NCBI GenBank assembly: GCA_037139415.1 | Contig: JBAXGN010000053.1 | Coordinates: 1 to 40,800 of the forward strand | DNA: 40,800 bases | From: Verrucomicrobiota bacterium | GTDB lineage: Bacteria > Verrucomicrobiota > Verrucomicrobiia > Limisphaerales > Fontisphaeraceae | Reading direction: 5' to 3' | Shown: piece after piece, positions 1 to 40,800 of the stretch | How positions within the stretch are numbered: the first letter of the stretch is position 1 | Layout of the letters: each line of letters opens with the position of its first letter | Made by a program: the position numbers and the translations under genes | The notes under the pieces: generated by a model | Database searches by the model: none | What the model was told of the DNA's origin: nothing | The model's input: only the letters and a program-made list of their open reading frames with translations

Positions 1-22
1 CGCCCGCCGGGATCTGTGAGGG

Positions 23-44
23 GGGCACCGGGCAACCGGTGTCC
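23..44. repeat. GC-rich hairpin with GCAA loop (REP-like)
   Basis: Bases 23-31 pair with 36-44 in a nine-base-pair stem with one G-U pair, closed by the loop GCAA (a GNRA tetraloop). It lies just downstream of the broken minus-strand gene at 69-338. It could be a terminator for that gene or a dispersed REP-like repeat. There is no T-tract on the minus-strand side, so the repeat reading is slightly preferred. No second copy was found in this window. Confidence 0.45.
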
Positions 45-68
45 CTACCTCGACATTCGGTAGCGCAC

Positions 69-338
69 TTATTCTTTGGGAAGCCGCCGATACATATTCG
101 CGATGGTAACAGCAACTTTGGTCAACTGTTCATTCGAGACCTTGCTGTAATCGCCGGCCTGCACGTTCTCAAGGCACTATACAATCGTCTCAAAGTCCTG
201 CTCGAACCCTTTATGGGAAACGGTTCTCATCAGGCAGCCTTGCGCTTCGGCCACTCGTTCGCGTAAGGGCTTGTCACCCAAAATAAGGCAAAGCATCGCC
301 TTCTGGATTTGTTCGGCCGTATGGTTCTTTGTTCTCAT
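69..338 (-). pseudogene. Small gene interrupted by an in-frame amber codon
   Basis: On the minus strand an ATG at 336-338 opens a frame of 89 residues (MRTKNHTAEQIQKAM at the start, IANMYRRLPKE at the end, TAA at 69-71). It is interrupted once, by TAG at 177-179 (codon 54). The residues before and after the stop read like one small helical protein, with a charged, amphipathic pattern in one frame throughout. This suggests a recent nonsense mutation, for example CAG to TAG, rather than chance. The family is not recognised. It has the same orientation as the large operon to its right, about 100 bp beyond that operon's last gene, and may once have been its tail gene. Alternatives are two separate tiny genes or a sequencing error. 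Confidence 0.45.
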
Positions 339-438
339 TGTGATCTGCGGGTTATTCTTTATTTCCTCAGGTTTCCTTGCTCACGCCCCCTTTGTAAGCA
401 CTCAACGAAATACGCTGGGGGGGTACTTATATTATGGC

Positions 439-1875
439 CTAATTCTTTGTATAGATGTTTTTAACGGCTTGTAAAAAGGGTATATCTGCCATTTTCTTTC
501 CTGAAACAAAACAACCATGAAGCTTGAAATCAGAACCATCAATGGTAACTAAATACTGCATATTGACGACTTCGCCACTGTCGTTCACCCAACGTGCTTC
601 AACTAAATAATGGGTATAACGCTCAGGTTCCAAGTCAGAAAGCTTGCCAGCAGTCCAAATCGCGCTTGGGGCCACCACTGCGAAAATTTCGCCAATCGTA
701 ACATTGCCTCCCCAAGCCTTTAAGTACCCTCTGGTAACAACTTTCCATCCGTACCGGGTTATGCCAGCTTCAACAAGTTTTTCCCTCTGAGCGCGGTATT
801 CGGCCATCGCTCTTGCGTTCTCCTCTTGATCGCGTTTTGCTTTGGCGGCGGCTTTGGCGGCGGCCACTCTGGCCTGCTCCGCAGCCTCTCGGGCTTTGAT
901 TTTGGCCAACCGAAAGGCAATGACTTTTGGTTCACGCTCGACTAAATCAGAATCGAACAACTCCCAAGCCAGCCGGATTGAAAAACGTCCGTCCATTTGT
1001 TTAATAACGATGCCCTCATCATTCACATCAACAATTTTCCCAACATAGTTATTGTCGAGTTTTAAATGAAAAGTTCTCGGTTCGTTCTCCGGTAGCGGCG
1101 GAAGCGCTACAGTTTTGGTCGGTAATTTGATTACACGGAATACATTCGACAACACAGGCGGATTGTTCGCGGTGATTAAATTGGTTGTTGGGCTATTGGT
1201 GAAAGCATTTGTGGCCACGGTGTTATTAACAGCGGAAATTATCGGGGCCTTGGACTCATTTGTTTGGGTGGGAATAGCCACAACCAACTTGGACTCATTT
1301 GTTGCAGCGCTAGAGATTGGCTTGGTTGTCACGGACTTTTTTGACTTTCCAGACCACGGATCAATAAAAACAACCGCACCAACCAGTAACGCGAGCAAAA
1401 GAGCAATTCCAGAAACCACATATACCTTGCTCGCAAAACGGCCGGCTGATTTTTGAGGATGCTGTGATTGCGAAAGCGGCTCTTCAGAATCTTTACCGGC
1501 TGCACCTGACATTTGCATCTCAGCATGAGGCTCAATAGATGCTTCCGCAGAACTACTTGAGGTAGCCTGATAAAATTCCCGTAAAGTAATCCATTCACCA
1601 CACACCTGAATTTCGGTAAGTAACCCGATCTGGCCGGATTCCAAACGGTTGTCAATTTCCTCCAGCGGAAAGGGGCCTGCTAAACGTCCGCGCCAACGGA
1701 TTTGGTATGTTTCCTGCTGCACTGGTTGGTTAATACCGGGATTTTTTAGTGAAACAATAGGAGCCTGGACGGCGGATTCAGTTTGGCAATGCGGACAAAC
1801 AACCTTGGATGGTTTACCATCTACGTTAACCTCAATCTGGGCAGAACAACCGCTGCAAGTGTATTTGACGCGCAT
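439..1875 (-). CDS. Zinc-ribbon + GYF_2 + SHD1-like membrane protein
   Basis: This 478-residue protein is the last gene of the putative GTPase/MotAB-like operon. It begins with a zinc ribbon (CSGC near residue 8, CPHC near residue 28). A GYF_2 (DUF4339) domain follows at about 57-104, with the family pattern WRGRLAGPF...IGLLTEI...WITLREF. After a low-complexity linker there is one membrane helix (about 150-170), then a long Thr/Asn/Ser-rich linker. A segment at about 270-320 resembles SHD1 domains (HLKLDNNYVGKIVDV...DGRFSIRL), followed by an Ala/Arg-rich coiled coil (320-370) and a C-terminal globular part of about 100 residues. GYF-type domains bind proline-rich peptides, so a scaffold or adaptor role is likely but inferred. 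Its GYF_2 domain is clearly paralogous to those at 4886-5464 and 5479-6174. The start ATG directly precedes the zinc ribbon. Confidence 0.85.
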   Translation of the reverse strand: MRVKYTCSGCSAQIEVNVDGKPSKVVCPHCQTESAVQAPIVSLKNPGINQPVQQETYQIRWRGRLAGPFPLEEIDNRLESGQIGLLTEIQVCGEWITLREFYQATSSSSAEASIEPHAEMQMSGAAGKDSEEPLSQSQHPQKSAGRFASKVYVVSGIALLLALLVGAVVFIDPWSGKSKKSVTTKPISSAATNESKLVVAIPTQTNESKAPIISAVNNTVATNAFTNSPTTNLITANNPPVLSNVFRVIKLPTKTVALPPLPENEPRTFHLKLDNNYVGKIVDVNDEGIVIKQMDGRFSIRLAWELFDSDLVEREPKVIAFRLAKIKAREAAEQARVAAAKAAAKAKRDQEENARAMAEYRAQREKLVEAGITRYGWKVVTRGYLKAWGGNVTIGEIFAVVAPSAIWTAGKLSDLEPERYTHYLVEARWVNDSGEVVNMQYLVTIDGSDFKLHGCFVSGKKMADIPFLQAVKNIYTKN

Positions 1876-1931
1876 TTGAAACCTTTTTGTTCGATGTTAC
1901 ATGCGTTAGATCATATCCGGTGCGATGTGGC

Positions 1932-2861
1932 CTATTGTGGTTTTGGGCGGTGCCCTACAGAGCTAAAGGTAACGGGGCCGTTTTGTTTCAGAAACGGCTC
2001 CCATCCGTATGGCAAATTTAGGGCAGTGGCAATTTGCTTTGCCTTGTTGAATTCGGGAAATGAATCTTCAAAGACGCAAAAGGTTAAGTATACATCGTCC
2101 CTAGGTATGGTTTTAAATAAATCCCGTATTCGCGTGCTATCGCCCCCAGCATAGCCACTACCGGGAATAGGGTTGGCAATATCACTACCACCGATAGAGG
2201 TCCACTTGATGGACAATTCGTTTTTTCTCATGTCCGCATATCGGCAAGGATAAATGCTCCCATACTGCACGATAACGTAGAACGGGTGCTTTCCAGTCGC
2301 GTATTCTTTGGGCAGGCGAAGCGAATGCTGGGATTCATTGATAACCTCGGAGACCTGTTGTTGCAGTGCTTCGGCGCGCTGTTTAAGTCGTTTATTGTTT
2401 TCGTTGGCAGCAGAAAGGCTATTTTGCGCTTCCAACTTCCGAGCTTGAACAGTTGCCATCTGTGCGTTTAAAAATTTTAGTCTCTCGGCCGGGGTCCCGT
2501 TAGCGGCTGTTGCAAGTTCCTTGTTGTTTTGCGTCACGTCCTCTTTTGCCTGCGTCACGCCTGCCTGCAATTCCTTGCGGGTCGCCAATAAGGTGACTTG
2601 CTTTTTCCAGCGTTCATCGTTGGCCTTATTTTGCAATTGCACCGCAAGTTCCTGGGAATGTTGCAAATTAGTCTGCGCAAGGGTCAGTCGGCGATTGAGC
2701 ATTTCCTGCGTGTCCGATGCGGACTCGGAACGCTTTCCGCGTTCCTTGCTGGTAAGCAGAGTTACCAACACAGCCAGTAATACGATGCCACCAAACGCGT
2801 TACACATTGTATCGAGCAACATGTAAAGACTATCGGACGGATGGTTGCGTCGTAATTTCAT
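1932..2861 (-). CDS. MotB/ExbD-like subunit, type 2
   Basis: The protein has 309 residues. A short basic N-terminus leads into one membrane helix that contains an acidic residue at its entrance (LLDTMCNAFGGIVLLAVL, Asp17). This is the arrangement of MotB/ExbD/TolR stators, where the aspartate carries protons or sodium ions. A long coiled coil covers about 40-170. A C-terminal domain (about 185-300) is related in layout to that of the neighbour at 2866-3939, but no OmpA-type peptidoglycan-binding motif is visible. The gene follows that neighbour by only 4 bp and belongs to the same operon as the MotA-like gene at 3936-4859. Membership in the MotB/ExbD superfamily rests on topology, the acidic residue and context rather than strong similarity. 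The two MotB-like proteins differ enough that a heteromeric stator is plausible. Confidence 0.75.
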   Translation of the reverse strand: MKLRRNHPSDSLYMLLDTMCNAFGGIVLLAVLVTLLTSKERGKRSESASDTQEMLNRRLTLAQTNLQHSQELAVQLQNKANDERWKKQVTLLATRKELQAGVTQAKEDVTQNNKELATAANGTPAERLKFLNAQMATVQARKLEAQNSLSAANENNKRLKQRAEALQQQVSEVINESQHSLRLPKEYATGKHPFYVIVQYGSIYPCRYADMRKNELSIKWTSIGGSDIANPIPGSGYAGGDSTRIRDLFKTIPRDDVYLTFCVFEDSFPEFNKAKQIATALNLPYGWEPFLKQNGPVTFSSVGHRPKPQ

Positions 2862-2865
2862 GGTC

Positions 2866-3939
2866 TCATAGTCCTATAGCTTTGCGAAAACGTTGCCACC
2901 AAGAATCAGTTTTCTGGGCAGGTGGAGCCTCGGCAGGCATAGTGTTTGATGCGTTGTTTACCGTCTGGCGCGGAGTGGCGTTGGTGACTGGGACACTTTG
3001 ACTGCGGTTGGTTGTGCCATTTTGATTTGATGCTGCAACCGTTGTGTCGGTAGGTGCCGTAGTTTCGTCCAGGGACGGTGGTGTGGAGAAATGAATCTGC
3101 CGCCCCTCTTCCAAGGCATCATAGCCAACTTCAAAATTTAGCTTGCGGGCAGTGTTTAGAAGATCTTGAAACAAATCTATCCCCGATGGCCGCACCAGAA
3201 ACACGACATACTGGTCAAGTTTTTTGGCTGCTTGAAGGTAGTTTTCAAAATCTGACCCAGCATTATATTTGTCGAAACTCTTCCGCTGTTCAGGATGGTC
3301 AAAGCGTTCAAGGATGATGCCCGAGCCTGCCACAATCACTAAAATGGGTTCTTTGGTGGAGGCATTTTTATCTGGAATAAGCCAGAGTTGCCCCTCTCGC
3401 TGGCGCACTTTTAAGAGTTGCGATTGTACACGCGCAACTTGTTGTTCCAACCTGGCCATTTCTCCGCGCGCTTGAGCTTCGGCTTTTACAAGGGTATCGT
3501 TCTCTTCAGTTATTCGTTGAATGGAAGCCTTGAGATCCGTGAGTCCCAGAGCGTTGTCACGGGCCAGGATTGCCGCTTTGCTGCCCGATAACTGCGCAAG
3601 GATTGCCGCTTGTTTTTGTTGTGCCTGAGATAGTTCGGTGCGGAGGCGGGCAATATCCGCCTCAAGTTTTTCTACAGCCGGAGCAGTTTCAACCGCAGCA
3701 AGCAATTCCTGCAACCGACGGTTTTGAGAGTCGGCATCGAGTTGTTGGCGCAACGTTTCCTGCAATTGTTGCTCGATTTTGAGATCGGCAGGGGAGGCGG
3801 AATCGCCAGCCAGCGGCTGCTCCAAATCGGTCGCCAATATCAAAGTGATAAAGACAAGCATGCCGCTCACTGCGGTTATCACATCCGCAAAAGCAAAGAA
3901 ACTGATTTTCGTATCCAGATTTCTGAGACGACCTCTCAT
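2866..3939 (-). CDS. MotB/ExbD-like subunit, type 1
   Basis: This 357-residue protein has a basic N-terminus and one membrane helix (about 14-37). The helix contains FAFADVITAVSGM, in which the aspartate of FAD matches the ion-carrying aspartate of MotB (YADFMTA). A coiled coil of roughly 130 residues (45-185) follows. Next is a globular domain (about 190-300) with the segment FLVRPSGIDLFQDLLNTAR, and then a Thr/Asn-rich tail. No OmpA/MotB peptidoglycan-binding domain is seen, so peripheral anchoring, if any, must differ from flagellar MotB. Its start codon overlaps the stop codon of the MotA-like gene (ATGA overlap at 3936-3939), which indicates translational coupling and fixes the start. 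It probably forms an ion-driven complex with that gene product. The substrate ion is unknown. Confidence 0.82.
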   Translation of the reverse strand: MRGRLRNLDTKISFFAFADVITAVSGMLVFITLILATDLEQPLAGDSASPADLKIEQQLQETLRQQLDADSQNRRLQELLAAVETAPAVEKLEADIARLRTELSQAQQKQAAILAQLSGSKAAILARDNALGLTDLKASIQRITEENDTLVKAEAQARGEMARLEQQVARVQSQLLKVRQREGQLWLIPDKNASTKEPILVIVAGSGIILERFDHPEQRKSFDKYNAGSDFENYLQAAKKLDQYVVFLVRPSGIDLFQDLLNTARKLNFEVGYDALEEGRQIHFSTPPSLDETTAPTDTTVAASNQNGTTNRSQSVPVTNATPRQTVNNASNTMPAEAPPAQKTDSWWQRFRKAIGL

Positions 3940-4859
3940 GATTTGGATTCTGGAGTATTGGTTTCCAATGGTGCTGGTTTGCGATCGGCCAAACGGAGTT
4001 TGGATACAATGTGCAAATGACAGTAATCATTGCATTCATCGAGAAAGGTCATCTCCCGCTTTTGCTGAAACGTAATGCCCAATTGCAGGATCAATGTAAA
4101 GGTCAATGCGACCAGTGTGGCCTCGAACGCCGTGGCAAGACCACTTGTGACGCCTTGAAGCGAATTACGTATCATTGTTATGTCACCACCTGCCTGAAGG
4201 GTTTCCGTAAAACGTCCGATGCCTAGACTTAAACCGAGAACGGTTCCGATGAATCCAAGCACTGGAACGGCCCAAACCAACCCGTTTACAATCGTATAGC
4301 TTGAAGCGACTTGGTCCTCATCATTTTCCGCCTGCGCGCGGAGAATGGCGGAAACATCGTTAACCTGGCCTATGTTCCTGAAATTGGACAAAGCGCGATC
4401 AATCCGGTTTAGCAGGACAAAATGACGAGGATGGTCAACCAGAGCATGAACCCTAGCCAAGACCGTGGCGGCTGTCGTTTCGTTTAGCACGAACTCTGGT
4501 TCAACGGGCACGGCTGAGAGCGTCAACGCCCGACGTTGAAACTTCAGTTTAATATTTTTCAGAATGAGAATTGAACTTCCCCAGAACAGGAAGAGGGTGG
4601 CTGGAATGACGGCAAACTGGTTGCTGGGACGCATATAGATGGTTGTTACCGGAGCGAGCCACGCAATATGGCTGAAGACAAAAATCACCAAACCATAGAG
4701 GATGCCTGACAACAGAGCACCCATCAGAAAGGCCAACAGGTGGTTGACATCCGTGTAACGTCCGCCTTTGAAGCCAAGCCGATTTTCAATATCCTGTTGA
4801 GCCCAGGCAAGCAAGACCGGGCGTTGTTCGTTTTTTATATTGCTGGGAAATTGCGCCAT
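3936..4859 (-). CDS. MotA/TolQ/ExbB-family proton-channel subunit
   Basis: This is a 307-residue inner-membrane protein with about four helices (roughly 42-64, 82-102, 192-214 and 240-264). The last two helices and the loop between them carry the typical MotA/TolQ/ExbB signature: VPVLGFIGTVLGLSLGIG, then GLATAFEATLVALTFTLIL. In known systems five such subunits surround two MotB/ExbD subunits and convert ion flow into rotation or mechanical work. Here the partners are the two genes immediately downstream, the first of which overlaps this one by four bases. The gene sits in the middle of a long single-strand operon with a GTPase and a GAP1-like protein. Flagellar or Tol genes are absent, so a dedicated motor for this system is inferred rather than housekeeping motility or TonB energisation. 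Confidence 0.9.
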   Translation of the reverse strand: MAQFPSNIKNEQRPVLLAWAQQDIENRLGFKGGRYTDVNHLLAFLMGALLSGILYGLVIFVFSHIAWLAPVTTIYMRPSNQFAVIPATLFLFWGSSILILKNIKLKFQRRALTLSAVPVEPEFVLNETTAATVLARVHALVDHPRHFVLLNRIDRALSNFRNIGQVNDVSAILRAQAENDEDQVASSYTIVNGLVWAVPVLGFIGTVLGLSLGIGRFTETLQAGGDITMIRNSLQGVTSGLATAFEATLVALTFTLILQLGITFQQKREMTFLDECNDYCHLHIVSKLRLADRKPAPLETNTPESKS

Positions 4860-4885
4860 AGGATTTTAGTTATAAATATTTATTG

Positions 4886-5464
4886 TTAGGGTTTCCTTCG
4901 ATTTCCAAAAACATAGAGAATGGCACCAACCACACATAAGCCAAGGCCAGCAATAATGCCATTTTGGCGATCAGCGATGAGGCCTAAATTATTGACTCTC
5001 CCCCCAAGGCCGCTCGGAACACTCTGATCAAACAATAGGAAATAATATCCAGCCAGCAACAAGCCAATGATCAAAACGAGGGTTCCCAAGGTTTTTATGG
5101 CCGTTGATTCTGGCCGTACCCCTGGTTCTGCTGGCAGGGTTTCCATGCTAGCGCGTTGTTCCAGCAGCGCGTTTTGCCGCCTTTGTTCATCAAGTTTTTC
5201 TTGTTCCAGTTGTTTCGCCACGATTTGGGACTGCCGTTCAGCTTCCTCTTCTGCCAAACGTTGCTCTTCGGCAAGGCGTTCCATTTCCATTTTTTGCAGA
5301 GAAACTTGGACTTCAAAGAATGCGCGGAGCGTAATCCATTTACCTTGGTATTGGATTTCGTGAAGCATCCCAATTTCACTTTTTCCCAAACGGCGTTCAA
5401 TGTCCGCCAAAGAAAATGGTCCCGTCACGCCTCCATGCCACCGTAATGAAAATTTTTGTTCCAC
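4886..5464 (-). CDS. GYF_2-domain membrane protein, short form
   Basis: This 192-residue protein begins directly with a GYF_2 (DUF4339) domain (residues 3-48: FSLRWHGGVTGPF...IGMLHEI...WITLRAF). A highly charged Glu/Gln/Arg-rich coiled coil follows (about 55-105). Two membrane helices (about 125-145 and 168-186) then flank a short loop, and the protein ends in a basic tail NRRKP. The N-terminal GYF_2 domain is probably cytoplasmic and may bind proline-rich segments of partners in the operon. It is a paralogue of the proteins at 439-1875 and 5479-6174, sharing the GPF, IGML/IGLL and WITLR elements. It lies 26 bp upstream of the MotA-like gene. Function is unknown beyond a likely scaffold or sensor role in this membrane complex. 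Confidence 0.82.
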   Translation of the reverse strand: MEQKFSLRWHGGVTGPFSLADIERRLGKSEIGMLHEIQYQGKWITLRAFFEVQVSLQKMEMERLAEEQRLAEEEAERQSQIVAKQLEQEKLDEQRRQNALLEQRASMETLPAEPGVRPESTAIKTLGTLVLIIGLLLAGYYFLLFDQSVPSGLGGRVNNLGLIADRQNGIIAGLGLCVVGAILYVFGNRRKP

Positions 5465-5478
5465 GAGCCGTATGATTT

Positions 5479-6174
5479 CTACCTAGGTTGGATGATAATC
5501 GGTGGTGGTTTGTTTGCCTCGACAGCGCCATCAACGATTGTCTTAAACATGGAAGCAGCCGCATTCAAAGCGGCAGCTTTTTCCTGAGCCTTTGCTGCCT
5601 CCTTAACCGCCTCGGCAGCAGCTCGGTCTGCTTCAATTCGGCTGCTTATTACAATATATACCAAAGTGCTCACCAGCACCAAGGCAGTAATAATGGCGAC
5701 ATACATTAACTTTGTTGGGGTCTGGCTTCTGTTTGATAATATCGCAACATGTTTATTGTTAGCATGTTGCTCGATTTTCATCAACTCGGTTCGCCGTTTC
5801 TCATCTAACAGCAATTCACGTTTTTGCTGTATTGCACGCTCGCTTTCCGCCTGTGCTTTCTCTGCTTGGGAAGCGCGTTCATTTTCAATACGGATTTCCT
5901 CCATGACTAGCCGTTGTTGCGCTTGAAAATCCCGAAGTGTAAGCCATCCCCCATCAACGAGTATCTCGTGCAACATGCCAATTTCATTCGTGTCGAGTTT
6001 GGTTTTAATGTTTGAAAGCGCATACGTCCCCATTAGTTTTCCACGCCACCGGAGTTGGTATGACTCCTCTATATTTGAGGTTAATGGCGGCACGAGCAGA
6101 GATTCCTGAACCCTCGAAGGTGGTGGGTTCCGCTGAAAACTTGCACCATGGCTTGGAGAATTGGGTTTATTCAT
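5479..6174 (-). CDS. GYF_2-domain membrane protein with two coiled coils
   Basis: The protein has 231 residues. After a Pro/Ser-rich leader of about 35 residues comes a GYF_2 domain (about 38-85: YQLRWRGKLMGTY...IGMLHEI...WLTLRDF). A charged coiled coil (85-140), one membrane helix (about 155-178) and a second Ala-rich coiled coil (180-215) follow, with a proline-rich end (KPPPIIIQP). That proline-rich tail is a possible ligand for the GYF domains of sister proteins, which is inference from known GYF preferences. The gene lies 14 bp before the next GYF_2 gene and 17 bp after the large membrane protein gene at 6192-9152. The second position of the usual GPF motif is changed here (GTY), so its GYF surface may have diverged. 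Confidence 0.82.
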   Translation of the reverse strand: MNKPNSPSHGASFQRNPPPSRVQESLLVPPLTSNIEESYQLRWRGKLMGTYALSNIKTKLDTNEIGMLHEILVDGGWLTLRDFQAQQRLVMEEIRIENERASQAEKAQAESERAIQQKRELLLDEKRRTELMKIEQHANNKHVAILSNRSQTPTKLMYVAIITALVLVSTLVYIVISSRIEADRAAAEAVKEAAKAQEKAAALNAAASMFKTIVDGAVEANKPPPIIIQPR

Positions 6175-6191
6175 GGTCTTGTTTGGATGCC

Positions 6192-9152
6192 CTAATTATT
6201 CAGATTAAAGATCCATGGCAAAACGTTTATATATGTCACCGCTTGGGGATTGACCCCGGCGCCTTCAAGAAATTGAGCGCGTGTTTTGGAGAGTTTGTAT
6301 AAAGGAGACAAGGGCATAGCTTTTTCTGTGAATCCAGACCGCACGTTGGCTCTGCTCCCAAGCAATGTGGGTTGTTTCAGTGTAATGCTGTAGCCCCAAA
6401 TTTCTTCAGGTACGGCACCATCGGCAAACACCGGCTGGCCATCAAGACCAACAAATCCAACATATTGCAGTCCCCCTTTGGATATTTCGCGCATCAACTG
6501 AACCAATCCCGTCGCCTGTTTTGTGTACGAAATATTTTCGACGGAACTGAAGAATCGGTCAAGCCGGTCAGCATAGGCATTTATTTTAGCCGGAACAAAC
6601 CAATCCCCGCTATTCAAGCCATTGTCAACAATGCTATTAATGGTGTTGTAGTCGGCGGAAATTGCCGGTGCAAACGCCAAGCCCCAGGCTTCAGGTTGAA
6701 CCCGCATGATTTCCACCAGTCGCAGATATAGGTATGCACGGAAAACAGGGGAGCCAGAGTGGCATTTTTTTAGATTATCAAGGATTTCCAATAGCGGCTT
6801 TCGATACGTGGTCTCTCCCCCCATATCCTGCAAACCAATCGAATTATAAGCCGCAGTCTCATTGTTCATTTCTGCTGTCTCAATGCGGTAGATTGGTTGA
6901 GTAGGCGTTAATTTGAATTTCCCTTCAAAAACCCCGTATTCAGACACTTTATAAACACAGGCGTTCTTTGAACTGGACGGATCGTATGCGTTGATCGTGT
7001 GCCAGCCAGCATCAGAGTTAAGGGTGCCCTCAATAATCCATTCCAATACCTTGGTTCCCTTCTCGTCCAGCCACAATCGTAAGCGCTGATGCCTGCCAAT
7101 GATCGCAGTATCTTGCTTTATATGATTGAGGAATGCCTGTTCACCCGGAAACACCGTTTCTGGCACGAAGAGCATTGGTTGTTCCTTGTTTAAAAATGCC
7201 CATTCACTGGCATTGGTGGCGTTCAGAAGAAATCGCAGCAGCGTTTCTTCATTCGGGCCAATGGCTAGCATGGCCATCGCTGCTTTCACCTGCGGGGCGG
7301 TGGAGAACTCGGAGGAAGCCATTAAAGCCAATGCTTCAGAATAGTTGGTCGTGGCGCGCGCTTTTTGCAGATTGAAATACCCGGTATCGAGTTTCTTCAA
7401 CTCCGTATCGTATGCGCCGTATTTCGTCCGAATCGTCGCCGCTCTTTGCACCAAGTCGCTACGGATTTGAAGACGATTCGTAAACCCTGTTTCACTCTCA
7501 GTAATTTGGAACACGCGATTTGATAGGCTGGCAAGCTGGGCGCGCACCTGATCTACGGGAGCCCCATAATCCAAGGCTGCACATTTCGTTTCTGCCAACG
7601 CCAGCCATTGTTCAAGCATTTCATTTATGGCTGTGCTTCTTTCGGCAAGGCATTTTTCCCAGCGAATCTCAAACCCTTTGACCCTGGCCGAATGTTCTTC
7701 TTTTAAATCTGGAGACAACGCGTCTAAATTAGTGCGTGCCATGGCCAGCAGTTCGTAAATTTTGTTAAGCTCGGTGCCGGCGAGATTGTCCTCAAGTTCC
7801 TTTGGCAGTTTAACGGTTATCTCTTCAAAGTTTTTAAATAGATTCCGTTCTTTGCTGACAAAACTTTCGGCGGCAGCGGTAGCGGTGCTGAGCATCCCAA
7901 ATGCGAACGGTTTTTTGTAGGTTTGCTGCGTCTCAAGCAGTTTCTCGGCGATGCGGACTTGCCGCTGGGTCACCGCTTCATTCAACTGTTTCGCATAGTC
8001 ACGGGTCCTGAAATAGGCCAGCGTCGCCCATGAGGCTGCTCCAATAATAACCAGACACGCAATGACCCCGGTAATTAATGCGCGTTTGCGTATCAGGGTT
8101 CGACGATTTATCTCGGCTTCAAGCAATAACGACCTTTTTTGAAAAGCCGCCGTGGCATCGCTGGCAATGGGACGAGTGAAATCCTGAAGTATGCGCCATA
8201 CTTTGTGCAGATTCTCGAAGTCCTCTTTCATTTCCACGAGACCGACCTGACGCGCCAGCGTGTCCTTTTCTTCGCTTTGTTGAATCAGATACCGCAGTTC
8301 GGCAACTCGCGCCTGAAACTCCCGATCACGGTTGTAGCTTTCCTGTTCGCCTAATGCCCACTCTTTAAGTTGCTCAACTTTTTTTAGCACCTCTGGACTC
8401 AACTCCAATGTATGCTCGCTCCGCAACCGTTGGATGAAATCCAATAAGGACAAGGTTTCCATCCAATTCGCTGCCTGCCTTGCGGTTTCACCTTTCTCCA
8501 GCAATGTACCACAGCGTATTATTTGGGCATTACGCCATATCTCGCCCTCCGGTTGGTTTTTAAAACCAAAGCCTTCGATGGCTTCAATTTGTGCGACCAC
8601 AACCTCCGGGTTGCCTGCAGCCAATACATCACCAAGCTGTTGCAGCTTGAGTTGAAGCACTTTGCCATCCAAACGTGTCTGTTCAGCGATTGCGTTTGTA
8701 TCGCCTGGATTCAACCGGGTGATGCTTTGGAGTGCTTGCAGCGCTTTTTCATCGTTGCGTGCGAAGGCAGCTTTGCGATAAGCCGCATACAGAGGATGAT
8801 CCGTGGATATTCCCTGCGCGTAACATTCGTTCAGCGTTTGAACCGCACGCGCATCAATTTTATCGGCAACTGGAAGCCCCCGTTGCTGGCAGAAAGTCCG
8901 CCAGTCGTCAGACGTACGAAATTCGAGCGCGGTGACACAATCCAGCAGGTTTGGCGCGGTTTCCGCCATTTGGAGCGCCTGTTGAAAATCCCGCGCTTTA
9001 ACCATCGTCTCGCATTGTTGGAGCCGTAGGTTTATCAAATGGCAGGCCGCAGAAAAATCTTCCGCCAGCTTGGGTGCGATGGACGCATTACCAGGTTCCT
9101 GCAAAATCTCGATGATTTTACGTACCAGTCGCTCTATGTCGAGTAGGGTCAT
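6192..9152 (-). CDS. Large single-span membrane protein, unknown family
   Basis: This 986-residue protein belongs to no family I recognise. Residues 1-350 are almost entirely helical and Ala/Leu/Glu-rich with TPR-like spacing, ending in a basic RRTLIRKR. One clear membrane helix lies at about 358-380. By the positive-inside rule the first 350 residues are cytoplasmic and the remaining 600 extracytoplasmic. Residues 380-660 are again helical and coiled-coil prone. Residues 690-986 look globular and mixed, with many aromatic residues (WLDEKGTKVLEWIIEGTLN, for example). Such a protein could bridge a cytoplasmic GTPase module to periplasmic parts. It is the third gene of the operon, 18 bp downstream of the GAP1-like gene. 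The stop at 6192 and the ATG at 9152 are clean, and no frameshift was seen. Confidence 0.85.
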   Translation of the reverse strand: MTLLDIERLVRKIIEILQEPGNASIAPKLAEDFSAACHLINLRLQQCETMVKARDFQQALQMAETAPNLLDCVTALEFRTSDDWRTFCQQRGLPVADKIDARAVQTLNECYAQGISTDHPLYAAYRKAAFARNDEKALQALQSITRLNPGDTNAIAEQTRLDGKVLQLKLQQLGDVLAAGNPEVVVAQIEAIEGFGFKNQPEGEIWRNAQIIRCGTLLEKGETARQAANWMETLSLLDFIQRLRSEHTLELSPEVLKKVEQLKEWALGEQESYNRDREFQARVAELRYLIQQSEEKDTLARQVGLVEMKEDFENLHKVWRILQDFTRPIASDATAAFQKRSLLLEAEINRRTLIRKRALITGVIACLVIIGAASWATLAYFRTRDYAKQLNEAVTQRQVRIAEKLLETQQTYKKPFAFGMLSTATAAAESFVSKERNLFKNFEEITVKLPKELEDNLAGTELNKIYELLAMARTNLDALSPDLKEEHSARVKGFEIRWEKCLAERSTAINEMLEQWLALAETKCAALDYGAPVDQVRAQLASLSNRVFQITESETGFTNRLQIRSDLVQRAATIRTKYGAYDTELKKLDTGYFNLQKARATTNYSEALALMASSEFSTAPQVKAAMAMLAIGPNEETLLRFLLNATNASEWAFLNKEQPMLFVPETVFPGEQAFLNHIKQDTAIIGRHQRLRLWLDEKGTKVLEWIIEGTLNSDAGWHTINAYDPSSSKNACVYKVSEYGVFEGKFKLTPTQPIYRIETAEMNNETAAYNSIGLQDMGGETTYRKPLLEILDNLKKCHSGSPVFRAYLYLRLVEIMRVQPEAWGLAFAPAISADYNTINSIVDNGLNSGDWFVPAKINAYADRLDRFFSSVENISYTKQATGLVQLMREISKGGLQYVGFVGLDGQPVFADGAVPEEIWGYSITLKQPTLLGSRANVRSGFTEKAMPLSPLYKLSKTRAQFLEGAGVNPQAVTYINVLPWIFNLNN

Positions 9153-9170
9153 GTGGGATGATTCAATCAG

Positions 9171-11222
9171 TTATTTTTTCTTTTTTTGGTGATTTGAAGT
9201 GTCTGGGTTTGAGTGGTTAGTTGGTGGTGGATTTGCTTGCAACACGACATTTGAACGGGGACCGACAGCATTAGAGGCCGATGCATTTGTTGCGGAACCA
9301 GTTAGTACTACCCTGTAATTTTGATTCGCTTCGATGATTAACCAACCGACAAAAAGTCCAGTCGTTGTGGGATGAAAGCTGACGGAAAAGTTGACATTGT
9401 TATTCAGAGTTAACTCGTCAGGGGAAAGAAGTTTAAAGGCCCCTTCAACATTAGTTTTAGCAGAATTAGTGATTGTTGCTTTTATCTTGATAGGCACCGT
9501 TCCTTGATTAGTTATTGTAAAAAGATTAGTAGCATTGGCACCAACAGCAATATCGTTAAATTTTAACGAGGTCATTGGAGCTAACACTTGTGGCAAACCA
9601 CCACCAGTAACCTTTACAGTATCGGCGCACTCCTTACCAAGGCGATGCACAAAAAACTGATTTGTCCAAATAAGGCGAATCGTCTCCTCGATGTTAGTAG
9701 TGCTGGTTGGCATGAAACTAACCGCGACATGGCCGGTCTCACCAGGCCGAAGGCAGAAGTAAGCATCGCCTTGGATGGCGAAGGGCGATTTTGCTTCCAC
9801 TTTTCCAGCCAAAATCAATCGGTTGGCATTTACAAATTCCAAGTTGGTAGTCACAGCATTACCAACGACAGTGGGATCAAAATTCAGAACTGTTGGTACG
9901 ATAGCCAATTGAGTTTTCATCCAAGGTTTCGCCCAGACTGTGTATGCACATAGGCAGATGGCTACCACGACCGGAATACTCATGACCAACATTTGAATAG
10001 TCTGGTGTCGTTTTGCGCGCCGCTCTTGTTCGTTTTTCGCCGCCAGCCGCTGGCGCTGAGCCTCAATTTCCTGCTCGGTTTTAATGTAGCCTGGCCCATG
10101 CTTCACCGGAGTTGGCGAGACAGCCAATGCTGGTCGCGGCGAAAGCCTCACCGGCTGATGAATCTCGAGTTCAATAATCTGGCTGTTTTTTGCGCCAATA
10201 GAGTTATAAGCTTGGACCGTATAGCGTTTGGCCCGGCCTTTGGGTTGCTCGTCCAGAGTTGGCCCGGAACGTCCAACCATTGCAACCGGTTTTCCCTGCT
10301 CGATTTCAAACCAGCTAAAACTTGGGTATGGTATTCCATCCGCTTTGGCCTCAAGGTGTACAAAATCACCTTCCGTAATGAAACTTTTGTTCAGCCTGAT
10401 CTCAACATGGCTTGGGGCTTGCCAGCCTTTTTGGGCAAAAGATTGCTCTTCCGAATTACCTGGGGCAGCGCGAAGACTGGCCAGAGGCGGGCTAACATTT
10501 CCGCCGAACTTGGCAAAAGCGGGGTTGTCCCGATGCACAAAGCGCCAGCGGAAGTCGGTGGGATTGTCCTGCTCCTGCATGGATGTTGTCAGCGTATATT
10601 GCCAGGATGCCATTTTAAAGTCGCCGCGGGAATCCCTGAGTTCCAACAATTCCATGCTTTCACCCAACAATGTGAGCAGATCACTTTCCCCAACTCCGTC
10701 AGCACAAAAGCACGTGCCAGGTTTTGTTTCCAACAGCGCATACCCATTAGCCGCGTCACCCGTCAGGTGTCGCCACGCTTTCCCCGGTAGGCAGGTCGTT
10801 CTCACTAGCGAATTAAGATTGCCCCAGTTCTCATTACTCAACTGTTGAGGCTCACGATTCCAGGATGTCAACCAGCCGGACCAGTCCCGCAAAATGACGG
10901 CAGGGGTGGAAAGTTGGCCGATTTCCTCGGGACTAAACGCAAGGTGATGCGCGATGAAATTGGTGCGCCCTGAGTAATCCAATCCGGCATCCTGAATCCG
11001 ACTCAACACATGATAGCGGCTGCCACGAATATCAACGGTACGATAGGCAAAGATCGGACGGTCTTTTCCCCCGCTCAGGGAAAGGTGATGATAATAACTG
11101 AGCTGCTCCAAGCGCAGCATGAGTGCGTCTCGCATGGCGGCACTGCGCGCGACAGTGCAATAGCCAGAGCGTCCGGACACCAAACCCCGAGGTGCGCTGG
11201 TATATATGAGTTGTTGAGGCAT
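9171..11222 (-). CDS. GAP1-N2-like GTPase-associated membrane protein
   Basis: The 683 residues start MPQQLIYTSAPRGLVSGRSG, which matches my recollection of the GAP1 N-terminal domain type 2 (GTPase-associated protein 1). That domain and a probable middle domain fill about 1-260. An Ig-like domain follows at about 270-355 (EGDFVHLEAKADG...SFSWF). A Gln/Arg-rich coil leads to one membrane helix (about 411-431). Two extracytoplasmic beta domains of the ASH/DUF1573 type follow (about 440-540 and 545-645), with a Lys-rich end. GAP1 proteins occur beside DO-GTPases in predicted NTP-dependent conflict systems, and that partner is the gene directly upstream. An ATG 90 bases further upstream is in frame, but it lies inside the GTPase gene. 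The ATG at 11222, two bases after that gene's stop, fits the domain boundary and operon spacing. Confidence 0.85.
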   Translation of the reverse strand: MPQQLIYTSAPRGLVSGRSGYCTVARSAAMRDALMLRLEQLSYYHHLSLSGGKDRPIFAYRTVDIRGSRYHVLSRIQDAGLDYSGRTNFIAHHLAFSPEEIGQLSTPAVILRDWSGWLTSWNREPQQLSNENWGNLNSLVRTTCLPGKAWRHLTGDAANGYALLETKPGTCFCADGVGESDLLTLLGESMELLELRDSRGDFKMASWQYTLTTSMQEQDNPTDFRWRFVHRDNPAFAKFGGNVSPPLASLRAAPGNSEEQSFAQKGWQAPSHVEIRLNKSFITEGDFVHLEAKADGIPYPSFSWFEIEQGKPVAMVGRSGPTLDEQPKGRAKRYTVQAYNSIGAKNSQIIELEIHQPVRLSPRPALAVSPTPVKHGPGYIKTEQEIEAQRQRLAAKNEQERRAKRHQTIQMLVMSIPVVVAICLCAYTVWAKPWMKTQLAIVPTVLNFDPTVVGNAVTTNLEFVNANRLILAGKVEAKSPFAIQGDAYFCLRPGETGHVAVSFMPTSTTNIEETIRLIWTNQFFVHRLGKECADTVKVTGGGLPQVLAPMTSLKFNDIAVGANATNLFTITNQGTVPIKIKATITNSAKTNVEGAFKLLSPDELTLNNNVNFSVSFHPTTTGLFVGWLIIEANQNYRVVLTGSATNASASNAVGPRSNVVLQANPPPTNHSNPDTSNHQKKKK

Positions 11223-11224
11223 TT

Positions 11225-12658
11225 TCAGTTGGGCTGGGAAGGATGCCCAGAGACAGATTGATGGTTTGGTTCGGTTGGCAAAACGTTGGGACAAAGCTGT
11301 GAAAGAATCCAAAGCAGTGGAATTTCGACATGGATGGGTTCCAATCTGGCCGGGTCAGGGACATACTCTCCAGGGCCGCTTTTAATAGGCGTATGGCCGA
11401 AGGAACTGGCGGCAAAAAAGGCGATGTTTTCGCTGAGTGTTTCCGCGTTGGCGACAACGGAAGGGCAGATCTCGCGCATGAGCGACCGAACTCGGTCAGA
11501 ATTACTTTGGAGAACCCCAAGGTTTAATTTCCCGTTTTGAATGGGGTTTTCGATGGGTGACCCATTAAACAAGTGCGACCACGCATCGCATTTCCCGACG
11601 ACGAAGGCAACCGGAGTTTGAATTTTCGCGCCAAACCGCAGGTTGCGTAGCGCGCAGATTCGGGTGCGCATTTCTGATAGGATGATATCCTGTTGATCAA
11701 CGATGGGCTTTTCGAGTTGCGGGTCCTTTGTGCTCTGCATTCGGCGGCGGAATTCAGGACTGTTGAACGGGTCAAAAAGATAAACAATGCCAGCCGCACT
11801 GGCCACATGTTGCGCCCCGGGTTGTTCCACCACGTTTACGCCTGGCTGGAAATGTTCACCGGCGTTATCGTAGAAGATCAGCGCGCACCGATCTTCTTCC
11901 TGCGCGGCTGGCGACATTGTGTACACAAACGGTCGAGGCAAAGCAACCATACGGCCTTGTCGCGGCAGGCGTTCGTACATGGCCCCTTCAAATACGGTCT
12001 TGGCAAGTTTAGCCTGTCCAGGTGTTTGGGCGCCAAACAAAGCTTTTCGCATGTCGTTAACCGGTGCATTTCCTGTTGGATCACTATCTTGGAAAAATAC
12101 GCCAAATTGACTGTAAAGGGTGGCTGGCAGAACTTTTGTGAGGACACTGAGATAATAGGACTTTCCGGCACTTGCATCACCCACAATGGAAATAATATGG
12201 TGCGGTATCTCCATAAAACCGGGCGGCAGCTTACGCCGACAATGCGGGCAAGCCACGTCCGAACACGGCAAGCTCATGGCATCCAGAGCCTGTCCAGAAT
12301 TGTTGAATCGGGTTGCCAAAAACCGTTGTTGTGCGTCTTCACCAAGAACCGGATCACCACGCAATGAATCATGTACTGCTATGCTCATGATGACACTGCT
12401 GTCAAAGTGCAACCAGCAAACCGGACAGGTGAGTTCACCATCAGGATTTACCGCCGAAGCAATTGATTCCGGCGTGGATGGCAAACCGTCGTCTCCGGAT
12501 TGTATGCTCAACGTAGACGGCTGGATTGCTTCATCAGTAGTTGTTCCATCTATAAAAAACTCACCCTGACAGATGGGACAAGTAACCGACTGTCCTGCGT
12601 AACTCTCATCCACTGCGAGCTTTTGACTACATAGCGGACATGAAATATTAAATTCCAT
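11225..12658 (-). CDS. Zinc-ribbon GTPase, DO-GTPase-like
   Basis: The protein has 477 residues and is probably the first gene of the operon. Two N-terminal zinc-ribbon units are visible: CPLC at 7-10 with CPIC at 27-30, and CPVC at 78-81 with CPHC at 137-140. A GTPase domain follows with G1 GDASAGKS (160-167), G3 DNAG (264-267), G4 GKCD (355-358) and a G5-like AASS near 420. GKCD is a variant of NKxD that retains the guanine-contacting lysine and aspartate. This layout fits the double-GTPase (DO-GTPase type 2) group described next to GAP1 proteins. No membrane helix is seen, so it is cytoplasmic. The start is the ATG at 12658, which precedes the first zinc ribbon and has a GAGG-type ribosome-binding site 7 bases upstream. 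An in-frame GTG 12 bases earlier is less likely. Confidence 0.9.
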   Translation of the reverse strand: MEFNISCPLCSQKLAVDESYAGQSVTCPICQGEFFIDGTTTDEAIQPSTLSIQSGDDGLPSTPESIASAVNPDGELTCPVCWLHFDSSVIMSIAVHDSLRGDPVLGEDAQQRFLATRFNNSGQALDAMSLPCSDVACPHCRRKLPPGFMEIPHHIISIVGDASAGKSYYLSVLTKVLPATLYSQFGVFFQDSDPTGNAPVNDMRKALFGAQTPGQAKLAKTVFEGAMYERLPRQGRMVALPRPFVYTMSPAAQEEDRCALIFYDNAGEHFQPGVNVVEQPGAQHVASAAGIVYLFDPFNSPEFRRRMQSTKDPQLEKPIVDQQDIILSEMRTRICALRNLRFGAKIQTPVAFVVGKCDAWSHLFNGSPIENPIQNGKLNLGVLQSNSDRVRSLMREICPSVVANAETLSENIAFFAASSFGHTPIKSGPGEYVPDPARLEPIHVEIPLLWILSQLCPNVLPTEPNHQSVSGHPSQPN

Positions 12659-12678
12659 AACCCTCAACACCTAATTTC

Positions 12679-12705
12679 ATTAAATAATTCTTAGTGAATT
12701 CTCAA
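12679..12705 (-). promoter_or_regulatory. Candidate operon promoter
   Basis: On the minus strand TTGAGA (12705-12700) is followed after 15 bases by TTTAAT (12684-12679), about 20 bases before the GTPase start codon. The nine bases TTGAGAATT (12705-12697) recur in the candidate promoter of the divergent WYL regulator at 13088-13096. A GAATTCaCTAAGAATT near-repeat overlaps the spacer. Spacing is short for a sigma-70 promoter, so this is a moderate prediction. Confidence 0.35.
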
Positions 12706-12733
12706 AAAGTAAAACCGACTCGCGAATTTCTAT

Positions 12734-13033
12734 TTAATTGCATATGTAAGAGCCTATGGCAGGTGTAATAGATGCGCAAGTATAATGTACTCTTTTTTCA
12801 ACGCACGCGCGCATGACTGAAGGGCGCATCGGTTTAGCTTCGCAACCAACTTGCCCTTGTTCAATTTTTATTTGGCGAATAGAATAAACGTCTGAGCAAT
12901 AAATCAGTTTTCTTACGCTCCATATTAATTCACTCGCACGTCTGGTTTGAACCATGGCCGCAGCAACCGACATAGGAACAGCCACCAGCCACTTCAGAAA
13001 CGACCGCTTGGATTCATCCATGTTCAGTTTCAT
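12734..13033 (-). CDS. Doubtful small ORF with Tat-like N-terminus
   Basis: This frame of 99 residues lies in the 486-bp gap between the operon and the WYL gene. Its N-terminus (MDESKRSFLKWLVAVPMS) resembles a Tat or Sec signal with a KR pair in place of RR. The rest has no recognisable domain, and four cysteines are scattered through it. No Shine-Dalgarno sequence precedes the ATG at 13033. It could be a small secreted or membrane protein of the island, a decayed remnant, or chance. If it is real, it would be the first minus-strand gene and the promoter at 12679-12705 would be internal. Confidence 0.22.
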   Translation of the reverse strand: MKLNMDESKRSFLKWLVAVPMSVAAAMVQTRRASELIWSVRKLIYCSDVYSIRQIKIEQGQVGCEAKPMRPSVMRACVEKRVHYTCASITPAIGSYICN

Positions 13034-13048
13034 ACGCAAACCATACTA

Positions 13049-13076
13049 CCAGGGGAGTGCCAATTACGGACCCTGG
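13049..13076. promoter_or_regulatory. Candidate inverted-repeat operator upstream of WYL gene
   Basis: CCAGGG (13049-13054) and CCCTGG (13071-13076) form a perfect six-base inverted repeat with 16 bases between the arms. It lies just upstream of the candidate WYL promoter. WYL regulators bind as dimers to spaced inverted repeats near their own promoters, so this is a reasonable operator candidate. The repeat is short enough to arise by chance. Confidence 0.28.
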
Positions 13077-13087
13077 GTACTTTTTTA

Positions 13088-13115
13088 TTGAGAATTTTTT
13101 ACGGTCTGCTATCAA
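13088..13115 (+). promoter_or_regulatory. Candidate promoter of the WYL regulator
   Basis: TTGAGA (13088-13093) and TATCAA (13110-13115) are separated by 16 bases, in an A+T-rich tract. The predicted transcript would begin about 25 bases before the ATG at 13145. The first nine bases, TTGAGAATT, are identical to those of the candidate promoter of the divergent operon, which may reflect a shared control site. Confidence 0.42.
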
Positions 13116-13144
13116 TCTCCCAACGCACAGTCCATCAAGTCTTT

Positions 13145-14134
13145 ATGAAGAATACGAAAAACGTACGCTATACCCGGCCACCCTGGGAACGGATGATGCA
13201 GATCCATGAAAAGATTCAGCAGGGGGAATATCCTAATTGTGTGCAGATGGCCAGGGAGATGGAGGTATCCTTGCGAACCATGAAGCGCGACGTGCAATTC
13301 ATGAAGGATCGGCTGCATTTACCGATTGAGTATGATGCAGTCAAATATGGGTTCTATTACACGCAGTCAGTAGATCAGTTTCCCCGGGTCGAGATCAGTG
13401 AGGCGGAAATGTTTGCTATGCTAGTCGCGCACAAAGCCATTGCCCAATACCACGGGACACCTTTTCAACAACCGCTGGAAATGGCTTTTCAAAAGATCAC
13501 GGGACAACTTAATCAGCAGGAAGGGTACTCGCTGGATAACTTTGGTGCTGCCCTGTCATTCCGTCCCTTTGCTCCGGAAGACGCTGATTTGAACGCCTTC
13601 CAGATCATCACCCGTGCATTAAGGGAGCGGCGGGCACTAAAGTTCAGGTATAAGAACCTGGGAGCTAAAACTGTACAGGAACGGCTGACCCATCCTTACC
13701 ATCTCGCCTGCATTGAGAATCATTGGTATCTGTTCGCCTTTGATGTCAATCGGCAGGCTATCCGAACTTTTGCCTTGGGCCGATTGACACAGCCGAAGTT
13801 GTTGTCAGCCCGGTTCAAGATGCCCAAGCAATTTGATGCCGATGAATACCTGCGCGGTAGCTTCTCGGTGTATAAAGGGCATGATGATTACGAGGTGGTG
13901 ATTGAGTTTGATGCTTGGGCGACGGACCTGATACGTGGCCGGCATTGGCACTCTAGTCAACAGTTCCAGGAATTACCGGGGAGTGGGTCTCGATTGACTA
14001 TGCGCTTAAACAGCATCGAGGAGATTGATCGTTGGGTATTGGGCTGGGGAACACATGCGACGGTAGTTCGACCAAAGGCTGTGCAGGAACGTATTCGCTC
14101 CATGGCACAAGACCTGTTGCAACGATATAAATGA
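13145..14134 (+). CDS. WYL-domain transcriptional regulator
   Basis: This protein of 329 residues has an N-terminal winged helix-turn-helix (about 10-65, with VQMAREMEVSLRTMKRDVQF as the recognition part). The WYL domain at about 160-240 contains the literal motif in NHWYLFAFD and ends in RTFALGRL. A WCX-type C-terminal domain covers about 250-325. WYL regulators sense ligands, often nucleic acids or nucleotides, and several (BrxR, CapW) repress phage-defence loci. Here it is transcribed divergently from the GTPase/MotAB-like operon, the usual position of a dedicated regulator, so control of that operon is inferred. An upstream in-frame ATG at 12947 would add 66 residues without domain character and would place the promoter inside the gene, so the ATG at 13145 was chosen. 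Confidence 0.9.
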   Translation: MKNTKNVRYTRPPWERMMQIHEKIQQGEYPNCVQMAREMEVSLRTMKRDVQFMKDRLHLPIEYDAVKYGFYYTQSVDQFPRVEISEAEMFAMLVAHKAIAQYHGTPFQQPLEMAFQKITGQLNQQEGYSLDNFGAALSFRPFAPEDADLNAFQIITRALRERRALKFRYKNLGAKTVQERLTHPYHLACIENHWYLFAFDVNRQAIRTFALGRLTQPKLLSARFKMPKQFDADEYLRGSFSVYKGHDDYEVVIEFDAWATDLIRGRHWHSSQQFQELPGSGSRLTMRLNSIEEIDRWVLGWGTHATVVRPKAVQERIRSMAQDLLQRYK

Positions 14135-14248
14135 GTCCCCTCTGCTGTAGATACGATTAGGCAGGTCAATTTAAACAGAGCGTGGCGCACTGGGTGTTCA
14201 CATCGATTTTTTGAAGGTGGCCGCCCCATATGCCATCTTAATTTAACA

Positions 14249-14276
14249 TTGACGCACCGGCGCAACTGACTATGTT
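14249..14276 (+). promoter_or_regulatory. Candidate promoter giving a leaderless transcript
   Basis: TTGACG (14249-14254) and TATGTT (14271-14276) are spaced by 16 bases. Transcription would begin near 14283, at or next to the ATG at 14284 that opens the signal-peptide protein. This would make that mRNA leaderless and argues against the ATG at 14272, which lies within the -10 element. Confidence 0.35.
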
Positions 14277-14283
14277 TAGCATC

Positions 14284-14634
14284 ATGAAACCAAGATTTGC
14301 TGCGGTAATGGTGCTCCTTGCCGTCGTGGTTGTTGCTTCGGCTCAAACCGCCCCGCCTCGTATTCCAAACCGAACGAATCTGAGCCAGCGAGAAAGTGAT
14401 ATTTTGCAAGCCCAGCGCAACTACCGCGAAGCTCAAACCCGCGTGAGTAAGGCAAAGAAGGACTACGAGGTGAGCGTTGCATCGTCTAGCTTGAAGATGG
14501 CAGAAAGCAGCCTCCAAAGCGCAGAGAATAGACTGGAAGCTGAGCGCAAAAACTATGACAGGGCAATGGAGACTTACAACCGGGATGTGGAAGCCTATCA
14601 AAAAAAACAGGAAGCCAAATTCAAGAAACGCTGA
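14284..14634 (+). CDS. Small secreted or periplasmic coiled-coil protein
   Basis: The protein has 116 residues. A clear Sec signal peptide (MKPRFAAVMVLLAVVVVASA, cleavage probably after ASA) is followed by a short Pro-rich segment. A continuous heptad-rich, highly charged region runs from about 40 to 108 (SLKMAESSLQSAENRLEAER is typical), and the protein ends in a Lys-rich tail. No family is recognised. It lies 150 bp behind the WYL gene, on the same strand, inside the probable island. A structural or decoy role in the periplasm is possible but unsupported. The start at 14284 is preferred because it begins the signal peptide; starting at 14272 adds only four residues. Confidence 0.65.
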   Translation: MKPRFAAVMVLLAVVVVASAQTAPPRIPNRTNLSQRESDILQAQRNYREAQTRVSKAKKDYEVSVASSSLKMAESSLQSAENRLEAERKNYDRAMETYNRDVEAYQKKQEAKFKKR

Positions 14635-14959
14635 GCTTAAGGTCGTCAAACTCAGGTTGCGCTCGCAGCATGTGGTTTATCGCAAACGACACGCACTTTA
14701 TTACAGGCAACGCATGAATCTCCTCAGTCGCTGACTATCTAGCTGATCACAACACACTATGGCTATGGCTCCGACTACCGCTTGCAGGTTGGGTGGGGAC
14801 GTGTTCAGGGAAGAGTAGGGGAGTGGTGATACTGGTGCATAAACGACAGCCGCAGTAAGCAACAGGGGTTTATGAAGTCCTTGACGATGATTTTGCTTCA
14901 TCGTATCCAGTCCCGCATTGCTTTATTTAAATGACCGCTAGTGTGACAACGTCTGGACA
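14635..14959. other. Gene-poor gap between convergent genes
   Basis: These 325 bases separate the 3' ends of the coiled-coil gene and the recombinase gene. No convincing gene, tRNA or strong terminator hairpin is seen. A promoter-like pair TTGACG (14881-14886) and TATCCA (14904-14909), spaced by 17 bases, points right into the end of the recombinase gene with no reading frame behind it. It may be chance, or an antisense or non-coding RNA promoter. Confidence 0.4.
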
Positions 14960-16591
14960 TCAATAGCCAAGCGAGACTGATTTAGTGCCAATTTTGTTTT
15001 GGGCCAAGGTGTTAAACATGGCTACATTTCGCCACTCGGTCCACTCATCGCTAATACAACCCCATTTAGCTCTCCAGTGCCAAATGGCAGGCTTGCACCC
15101 ACGAAAGGTCTGTTTGATCTCAAAGGTATCTGGCTTCCTTTCTGATACCCAATTGATGGTAAAACGGCCTTCTTTAAATTCAACGTCAATAGTCTTGATA
15201 ACATCACGGAAGATCTCTCTAGCTTTGAGTCTGTTTAATTTTCCCTCAAGCATGTTATTGATGAATTCTGCCCACTCTTCTCCAATAGATTCAACCTTGA
15301 TGCCCTGCAAATCTATCTTTTCAAGGGATTGGGTGATTAATTTTTGCTGCTCTTGCATTTCCCTGTACTGGGTCTTGAAGTCATCAGAATCAGGAAATTC
15401 AACCAACAGCTTTGCAATATTCTGGCTCTTGCGTTTAGCCTCTGCCAGTTGTGCTTTCAGGGTCACAGAGGCATCATTGGCGACCAAGGGGTCTTGAGAT
15501 GGTAGGAAGGGGGCAAACTGTTCTAGCGCGAAAATGCATGTCCCAAGAATCACCTTTTCTATTACAGCGTAGTTGATGACACCAGCCTTACAGGACTTTG
15601 TTTCGTGAAACTTGCTGCAAGTCAGATAGCCATGTTTTCCCTTAGTGGTATAGACCATAGTGGAGTGGCAATGGTGGCATATTGTTATCCTGCTGAAAAT
15701 GTTATTGACGCAAATAACCCCCCGTGTTCCAAAATGTTTTCTGCGCGAAATCTTGTCCTGTATAACCTTGACCTTATCTTTGGGGACAATCACTGGCAGG
15801 ATGTTTTCAACCAGTGGACCCTCGTTTATCTTTTTGCCATTGATTTTGCGGCGAGACTGGTAGGCTCCATACACCGTAGGAGAGCTTAAGACATGCTTGA
15901 CCGTTGATATATTCCAGTTGGTTGGCTTTCCCTTGGATGTTCTGTAGGTTGGCGTATTGGTTTTAATTAGATTCGCTGCGATAGTCCTAATACCCATCCC
16001 ATTATTGCACATCTCAAAAATATCCCTTACCACCTTCTCTGCCTCTGGTATGCGAATGAGCGCATTGGTGTTCTTGTCCCTCTTGAGCCAGAAGGGGAGC
16101 TTGCCAAACCTGTCCTTGCCTTTAATGATGTCCTGTCGCCTTTCCTCCCATGCGTCCAAAAGGCGGTCTGACTTTTTATTATCCTCTTGGTGGGCCAACA
16201 TTGCTTTCAGAATCGTTGGCAGGAAGACGTTTGGCTCAAAGAAATTCTTCTCGGTGATAATCTTGCCGTCTTTCACAGTCACGATAGAGACGCCCTTCTT
16301 GACGATTTCTAGCAGGAAGTTGCCAGCAGTTAATGGATTCTCCCTGCTTATTCTATCCTCATCCTCCACCAAAAGGTAATCCCCAGCAGTCAAAACCTTA
16401 ACAAGCTCTCCCAGTGCGTTCTTCTTGTTCTTGCCCTTCCAAGCACTAACGCCCTTGTCTATGTACTTTTCAACGAGGGTTAGGCCATTTTTGGCGCAAT
16501 ACGCCTTAGCGGCATCATCTTGGCGACGTTCTGAGGCACCCCACTCTTGCGGTGGACTGCTGAACCTGACGTAGTTGTATGCTCGTTTCAT
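14960..16591 (-). CDS. Large serine recombinase (integrase)
   Basis: This 543-residue site-specific recombinase catalyses DNA strand exchange through a serine nucleophile. The resolvase domain (about 1-150) opens with YVRFSS, fitting the Y-x-R-x-S catalytic motif with Ser11, and contains EDEDRISREN. The DNA-binding Recombinase domain covers about 170-280. A zinc ribbon follows near 300-345 (ICHHC ... LTCSKFHETKSC), then a long coiled coil (370-470), as in phage and island integrases. Its length and domain order are complete. Its start lies about 45 bp from the point where an endonuclease IV gene is broken (about 16640), the usual place for an integrase relative to its attachment site. It probably mobilised the lower-GC DNA to the left. 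Confidence 0.92.
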   Translation of the reverse strand: MKRAYNYVRFSSPPQEWGASERRQDDAAKAYCAKNGLTLVEKYIDKGVSAWKGKNKKNALGELVKVLTAGDYLLVEDEDRISRENPLTAGNFLLEIVKKGVSIVTVKDGKIITEKNFFEPNVFLPTILKAMLAHQEDNKKSDRLLDAWEERRQDIIKGKDRFGKLPFWLKRDKNTNALIRIPEAEKVVRDIFEMCNNGMGIRTIAANLIKTNTPTYRTSKGKPTNWNISTVKHVLSSPTVYGAYQSRRKINGKKINEGPLVENILPVIVPKDKVKVIQDKISRRKHFGTRGVICVNNIFSRITICHHCHSTMVYTTKGKHGYLTCSKFHETKSCKAGVINYAVIEKVILGTCIFALEQFAPFLPSQDPLVANDASVTLKAQLAEAKRKSQNIAKLLVEFPDSDDFKTQYREMQEQQKLITQSLEKIDLQGIKVESIGEEWAEFINNMLEGKLNRLKAREIFRDVIKTIDVEFKEGRFTINWVSERKPDTFEIKQTFRGCKPAIWHWRAKWGCISDEWTEWRNVAMFNTLAQNKIGTKSVSLGY

Positions 16592-16602
16592 AGCAAAGCA
16601 AA

Positions 16603-16645
16603 CCTACCATAAATGTATAGGTCATACAACACAAATATTCACGAA
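16603..16645. other. Probable island end / attachment-site region
   Basis: Similarity of the minus-strand reading frame to endonuclease IV stops near 16640, where the family usually continues after QIF with K-N-N-x-Q-W. Everything from here to the recombinase start is A+T-rich. An imperfect dyad (CCTA-c-CAT-aa-ATG-ta-TAGG, 16603-16621) lies beside the break and could belong to an attachment half-site. The exact crossover bases cannot be fixed from one end. Confidence 0.5.
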
Positions 16646-16735
16646 TATCTGAACTACCTCGCACCCGATGCCGAGGCCGCGTTGCAATGCGCGGTACGGA
16701 CCGCCGCTGGTGGACATGTGAGCGCCAAATTTCAT
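16622..16735 (-). pseudogene. nfo: 5' fragment of endonuclease IV, cut by integration
   Basis: The frame opens MKFGAHMSTSGG and continues through RALQRGLGIGCEVVQIF. This is the first strand-helix unit of the endonuclease IV (AP endonuclease) TIM barrel, where GAHVSTAGG and EIGCEAVQIF are standard. After about 32 residues the match ends abruptly. Five foreign codons and a TGA (16622-16624) follow, against about 280 residues in an intact enzyme. No metal-binding His or Glu residues beyond the first strand remain, so the fragment is inactive. It lies 76 bp from, and divergent to, the exporter gene at 16812, so the native promoter is probably intact. The rest of nfo should lie at the far end of the island, beyond this window. 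Confidence 0.8.
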
Positions 16736-16811
16736 ACCGGCAAGATGCCGCAGAAAACCGGAATGACAAGTTTTGCTCGCCTCGCGAGCAGTTATTGGGT
16801 TTCCTGTGGGC

Positions 16812-19232
16812 ATGAAATGGTCGCGGTACTGGCTTTGGCTGCTGCTCATTCCGATTGTTGGGATCGGATTGAGCCGGCTGCGCTTGGGTACGGACGTGCT
16901 CGATCTGCTGCCGCCGACGGAAATCCCCGTGCAAGGGCTGAAATTGTATCAGCAGCATTTCGCCAATGCGCGAGAACTCATGGTGACCGTCAAAGCTCCC
17001 ACTGCCGAGCAGGCGGAGGCGGTGGCCCGAACCGTCGCGCTACGGCTGCGCGCGGCCACGAACCTGGCGGCCAGCGTGATGTGGCAGCCGCCTTGGATGG
17101 AGCACCCGGAGGAGATGGCGGAGATTCTTGCCTTCATGCGCTTGAACCAGGAGCCTGCGGCCTTTGCCGAACTGACCAACCGCCTGGCGCCCGGCAACCT
17201 GAAAGCGGTGCTGGCCAATTCCCGCGAGGTGCTGGCCACGTCGTTTTCCCCCATGGACATCGCCCGGCGCGCGTTTGATCCGTACGATCTGATTCATCTG
17301 CCCGGCACGAATGGGTTCGGCGGCGCCTCTTTCGAGAATTCGCAGGCGATGTTTGCTTCCGCCGAGGGTACGTTCCGCGTGCTGTACGTGCAGGCGAGTC
17401 AGGACCTGACGAGTTACCAGGCGTGCGAACCGTGGCTGGCGGCGGTACGTGAGCTGGTGGGGAACTTGCGGGCCAGTCAATCGGATTGGCAAGGGGTGAC
17501 CATCCGCTTTACCGGGCGTCCGGCGTTTGTCACGGAGATTGCGGGCAGTATGCAGCGGGATATGAGCGGCTCGGTGATCGGGACGGCGCTGCTGATCGGC
17601 ATTCTGTTCTGGCTGGCGCACCGGCGGCTGATGCCCATGCTCTGGTTGTTGGTGCTGCTGGCGTTGATCTTGGTCAGCACCCTGGCCGTCGGTAGCCTGG
17701 TGCTGGGAAGTATTAGCGTCGTCAGCATGGGGTTCGCCGCGATTCTCCTGGGGCTCGCGGTGGATTACGCGGTGGTCCATTACCAGGAAGCGCTGGCGCA
17801 TCCACACGCCACAATACCAGAGATTCGCCGGGCGATTGCGCCCAGCATCATTTGGGCGGCGGTGACCACCATCAGCGCGTTTCTGGTGCTGAACTTCGGG
17901 GGGTTGCCTGGCCTGGCGCAGCTTGGGTCGCTCGTCGCCATTGGCGTGGCGCTGGCCGCGCTGGTGATGGTGTTTGCTTATCTGCCACCGCTGTTTCCTC
18001 ATCGGCTTAAGCCGCCGTCCGAACCGGCCGGCGCTCCTCGGCGCAATCCTTTTGCCACGGCCGAGGTGCCGAGCGATTCCGCGCTGCCCGATTATTCGAG
18101 ACGGGTGCTGGCGATTACGGCGGTGTTGCTGGTGACGTGTGCCATCGTGGTGGTGGTCAAGCATCCGGTGCTGGATAAAAGCGCCGATCCATTGCGCCCA
18201 ATGGAGAGTGAAGCGGAGGCGGCGCTTGAAGAGATGCAGGCGGCGTTGGGCGTTCCCAAGGATCCGCTGTGGATTATTGTCGCCGGCGCGGACGAACGCG
18301 ACGTCGCTCAGCGGCTGCAAAAAACCGAGACCTTCCTGAATGAGGCGCAAGCGCGGCAGGACATCGGCGGGTATCTATTGCCCTCAATGTTGTGGCCGCG
18401 TCCGGATTGCCAGGCGTCCAACCAGGCCGCCGCGCGCGTGTTGGCGAGCCGGGGACCGTTGTTTACGGCGACGGCCTTGCAGGAGGGCTTCTCCACCAAC
18501 GCCTTGTTTCTCACGGCGGAAATGCTGCGCACCTTTACCCGCCTGGATGGCGCGACTGGTGTGCTCTGGCCCACCAACGCCACGAGCCAATGGCTGCTGA
18601 AACGGTTTGTGGCTCATCCGACAAACGAATGGCTGGTGCTGGGGCTGGTGTATCCCGCCACCAACCAAGTGGCTGGCGCGGCGCGGCTGGATCTGTTGTC
18701 CCGGTTGCCGGACCAGAAGGTCTGGTTGTCCGGCTGGCAGTTACTGGGCGCGGCCACGTTGAACAAAGTACGCCAAAATCTCTGGCAGTTGGTGTTGCCG
18801 ATGGTGCTGTTGGTGCTGGCCTCGCTCCTGTTCGCGTTCCGGCGGCTTACGGAAGTGCTGCTGGGCATCGCGGTGATCCTGCTAAGTGGCCTCTGCCTGC
18901 TGGCCACGATGGGGCTGGCTGGTTGGTCTTGGAATCTGCTCAACCTGATGGCGCTGCCGCTCATCCTCGGTACTGGCGTGGATTACTGCATCTTCATGCA
19001 GCTCGCCTTGCGACGTTATCACGGCAGCCTGATCCAGGCCCGGCGCTCGGTGGGCCGTGCGTTGATGCTATGCGGGGCTACGGCGGTGGCCGGGTTTGGT
19101 TCCCTGGCGTGGTCCGGCAACGCCGGGATGGCCAGTCTGGGCAAAGTCTGCGCCGTCGGCATCGGCGCCAATATGCTGATCTCCGTTTTCCTGCTGCCGA
19201 CCTGGTGGGCCAAGTTGACCGGGAAGAAATAG
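16812..19232 (+). CDS. MMPL/RND-superfamily exporter
   Basis: This 806-residue inner-membrane protein has the RND layout. One N-terminal helix (about 5-20) is followed by a periplasmic domain of about 230 residues, then a five-helix bundle (about 250-400). A second helix and second periplasmic domain follow (about 430-640), then a second bundle (650-800). The motifs AILLGLAVDYAVVHYQEAL and LILGTGVDYCIFMQLALRR are the repeated helix-4 signatures with the proton-relay aspartates. Members export lipids, hopanoids or other hydrophobic molecules using proton motive force. The substrate here is unknown. The start at 16812 gives a basic N-terminus directly before the first helix, whereas an earlier ATG (16773) adds 13 atypical residues. 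The YkgJ-like gene follows after 3 bp, so the two are co-transcribed. Confidence 0.88.
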   Translation: MKWSRYWLWLLLIPIVGIGLSRLRLGTDVLDLLPPTEIPVQGLKLYQQHFANARELMVTVKAPTAEQAEAVARTVALRLRAATNLAASVMWQPPWMEHPEEMAEILAFMRLNQEPAAFAELTNRLAPGNLKAVLANSREVLATSFSPMDIARRAFDPYDLIHLPGTNGFGGASFENSQAMFASAEGTFRVLYVQASQDLTSYQACEPWLAAVRELVGNLRASQSDWQGVTIRFTGRPAFVTEIAGSMQRDMSGSVIGTALLIGILFWLAHRRLMPMLWLLVLLALILVSTLAVGSLVLGSISVVSMGFAAILLGLAVDYAVVHYQEALAHPHATIPEIRRAIAPSIIWAAVTTISAFLVLNFGGLPGLAQLGSLVAIGVALAALVMVFAYLPPLFPHRLKPPSEPAGAPRRNPFATAEVPSDSALPDYSRRVLAITAVLLVTCAIVVVVKHPVLDKSADPLRPMESEAEAALEEMQAALGVPKDPLWIIVAGADERDVAQRLQKTETFLNEAQARQDIGGYLLPSMLWPRPDCQASNQAAARVLASRGPLFTATALQEGFSTNALFLTAEMLRTFTRLDGATGVLWPTNATSQWLLKRFVAHPTNEWLVLGLVYPATNQVAGAARLDLLSRLPDQKVWLSGWQLLGAATLNKVRQNLWQLVLPMVLLVLASLLFAFRRLTEVLLGIAVILLSGLCLLATMGLAGWSWNLLNLMALPLILGTGVDYCIFMQLALRRYHGSLIQARRSVGRALMLCGATAVAGFGSLAWSGNAGMASLGKVCAVGIGANMLISVFLLPTWWAKLTGKK

Positions 19233-19235
19233 CGT

Positions 19236-19727
19236 ATGACCGAGCTGTGTGGCCAATGCGGGCTGTGTTGCAACGGTGGCTTGTTCGCCGATGTCCGGTT
19301 GCGCTCCGCCGTGACGGCCTGGAAGTTACGGCAACTCGGTTTCCCCGCGTCGCGTCATGGGAAAACCTGGCGGCTGCCGCAGCCGTGTCCGGCCTTTGAC
19401 GGCAGATGGTGCCGCTGCTACGCCGACCGTCCTGGACGCTGCCGCGCCTTTGAATGCCGGCTGCTATTGAACGTGCGAAGCGGGGAATTATCTCCCGCCC
19501 AGGCCCTTCAGCGCATCCGCCAAGCCCGTCGCCTGATGGCCGCCGTGGAACGCCGATTGCGCCAATTAGGCGCGACGGAAACCGCGCAACCCCTGAGCCA
19601 GCGCTATCAGGCGATGCTGGCTCAGCCTTGGGACTTCAGTCAATCCGCCGCCGCCGTGCGCTGTCGTAACCATCTTTGGTCCGCGTGCCAAAAGCTTGAA
19701 GAATTCCTGGCCCACGAGTTTCGCTAA
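19236..19727 (+). CDS. YkgJ-family cysteine-cluster protein
   Basis: This 163-residue cytoplasmic protein has the metal-binding pattern of the YkgJ/CxxCxxCC family. The N-terminal cysteines are C5, C8, C11 and C12 (LCGQCGLCCNGG). Further conserved cysteines follow in QPCPAF, WCRCYADRP and GRCRAFECRLL. The family is thought to bind zinc or an iron-sulfur cluster through about eight cysteines, and its biochemical role is not established. The C-terminal half is Arg-rich and helical. The gene begins three bases after the exporter stop codon and shares its high GC content, so it is probably in the same transcript. A functional link to the exporter is not known. Confidence 0.85.
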   Translation: MTELCGQCGLCCNGGLFADVRLRSAVTAWKLRQLGFPASRHGKTWRLPQPCPAFDGRWCRCYADRPGRCRAFECRLLLNVRSGELSPAQALQRIRQARRLMAAVERRLRQLGATETAQPLSQRYQAMLAQPWDFSQSAAAVRCRNHLWSACQKLEEFLAHEFR

Positions 19728-20004
19728 CTGGTGTTTTCCCGCCGGACACATGTGCCAGAGTGCCGGATACTTGGGGAAATGCGGATTGCGGAATGGAGCG
19801 TTTCCTGAATTCGACGACTATTCGGGCGGTAATTCCAAATCGTGGCCGCGAGGCGGTTTTCCGGTGGTCCGGCCCCCCTTTCCGGACGCCACCACGACAT
19901 CGCCCACGCTGGTGTAATTTTGGGCTACTCTTGGAGTACTTTGCCATAAGCCTTGACTAATTCATGGCCATCACTTACCCCATGGACGGCAAGAATGAAT
20001 AATT

Positions 20005-20748
20005 ATGAACCGAGAATTTGAGGGACAAGTAGTGCTGGTAACCGGTGGATCGCGCGGCATTGGCCGGGCGGTCGTGGAACGCTTTGCCGCCCAAGGGGCG
20101 CGAGTGTTCTTCACCTATCACAAGGCGGAAGACCAGGCGAAACTGGTGGCGGAAGCCGCCGGGGCCAAGGCCATTCAATGTTCACAAACTGATGCGGCAG
20201 CCATTGATGCGACGGTGGCCAGTATTCTTGCGGAGGCCGGCAAGATTGATGTGCTGGTCAATAATGCCGGGATCACCGCCGACATGTTTCTGCTGTTTAT
20301 GTCCGCCGATGATTGGAACAAGGTGATTGACACGAATTTGAACGGCGCGTTTCGCTGGTGCAAAGCCATTAGCCGTCCCATGCTGGGGGCGCGGCGCGGC
20401 GTGATCATTAATCTCGCCTCGATTTCCGGTCTGGTGGGGGTGATGGGGCAGGCGAATTACGCGGCTTCCAAGGGCGCGTTGCTCGCTTTCTCGCGTTCGC
20501 TGGCGGCGGAACTGGGCAGCAAGGGGATTCGGGTGAATTCCGTGGTGCCGGGGTTCATCGAAACCGACATGACCGCCAAAGTGCCGCGGCAAATCAAGGA
20601 ACGCAATCTGGAACACATCGTCCTGAAACGCTTTGGCAAGGCTGCCGAGGTCGCTTCCGTCGTCACGTTTCTGGCCTCCGAAGCCGCGTCGTACATCGTG
20701 GGGCAAATGATCGTGGTGGATGGCGGTCTTACAGCCACCGCGCCCTGA
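20005..20748 (+). CDS. fabG: 3-oxoacyl-ACP reductase (FabG-type SDR)
   Basis: This 247-residue short-chain dehydrogenase reduces 3-oxoacyl-ACP to 3-hydroxyacyl-ACP with NADPH in fatty-acid elongation. The Rossmann motif TGGSRGIG is at 13-20, NNAG at 86-89, and the catalytic set Ser139, Tyr152 and Lys156 is in NLASISG ... NYAASKGAL. The C-terminal IVVDGG ending is typical. Its length equals that of standard FabG. The fabD-like gene follows after 32 bp on the same strand, which supports an acyl-chain role over other SDR reactions, although a specialised lipid or polyketide pathway cannot be excluded. No acpP or fabF is visible nearby. Confidence 0.88.
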   Translation: MNREFEGQVVLVTGGSRGIGRAVVERFAAQGARVFFTYHKAEDQAKLVAEAAGAKAIQCSQTDAAAIDATVASILAEAGKIDVLVNNAGITADMFLLFMSADDWNKVIDTNLNGAFRWCKAISRPMLGARRGVIINLASISGLVGVMGQANYAASKGALLAFSRSLAAELGSKGIRVNSVVPGFIETDMTAKVPRQIKERNLEHIVLKRFGKAAEVASVVTFLASEAASYIVGQMIVVDGGLTATAP

Positions 20749-20780
20749 TCTGGTTGCCGCTTTGGACCAGTGATTGCTGC

Positions 20781-21725
20781 ATGAATGTTTTCCTTTTCCC
20801 GGGCCAGGGGTCGCAGGAGGTCGGCATGGCGGCCGACTTGTTCAAGTCGGATTCGTTCTTTCAGGGGTTGGTGCAACGCGCCAGCGACCACGTTCATGCC
20901 GATCTCCAGCGCATCTGCCTGCGTGGGCCGGAAAAGCTGCTCGTCCAAACCCGCCATCTCCAACCGTTGTTGGTCTGTGTGTCGCTGGGATATTTCCGGC
21001 AGCTCGCGGTGCGTGGGATTCATCCCCAAGGCGTGCTTGGGCATTCCCTCGGAGAGATCACGGCGCTGGCCGCCGCCGGCGTGGTGACGTTCGAGGAAGC
21101 GGTGGACATGGCGGCCCGCCGTGGTGAATACATGGATGAGGTTGCCGTCAAGGTGGATGGCGGCATGGTGGCCGTCACCACCCGGCAACGCGATCCGCTG
21201 TTGCAGGAGTTGACTGCGGCGAGCTGGCGTGAACGCCTGACGGTGGCGAATGACAACGCGCCCGAGCAAATGGTGATTTCCGGGCAACGCGTGGTTTTGG
21301 AGGAAGCCGTCCGGTTTATTCAAGGTGCCCGGCTGGGGCATTGCCGGGTGTTGCCGGTGGCCGGGCCATGGCACAGCCCGTTCATGCGGGAGGCGCAACG
21401 GCAGTTTGCCATTTGGCTGCAAGCCACTCATTTTAATGCGCCGCAGATCGGTTTGCTGCTGAATGCCTCGGCCAGTTGGGAAACCGACCCGGCGCACATC
21501 CGGGATTTGGCGATCCGTAATCTTTCTGAACCCGTGCAATGGCGTGCCAGCATGGACTGTCTGAAAGCAAAACAACCGGTGCAGCTCTTTGAAGTCGGCC
21601 CAGGCCGCATTCTGTCCGGGTTGGCGCGCATCAATGGTTTTGATGAAGCCACTTGCATTGTGAATGTGAATAATTTGCGTGGTGTGGAACTGGCCGCCGC
21701 GAGTGTGGAAGAAAAGACGGCGTAA
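20781..21725 (+). CDS. fabD: Malonyl-CoA:ACP acyltransferase (FabD-like)
   Basis: This 314-residue acyltransferase moves malonyl groups from CoA to ACP. Key elements are the oxyanion motif FPGQGSQ (6-12), the nucleophile elbow GHSLGE with Ser89, Arg114 in AARRGEYM, and His198 in GPWHSPF. All are in family positions. The end NLSEPVQWRASM ... FEVGPGRILSGL is also typical. It forms a pair with fabG upstream. The start at 20781 begins precisely at the beta strand before GQGSQ; an upstream in-frame start adds nine residues of no family character. Two classical fab genes without the rest of the fab cluster leave open a role in a dedicated secondary lipid or polyketide pathway. Confidence 0.87.
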   Translation: MNVFLFPGQGSQEVGMAADLFKSDSFFQGLVQRASDHVHADLQRICLRGPEKLLVQTRHLQPLLVCVSLGYFRQLAVRGIHPQGVLGHSLGEITALAAAGVVTFEEAVDMAARRGEYMDEVAVKVDGGMVAVTTRQRDPLLQELTAASWRERLTVANDNAPEQMVISGQRVVLEEAVRFIQGARLGHCRVLPVAGPWHSPFMREAQRQFAIWLQATHFNAPQIGLLLNASASWETDPAHIRDLAIRNLSEPVQWRASMDCLKAKQPVQLFEVGPGRILSGLARINGFDEATCIVNVNNLRGVELAAASVEEKTA

Positions 21726-21740
21726 GTTCCAGTTGGACCT

Positions 21741-21900
21741 AAACACCGAACACCGAATACCGAAAGAAATCCGAAAATTGAATTCCGAAATGGGCGTTAG
21801 ATCGGGTAATCAATGGATGGTCAGTAGTGCTGCTTTCGGTTTTGGATTTATCCTGTCCATCCTGTTAATCCTGTCATATTCGGTCTTCGGATTTCCTGCA
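21741..21900. repeat. Non-coding repeat element with tandem 9-mers and inverted ends
   Basis: The left part repeats the unit ACCGAAyA (around 21744-21764). Three tandem 9-mers of the form ATCCTGTnn lie at about 21849-21875. The arms GAAATCCGAA (21766-21775) and TTCGGATTTC (21886-21895) are a perfect ten-base inverted repeat. Phrases such as CCTGTCCATCCTGTTAATCC are, from memory, scattered in intergenic regions of Verrucomicrobia and other bacteria. The element fills most of the gap between fabD and the epimerase gene. A weak coding frame passes through it but is not believed. Confidence 0.6.
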
Positions 21901-21942
21901 TGTTTCACTTGCCCGGGATTTGAAGTTGTTTACAGTAGTCCC

Positions 21943-23208
21943 ATGCAACGGAATCGGACAATCTGGATCGCTGGGTGCGCGCTTTGGCTGGGCATTGCGG
22001 GGCAAGCCGCGACGCTCCAGGATTACGCCAAAGAGTATCGCAAACAATTGGCGGAAAAAATCATGCCGTACTGGTATGACACCATGGATCGGGAGCACGG
22101 TGGCTACCTGCTGGCGGACGCCCTGAGCGGACGCCAGGTCGCCACGGATAAGAGCCTGGTGACGCAAAGCCGCATGGTGTGGGGATTCGCTCATGCTGAT
22201 ATAAAGGGATTCAGCGACAAACAGCACAATTATCTTAAAGCGGCGGAACACGGCTACCGATTCCTGCTGGAGCATTTTCGCGATCCAGAAAATGGCGGCT
22301 ATTACTGGAAGTTGGGCACCGACGGGAAAATCCTCGATGATCGCAAGATTCTCTACGGCCAATGCTTTGTCATCTATGCCATGGTCGAGTATTCCCGGGC
22401 CAGTGGCCGCCAGGAACCCATTGACCGTGCCATGGAGCTGTATCGTTCGATTCAACAGCGCTCACACGATGCCAACAATGACGGATGGTTTGAACATTTC
22501 AAACGGGATTGGACTCCCCTCATGCAGCATGATGAAACCATCGTGGTCGAATTGGGTGGTCACAAAAGCGCCAATACGCACCTGCACCTGATGGAATGCC
22601 TTACGGAACTATATGACGTTACCCATCATTCGGAGGTGAAAAAATCGTTGGAGGAATGCTTGCGTTTGAATCAGGATTATTTCTATCCGTTGGAAGCGGG
22701 CAAATCCTGTTTTCACCGGCAACCGGATTGGCGACTCGTCACGCGTCCAGCCAGTGCCGGACTGTCCTATGGGCATAATGTGGAGTTTGCCTGGCTGATG
22801 ATTCGCGCGGAGCTGGTTTTGGGACGCAAGCCGTCCTGGAGCCATTTCAATGCCCATCTGGAACATGCGTTGAAATACGGTTATGACTGGATCAATGGCG
22901 GCATCTATGCCCGTGGAATAGACAACCAGCCTGCTACTGCCACGGAGAAAGTCTGGTGGGCGGAAGCGGAATTGATTGCCGCCTTGACCGATGGCCTCAA
23001 GCGCAAATGGAATCCCATGTACGAGGCTGCCCTGGAAAAACAGATTCGTTTTATCGCGGAAAAACAAACCGCACCCGACGGCATCTGGTTGGATACCGTG
23101 ACGAGCGAAGGAAACCCAAAAAGCCCTGGCAAAGCGCACGCGTGGAAGGCGAACTATCACGACGTGCGCGCGATGGTTAAGTTCATGGAAGCGTTTGAAA
23201 AGGACTGA
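21943..23208 (+). CDS. Secreted cellobiose 2-epimerase-like (AGE family)
   Basis: This 421-residue protein is in the N-acylglucosamine 2-epimerase superfamily, an (alpha/alpha)6 barrel. An N-terminal signal peptide (about 1-22, ending GIAGQAA) suggests a periplasmic location. Family landmarks are the SRMVWGFAHA segment near 80, GQCFVIYAMVEY near 145, THLHLMECLTELYDV near 213, and SYGHNVEFAWLM near 275. The last two contain the catalytic-site histidines. The SYGHNVEFAW form favours cellobiose or mannose epimerases over the N-acetylglucosamine type. It would interconvert glucosyl and mannosyl reducing ends of oligosaccharides, which suits a polysaccharide-degrading lifestyle. The ATG at 21943 begins the signal peptide; a longer frame from 21679 crosses fabD and the repeat and was rejected. 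Confidence 0.87.
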   Translation: MQRNRTIWIAGCALWLGIAGQAATLQDYAKEYRKQLAEKIMPYWYDTMDREHGGYLLADALSGRQVATDKSLVTQSRMVWGFAHADIKGFSDKQHNYLKAAEHGYRFLLEHFRDPENGGYYWKLGTDGKILDDRKILYGQCFVIYAMVEYSRASGRQEPIDRAMELYRSIQQRSHDANNDGWFEHFKRDWTPLMQHDETIVVELGGHKSANTHLHLMECLTELYDVTHHSEVKKSLEECLRLNQDYFYPLEAGKSCFHRQPDWRLVTRPASAGLSYGHNVEFAWLMIRAELVLGRKPSWSHFNAHLEHALKYGYDWINGGIYARGIDNQPATATEKVWWAEAELIAALTDGLKRKWNPMYEAALEKQIRFIAEKQTAPDGIWLDTVTSEGNPKSPGKAHAWKANYHDVRAMVKFMEAFEKD

Positions 23209-23217
23209 ACCAGTGGG

Positions 23218-23232
23218 ACGCCAGCCTGGCGT
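23218..23232. terminator. Short hairpin after epimerase gene
   Basis: ACGCCAG (23218-23224) and CTGGCGT (23226-23232) are complementary around a single central base, so a six-pair stem with a three-base loop can form nine bases after the epimerase stop codon. No T-tract follows. It may be a weak terminator or transcript-stabilising hairpin. Confidence 0.3.
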
Positions 23233-23283
23233 GGAGAATGATTGACAAGAATAAAAGTCGCCGTACAAGTGTCTCCGTCATTT

Positions 23284-23433
23284 ATGCGCTGGCTGGATAA
23301 TTGGTTGAGCCGGCAGCAGCGGGGGCTGATCGGTGCTATCTTGTTGCTGTTGTTATTGGGGTGGATCGTCAAACACTGGCGGCTATCCCATCTGCCAACC
23401 CGTACGGTGGTTCCGGTAGCGCAGTCACATTGA
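23284..23433 (+). CDS. Small single-span membrane protein
   Basis: The 49 residues start with an amphipathic stretch (MRWLDNWLSRQQRG) followed by a strong membrane helix (LIGAILLLLLLGWIVKHW) and a short polar tail. It ends two bases before the start of the Minf_1886-type gene at 23436, so translation of the two is probably coupled. No family assignment is possible. An in-frame TTG at 23242 would add 14 residues. The hydrophobic pattern and tight spacing support a real gene, but its small size keeps confidence moderate. Confidence 0.55.
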   Translation: MRWLDNWLSRQQRGLIGAILLLLLLGWIVKHWRLSHLPTRTVVPVAQSH

Positions 23434-23435
23434 TT

Positions 23436-23852
23436 ATGCAGCGGATTAATTTTGAGGAAGAGTTGGACAAGATTGTGAGTCGCGACCCGCGTTTTGAGCG
23501 GGAGGCGTATCATTTTGTCCGCGCCGGTCTGGATCACACGCAGAAAATCAGCGGCAAAGCGCCCAAGGATGAGTTGCGTCACGTCAGCGGCCAGCAATTG
23601 CTCATCGGCATTCGTGAGTACGCCTTGCGCGAGTTCGGCCCCATGGCGATCACGGTGCTGGAGGATTGGGGCATTACCCGCTGCCAGGATTTTGGCGACA
23701 TCGTGTTCAACATGATTGAGGCCGGATTGCTGGCCAAGACCGACAAGGACAGCCGGGCGGATTTTCAGACCGGATATGATTTTCAGGATGCCTTTCGGAA
23801 ACCCTTTTTGCCTGCCGCGAAATGTCCGCCAACGCCCGCGCCATCCGCTTGA
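23436..23852 (+). CDS. Minf_1886-type Verrucomicrobia/Planctomycete protein
   Basis: This 138-residue protein of unknown function belongs to a family largely restricted to Planctomycetes and Verrucomicrobia. Recognisable parts are INFEEELDKIVSRDPRF, AYHFVRAGLDHT, HVSGQQLLIGIREYAL, EFGPMAITVLEDWGI and FGDIVFNMIEAGLL, which cover the whole family profile as I remember it. There is no signal peptide or membrane helix, so it is probably cytoplasmic. The start at 23436 matches the family N-terminus. Its value here is mainly taxonomic: it is one of the strongest single indications of the source phylum. Confidence 0.85.
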   Translation: MQRINFEEELDKIVSRDPRFEREAYHFVRAGLDHTQKISGKAPKDELRHVSGQQLLIGIREYALREFGPMAITVLEDWGITRCQDFGDIVFNMIEAGLLAKTDKDSRADFQTGYDFQDAFRKPFLPAAKCPPTPAPSA

Positions 23853-23974
23853 CCTGAGGGGCTGTTCCCCGCATGCTTGCCGCATTGGCTGGAGGGCAGG
23901 GGATGGTGAAGTAATAGCCTGCCACACGTTTTGTTTCCGAGCGTAATTTCGCTTACAGCCATGAATTTGATGCC

Positions 23975-26512
23975 ATGATGACAAATAATGATGAAGTTCC
24001 CGCTTTGCCGCCCGGCGTGCAGGTGGTCAACCTTGACAATGGGTTGGTGCTGATTCTCCGCGAAGATCACAGCGCCCCGGTCGTGTCTGCCCAGGCTTGG
24101 TGCAAAACTGGCAGCATTCATGAAGGTCGCTGGTTGGGGGCCGGCCTCTCGCATGTACTCGAGCACATGCTGTTCAAAGGCACAACGACGCGCGGATCAG
24201 GCAAGATTGACCAGGAGGTCCATGATGCGGGCGGGTACATGAACGCTTACACTAGCTTTGATCGCACGGTTTACTTTATTGACGTGCCCAACACCGGTGC
24301 GACGGTGGCGATTGATATCCTGTGCGACATCATGCAGCACGCCACCCTGCCGGAGGCGGAACTGGCCAAGGAAATGGATGTCATTCGCCGTGAGATGGAC
24401 ATGGGCCAGGATGATCCCAATCAACGGTCTGGCCGTCGGCTGTTTGAAACCGCCTATACGCGCAGCCCGTACCGGTTTACCGTCATTGGTTACCCGGATA
24501 TTTTTAACGAACTCAAGCGGGAAGATATTTTTAATTATTATCGCGAGAAATACACGCCCAACAACCTGTTCATGGTGGTGGTGGGCGACTTCAAGGCGGA
24601 GGAGGTTATCGCCCAGGTGCGCGCCGCGTTCGCGAACACGAAGGCCCGTCCCATGCCGCCCGAAGTCCTGCCGGAGGAGCCACGGCAACTCGCCGAGCGT
24701 GAAGTGGTGGAGGAAGCCCCGGTGGAGATGGCGCATGTTCATTTCAGTTGGCACATTCCCGATGTCCGGCATACGGATATCCCCGTGCTGGATGTGCTGG
24801 CCACCTTGCTGGGTTCCGGAAGGAGTTCCCGCCTGTATCAGGAAGTGCGCGAGAAAGGCCTGGTCGTATCCGCAGATGCCTGGACCTACAATCCCGGTAA
24901 TCCTGGTTTGTTTGGCATGAGCGCCATGATCGAAGCCGATAAATATGACTCGGCTAAAGCAGCGCTGTTGTCGCAAGTGGAGCGGTTCAAAAACGAATTA
25001 CCCTCCGAAGCGGAACTCGCCAAAGCTGTCAAACAATTCATCGCCGGCACGCTGTCCGCCCGCAAGACCATGGCGGGGCAGGGGCAGGATTTGGGCGGCA
25101 ACTGGATTGCGGCCAACGACCTTAATTTCTCCGCACGCTATCTCGAAACCGTTAAGCAGATCACACCGTCCGATTTGCAGCGCGTGGCCCGTGGTTATCT
25201 GACCAGGGATAATCGCACCATTTATGCGCTCGTTCCGGAAGGGAGCAAGCAGCGCGTCGCCCTGATGGCGGATACGGCAACACGCACTCCCGTCCAAAGC
25301 TTTGTTTTGGCCAATGGAATGCGGTTGCTGCTGAAGGAGGATCACCGCCTTCCGTTCGTGGAATTCCGCGCCGTCTTGCGCGGGGGAATTCTTTCTGAAA
25401 CCGCGGCGACCAACGGCATTTCCTTGCTGACCGCCAAACTGCTGCTCAAGGGCACGAAGACGCGCCGGGCGGATGAAATCGCACGCGAAATCGAATCGCT
25501 GGGCGGCAGTCTGGACACCTTTAGCGCCAATAATACCCTTGGCCTTAGCATGGAAGTGATGCGCGAAGATTTCTCCAAGGGCTTGGAACTGTTTGCCGAT
25601 GTGATTTTGAATCCCGTTTTTCCGGCAGAGGCGTTTGAACGCGAACGGGAAGTGCAATTGGCCTCGATCCGCGCGCAGCGGGATCATTTGTTGCAATGCG
25701 CCATTAAGATGATGCGGCGCGGTCTGTTTGGCGATACCGGTTATGGGTATGATGCCTTGGGGACCGAGGCGGGGTTGGCGCAGTTGACGCCTGCGCACGC
25801 GGCCAAGTGCTGGCAGGACCTTGGTGCGCCAGAAAACTGTGTGCTCTCCATTTACGGCAACTTCCAGACCGGGGAGGTCTGTGCCGAGGTGGAAAAAGCA
25901 CTCGCGGCATGGCAGCGCAAGGCGCACATTCCGGCGTTGCAGCCATCGGCGGCGCTGACGGAAATTCTGCGGCTCGACGAGACTCGCGATAAAAAACAAG
26001 GCGTGCTGGTCATCGGCTTTCGCGGGACGACGATGCTGGATGAAGATCGTTTCGCGCTCGAATTGATCCAGGAGTCGTGCAGCGATCTGGGGTCGCGATT
26101 GTTCACCCGCATTCGCGAGAAACTCGGGCTCGCCTATTATGTCGGTGCGCAAAATATGTTGGGACTCACGCCGGGCTTCTTTGCGTTTTACGCGGGGACG
26201 GAGCCGGATAAAATCAGCGTCTGCGAAGCCGAAATGCTCAGGGAAGTCGCCACCCTCTGCAGCGAGGGGTTGACGGACGAAGAGCTGAAACGTTCCAAGG
26301 CCAAGATCATTGGTCAGAAGAAAATTGGTCGCCAGGATTTAGGACACTGTGCCACTGTGGCTGCCTTGGACGAGCTTTACGGGTTGGGGTACCAGAATCA
26401 CGAAACCGAGGATGCTCGCTATGCGGCGGTGACCTTGGAGCAGATTCGGCATGTCGCGCAAAAATTTCTGACGCCGGATCGCATGGTGGTGGCCGTTATT
26501 CGTCCCGAATAA
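23975..26512 (+). CDS. Tandem M16 (pitrilysin/insulinase) peptidase
   Basis: This 845-residue zinc metallopeptidase consists of two M16 halves. The first (about 1-420) has the inverted zinc motif HVLEH at 60-64, with a downstream glutamate in the segment DVIRREMDMGQDDP that should complete the metal site. The second half (about 430-845) repeats the fold, but the HxxEH position reads ISLLTAKLLLKG, so it is non-catalytic and probably lines the closing chamber. It also contains the R/Y substrate-binding segment (GLAYYVGAQ) typical of M16 C-terminal halves. No signal peptide is seen, so it is probably cytoplasmic. It is followed after 6 bp by the AlkD-like gene. It probably degrades peptides; its specificity is unknown. 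Confidence 0.9.
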   Translation: MMTNNDEVPALPPGVQVVNLDNGLVLILREDHSAPVVSAQAWCKTGSIHEGRWLGAGLSHVLEHMLFKGTTTRGSGKIDQEVHDAGGYMNAYTSFDRTVYFIDVPNTGATVAIDILCDIMQHATLPEAELAKEMDVIRREMDMGQDDPNQRSGRRLFETAYTRSPYRFTVIGYPDIFNELKREDIFNYYREKYTPNNLFMVVVGDFKAEEVIAQVRAAFANTKARPMPPEVLPEEPRQLAEREVVEEAPVEMAHVHFSWHIPDVRHTDIPVLDVLATLLGSGRSSRLYQEVREKGLVVSADAWTYNPGNPGLFGMSAMIEADKYDSAKAALLSQVERFKNELPSEAELAKAVKQFIAGTLSARKTMAGQGQDLGGNWIAANDLNFSARYLETVKQITPSDLQRVARGYLTRDNRTIYALVPEGSKQRVALMADTATRTPVQSFVLANGMRLLLKEDHRLPFVEFRAVLRGGILSETAATNGISLLTAKLLLKGTKTRRADEIAREIESLGGSLDTFSANNTLGLSMEVMREDFSKGLELFADVILNPVFPAEAFEREREVQLASIRAQRDHLLQCAIKMMRRGLFGDTGYGYDALGTEAGLAQLTPAHAAKCWQDLGAPENCVLSIYGNFQTGEVCAEVEKALAAWQRKAHIPALQPSAALTEILRLDETRDKKQGVLVIGFRGTTMLDEDRFALELIQESCSDLGSRLFTRIREKLGLAYYVGAQNMLGLTPGFFAFYAGTEPDKISVCEAEMLREVATLCSEGLTDEELKRSKAKIIGQKKIGRQDLGHCATVAALDELYGLGYQNHETEDARYAAVTLEQIRHVAQKFLTPDRMVVAVIRPE

Positions 26513-26518
26513 GCAACG

Positions 26519-27244
26519 GTGTTGGCCTTGAAAACCACGTTGCCTGACATTCGCCGACAATTGCACACTGCCGCCAGTGTGGAGCAAGCGGCCAACTTAC
26601 AGCGTTTTTTCAAAACCGGGCCCGGCCAATACGGAGCGGGCGACGTCTTCCTGGGCATCAAGGTTCCGCCGATTCGCCGATTGGTGCCATCGGGCGATGA
26701 AATGGCGCTGGCCGAGGTGTGCGAGCTTCTGCATTCCCGTTACCACGAGGAGCGCCTGCTCGCGCTGCTGATTCTGGTGCGCCGCTTTCAGCGGAGTGAA
26801 CCGCCGATGCAACAGAAGATTTTCGAACTGTATCTGCGCGAAACCCGCTACATCAATAACTGGGACCTGGTGGATTTATCCGCGCCGCAAATCGTGGGTG
26901 GTTGGCTGTTGATCCGGCCACGCAAGCTTCTGGATGACTTGGCTCGCTCCGAACTTTTATGGGAACGCCGCATTGCGGTGCTCGCCACATTCACCTTTAT
27001 CCGTCACGGGCAGTTCGATGATACGCTGCGGCTGTGTGAACGTCTGTTGAATGATCCGCATGATTTGATGCACAAGGCGTGCGGTTGGATGCTGCGCGAG
27101 GTGGGTAAACGCGAGGTGGTTGTGTTGTCAGCCTTTCTCGAACAACACGCTCTGGCCATGCCGCGCACGATGCTGCGGTATGCCATCGAGCGCTACCCGG
27201 AAACGCAACGCCAGGCCTGGTTGCGCGTAAAACCTGCGGCCTAG
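26519..27244 (+). CDS. AlkD-like DNA alkylation repair protein
   Basis: This 241-residue all-helical HEAT-like repeat protein belongs to the DNA alkylation repair (AlkC/AlkD) family. These proteins remove bulky or cationic alkylated bases such as 3-methyladenine or 7-methylguanine without base flipping. Family landmarks are VFLGIKVPPIRRL, the N-N-W-D-L-V-D segment (INNWDLVDLSAP), and WERRIAVLATFTFIRHGQF. The NWDLVD aspartate corresponds to the catalytic Asp of AlkD. The start is a GTG at 26519, six bases after the peptidase stop codon; the next in-frame ATG lies far downstream and would remove conserved helices. It is probably co-transcribed with the peptidase. Confidence 0.85.
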   Translation: MLALKTTLPDIRRQLHTAASVEQAANLQRFFKTGPGQYGAGDVFLGIKVPPIRRLVPSGDEMALAEVCELLHSRYHEERLLALLILVRRFQRSEPPMQQKIFELYLRETRYINNWDLVDLSAPQIVGGWLLIRPRKLLDDLARSELLWERRIAVLATFTFIRHGQFDDTLRLCERLLNDPHDLMHKACGWMLREVGKREVVVLSAFLEQHALAMPRTMLRYAIERYPETQRQAWLRVKPAA

Positions 27245-27272
27245 GCCCCGGTTGGTCTCGTTCCCAAAGCAA

Positions 27273-27304
27273 AACCCGTCAGGCGATGTTACGCCCAACG
27301 GGTT
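27273..27304. terminator. Two-tier hairpin between convergent genes
   Basis: AACCCGT (27273-27279) pairs with ACGGGTT (27298-27304), and inside it GGCG pairs with CGCC around a loop ATGTTA. It lies between the convergent ends of the AlkD-like gene and the beta-propeller gene. It is positioned to end transcription from both sides, with A-rich bases on the left and a short GTT on the right. Confidence 0.55.
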
Positions 27305-27337
27305 GTTACAGAGTAAAGCGCTATAGGAGTTGCTCGG

Positions 27338-28561
27338 CTACTTGGCCTCTACGCACACGACATTGCCAGCGGCATTGCGCGCGTAGATTTTTCCGTTGGC
27401 CAGCACGGGCACTGTCCAGCATTTACCACCCAGAATTTGCCCGCGTGAAATCGCTTCAAACGCGGTTGTTTGTGCCTTGGCGATGATCAGTTCTCCCTTG
27501 GCTCCCAAGACGATCAATTTGCCATCTGCCGCCATCAGCGAGCCCAGGCCCACCGACGCCTCCTGCCACTTGATTTCGCCAGTCTTCCACTCCAGGCAGA
27601 TCAGGTGACAGGTCTTTCCGGATTGGCCGGTGACGCCGTACAAAAAACCATCCAGCAACACGCAACTATTGAAGTGGTTCATCATGTTTTTATTCATGTA
27701 AACCTCTTTGGTCTGTCCACCCTTGAATTCTACCAGCGTGCAACCCTTGCCGTATGAGGAGGACAGAAACACTTGGTTACCGTTGAAAATCGGGTCTGCT
27801 GCATTGACGTCGTACTGGGTTTTCCACGGATGCTGCCATAAAATCTGGCCGGTCTTGGGCTCCACGGAGAATAACGTCTCCTTGCCAAAGAATGCCAAGG
27901 CGCGTTTTCCCTCGTTGTCGAACGGCACCGCTGACGCATAACCGGCGGCGTCCGGCTCGGTTTTCCACACTACGTTGCCGGTAGCCTTGTCCACCGCCAC
28001 CCCGGCTTTGTTCACATTCACAACCAACAGGTCTCCCTCAACCAATGGGGAACTCGCGTATCCCCAAGTGGGCAACTTGGCACCGACTTCCTCGGCGATG
28101 TTCTTCGACCAGTTGATTTTACCGGTTGCGGCATCAAAACTATAAAGATGCCCGCGTTTGCTCAGGGTATAGACATTCTTGCCATCCACCGTGGGGGTGG
28201 CGCTGGTGCCGCCTTCATAATATTTGGCGTCCAATCCGCACGCGTAGCTCTGTTTCCAGATTTCCTTGCCGGTGTTCGCGTCGAAACAATAAACGGTATC
28301 CGTTTCGCTGGCGTTGCCGCTGGTATAAAACCGGCCCTCGCTGACAGAGAAAGAAGCAAAACCCATCCCTACTTCTGCCTTCCAAAGGATTTTCGGATTA
28401 TTGGCCGCGTCGGCTTTCCAGCCGGTTTCCTTCGAGATGCCGTTCAGGTCCGGCCCGCGCCAGCGATACCAATCGAGTGCTTGGACATCAGAAACGATTG
28501 CCGTCGAAAACAACGCGGCCATGGCCGCTATCTTTAATTTGTTAAACATACTTGTTTGCAT
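27338..28561 (-). CDS. Secreted PQQ-type beta-propeller protein
   Basis: This protein of about 407 residues has a Sec signal peptide (KIAAMAALFSTAIVSDVQA) followed by repeated PQQ-like blades. Repeat signatures are VYCFDANTGKEIWKQ, LYSFDAATGKINWSK, VAVDKATGNVVWKTE, FSVEPKTGQILWQHP and ICLEWKTGEIKWQEA. It opens with WYRWRGPDLNGIS, the verrucomicrobial and planctomycete form in which a WRGP motif starts the propeller. The glutamates, calcium site and cytochrome domain of true PQQ dehydrogenases are not seen, so it is better called a PQQ-like propeller of unknown binding role. ATGs at 28561 and 28549 are both possible starts. A longer frame to 28666 adds residues unlike a signal peptide. Confidence 0.85.
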   Translation of the reverse strand: MQTSMFNKLKIAAMAALFSTAIVSDVQALDWYRWRGPDLNGISKETGWKADAANNPKILWKAEVGMGFASFSVSEGRFYTSGNASETDTVYCFDANTGKEIWKQSYACGLDAKYYEGGTSATPTVDGKNVYTLSKRGHLYSFDAATGKINWSKNIAEEVGAKLPTWGYASSPLVEGDLLVVNVNKAGVAVDKATGNVVWKTEPDAAGYASAVPFDNEGKRALAFFGKETLFSVEPKTGQILWQHPWKTQYDVNAADPIFNGNQVFLSSSYGKGCTLVEFKGGQTKEVYMNKNMMNHFNSCVLLDGFLYGVTGQSGKTCHLICLEWKTGEIKWQEASVGLGSLMAADGKLIVLGAKGELIIAKAQTTAFEAISRGQILGGKCWTVPVLANGKIYARNAAGNVVCVEAK

Positions 28562-28691
28562 GGCGTGGAGATTACCGAACCACCATTCAGCCGTCAATAC
28601 TCGTTCGGAGCAGTTGGCGTGCAAAAATCGCCCACAAAATTTCTTTTCGTTCATCTTTTGCACCAAAACTTTTGCAATTTCAAATTAATCA

Positions 28692-28725
28692 GGAATGGGT
28701 GGTACATCTGTTGACCACCCATTCC
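28692..28725 (-). terminator. Rho-independent-like terminator of the HtrA gene
   Basis: GGAATGGGTGGT (28692-28703) pairs perfectly over 12 bases with ACCACCCATTCC (28714-28725), with a ten-base loop. It lies about 20 bases beyond the stop codon of the protease gene on the minus strand and is followed there by an A/T-rich stretch. Confidence 0.7.
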
Positions 28726-28746
28726 AGTGCCGTTTCCGCCGTTATT

Positions 28747-30264
28747 TCACGAAACCTTGGTTTCATCCACCACGATGTAACGGCTGCCACCGTTGGCCCA
28801 GAGGCGGACCAAAGTTTGTTTTTCTTTTACGTTCTTGGTCAAGTTGACCGCATCTTCGGCGCTGGTGACGGATTTGCGGTTAATCTCTTGCAACACCATG
28901 CCGGGGCGCAGACCCGCCTCGAACGATGCCGAGTTGGGTGCCACATCGGTAATGAGCGCGCCTTTGAGCGCCGGGGGTAGCTTGAATTGCTGACGCAATG
29001 CCGGGGATAGGTCGGTGACGGCCACGCCATCCAGCGCTTCTCCGGGGGTGCTGCCATTGGGTTGGCTGGCGGCGGCCACGCGTGCTTCCGGCAAGGTCTT
29101 CAAAGTGGCTTTGACGGTTTTCTCTTTGCCGTCACGCATGAGTTTGAGTTCCACCTTGTTGCCGGGTTTGAGTTGCGCGACGGTCAGCCGCAAATGCCGG
29201 CTGTCTCGCACCTCTTTACCATTGATGCCGGTGATGATGTCGCCATCCTTCAAACCCGCCTCGGCGGCGGCGCTGTTCGCGGTGACTTCGCCGACCAACG
29301 CGCCTTTGGCATCGTTCAGGCTGAATTGTTTGGCTAATTCAGGCGTGAGATCCTGGATGGCTACGCCCAGGAAGCCGCGCTCGACTTTGCCAAATTCAAT
29401 GAGTTGTTCCATCACTTGCCGCGCGAGGTTGCACGGTACGGCAAAACCCACGCCGTGATTGCCGCCGCTGCGGCTCAGGATGGCGGTGTTGATGCCGATG
29501 AGGCGACCTTCGGCGTCAATCAGTGCGCCGCCTGAGTTGCCGGGGTTGATGGAGGCATCGGTCTGGATGAAGTCTTCATACTCCTCAATGCCCATGCCGC
29601 CGCGCCCCATGGCGCTGATGATGCCGGAGGTTACCGTCTGGCCGATGCCAAACGGATTGCCAATCGCCAGCACGATGTCGCCGACTTCCAGGTTGTCGCT
29701 GTTGCCAAACGTCGCATAGGATAAGCCCTTGGCCTCAATCCTCAATACTGCAAGGTCCGTCTTGGGGTCGCGCCCCACAACCTTGGCCGTGTATTCCCTG
29801 CGGTCCTTTTCCAGCATCACTCTGATTTCATCCGCTCCATCCACAACGTGGTTATTGGTGAGGATGTAGCCGTCCTCGGTGACGATCACCCCGGAGCCAA
29901 GACTGCGCTGGGTGTGCGTCTTGGGTTGCTGCGGGTTCTGGCCAAAGGGCCGGCCAAAGAACTGTTGGAACATCGGATCTTCAAACATGGGGTTCCCGCC
30001 CATGGCCAGCTCATTGCGCACTTTCTTCGTGGTGAAGATATTGACCACACTGGGCGCGGTTTTCTTGACCACACTCGCGAAGCTGCTCGTGGGGCGGGAG
30101 TCACGCGTCAGTGGGTGGTCATTCACGGACACGTTGACTTCTGCCTTGGCCAGTTTGATGGCGGGTGCGCCGCCGAAGGCATTACCAGCGGACAGATAGA
30201 GCGTTGTTCCACCGGCCAGGGCCAGGGCCCCCGCCGCCATCCATTTCATCATCCAGGTTTTCAT
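28747..30264 (-). CDS. DegQ/HtrA-type periplasmic serine protease
   Basis: This Do-family protease of 505 residues performs envelope protein quality control. A signal or anchor segment (about 5-27) is followed by the trypsin-like domain with the triad His139 (TNNHVVDGAD), Asp170 (KTDLAVLRI) and Ser244 (GNSGGALID). Two PDZ domains follow (about 285-375 and 410-500). The first begins near GFLGVAIQDLTPELAKQF and the second contains GLRPGMVLQEIN. The Gln/Pro/Phe-rich LA loop before the domain (FGRPFGQNPQQP) is as in DegP/DegQ. The start at 30264 begins the signal segment; an ATG 75 bases upstream adds polar residues and was rejected. It is divergent from the DUF6807 gene, with a TTACA palindrome between them. 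Confidence 0.92.
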   Translation of the reverse strand: MKTWMMKWMAAGALALAGGTTLYLSAGNAFGGAPAIKLAKAEVNVSVNDHPLTRDSRPTSSFASVVKKTAPSVVNIFTTKKVRNELAMGGNPMFEDPMFQQFFGRPFGQNPQQPKTHTQRSLGSGVIVTEDGYILTNNHVVDGADEIRVMLEKDRREYTAKVVGRDPKTDLAVLRIEAKGLSYATFGNSDNLEVGDIVLAIGNPFGIGQTVTSGIISAMGRGGMGIEEYEDFIQTDASINPGNSGGALIDAEGRLIGINTAILSRSGGNHGVGFAVPCNLARQVMEQLIEFGKVERGFLGVAIQDLTPELAKQFSLNDAKGALVGEVTANSAAAEAGLKDGDIITGINGKEVRDSRHLRLTVAQLKPGNKVELKLMRDGKEKTVKATLKTLPEARVAAASQPNGSTPGEALDGVAVTDLSPALRQQFKLPPALKGALITDVAPNSASFEAGLRPGMVLQEINRKSVTSAEDAVNLTKNVKEKQTLVRLWANGGSRYIVVDETKVS

Positions 30265-30373
30265 AGTTGTATAATTCAATTTCGTTGTTGTCGTTGGGGT
30301 GCCGTTCCACGGTCGCCCGGTTTCATCTGCTTCAACCATGCCACACCCGGATTGCCGGAGCCTTTCCTGAACA

Positions 30374-30387
30374 TTACAAGAATGTAA
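30374..30387. promoter_or_regulatory. TTACA-AGAA-TGTAA palindrome in divergent promoter region
   Basis: A perfect five-base inverted repeat with a four-base centre lies between the divergently transcribed protease (30264) and DUF6807 (30469) genes. It is near the middle of the 204-bp gap and could be an operator controlling either or both. The regulator is unknown. Confidence 0.28.
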
Positions 30388-30468
30388 GGGAGAGTAATTC
30401 GAGACTCGACGCCGACGGACGGCTTGCTACCATTTGAGCGACGTTTGATTTGGCAGGAAACTTATTTT

Positions 30469-31389
30469 ATGAGATGCATGAACTATTGCGTGATGACCGG
30501 CGTACTTTTGACACTGTGCGCGGCGCGCCTGCCGCTCTCGGCGGCGGATGGCTTGGAACTGAGAGCGGAACAAAAGGCGGATCGGATCGTCATATATGTC
30601 GGCCAGGACGTCTTCACGGAATATCTCTTCCTGGACACGGAGAAATATCCGTATTTCTTTCCAGTGAACGGGCCAATCACGCTTCAAGGCGTCACCACCA
30701 AACGGGAAACCAACTATCCGCATCATAGTTCGCTGTTCTTTGGCTGTGACCAGGTCAATGGCGGTAATTACTGGCAGGAGGGCTTGGACCGGGGGCGTAT
30801 TATTTCAAAGGGCGTGAAGATTGTGACAGGGCAGGGGCGGGAGGTGGTCTTTGAGCAGCAATGTTCATGGGAACGTCCAGGTGCTGAATCGCCCTTTGAC
30901 GATCAACGTCGCATCCGTCTGGCCGCGCCCACCCGGGAATTGCGATATATTGATTTTGAAATCACACTAACGCCGAAGATTGACGTAGTCATCCGCAAGA
31001 CGAATCATTCGTTGTTCTCCGCCCGCATGAAACCGGGGCTGTCCGTCAAGGGCGGCGGCAGGTTGCGGAATGCCCAAGGGGATTCTGGTGAGAAAGACAC
31101 TTTTGGAAAAACCTCACCGTGGATGGATGCGCGCGGCAAGAATGGCGATGCCGTCGAGGGGTTGGCGATCTTGAATCATCCTAAAAACCGTTGGAGCATA
31201 CCGCAGTGGTTCACCCGTGATTACGGATTTTTTTCCCCCGCGCCCATGAATTGGCTGGATAAGGACGGGTTAAAACTGGCGAAGGGAGAAAAGCTCAACT
31301 TGCGCTATCGCGTGCTGGTTCATGCCGGCGATCCCGCGATGAACGTGATTGAGGCTGAATACCAAAAATGGGCGGCAGCGGATAGATAG
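30469..31389 (+). CDS. DUF6807 (PmoA-like) secreted protein
   Basis: The 306 residues start with a signal peptide (about 1-25, ending PLSAA) and then follow the DUF6807 family, whose older database label methane oxygenase PmoA is misleading. Landmarks are FTEYLFLDTEKYPYFFPVNG, NYPHHSSLFFGCDQVNG, the central strand-rich part, GLAILNHPKNRW and the C-terminal LRYRVLVHAGDP. Such proteins in Verrucomicrobia and Planctomycetes occur near sugar-processing genes, but their reaction is unknown. An AGGA ribosome-binding site lies upstream of the ATG at 30469, which also begins the signal peptide. There is nothing to suggest a methane monooxygenase subunit. Confidence 0.83.
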   Translation: MRCMNYCVMTGVLLTLCAARLPLSAADGLELRAEQKADRIVIYVGQDVFTEYLFLDTEKYPYFFPVNGPITLQGVTTKRETNYPHHSSLFFGCDQVNGGNYWQEGLDRGRIISKGVKIVTGQGREVVFEQQCSWERPGAESPFDDQRRIRLAAPTRELRYIDFEITLTPKIDVVIRKTNHSLFSARMKPGLSVKGGGRLRNAQGDSGEKDTFGKTSPWMDARGKNGDAVEGLAILNHPKNRWSIPQWFTRDYGFFSPAPMNWLDKDGLKLAKGEKLNLRYRVLVHAGDPAMNVIEAEYQKWAAADR

Positions 31390-31468
31390 TACGAATGAGA
31401 TTTGATAAATGATGATTGAACGAGTACATTTCGCTCGCCGTTTGGCCTGAAGTGCCCGGTAAACAAAT

Positions 31469-32863
31469 ATGCCAAGTGATCATTTTAGGGTCGAGTTACA
31501 GCCGCTAATCCTCGTGGTGGACCCCGACGCTGCTGCCCGGCAAAAACTGGTTCTGCTATTGAGCAGCATGGGCTTGCAGGTGCAGGAAAGTACCTCTGGC
31601 AACGACGCTTGGCAGTTGCTTTACCAGCAGCGTCCGAACCTCGTTCTACTGGCTCACCATCGGGCCGGGTTGGATGCGGATGCGTTTTGCGTTCAAATCA
31701 AGAGCGAGCCGGATTTTGCCGAAGTAGGGGTGGTTTTCATGGATGTGGACCAACCGGTGGGAGTAAACGTCGGTAAGGCGTCTTCCATGGATCGTGCGGA
31801 TGGTCATATCCGATTACCCATCAGTGATGAAGATATGCTTGAACGGATTGGCATCTTTCTGCGTCTGCAATGGGCGGAGTCCGCGCTATGGCACAGTGAG
31901 CGCAAATATCGCGCGTTGCTGGAAATGGCGCAGGATGGCATGGCGCTGCTTTCGCAGGATGGCACGGTTCGCTTTGCGAATGTCACCCTTGCGCGTATCC
32001 TCGGGCATCCCAGTAGTGATTTGTCTGGCACTTCGCTGGTTTCATTTTTCGATGAAGCCAGCCGTCAACTCATGGAAAACTGGCTGATGGAAGGGTCGTT
32101 GCGGCGTGGGCAACAGCGCGAATTCACCTTGATGCGTCCGGATCATACGGAGGTCCGAGTGCAGGCGATGCTCACGGATATTTCGGATTCCAGTGTGGCG
32201 GAGCGCGAATTGCTGTTTATGGCGCGGGATGTGACGGTTCATCGGCAGACCGAAGAAAAGTTGCGTCAATTGTTCCGGGCAACAGAACAAAGCCCTGCTA
32301 CGATCGTCATCACCGATGTAGCGGGTGCCATAGAGTATGTGAACCCCAAGTTCAGCAGTGTCACCGGGTATTCGTCCAAGGAAGCCTTGGGCAAAAATCC
32401 CCGCATTTTGAAATCAGGGGTGCAAGGCAAAGAATTTTATCTTGAAATGTGGCAGACCTTGACCGCTGGCAAAGAGTGGCGGGGCGAGTTTCATAACCGG
32501 AAAAAGGATGGCACCATCTATTGGGAATCCGCCTCAATCTCTCCCCTCCGCAATGAGGTGGGGCAGATTACCCATTACATTGCGGTCAAAGAGGATATTT
32601 CCCTCCGAAAACAACTGGAGGAGGAACGGGAACAATTGGTCAACGATTTGCGCGAGGCGCTGGCCAACGTCAAGACTTTGAGTGGGTTGCTGCCCATTTG
32701 CGCCTCTTGCAAGCGGATTCGGGATGACCGTGGTTATTGGGAGACCGTGGAAGGGTATGTCGGACGCCATTCGGGTGCCCGGTTCAGCCATGGAATGTGC
32801 CCGGAATGCGCCAAAAAATGGTTGCAAGACGCTGGGTTGGAACCGCCAGTGGATAAGTTATGA
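31469..32863 (+). CDS. Degenerate receiver + two PAS domains + Cys-rich tail
   Basis: This 464-residue cytoplasmic signalling protein begins with a receiver-like domain (about 10-125). The phospho-acceptor position is alanine (Ala62 in NLVLLAHHRAGLDA), the switch Ser/Thr position is not preserved (FMDV), and the usual lysine of KP is leucine (HIRLPIS). Phosphorylation is therefore unlikely. Two PAS domains follow (about 140-255 and 270-390), the second ending in a PAC motif (THYIAVKEDISLRKQLE). After a short coil, a conserved-looking tail has four cysteines, CASC and CPEC, with KRIRDDRGYW between them, and may bind a metal. No kinase, GGDEF or DNA-binding output domain is present. It precedes nadD by 22 bp, and no functional link is evident. 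Confidence 0.85.
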   Translation: MPSDHFRVELQPLILVVDPDAAARQKLVLLLSSMGLQVQESTSGNDAWQLLYQQRPNLVLLAHHRAGLDADAFCVQIKSEPDFAEVGVVFMDVDQPVGVNVGKASSMDRADGHIRLPISDEDMLERIGIFLRLQWAESALWHSERKYRALLEMAQDGMALLSQDGTVRFANVTLARILGHPSSDLSGTSLVSFFDEASRQLMENWLMEGSLRRGQQREFTLMRPDHTEVRVQAMLTDISDSSVAERELLFMARDVTVHRQTEEKLRQLFRATEQSPATIVITDVAGAIEYVNPKFSSVTGYSSKEALGKNPRILKSGVQGKEFYLEMWQTLTAGKEWRGEFHNRKKDGTIYWESASISPLRNEVGQITHYIAVKEDISLRKQLEEEREQLVNDLREALANVKTLSGLLPICASCKRIRDDRGYWETVEGYVGRHSGARFSHGMCPECAKKWLQDAGLEPPVDKL

Positions 32864-32885
32864 TTGCCCGTGGCATGGTTTGATT

Positions 32886-33461
32886 ATGGAACGGATTGGA
32901 ATATATGGCGGCTCTTTTAACCCGGTGACGTGCGGACATCTGTTGGTGGCCCGCGCCGCGCTGGAAGAGGCCCAACTCGATCGTTTGCACTTCGTCCCTG
33001 CCGCACAATCACCGTTCAAGCCGGATCAACTGTTGGCATCGGGCGACGCCCGTTGTCGTTGGTTGCGGTTGGCACTGGCGGGTTGGGAACGTTGCGAACT
33101 GGACGATCAGGAATTGAAACGCGGCGGGGTTTCATATACAGTGGATACGTTGCGCGATTACGCCCGGCGATTTCCCGATGCCACCTTGTGTTATCTGATT
33201 GGTGCGGACCATCTGTGCAAGTTACCGCAATGGCGGGATGCCGGCACCTTGGCGAACTTGGCGGAGTTTCTCGTCATTCCACGCCCCGGCGAGGTTGCTG
33301 CAGCGTTGCCGCCGCCGTTCCGCGGGCGTCTGCTTAAAGGTTTCCCGCTGGGAGTTTCCGCCTCGGAAGTGCGGGCGCGGCTCAAAGCGGGTTTGCCCAT
33401 CGCCGGGCTTGTGCCGGAAACCGCGGTGGAAATAATCGAAAAATCCGGGCTTTATCTTTAA
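32886..33461 (+). CDS. nadD: Nicotinate-nucleotide adenylyltransferase
   Basis: The 191-residue enzyme transfers AMP from ATP to nicotinate mononucleotide, giving deamido-NAD in NAD biosynthesis. The nucleotidyltransferase motif GGSFNPVTCGHL (residues 8-19) contains the (H/T)xGH signature. FVPAAQSPFKP, SYTVDTLRDY, LIGADHLCKLPQW and the C-terminal GVSASEVRARLKAG (the SxTxxR-type ATP site, here SASEVR) follow at family positions. The start at 32886 begins the first beta strand directly; longer frames run into the preceding gene. It is followed after 24 bp by rsfS, a gene pair conserved in many bacteria, which adds support. Confidence 0.92.
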   Translation: MERIGIYGGSFNPVTCGHLLVARAALEEAQLDRLHFVPAAQSPFKPDQLLASGDARCRWLRLALAGWERCELDDQELKRGGVSYTVDTLRDYARRFPDATLCYLIGADHLCKLPQWRDAGTLANLAEFLVIPRPGEVAAALPPPFRGRLLKGFPLGVSASEVRARLKAGLPIAGLVPETAVEIIEKSGLYL

Positions 33462-33485
33462 CCAAACCTCTGTTAGACTAATCAA

Positions 33486-33863
33486 ATGGATTCGAAAAAG
33501 CTGGCGAATTTGTGTCGGGAACTGGCCGATAACAAGAAAGCGGAAAATATCGTGGTGCTGGACGTGCGGGAGTTGGCTTCCGTCACGGACTATTTTGTCA
33601 TTTGCACTGGTTCAAGCGAGCCTCATTTAAGGGCGATCGCGGAAGAAATTACTTCTACACTGCACGAGGAGCACGGGCAGCGGGCACGAGCTATTGATGG
33701 CCGAATGCCCACCTCCTGGCAGGTGCTCGACTATCTGGATGTGATCGTGCATATCATGAAACATGACGTGCGGGCCAAGTATGACCTGGAAAGTCTATGG
33801 GGGGATGCGCCGCGCCTGAAAGGCAGCCGTCGTCGTACCGTCAAGAAGCCCGAAGCGGGTTGA
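33486..33863 (+). CDS. rsfS: Ribosome silencing factor RsfS
   Basis: This 125-residue member of the RsfS/Iojap family binds ribosomal protein uL14 on the large subunit and blocks subunit joining, lowering translation in poor growth. The family segments DVRELASVTDYFVICTGSSE, HLRAIAEEI and DYLDVIVHIM are present, and the protein ends with YDLESLWGDAP and a basic tail. It lies directly behind nadD, its classical neighbour, and is presumably co-transcribed with it. The length is normal and no residues stand out as unusual. Confidence 0.93.
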   Translation: MDSKKLANLCRELADNKKAENIVVLDVRELASVTDYFVICTGSSEPHLRAIAEEITSTLHEEHGQRARAIDGRMPTSWQVLDYLDVIVHIMKHDVRAKYDLESLWGDAPRLKGSRRRTVKKPEAG

Positions 33864-33962
33864 GGGCAGGGTGTGCGTTGCATCAGGAAGACCGGTCGTG
33901 GTTGCACTTTGGCAGGTTGATGGCACGTTAGACCGTGCATGAAAATAATATCAAATAATGGC

Positions 33963-34400
33963 ATGAAAAAATTACTCTTCACCCTCATGGTTTGCGGTGG
34001 TGCTTTTGCGCTGTGCGCGGCAGACCTCAACTGGATGACTGATCTGCCGGCGGCTCAGAAAAAAGCCAAGGCCGACAATAAACTCGTCTTTATGAACTTT
34101 ACCGGATCGGACTGGTGCGGCTGGTGTAAAAAAATGGATGCCGATGTGTTTTCGAAAAAGGAATTCAAGGAATACGCCGACAAAAAACTGGTGATGGTTT
34201 TTGTGGATTTTCCCCGCAAGCCGCTCGCGGCTGAACAAAAGCAAGCCAACGAGGCACTGAAGTCAAAATACGAGATAAAAGGATATCCGACGCTGATCGT
34301 TTTGGACGCCCAGGGCGAGGTGGTTCACAAAAACGTTGGGTACCAGGGCGATGTGCAGAAGTGGATCAAGACCCTTGACGCTGCGAAAAAGAGCCATTGA
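33963..34400 (+). CDS. Secreted thioredoxin-family protein
   Basis: This 145-residue protein has a Sec signal peptide (MKKLLFTLMVCGGAFALCAA) and a thioredoxin fold with the active site WCGWC (Cys52 and Cys55). The cis-proline segment is KGYPTLIVLD. The GSDWCGWCKKMDADVF form and the DFPRKPL insert are usual for periplasmic thioredoxin-like proteins of Verrucomicrobia and Planctomycetes. It probably reduces or isomerises disulfides outside the cytoplasm. Its 3' end overlaps that of the convergent iron-sulfur protein gene by 35 bases (34366-34400). An ATG at 33939 would add eight residues before the signal peptide and is less likely. Confidence 0.88.
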   Translation: MKKLLFTLMVCGGAFALCAADLNWMTDLPAAQKKAKADNKLVFMNFTGSDWCGWCKKMDADVFSKKEFKEYADKKLVMVFVDFPRKPLAAEQKQANEALKSKYEIKGYPTLIVLDAQGEVVHKNVGYQGDVQKWIKTLDAAKKSH

Positions 34401-35592
34401 TGATGATGGCTGGCTGAGGGCGAACTGGACAGGCGGGTACGCAGGCGCCGCAGCCGTTGCATTTGTCCGGATTAACGCTGGGTTCGGTAGCGAAGCCGTC
34501 CTTTGAGGTTTGGATGAATAGAGCGTGGTAGGGACAAACTCTGATGCAGGCGGTGCATTCCCGTCCGCTCGCCAACAGGCAGATATCCAAATCAATTATT
34601 GCCCGCCCAATGTGGCACGCATTTTTTTGTTCCAAGGAGAGTTGTTTAATGGCCCCGCTGGGGCAGACTTCGGTGCAGCGATGACAGTCGCTGCGGCAAA
34701 AATCACTGGTGAAAGCGAGGCAGGGCGTCAGCAGGTTGGCAAAACCGTATGTTCCCAGATCGGGTTGAATAATGTGCGCGGGACACGCTTGACTGCAATT
34801 GCCACAGCGAATGCATACTCCGGCAAAGTTTTCCTCGGCAACGGAGCCCGGCGGGCGCAAGGGAGATTTCGTTTGGCCTTTTCCGCAGGTCACCCAGAGG
34901 GCCAGTGCGGCTCCAGCGCTGCTTGAAAGGAATTCACGACGCCCCGCTGTGAACCGGGAAGTCATGGTGGGAGTTCCCGACGGTTCCAGAACGTCGCATC
35001 GCTTCCCGGATTTTCGGCAACGCTGAGGCCAAGCCAGAAACTCTTGGGTGGCGCCCAACGGGCAAACGCGCGTACACCAAACGTGCGGGAAGAGCCAATC
35101 GAACAGCAACAGCAATGGCAGGCTCACGCCTGGCAATAAAGCCGCAAGGGTTAGCGGGCGATGCCAGGCGTTGATGAAACTGTTAAAAATGGCGAGCGGA
35201 TCCAACCAGAGCAACAAAGGGTACCCCACAAGCGCACCACCCAAGGTCAGCAATACCAAAATTTTACCAATCGGTAGCAGCGTCCGATTTTTCAGCATCG
35301 CATTGGGATGAATTCGGGCCAGCAATTCCTGAAGGGTTCCGGTGGGGCAGGCATAGTGACAAAACCAACGCGGGATGAGCATAGCCAACACTACCACTGG
35401 CAGGGCGAGGACGGCCAATATGGAAGCCTCTCGAAGTGCGAGGACGGAAGCCAAGGCAATATGAGGGCTCAGGGCAGGGAGGCATGACGCCGTCCATGCC
35501 ATCTCTCGTGCGGGCAATGCCACAATGACGGACGCCAACAGAAACAGTCCGCGCAAGGCGGTTCGACTACGCGAGTTTGGGTTTGCCAGCAT
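34366..35592 (-). CDS. Fused NapH-NapG-like membrane iron-sulfur protein
   Basis: The protein has 408 residues. The N-terminal half resembles NapH/NosR-type quinol-side proteins: several membrane helices (about 15-200) and two CxxxCP motifs at the membrane surface, FCHYACPTG and WCTRVCPLG. A twin-arginine-like stretch (GRREFLSSSAGAALALW) follows at about 217-235. The C-terminal half resembles NapG ferredoxin modules with CIRCGNCSQACP, CRSDCHRCTEVCP, CTACIRVCP and CNGCGACVPACP, enough cysteines for about four [4Fe-4S] clusters. It probably carries electrons from quinol to a periplasmic acceptor. No nitrate or nitrous oxide reductase genes are nearby, so its partner is unknown. In Nap systems NapG and NapH are separate proteins; here they are one chain. 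Confidence 0.85.
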   Translation of the reverse strand: MLANPNSRSRTALRGLFLLASVIVALPAREMAWTASCLPALSPHIALASVLALREASILAVLALPVVVLAMLIPRWFCHYACPTGTLQELLARIHPNAMLKNRTLLPIGKILVLLTLGGALVGYPLLLWLDPLAIFNSFINAWHRPLTLAALLPGVSLPLLLLFDWLFPHVWCTRVCPLGATQEFLAWPQRCRKSGKRCDVLEPSGTPTMTSRFTAGRREFLSSSAGAALALWVTCGKGQTKSPLRPPGSVAEENFAGVCIRCGNCSQACPAHIIQPDLGTYGFANLLTPCLAFTSDFCRSDCHRCTEVCPSGAIKQLSLEQKNACHIGRAIIDLDICLLASGRECTACIRVCPYHALFIQTSKDGFATEPSVNPDKCNGCGACVPACPVRPQPAIIINGSFSQRQGS

Positions 35593-35806
35593 GGTTTGCA
35601 GGCTATCCGAGGTACGCCCTTTGGCTGAGCAACGGGCGGCGATTCATGTTTGTGTTCATGTATGTTTTCATTAATTCATTCACGGGCTGAATGAGATTCT
35701 TGTGACACGGGAGGATCAAGAATGCAAGCAATTCCCACCGTGGTCAATGAAACGCAACTGATACCGAATAATCTTCCTCTGGCTACCGTCTGATTACAGA
35801 CATTTC

Positions 35807-37714
35807 ATGCATACGTGTTTTAAAAAGAAATATTTGCCGGTGTTGCTGCTGATAACGATTGCCTGGCTGGCCCAGGCCGCTGAGAAGCCATCGCCGGTTG
35901 CCACCCCTGCCGCGCCCGAAATTCTGGCGACCCTCAAAAAGCCCCATCCACGCCTGCTTATGTCCACCGAAGATTTTGCGCGGCTGCGCAAGGAAGTGGA
36001 CACCGATCCAAACCTGCAGAAATGGTTTCAACGGGTGCGCGATAACGCCGGCAAAATCCTCCGGGAAACCCCTGTCAAATATGAAATTCCCGATGGGTTG
36101 CGTCTTTTGGCCACCAGCCGAAAAGTGGTGGATCGGGTGTATTGTCTGGCGCTCATGTATCGTCTGAGCGGCGATGCCAAATACGCGGAACGCGCCTGGA
36201 AGGAACTGGAAACAGCGGCGGCGTTCCAAGACTGGAATCCCAAACACTTTCTGGATACCGCTGAAATGAGTCTTGGCTTTGCCATTGGCTACGACTGGTT
36301 GTTTGATTATTGGACACCCCAGCAAAAGACGGTGCTGCGCACCGCGATTGTGGAAAAAGGGCTAAAATTGGGCGTGGATTGTCAACGTGGCAAGGCGGCC
36401 AAGGGAGTCGGCAGTTTTTGGGTGCGTGCGCATCACAACTGGAACCAAGTGTGCAATGGCGGCATTGGCATGGGGGCCTTGGCCGTCGCGGATGAGGTGC
36501 CTGCCTTGGCGGGCGAGTTTTTGGAGGCGTCCCTGAAATCCATTCAACTTGCGATGATGGAATATGGACCGGATGGCGCTTGGGCGGAAGGGCCCGGCTA
36601 TTGGAATTATGCCACCATGTACAATGTGACGTTCCTCGCGGGCCTCGAATCGGCCTTGGGAACCGATTATAAGCTATCCAGCATCCCGGGCTTTTCGGAA
36701 GCCGGCTCGTTTCCCATCACGGCGGTTGGTCCCACCGGTAGATCCTTCAACTATGCTGATGCCCATGAAGGCGGCATCACCGCCTCCTGCCTCTTATGGC
36801 TGGCGAACAAGTTTAACCGGCCGGATTATGCGGTGTATGAGATTCAAGGCACCGTCGGTTCGCCAACGGATATGATCTGGTATAACTCTCGCCTGGACCT
36901 TAAGACCGCCAAGCAAGCGCCCTTGGACAAGTATTTTCGCGGGGCGGAAGTGGTCTCGCTGCGCGGGGCTTGGAATGATAAGAACGCCTCGTGGGTCGCT
37001 TTCAAGGCGGGCGATAACAAGGCGAATCATAGTAATTTGGATCTCGGGGTATTTGTCATGGAAGCCTTGGGGGTGCGCTGGGCGGTGGACCTTGGCGCAG
37101 ACAACTATAACATGCCGGGATATTTTGGCGGGCAGCGATGGAACTATTACCGGATGCGCGCGGAAGGGCATAATACTTTGGTGCTTAACCCTGGCAAAGA
37201 GGCGGATCAGGACCCGAAGTCCGTCGCCAAGGTAGTTCGTTTTGAAACCTCGCCCAATCTGGCGTTTGGCATCACTGATTTGTCGCCCGCGTATGCGCGG
37301 CAGGCTGCCAGCGTGTTGCGCGGCATCGCCTTGTTGAATCGAAAACAAGTGCTGATTCAGGATGAAGTACGGATGGCCAAGCCGGGAGAACTCTGGTGGT
37401 TCATGCACACAGCGGCCACCATTCAACTCGATAATAGCGGTTCAAAGGCGACGTTACAGCGGGACGGTCAACGTTTAGTGGCCAGCATCTTGTCACCTGC
37501 CAGCGCCCGGTTCACGGTTATGAACGCGCAGCCTTTGCCGACGTCGCTCAACCCGGAAATGCAGAATAAAAACGCCAAAATCAAAAAGCTGGCAATTAAC
37601 CTGAAGGCAGTGGCCGATGAGCGACTGGTGGTGCTGTTGACTCCCCTGCGTGAAGGGGAATCGGCGGCGGCCAACCCAGCCGTCAAGCCCCTCGCCAATT
37701 GGACGGCAAAATAA
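35807..37714 (+). CDS. Heparinase II/III-like polysaccharide lyase
   Basis: This secreted protein of 635 residues has a signal peptide (about 1-26) followed by PHPRLLMSTEDFARLRK. That opening is typical of DUF4962/heparinase II/III and alginate-lyase-like proteins. An (alpha/alpha) toroid (about 60-350) contains DTAEMSLGFAIGYDWLFDYW, VRAHHNWNQVCNGG and EGPGYWNYATMYNVTFL, with His and Tyr residues in likely catalytic places. A C-terminal beta-sandwich (about 380-620) holds the heparinase II/III pattern NHSNLDLGVFVMEALG and RAEGHNTLVLNPG. Such enzymes cleave uronic-acid-containing polysaccharides by beta-elimination. The exact substrate cannot be read from sequence. It fits the polysaccharide-degrading profile suggested by the epimerase gene. 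Confidence 0.87.
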   Translation: MHTCFKKKYLPVLLLITIAWLAQAAEKPSPVATPAAPEILATLKKPHPRLLMSTEDFARLRKEVDTDPNLQKWFQRVRDNAGKILRETPVKYEIPDGLRLLATSRKVVDRVYCLALMYRLSGDAKYAERAWKELETAAAFQDWNPKHFLDTAEMSLGFAIGYDWLFDYWTPQQKTVLRTAIVEKGLKLGVDCQRGKAAKGVGSFWVRAHHNWNQVCNGGIGMGALAVADEVPALAGEFLEASLKSIQLAMMEYGPDGAWAEGPGYWNYATMYNVTFLAGLESALGTDYKLSSIPGFSEAGSFPITAVGPTGRSFNYADAHEGGITASCLLWLANKFNRPDYAVYEIQGTVGSPTDMIWYNSRLDLKTAKQAPLDKYFRGAEVVSLRGAWNDKNASWVAFKAGDNKANHSNLDLGVFVMEALGVRWAVDLGADNYNMPGYFGGQRWNYYRMRAEGHNTLVLNPGKEADQDPKSVAKVVRFETSPNLAFGITDLSPAYARQAASVLRGIALLNRKQVLIQDEVRMAKPGELWWFMHTAATIQLDNSGSKATLQRDGQRLVASILSPASARFTVMNAQPLPTSLNPEMQNKNAKIKKLAINLKAVADERLVVLLTPLREGESAAANPAVKPLANWTAK

Positions 37715-37763
37715 ACCTATTTGCCCGCCGCATAAGTGCATACCGGGCCAAGTTGGCTGTCCA

Positions 37764-37910
37764 TTACACGCCGTAAAGCGAAAATAGGCCCGTTTGGATC
37801 ATTCCCAACTTGCGGAGCGCAATATCCACAACTAGCACTTCCAAGATCACAAACAGCACAAAGCTGGCTGTGACCAACCACCAATTAAGCCATCGTACAA
37901 ATACACGCAT
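37764..37910 (-). CDS. Small 48-residue membrane protein behind cstA
   Basis: The frame starts with ATG at 37908-37910 and ends TAA at 37764-37766. It encodes an N-terminal amphipathic start (MRVFVRWLNWW), one strong membrane helix (LVTASFVLFVILEVLVVDIAL) and a short tail RKLGMIQTGLFSLYGV. It begins 38 bases after the cstA stop codon on the same strand, so co-transcription is likely. In many bacteria a short protein (YbdD/YjiX) follows CstA-type transporters, but this sequence does not resemble that family. Hydrophobic patterning and position support a real gene; no homologue is recognised. Confidence 0.5.
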   Translation of the reverse strand: MRVFVRWLNWWLVTASFVLFVILEVLVVDIALRKLGMIQTGLFSLYGV

Positions 37911-37948
37911 AAAATCCGTGTATAGCAGGTATTATGCCAATAGGCTGG

Positions 37949-40387
37949 TTAGCAGCAGCGATTTATGCCGGTGTATTTCTTTTCAGCAACTTCGACGTAA
38001 GCTTCGGCGGCGGTTTTGGTGTTCGCGCGACTGGAACTACCTAAGAGGCTGATAGTTGGGGCACAGGTGTGGGTGGTTTGGGCAACACAAGCACAGTCGT
38101 TCCCGGTTTTCTGGGCGCGTTCGATGGCGGCTTCGCCCGAGATTTCCCGGGCAGCCAGCGCCAGAAAGGCAAAGATGCCCAACCATTGGACAGGCTTGCC
38201 TTCGGCCACAGCGTAGTTCGGCAGCCAGACGGCTTCGGTTTCCTGGAGTTGCGCGAGTTTGCGGCGGGTGATCAGAAAGAACCACTCGCGAATGCTCAGT
38301 GCCAGGATGATCAGTACCAGAATAATGAAGCCGGCGGTGACGGTTGCATCCACGGTGTTGTTGAAGTGCTGGGTACGATTGTCCTTCAAGGCCTTTTGCG
38401 CGGCTTTCAAGGCATCGGGGTTGCTGGTGATTTGCGGGTCGGCCAGTTTGGCTTCGAGCGCCGGACGGGCTTCTGAAAGGCTATGGGCGGCAGACAGGAA
38501 ACCGATGCGTTTGTCGGCATTGAAGATTTTCTGACCACCAGCGGTGAGGGTAACCGCCAGGAGCCAGATCAAGGGAATCAAAGTCACCATGGCGAACCAA
38601 GGGTTCCCGGCTTTATTGGGTTGAAGTTGGGATTTGAGGATGACGGTCGTTGCCAGGCAGAGGGCGATGGCCGCCAGCATTTGATTGGCGATGCCAAAAA
38701 TTGGCCAAAGGGCTTTAATGCCGCCATCAGGATCGAGTACACCCATGATGAGGAAGAATCCCCAGCCCATGACGAAGAGTGTGCTGGCGATGAGGTTGGA
38801 TTTGGTGCTCTTAATGTCACCCAATGGTTTCCAAACTCGTCCGAGCACATCTTGCAGGAGGTAGCGGCCCACACGGGTACCGGCGTCCACCGTGGTAAGA
38901 ATGAACAGCGCCTCGAACATGATGGCAAAGTGGTACCAAAGGTCAATCCAGCGACCTTTGGTGACTTTGGAAAAGATTTGTGCCATGCCAACGGCGAGTG
39001 TGGCGGCACCGCCGGTGCGGCCGTATAACGTTTTTTCGCCAACCTGCTTGGCCAGGGTATCCATGGTTTCGGTCGAGACTTTGACGGGCACAGCTTGACC
39101 GATTTTGGTGACGGGATCGGTCTGCCAGACTTTGAAACCGGAATTTTCCACCCGTGCTTTGGTGGCGGCGGCGACGGCGGGAAGGTCCGCGCCTGGGGCT
39201 TTGACGTTCATGCTCAAGTAAATGCCTGGGTCCATGGCACAAGCGGCCACCATGGCCATGATGGCGACGAGTGATTCCAAGCACATGGCACCGTAGCCAA
39301 TGGAGCGAACGTAGCTTTCGCGCGTGATGATCTTGGGGGTAATGCCGCTGGCAATCAGGGTGTGAAAGCCGGAGATCGCACCGCAGGCAATGGTGATAAA
39401 GCAGAAGGGGAAGAGCTTGCCGGGAACCACCAAGCCAGAACCATCCACGAATTGGCTGATCGCCGGCATTTGCAGGTTGGGCAGCACGATGAATACGCCC
39501 AAGACCAAGGCAAAGATGGTGCCGAGTTTCATGAACGTGCTCAGGTAATCGCGTGGTGCTAATAGCAGCCAGACCGGCAGCACGCTCGCGGCCAAGCCGT
39601 AGAGGATTACCGCCCACGCCAATGGCTTGGCTTCCAGCGTGAAAAGTTTGGAGAGTTCCGGGTCGCGATATACAAATTGCCCGCCCCATACCGCCAGCAG
39701 CAGCAGGATCACGCCCATGATGGAAACTTCCATCACTTTGCCGGCGCGAATAAAACGCAGGTAACCGCCCATGAACATGGCGATGGGAATCGTCGCGCCC
39801 ACGGTGAAAACGCCCCACGGACTTTCCGCCAGCGCATTGACGACCACCAGCGCCAGCACCGCCAGCAGAATCGTGAGGATTGCCAGGATGCCGACCAAGC
39901 CGATTGCACCGGCCAGCGAATTCAGTTCATCCCGCACCATTGTTGCCAGCGACTTGCCATCCCGCCGCACGGATGCGAACAGAATCACCATATCTTGCAC
40001 CGCCCCGCCGAGCACCACGCCGATGAGAATCCATAACGTGCCCGGCAAATAGCCGAACTGGGCCGCTAACACCGGGCCCACCAACGGTCCGGGTCCCGAG
40101 ATGGCGGCGAAATGATGGCCGAAGACGATCCATTTGTTGGTTTTTACGTAATCTTTTCCGTCCTCATGCACCTCGCACGGTGTGGCCCGCCGATCATCCA
40201 GCATTAGCACGCGCGTCGCGATCCATTTGGAATAAAAACGGTAGCCAATGGCGTAGGTACACAGCGCGGCAACCAGGATATAAATGGAATTGATTGGTTC
40301 ATTACGGTTTATGGCCAGCGCGGTGTATGCAAACGCACCCGCCACTGCCAAGCCTGCCCAAAGCAGAATTGAAATGATTTTTTTCAC
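37949..40387 (-). CDS. cstA: CstA-family carbon-starvation transporter
   Basis: This protein of 812 residues has many membrane helices and belongs to the CstA/BtsT family of pyruvate and peptide transporters. Family signatures include the NKWIVFGHHFAAISGPGPLV segment at about 83-102, GAVQDMVILFASVRRDGKSL and FCFITIACGAISGFHTLIASG. The central extracellular loop and the LTTVDAGTRVGRYLLQD segment are also present. E. coli CstA has about 700 residues. The excess here lies mainly in a C-terminal extension of about 65 residues with a Cys/His cluster (DCACVAQTTHTCAP) and a terminal CC pair. Such a tail could bind a metal or sense redox state (inference). No sensor kinase pair such as BtsSR is visible nearby. 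Confidence 0.9.
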   Translation of the reverse strand: MKKIISILLWAGLAVAGAFAYTALAINRNEPINSIYILVAALCTYAIGYRFYSKWIATRVLMLDDRRATPCEVHEDGKDYVKTNKWIVFGHHFAAISGPGPLVGPVLAAQFGYLPGTLWILIGVVLGGAVQDMVILFASVRRDGKSLATMVRDELNSLAGAIGLVGILAILTILLAVLALVVVNALAESPWGVFTVGATIPIAMFMGGYLRFIRAGKVMEVSIMGVILLLLAVWGGQFVYRDPELSKLFTLEAKPLAWAVILYGLAASVLPVWLLLAPRDYLSTFMKLGTIFALVLGVFIVLPNLQMPAISQFVDGSGLVVPGKLFPFCFITIACGAISGFHTLIASGITPKIITRESYVRSIGYGAMCLESLVAIMAMVAACAMDPGIYLSMNVKAPGADLPAVAAATKARVENSGFKVWQTDPVTKIGQAVPVKVSTETMDTLAKQVGEKTLYGRTGGAATLAVGMAQIFSKVTKGRWIDLWYHFAIMFEALFILTTVDAGTRVGRYLLQDVLGRVWKPLGDIKSTKSNLIASTLFVMGWGFFLIMGVLDPDGGIKALWPIFGIANQMLAAIALCLATTVILKSQLQPNKAGNPWFAMVTLIPLIWLLAVTLTAGGQKIFNADKRIGFLSAAHSLSEARPALEAKLADPQITSNPDALKAAQKALKDNRTQHFNNTVDATVTAGFIILVLIILALSIREWFFLITRRKLAQLQETEAVWLPNYAVAEGKPVQWLGIFAFLALAAREISGEAAIERAQKTGNDCACVAQTTHTCAPTISLLGSSSRANTKTAAEAYVEVAEKKYTGINRCC

Positions 40388-40542
40388 AATGTGCTACCAG
40401 ATGAATGACGCTGGAAATTATCGCCAGCCGGAGACTTTCGTAAAGTAGAAAATGCAAGAAAGCACATGGCGGTGAAGCAGGGACATAGTGAACCCGAAAT
40501 TCGAAATCTCTGGTATCCGTCTCCTTGCTCGACGGCTACAAA

Positions 40543-40570
40543 AAAAGCCGGGCGATTAAGCCCGGCTTTT
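40543..40570. terminator. Strong bidirectional terminator
   Basis: AAAAGCCGGGC (40543-40553) pairs perfectly with GCCCGGCTTTT (40560-40570) around the loop GATTAA, with a run of A on the left and T on the right. It lies 43 bases beyond the stop codon of the partial minus-strand gene at 40613, which it should terminate. It also insulates cstA from that gene. Confidence 0.85.
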
Positions 40571-40612
40571 GTGTTGGTGTGCATTCGCGTCCGTTGACGC
40601 GGAAATCTAAGG

Positions 40613-40800
40613 TTATGGCGTTGGGGCGCTGCCGATCCGGTAGAACTTGAAGCCCCCGGTTGCCGCCGCGTCTTGCAATACCTGTGGCCCGGTCACGTTC
40701 GTCACCCCGAGCACGAACGTCCACGTTCCTTCCGTCAGGCTGTTTCGCGCTTCCAACCAGTACGCCCGGTTCGGCTCCGCCACCACCGTCGTCTGGAACG
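40613..40800 (-). CDS. C-terminus of a large secreted verrucomicrobial protein (partial)
   Basis: Only the last 62 codons are in the window. The frame reads AEPNRAYWLEARNSLTEGTW near its beginning and ends TGGFKFYRIGSAPTP before TAA at 40613-40615. Verrucomicrobial extracellular proteins with Ig-like, LamG or Kelch repeats often finish in this form (a beta domain with Y-x-L/W-E...W and an FYRI/FYRV close). The function of the missing part cannot be known. The strong terminator at 40543-40570 follows it. Confidence 0.75.
   Translation of the reverse strand, partial: FQTTVVAEPNRAYWLEARNSLTEGTWTFVLGVTNVTGPQVLQDAAATGGFKFYRIGSAPTP

What the first reader, a model, noticed from the sequence alone, without database searches (positions are those of the whole stretch)
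439..12658. Nine-gene GTPase/GAP1/MotAB-like/GYF_2 operon as a candidate envelope-spanning conflict system
One uninterrupted minus-strand run encodes a DO-GTPase-like zinc-ribbon GTPase, a GAP1-N2-like membrane protein, a 986-residue membrane protein, three GYF_2 membrane proteins, a MotA-like channel and two MotB-like subunits. Gaps run from a 4-bp overlap to 70 bp. GTPase plus GAP1 pairs are known from predicted NTP-dependent conflict systems, and MotAB-like motors power Zorya defence. I know of no described system that unites both with GYF_2 scaffolds. Proposed logic: cytoplasmic sensing by the GTPase, transmission through the GAP1 and 986-residue proteins, and ion flow through the MotAB-like complex as effector.
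Basis: partly seen in the sequence, partly recalled or inferred. Interest (0 to 1): 0.87.

Follow-up and report, generated by a model that had tools for sequence, protein, structure and literature searches.

The report
GTPase-switched ion motor operon
A conserved bacterial gene set joins a GTP-binding switch protein to a membrane motor probably driven by ion flow, two halves that had been described separately, and it looks more like a machine doing mechanical work across the cell envelope than a proven anti-virus system.

Summary
The nine-gene operon is real and conserved. Window genes 439-12658 (-) encode a zinc-ribbon GTPase, a GAP1-N2 membrane protein, a 986-aa helical membrane protein, GYF_2-type membrane proteins, a TolQ/MotA-like channel and two different TolR/ExbD-like subunits. 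In 337 Verrucomicrobiota genomes, 28 of 32 loci of this channel clade lie within 15 kb of GAP1-N2, against 0 of 66 weaker channel hits. GTPase, GAP1, channel and both TolR-like genes occur together in 28 of 31 fetched loci; the other three run into contig ends. GYF is recognised in only 12 of 31. Five of nine channel-positive Planctomycetota genomes hold the full set; two lack GTPase and GAP1. The GTPase-GAP1-986 triad also occurs without the motor, once more in this genome and in eight loci with a PilM-like gene. Each half is published: DO-GTPase/GAP1-N2 (2020) and a PVC TPR-tolQ-tolR-tolR-vWA locus (2025); my searches found no paper uniting them. Best reading: a GTPase-switched, ion-driven trans-envelope machine. 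Conflict function is not shown and not excluded. New variant of a known kind.

The parts
11225..12658 (-). DO-GTPase-like GTPase with two CxxC-type zinc-ribbon pairs in its N-terminal part; GDxxxGKS, DNAGE, GKCD (switch)
   Evidence: PF19993 E 6e-5, below cut-off; motifs invariant in 7 of 7. No TM.
9171..11222 (-). GAP1-N2 protein: GAP1-N2 domain, Ig-like segment, one TM, C-terminal ASH/HYDIN/choice-of-anchor-D Ig-like domains
   Evidence: PF20013 E 3e-23; choice_anch_D; TM at ORF residues 441-459. C-terminal part not matched in several relatives.
6192..9152 (-). 986-aa protein: helical region 1-355, TM ~358-376, helical middle, mixed alpha/beta C-terminus
   Evidence: AlphaFold2 mean pLDDT 82.3; TM; no TPR or other Pfam family over cut-off; no usable solved homologue.
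5479..6174 (-). GYF_2-type domain plus one TM (scaffold, inferred)
   Evidence: GYF proteins of relatives carry RDD, TM2 or PrsW.
4886..5464 (-). GYF_2-type domain plus two TM
3936..4859 (-). TolQ/MotA/ExbB-like channel, 4 TM
   Evidence: Pfam MotA_ExbB E 6e-7; 44 rows of this clade split from six distant MotA-like proteins of the order with 100/100 support.
2866..3939 (-). TolR/ExbD-like subunit 1 (TM with Asp19, coiled coil, periplasmic domain)
   Evidence: Asp19 invariant in 13 of 13; model residues 187-277 on TolR 5by4, Z 8.6, rmsd 2.8, 84 aligned.
1932..2861 (-). TolR/ExbD-like subunit 2 (TM with Asp17)
   Evidence: Asp17 invariant in 12 of 12.
439..1875 (-). Zinc ribbon + GYF_2-type domain + one TM + Ser/Thr/Asn/Pro-rich linker + C-terminal domain; candidate force transducer (inferred), at the place where several relatives have one-TM vWA proteins

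Best explanation
It is a regulated, ion-driven trans-envelope machine. Shown by sequence: a TolQ/MotA-type 4-TM channel; two different TolR/ExbD-type one-TM subunits, each with an invariant Asp at the start of the TM helix; a zinc-ribbon GTPase; GAP1-N2 and 986-aa one-TM proteins; GYF_2-type membrane proteins; a one-TM protein with a long linker after the motor genes. Inferred: five channel subunits around a TolR1/TolR2 axle form a 5:2-type motor driven by proton (or sodium) flow. GAP1 and the 986-aa protein span the inner membrane and report an envelope or surface cue to the GTPase. GTP-bound GTPase, through the zinc-ribbon/GYF and helical proteins, assembles or engages the motor. The ninth protein (vWA proteins in relatives) passes force to peptidoglycan or the outer membrane, as TolA/TonB or the Myxococcus Agl-Glt machine do. 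The likeliest output is adhesion, gliding-like movement or other envelope work rather than cell killing; that last step is the weakest.
For: Linkage: 28 of 32 strong channel loci within 15 kb of GAP1-N2; all 30 strong-channel genomes hold GAP1-N2 (62 of 337 genomes do); 0 of 66 weaker channel hits linked. GTPase, GAP1, channel and both TolR-like genes in 28 of 31 fetched loci, the other three cut by contig ends. Same set in 5 of 9 strong-channel Planctomycetota genomes. Gene order varies while content stays (L110, L118, L119). Invariant Asp in both TolR-like families. Of 12 proteins directly after the motor genes that I gave to Pfam, 7 have vWA over cut-off (L061, L116, L125, L168, L172, L175, L178), 3 below it, 2 none, as in the published PVC TPR-tolQ-tolR-tolR-vWA locus proposed as PMF-driven force transducer (PMC12204202, section 8 read). 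The triad beside PilM-like genes in 8 of 24 further motor-less loci, so it behaves as a plug-in regulator of envelope machines. AglR with AglQ/AglS has the same one-plus-two composition (PMC9389320, passages); MglA-GTP stimulates both pili and gliding machines (PMC9481161, abstract start in listing).
Against: No function is tested. Patchy distribution (8 of 146 genomes in the order, 30 of 337 in the phylum) and the variable GAP1 C-terminus suit a conflict system too. The TolR match is barely above an unrelated fold (Z 8.6 against 8.3). The window's own ninth protein has no vWA hit, and a strict TonB-type SHLS pattern (spacing recalled) was in none of 32 downstream proteins from 37 loci, at least four of which are other genes. 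Two of nine Planctomycetota channel loci lack GTPase and GAP1, and GAP1-N2 is nowhere in those two genomes nor in G481. In Desulfamplus L063 channel and a 990-aa ORF (16% identical to the 986-aa protein) stand without GTPase, GAP1 or TolR-like genes.
Confidence: 0.58

Rival explanations
1. Conflict (anti-phage or anti-predator) system: GTPase/GAP1 sense invasion and the MotAB-like complex is the effector, dissipating ion gradients or working as in Zorya.
For: Kaur et al. 2020 place DO-GTPase/GAP1-N2 among predicted conflict systems (PMC7159879, passages). Patchy distribution. PADLOC: channel to ZorA E 1e-5, GAP1 TM region to a 4TM effector model E 4e-5. A WYL regulator and a serine recombinase lie beside the window operon. 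Flank tally leans that way: about 9 against 4 of 89 proteins by system name, 15 against 10 raw matches.
Against: No nuclease, helicase or toxin recognised in the operon. The flank difference is not significant (Fisher p 0.16 for 10 against 4, 0.39 for 15 against 10). Channel has no ZorA-like long tail (last TM 240-258 of 307). The triad also joins PilM-like genes.
Confidence: 0.25
2. Specialised Tol-Pal/Ton-like housekeeping device (outer-membrane upkeep or polymer uptake), with the GTPase a minor regulator.
For: TolQ/TolR-type motor parts; a few polysaccharide genes among sampled flanks (first 25 of 118 families seen).
Against: This genome has seven other MotA_ExbB matches, and most sampled relatives lack the locus. 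TonB-dependent receptors and Pal were not searched for.
Confidence: 0.12
3. Two neighbouring operons that only share transcription.
For: Triad without the motor in 19 of 24 further motor-less GAP1-N2 loci and in L005; channel without triad in 2 of 9 Planctomycetota loci.
Against: 28 of 31 fetched channel loci keep GTPase, GAP1 and both TolR-like genes, in many families and with changed gene order.
Confidence: 0.05

Closest known systems
DO-GTPase/GAP1-N2 systems (Kaur et al. 2020, PMC7159879)
   Same: Zinc-ribbon GTPase next to a GAP1-N2 protein with TM; Verrucomicrobia named; GYF with trypsin or a TM-rich region named for planctomycetes.
   Different: No FNIII match in the window; has a TolQR-type motor and a 986-aa protein. 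MotA, TolQ, ExbB, proton channel and flagell have 0 occurrences in that main text; its supplement could not be read.
PVC TPR-tolQ-tolR-tolR-vWA locus (PMC12204202, 2025)
   Same: Helical-repeat gene, tolQ-like gene, pair of different tolR-like genes, one-TM transducer-like gene in PVC bacteria; vWA over cut-off in 7 of 12 downstream proteins of relatives tested.
   Different: That main text has 0 occurrences of GTPase, GAP1 or GYF; the window's last protein has no vWA hit. That the two are the same kind of locus is inferred from the described order; its example genome was not compared.
Myxococcus Agl-Glt gliding machine with MglA (PMC9389320, PMC3169522, passages)
   Same: One TolQ-like and two different TolR-like subunits, GTPase control, an FHA protein (GltG). 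GltJ as zinc ribbon plus GYF is recalled, from no call.
   Different: MglA is Ras-like with a roadblock GAP (listing); sequence homology of the parts was not tested.
Zorya (PMC11890865, passages)
   Same: MotA/MotB-like motor in an immune context.
   Different: No ZorA tail and no ZorC/D/E-type effector recognised; peptidoglycan binding not tested.

Membership tests
DO-GTPase/GAP1-N2 system | GAP1 protein with GAP1-N2 domain | tested here: met
   PF20013 E 3e-23, over cut-off
DO-GTPase/GAP1-N2 system | Adjacent GTPase of the DO-GTPase family with N-terminal zinc ribbons | tested here: inconclusive
   PF19993 23.2 bits, below its cut-off 27; G-motifs and two CxxC pairs seen
DO-GTPase/GAP1-N2 system | Middle and C-terminal GAP1 domains | tested here: inconclusive
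   Pfam lists only GAP1-N2 of the GAP1 domains at E<=1
DO-GTPase/GAP1-N2 system | Protein with FNIII repeats | tested here: not met
   No fn3 match at E<=1 in any of the nine proteins; Ig-like domains instead. Hence filed as a variant
TolQR/ExbBD/MotAB-type motor | MotA/TolQ/ExbB channel subunit | tested here: met
   PF01618 over cut-off; 4 TM
TolQR/ExbBD/MotAB-type motor | One-TM partner with conserved Asp at the TM helix | tested here: met
   13 of 13 and 12 of 12
TolQR/ExbBD/MotAB-type motor | TolR/ExbD periplasmic fold | tested here: inconclusive
   TolR top row Z 8.6 but an unrelated fold at 8.3; second subunit not modelled
TolQR/ExbBD/MotAB-type motor | 5:2 assembly and ion flow | not testable with these tools
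   No complex prediction or assay
PVC tolQ-tolR-tolR-vWA locus | vWA transducer after the tolR pair | tested here: not met
   Window P0001 has no vWA hit at E<=1; 7 of 12 relatives' proteins tested do, over cut-off
Zorya | ZorC/ZorD or ZorE effector | tested here: not met
   None recognised
Zorya | ZorA with long C-terminal cytoplasmic tail | tested here: not met
   P0004 is 307 aa, last TM at 240-258
Agl-Glt gliding machine | Homology to AglR, AglQ, AglS and Glt proteins | not tested
   No Myxococcus sequences were compared

The most novel reading that the evidence does not exclude
The GTPase-GAP1-986 triad is a general plug-in switch for envelope machines in PVC bacteria, fitted either to a rotary motor whose axle is an obligate heterodimer of two TolR-like proteins or to a PilM-based assembly: a second, unrelated solution to what MglA does for gliding motors and type IV pili in Myxococcus.
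Probability: 0.3. Interest if true: 0.82.

Novelty: new variant of a known kind. Interest (0 to 1): 0.62.

Why it matters
Two orphan discoveries, a predicted GTPase conflict system and a predicted force-transducing motor, appear to be one conserved locus. That gives the GTPase family a concrete output to test, gives the motor a concrete regulator, and questions the label 'conflict system' for this branch. A motor with two different axle subunits would also bear on whether AglQ and AglS pair as heterodimers, which PMC9389320 calls unknown (passage).

Tried and rejected
Zorya membership: rejected (no tail, no effector recognised). Fixed core locus: rejected. Defence-island setting: PADLOC at E<=1e-15 on a random 89 of 114 flank ORFs of the 31 channel loci and on all 89 ORFs of 20 control windows from 20 of the 30 channel genomes. 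The tool gives matches per family, not per protein: 15 against 10 raw matches; by system name 10 against 4, or 9 after one search showed that the WYL and Cas3c hits are one protein, the window's WYL regulator. Fisher p 0.16 (10 against 4) and 0.39 (15 against 10). Solved-structure sequence searches: weak TolQ match for the channel (E 0.41), coiled coils for subunit 1, nothing useful for GTPase, subunit 2 or the 986-aa family. Foldseek for the 986-aa model: one row at E<=0.001 (IFT70, TM 0.06 by query), not usable. Strict SHLS pattern, spacing recalled: none in 32 proteins. The channel tree has the Planctomycetota row inside an 11-row group with Verrucomicrobiota (98/99), which suits transfer, but MAG contamination is not excluded; L119 is a long branch that meets the outgroup. 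Fisher p 7e-26 for genome co-occurrence ignores relatedness. In one search my TM scan read gapped rows for five proteins; repeated correctly.
Full report
Observation. The nine minus-strand genes at 439-12658 exist with gaps of -4 to 56 bp. Families: GTPase (below the DO-GTPase2 cut-off, invariant G-motifs in 7 of 7), GAP1-N2 and MotA_ExbB over cut-off; GYF_2-type domains by profile comparison only; two TolR/ExbD-like subunits; a 986-aa helical protein with one TM. 'MotB-like' should read TolR/ExbD-like.

Conservation in the order. The channel (P0004) has strong homologues (E<1e-90) in 8 of 146 genomes, this one included (21 of 146 at E<=1e-3), and the GTPase profile has strong matches (E<1e-130) in the same 8 (11 of 146 at E<=1e-3: G110 only fragments, G137 and G108 weak). 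The two other same-family genomes lack both (G002 has a zinc-ribbon-sized match of E 6e-4). Of the seven other strong channel loci five carry GTPase-GAP1-986-GYF-channel-TolR1-TolR2 in the same order; the other two lie on contigs of 4.0 and 5.3 kb and hold what fits.

Conservation in the phylum. In one sample of 337 genomes the channel profile gives 98 loci at E<=1e-15: 32 strong (E<1e-80, 30 genomes) and 66 weaker; GAP1-N2 gives 71 loci in 62 genomes, 61 of these genomes over the cut-off. Of the strong loci 28 of 32 have GAP1-N2 within 15 kb, of the weaker 0 of 66; of the GAP1-N2 loci 28 of 71 have a strong channel within 15 kb. I fetched 31 of the 32 strong loci (not G391:C55, which starts 138 bases into its contig). 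GTPase, GAP1, channel and both TolR-like genes were found in 28 of 31; the other three (L121, L123, L125) have the 986-like gene, channel and both TolR-like genes and run into contig ends within about 2.3 kb on the GTPase side. The 986 family was recognised in 27 of 31, and the other four have an unassigned ORF of 1029-1080 aa in the locus. GYF was recognised in 12 of 31, in 11 outside the GTPase ORF. So the constant part is GTPase, GAP1, 986, channel and the two TolR-like genes; GYF proteins are common but not constant by this profile.

Other phyla. A genome-contig scan with the channel alignment gave 17 named loci, several being contigs already seen above. All six constant components are visible in 9 of 17 (L052, L053, L054, L055, L058, L059, L062, L065, L066; L052 with a GTPase cut by the contig start); six (L050, L051, L056, L057, L060, L061) are on contigs that end inside the locus; two are Desulfamplus. 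L064 lies on a 3.7-kb contig. L063 has the channel and an upstream 990-aa ORF (16% identical to the 986-aa protein in my alignment) but no GTPase, GAP1 or TolR-like gene in its 20.6 kb; that genome has GTPase-GAP1 on another contig (L166). In the phylum of the Planctomycetaceae genome G481, 9 of 246 genomes have a strong channel (E<1e-80). The full set is in 5 of 9 (L188, L189, L190, L193, L194); two loci are cut by contig ends (L061 and L195); two (L191, L192) lack GTPase and GAP1. GAP1-N2 is in 6 of these 9 genomes, not in G481, G540 and G655.

Core and modules. The window's genome has a second GTPase-GAP1-986 triad on another contig without motor beside it (L005). Of the 43 GAP1-N2 loci without a strong channel within 15 kb (L005 among them) I read 24 more: 19 of 24 have the triad by profile, and 8 of 24 have a PilM-like gene next to the 986 gene, two confirmed by Pfam PilM_2 and the rest by similarity to the first; five of the eight also keep two further small genes. 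GYF proteins of relatives carry TM2, RDD, PrsW protease or a sub-threshold trypsin-like part; one TolR-like subunit (L058) carries a trypsin-like protease. The gene after TolR2 often encodes a one-TM protein with a Gly/Ser-rich linker (by eye about 11 of 32 read). Of 12 such downstream proteins given to Pfam, 7 have vWA over cut-off, 3 below it, 2 none. The window's last gene sits there, without a vWA hit.

Mechanism. Shown: composition, topology by hydropathy, invariant Asp, linkage. Inferred: 5:2-type assembly with a mixed axle, ion flow, GTPase control, force transfer. The closest working parallel is the Agl-Glt machine, with one TolQ-like and two TolR-like subunits (PMC9389320 passages; PMC3169522 passages) under a GTPase that also controls type IV pili (PMC7668184 abstract and start of introduction; PMC9481161 abstract start). 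The resemblance of GltJ (zinc ribbon, GYF) is recalled and comes from no call. Membership in that family was not tested.

Known or new. Kaur et al. (PMC7159879, passages) describe DO-GTPase/GAP1-N2 systems, with GYF-trypsin or GYF-TM genes in planctomycetes, as predicted conflict systems; MotA, TolQ, ExbB, proton channel and Zorya have no occurrence in the main text. [quoted passage not shown] GTPase, GAP1 and GYF have no occurrence. The listings of searches showed no paper that unites them; most subscription papers and all supplements were out of reach. I therefore call it a new variant of a known kind.

Conflict reading. It rests on the family label, patchiness, variable domains, weak PADLOC matches and a non-significant tilt in the flank tally. 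Against it: no effector nuclease recognised and the triad's association with PilM-like genes. It keeps a probability of 0.25.

Noticed in passing
L005 (G000:C124), 6433-13874: Second GTPase-GAP1-986 triad in the same genome without motor; its GTPase has an FHA-like (Yop-YscD_cpl, E 0.007, below cut-off) N-terminus.
   Followed up: partly
L127, L128, L131, L132, L133, L134, L135, L137: Triad (GTPase cut by the contig in L134) with a PilM-like gene; five of the eight keep two further small genes, PilN/PilO-like by look only.
   Followed up: partly
L040-L049: Another MotA-like family of the order: channel domain inside ORFs of 530-1183 aa, most followed by a 260-300 aa gene and some by a further gene of 390-490 aa; no GTPase/GAP1 homologue of this system seen beside them.
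   Followed up: no
L039 (G085:C693) 568-2069: A GTPase fragment abuts a channel fragment: deletion, decayed copy or assembly chimera.
   Followed up: no
L058 10852-12639: TolR-like subunit 1 fused to a trypsin-like protease (PF13365 E 6e-27).
   Followed up: no
window 12947-14131 (+) and 14963-16591 (-): WYL/WCX regulator and a serine recombinase next to the operon; the only WYL match among the 89 sampled flank proteins is this one.
   Followed up: partly
flanks of channel loci (A7): PP2C phosphatase in 3 of 89 and T2SSE ATPase in 2 of 89 sampled flank proteins.
   Followed up: no
L058 record CAMAUZ010000054.1: Named Akkermansia muciniphila, yet the contig of the same length lies in G038, a 7.9 Mb genome of the window's order; the label looks wrong.
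   Followed up: no
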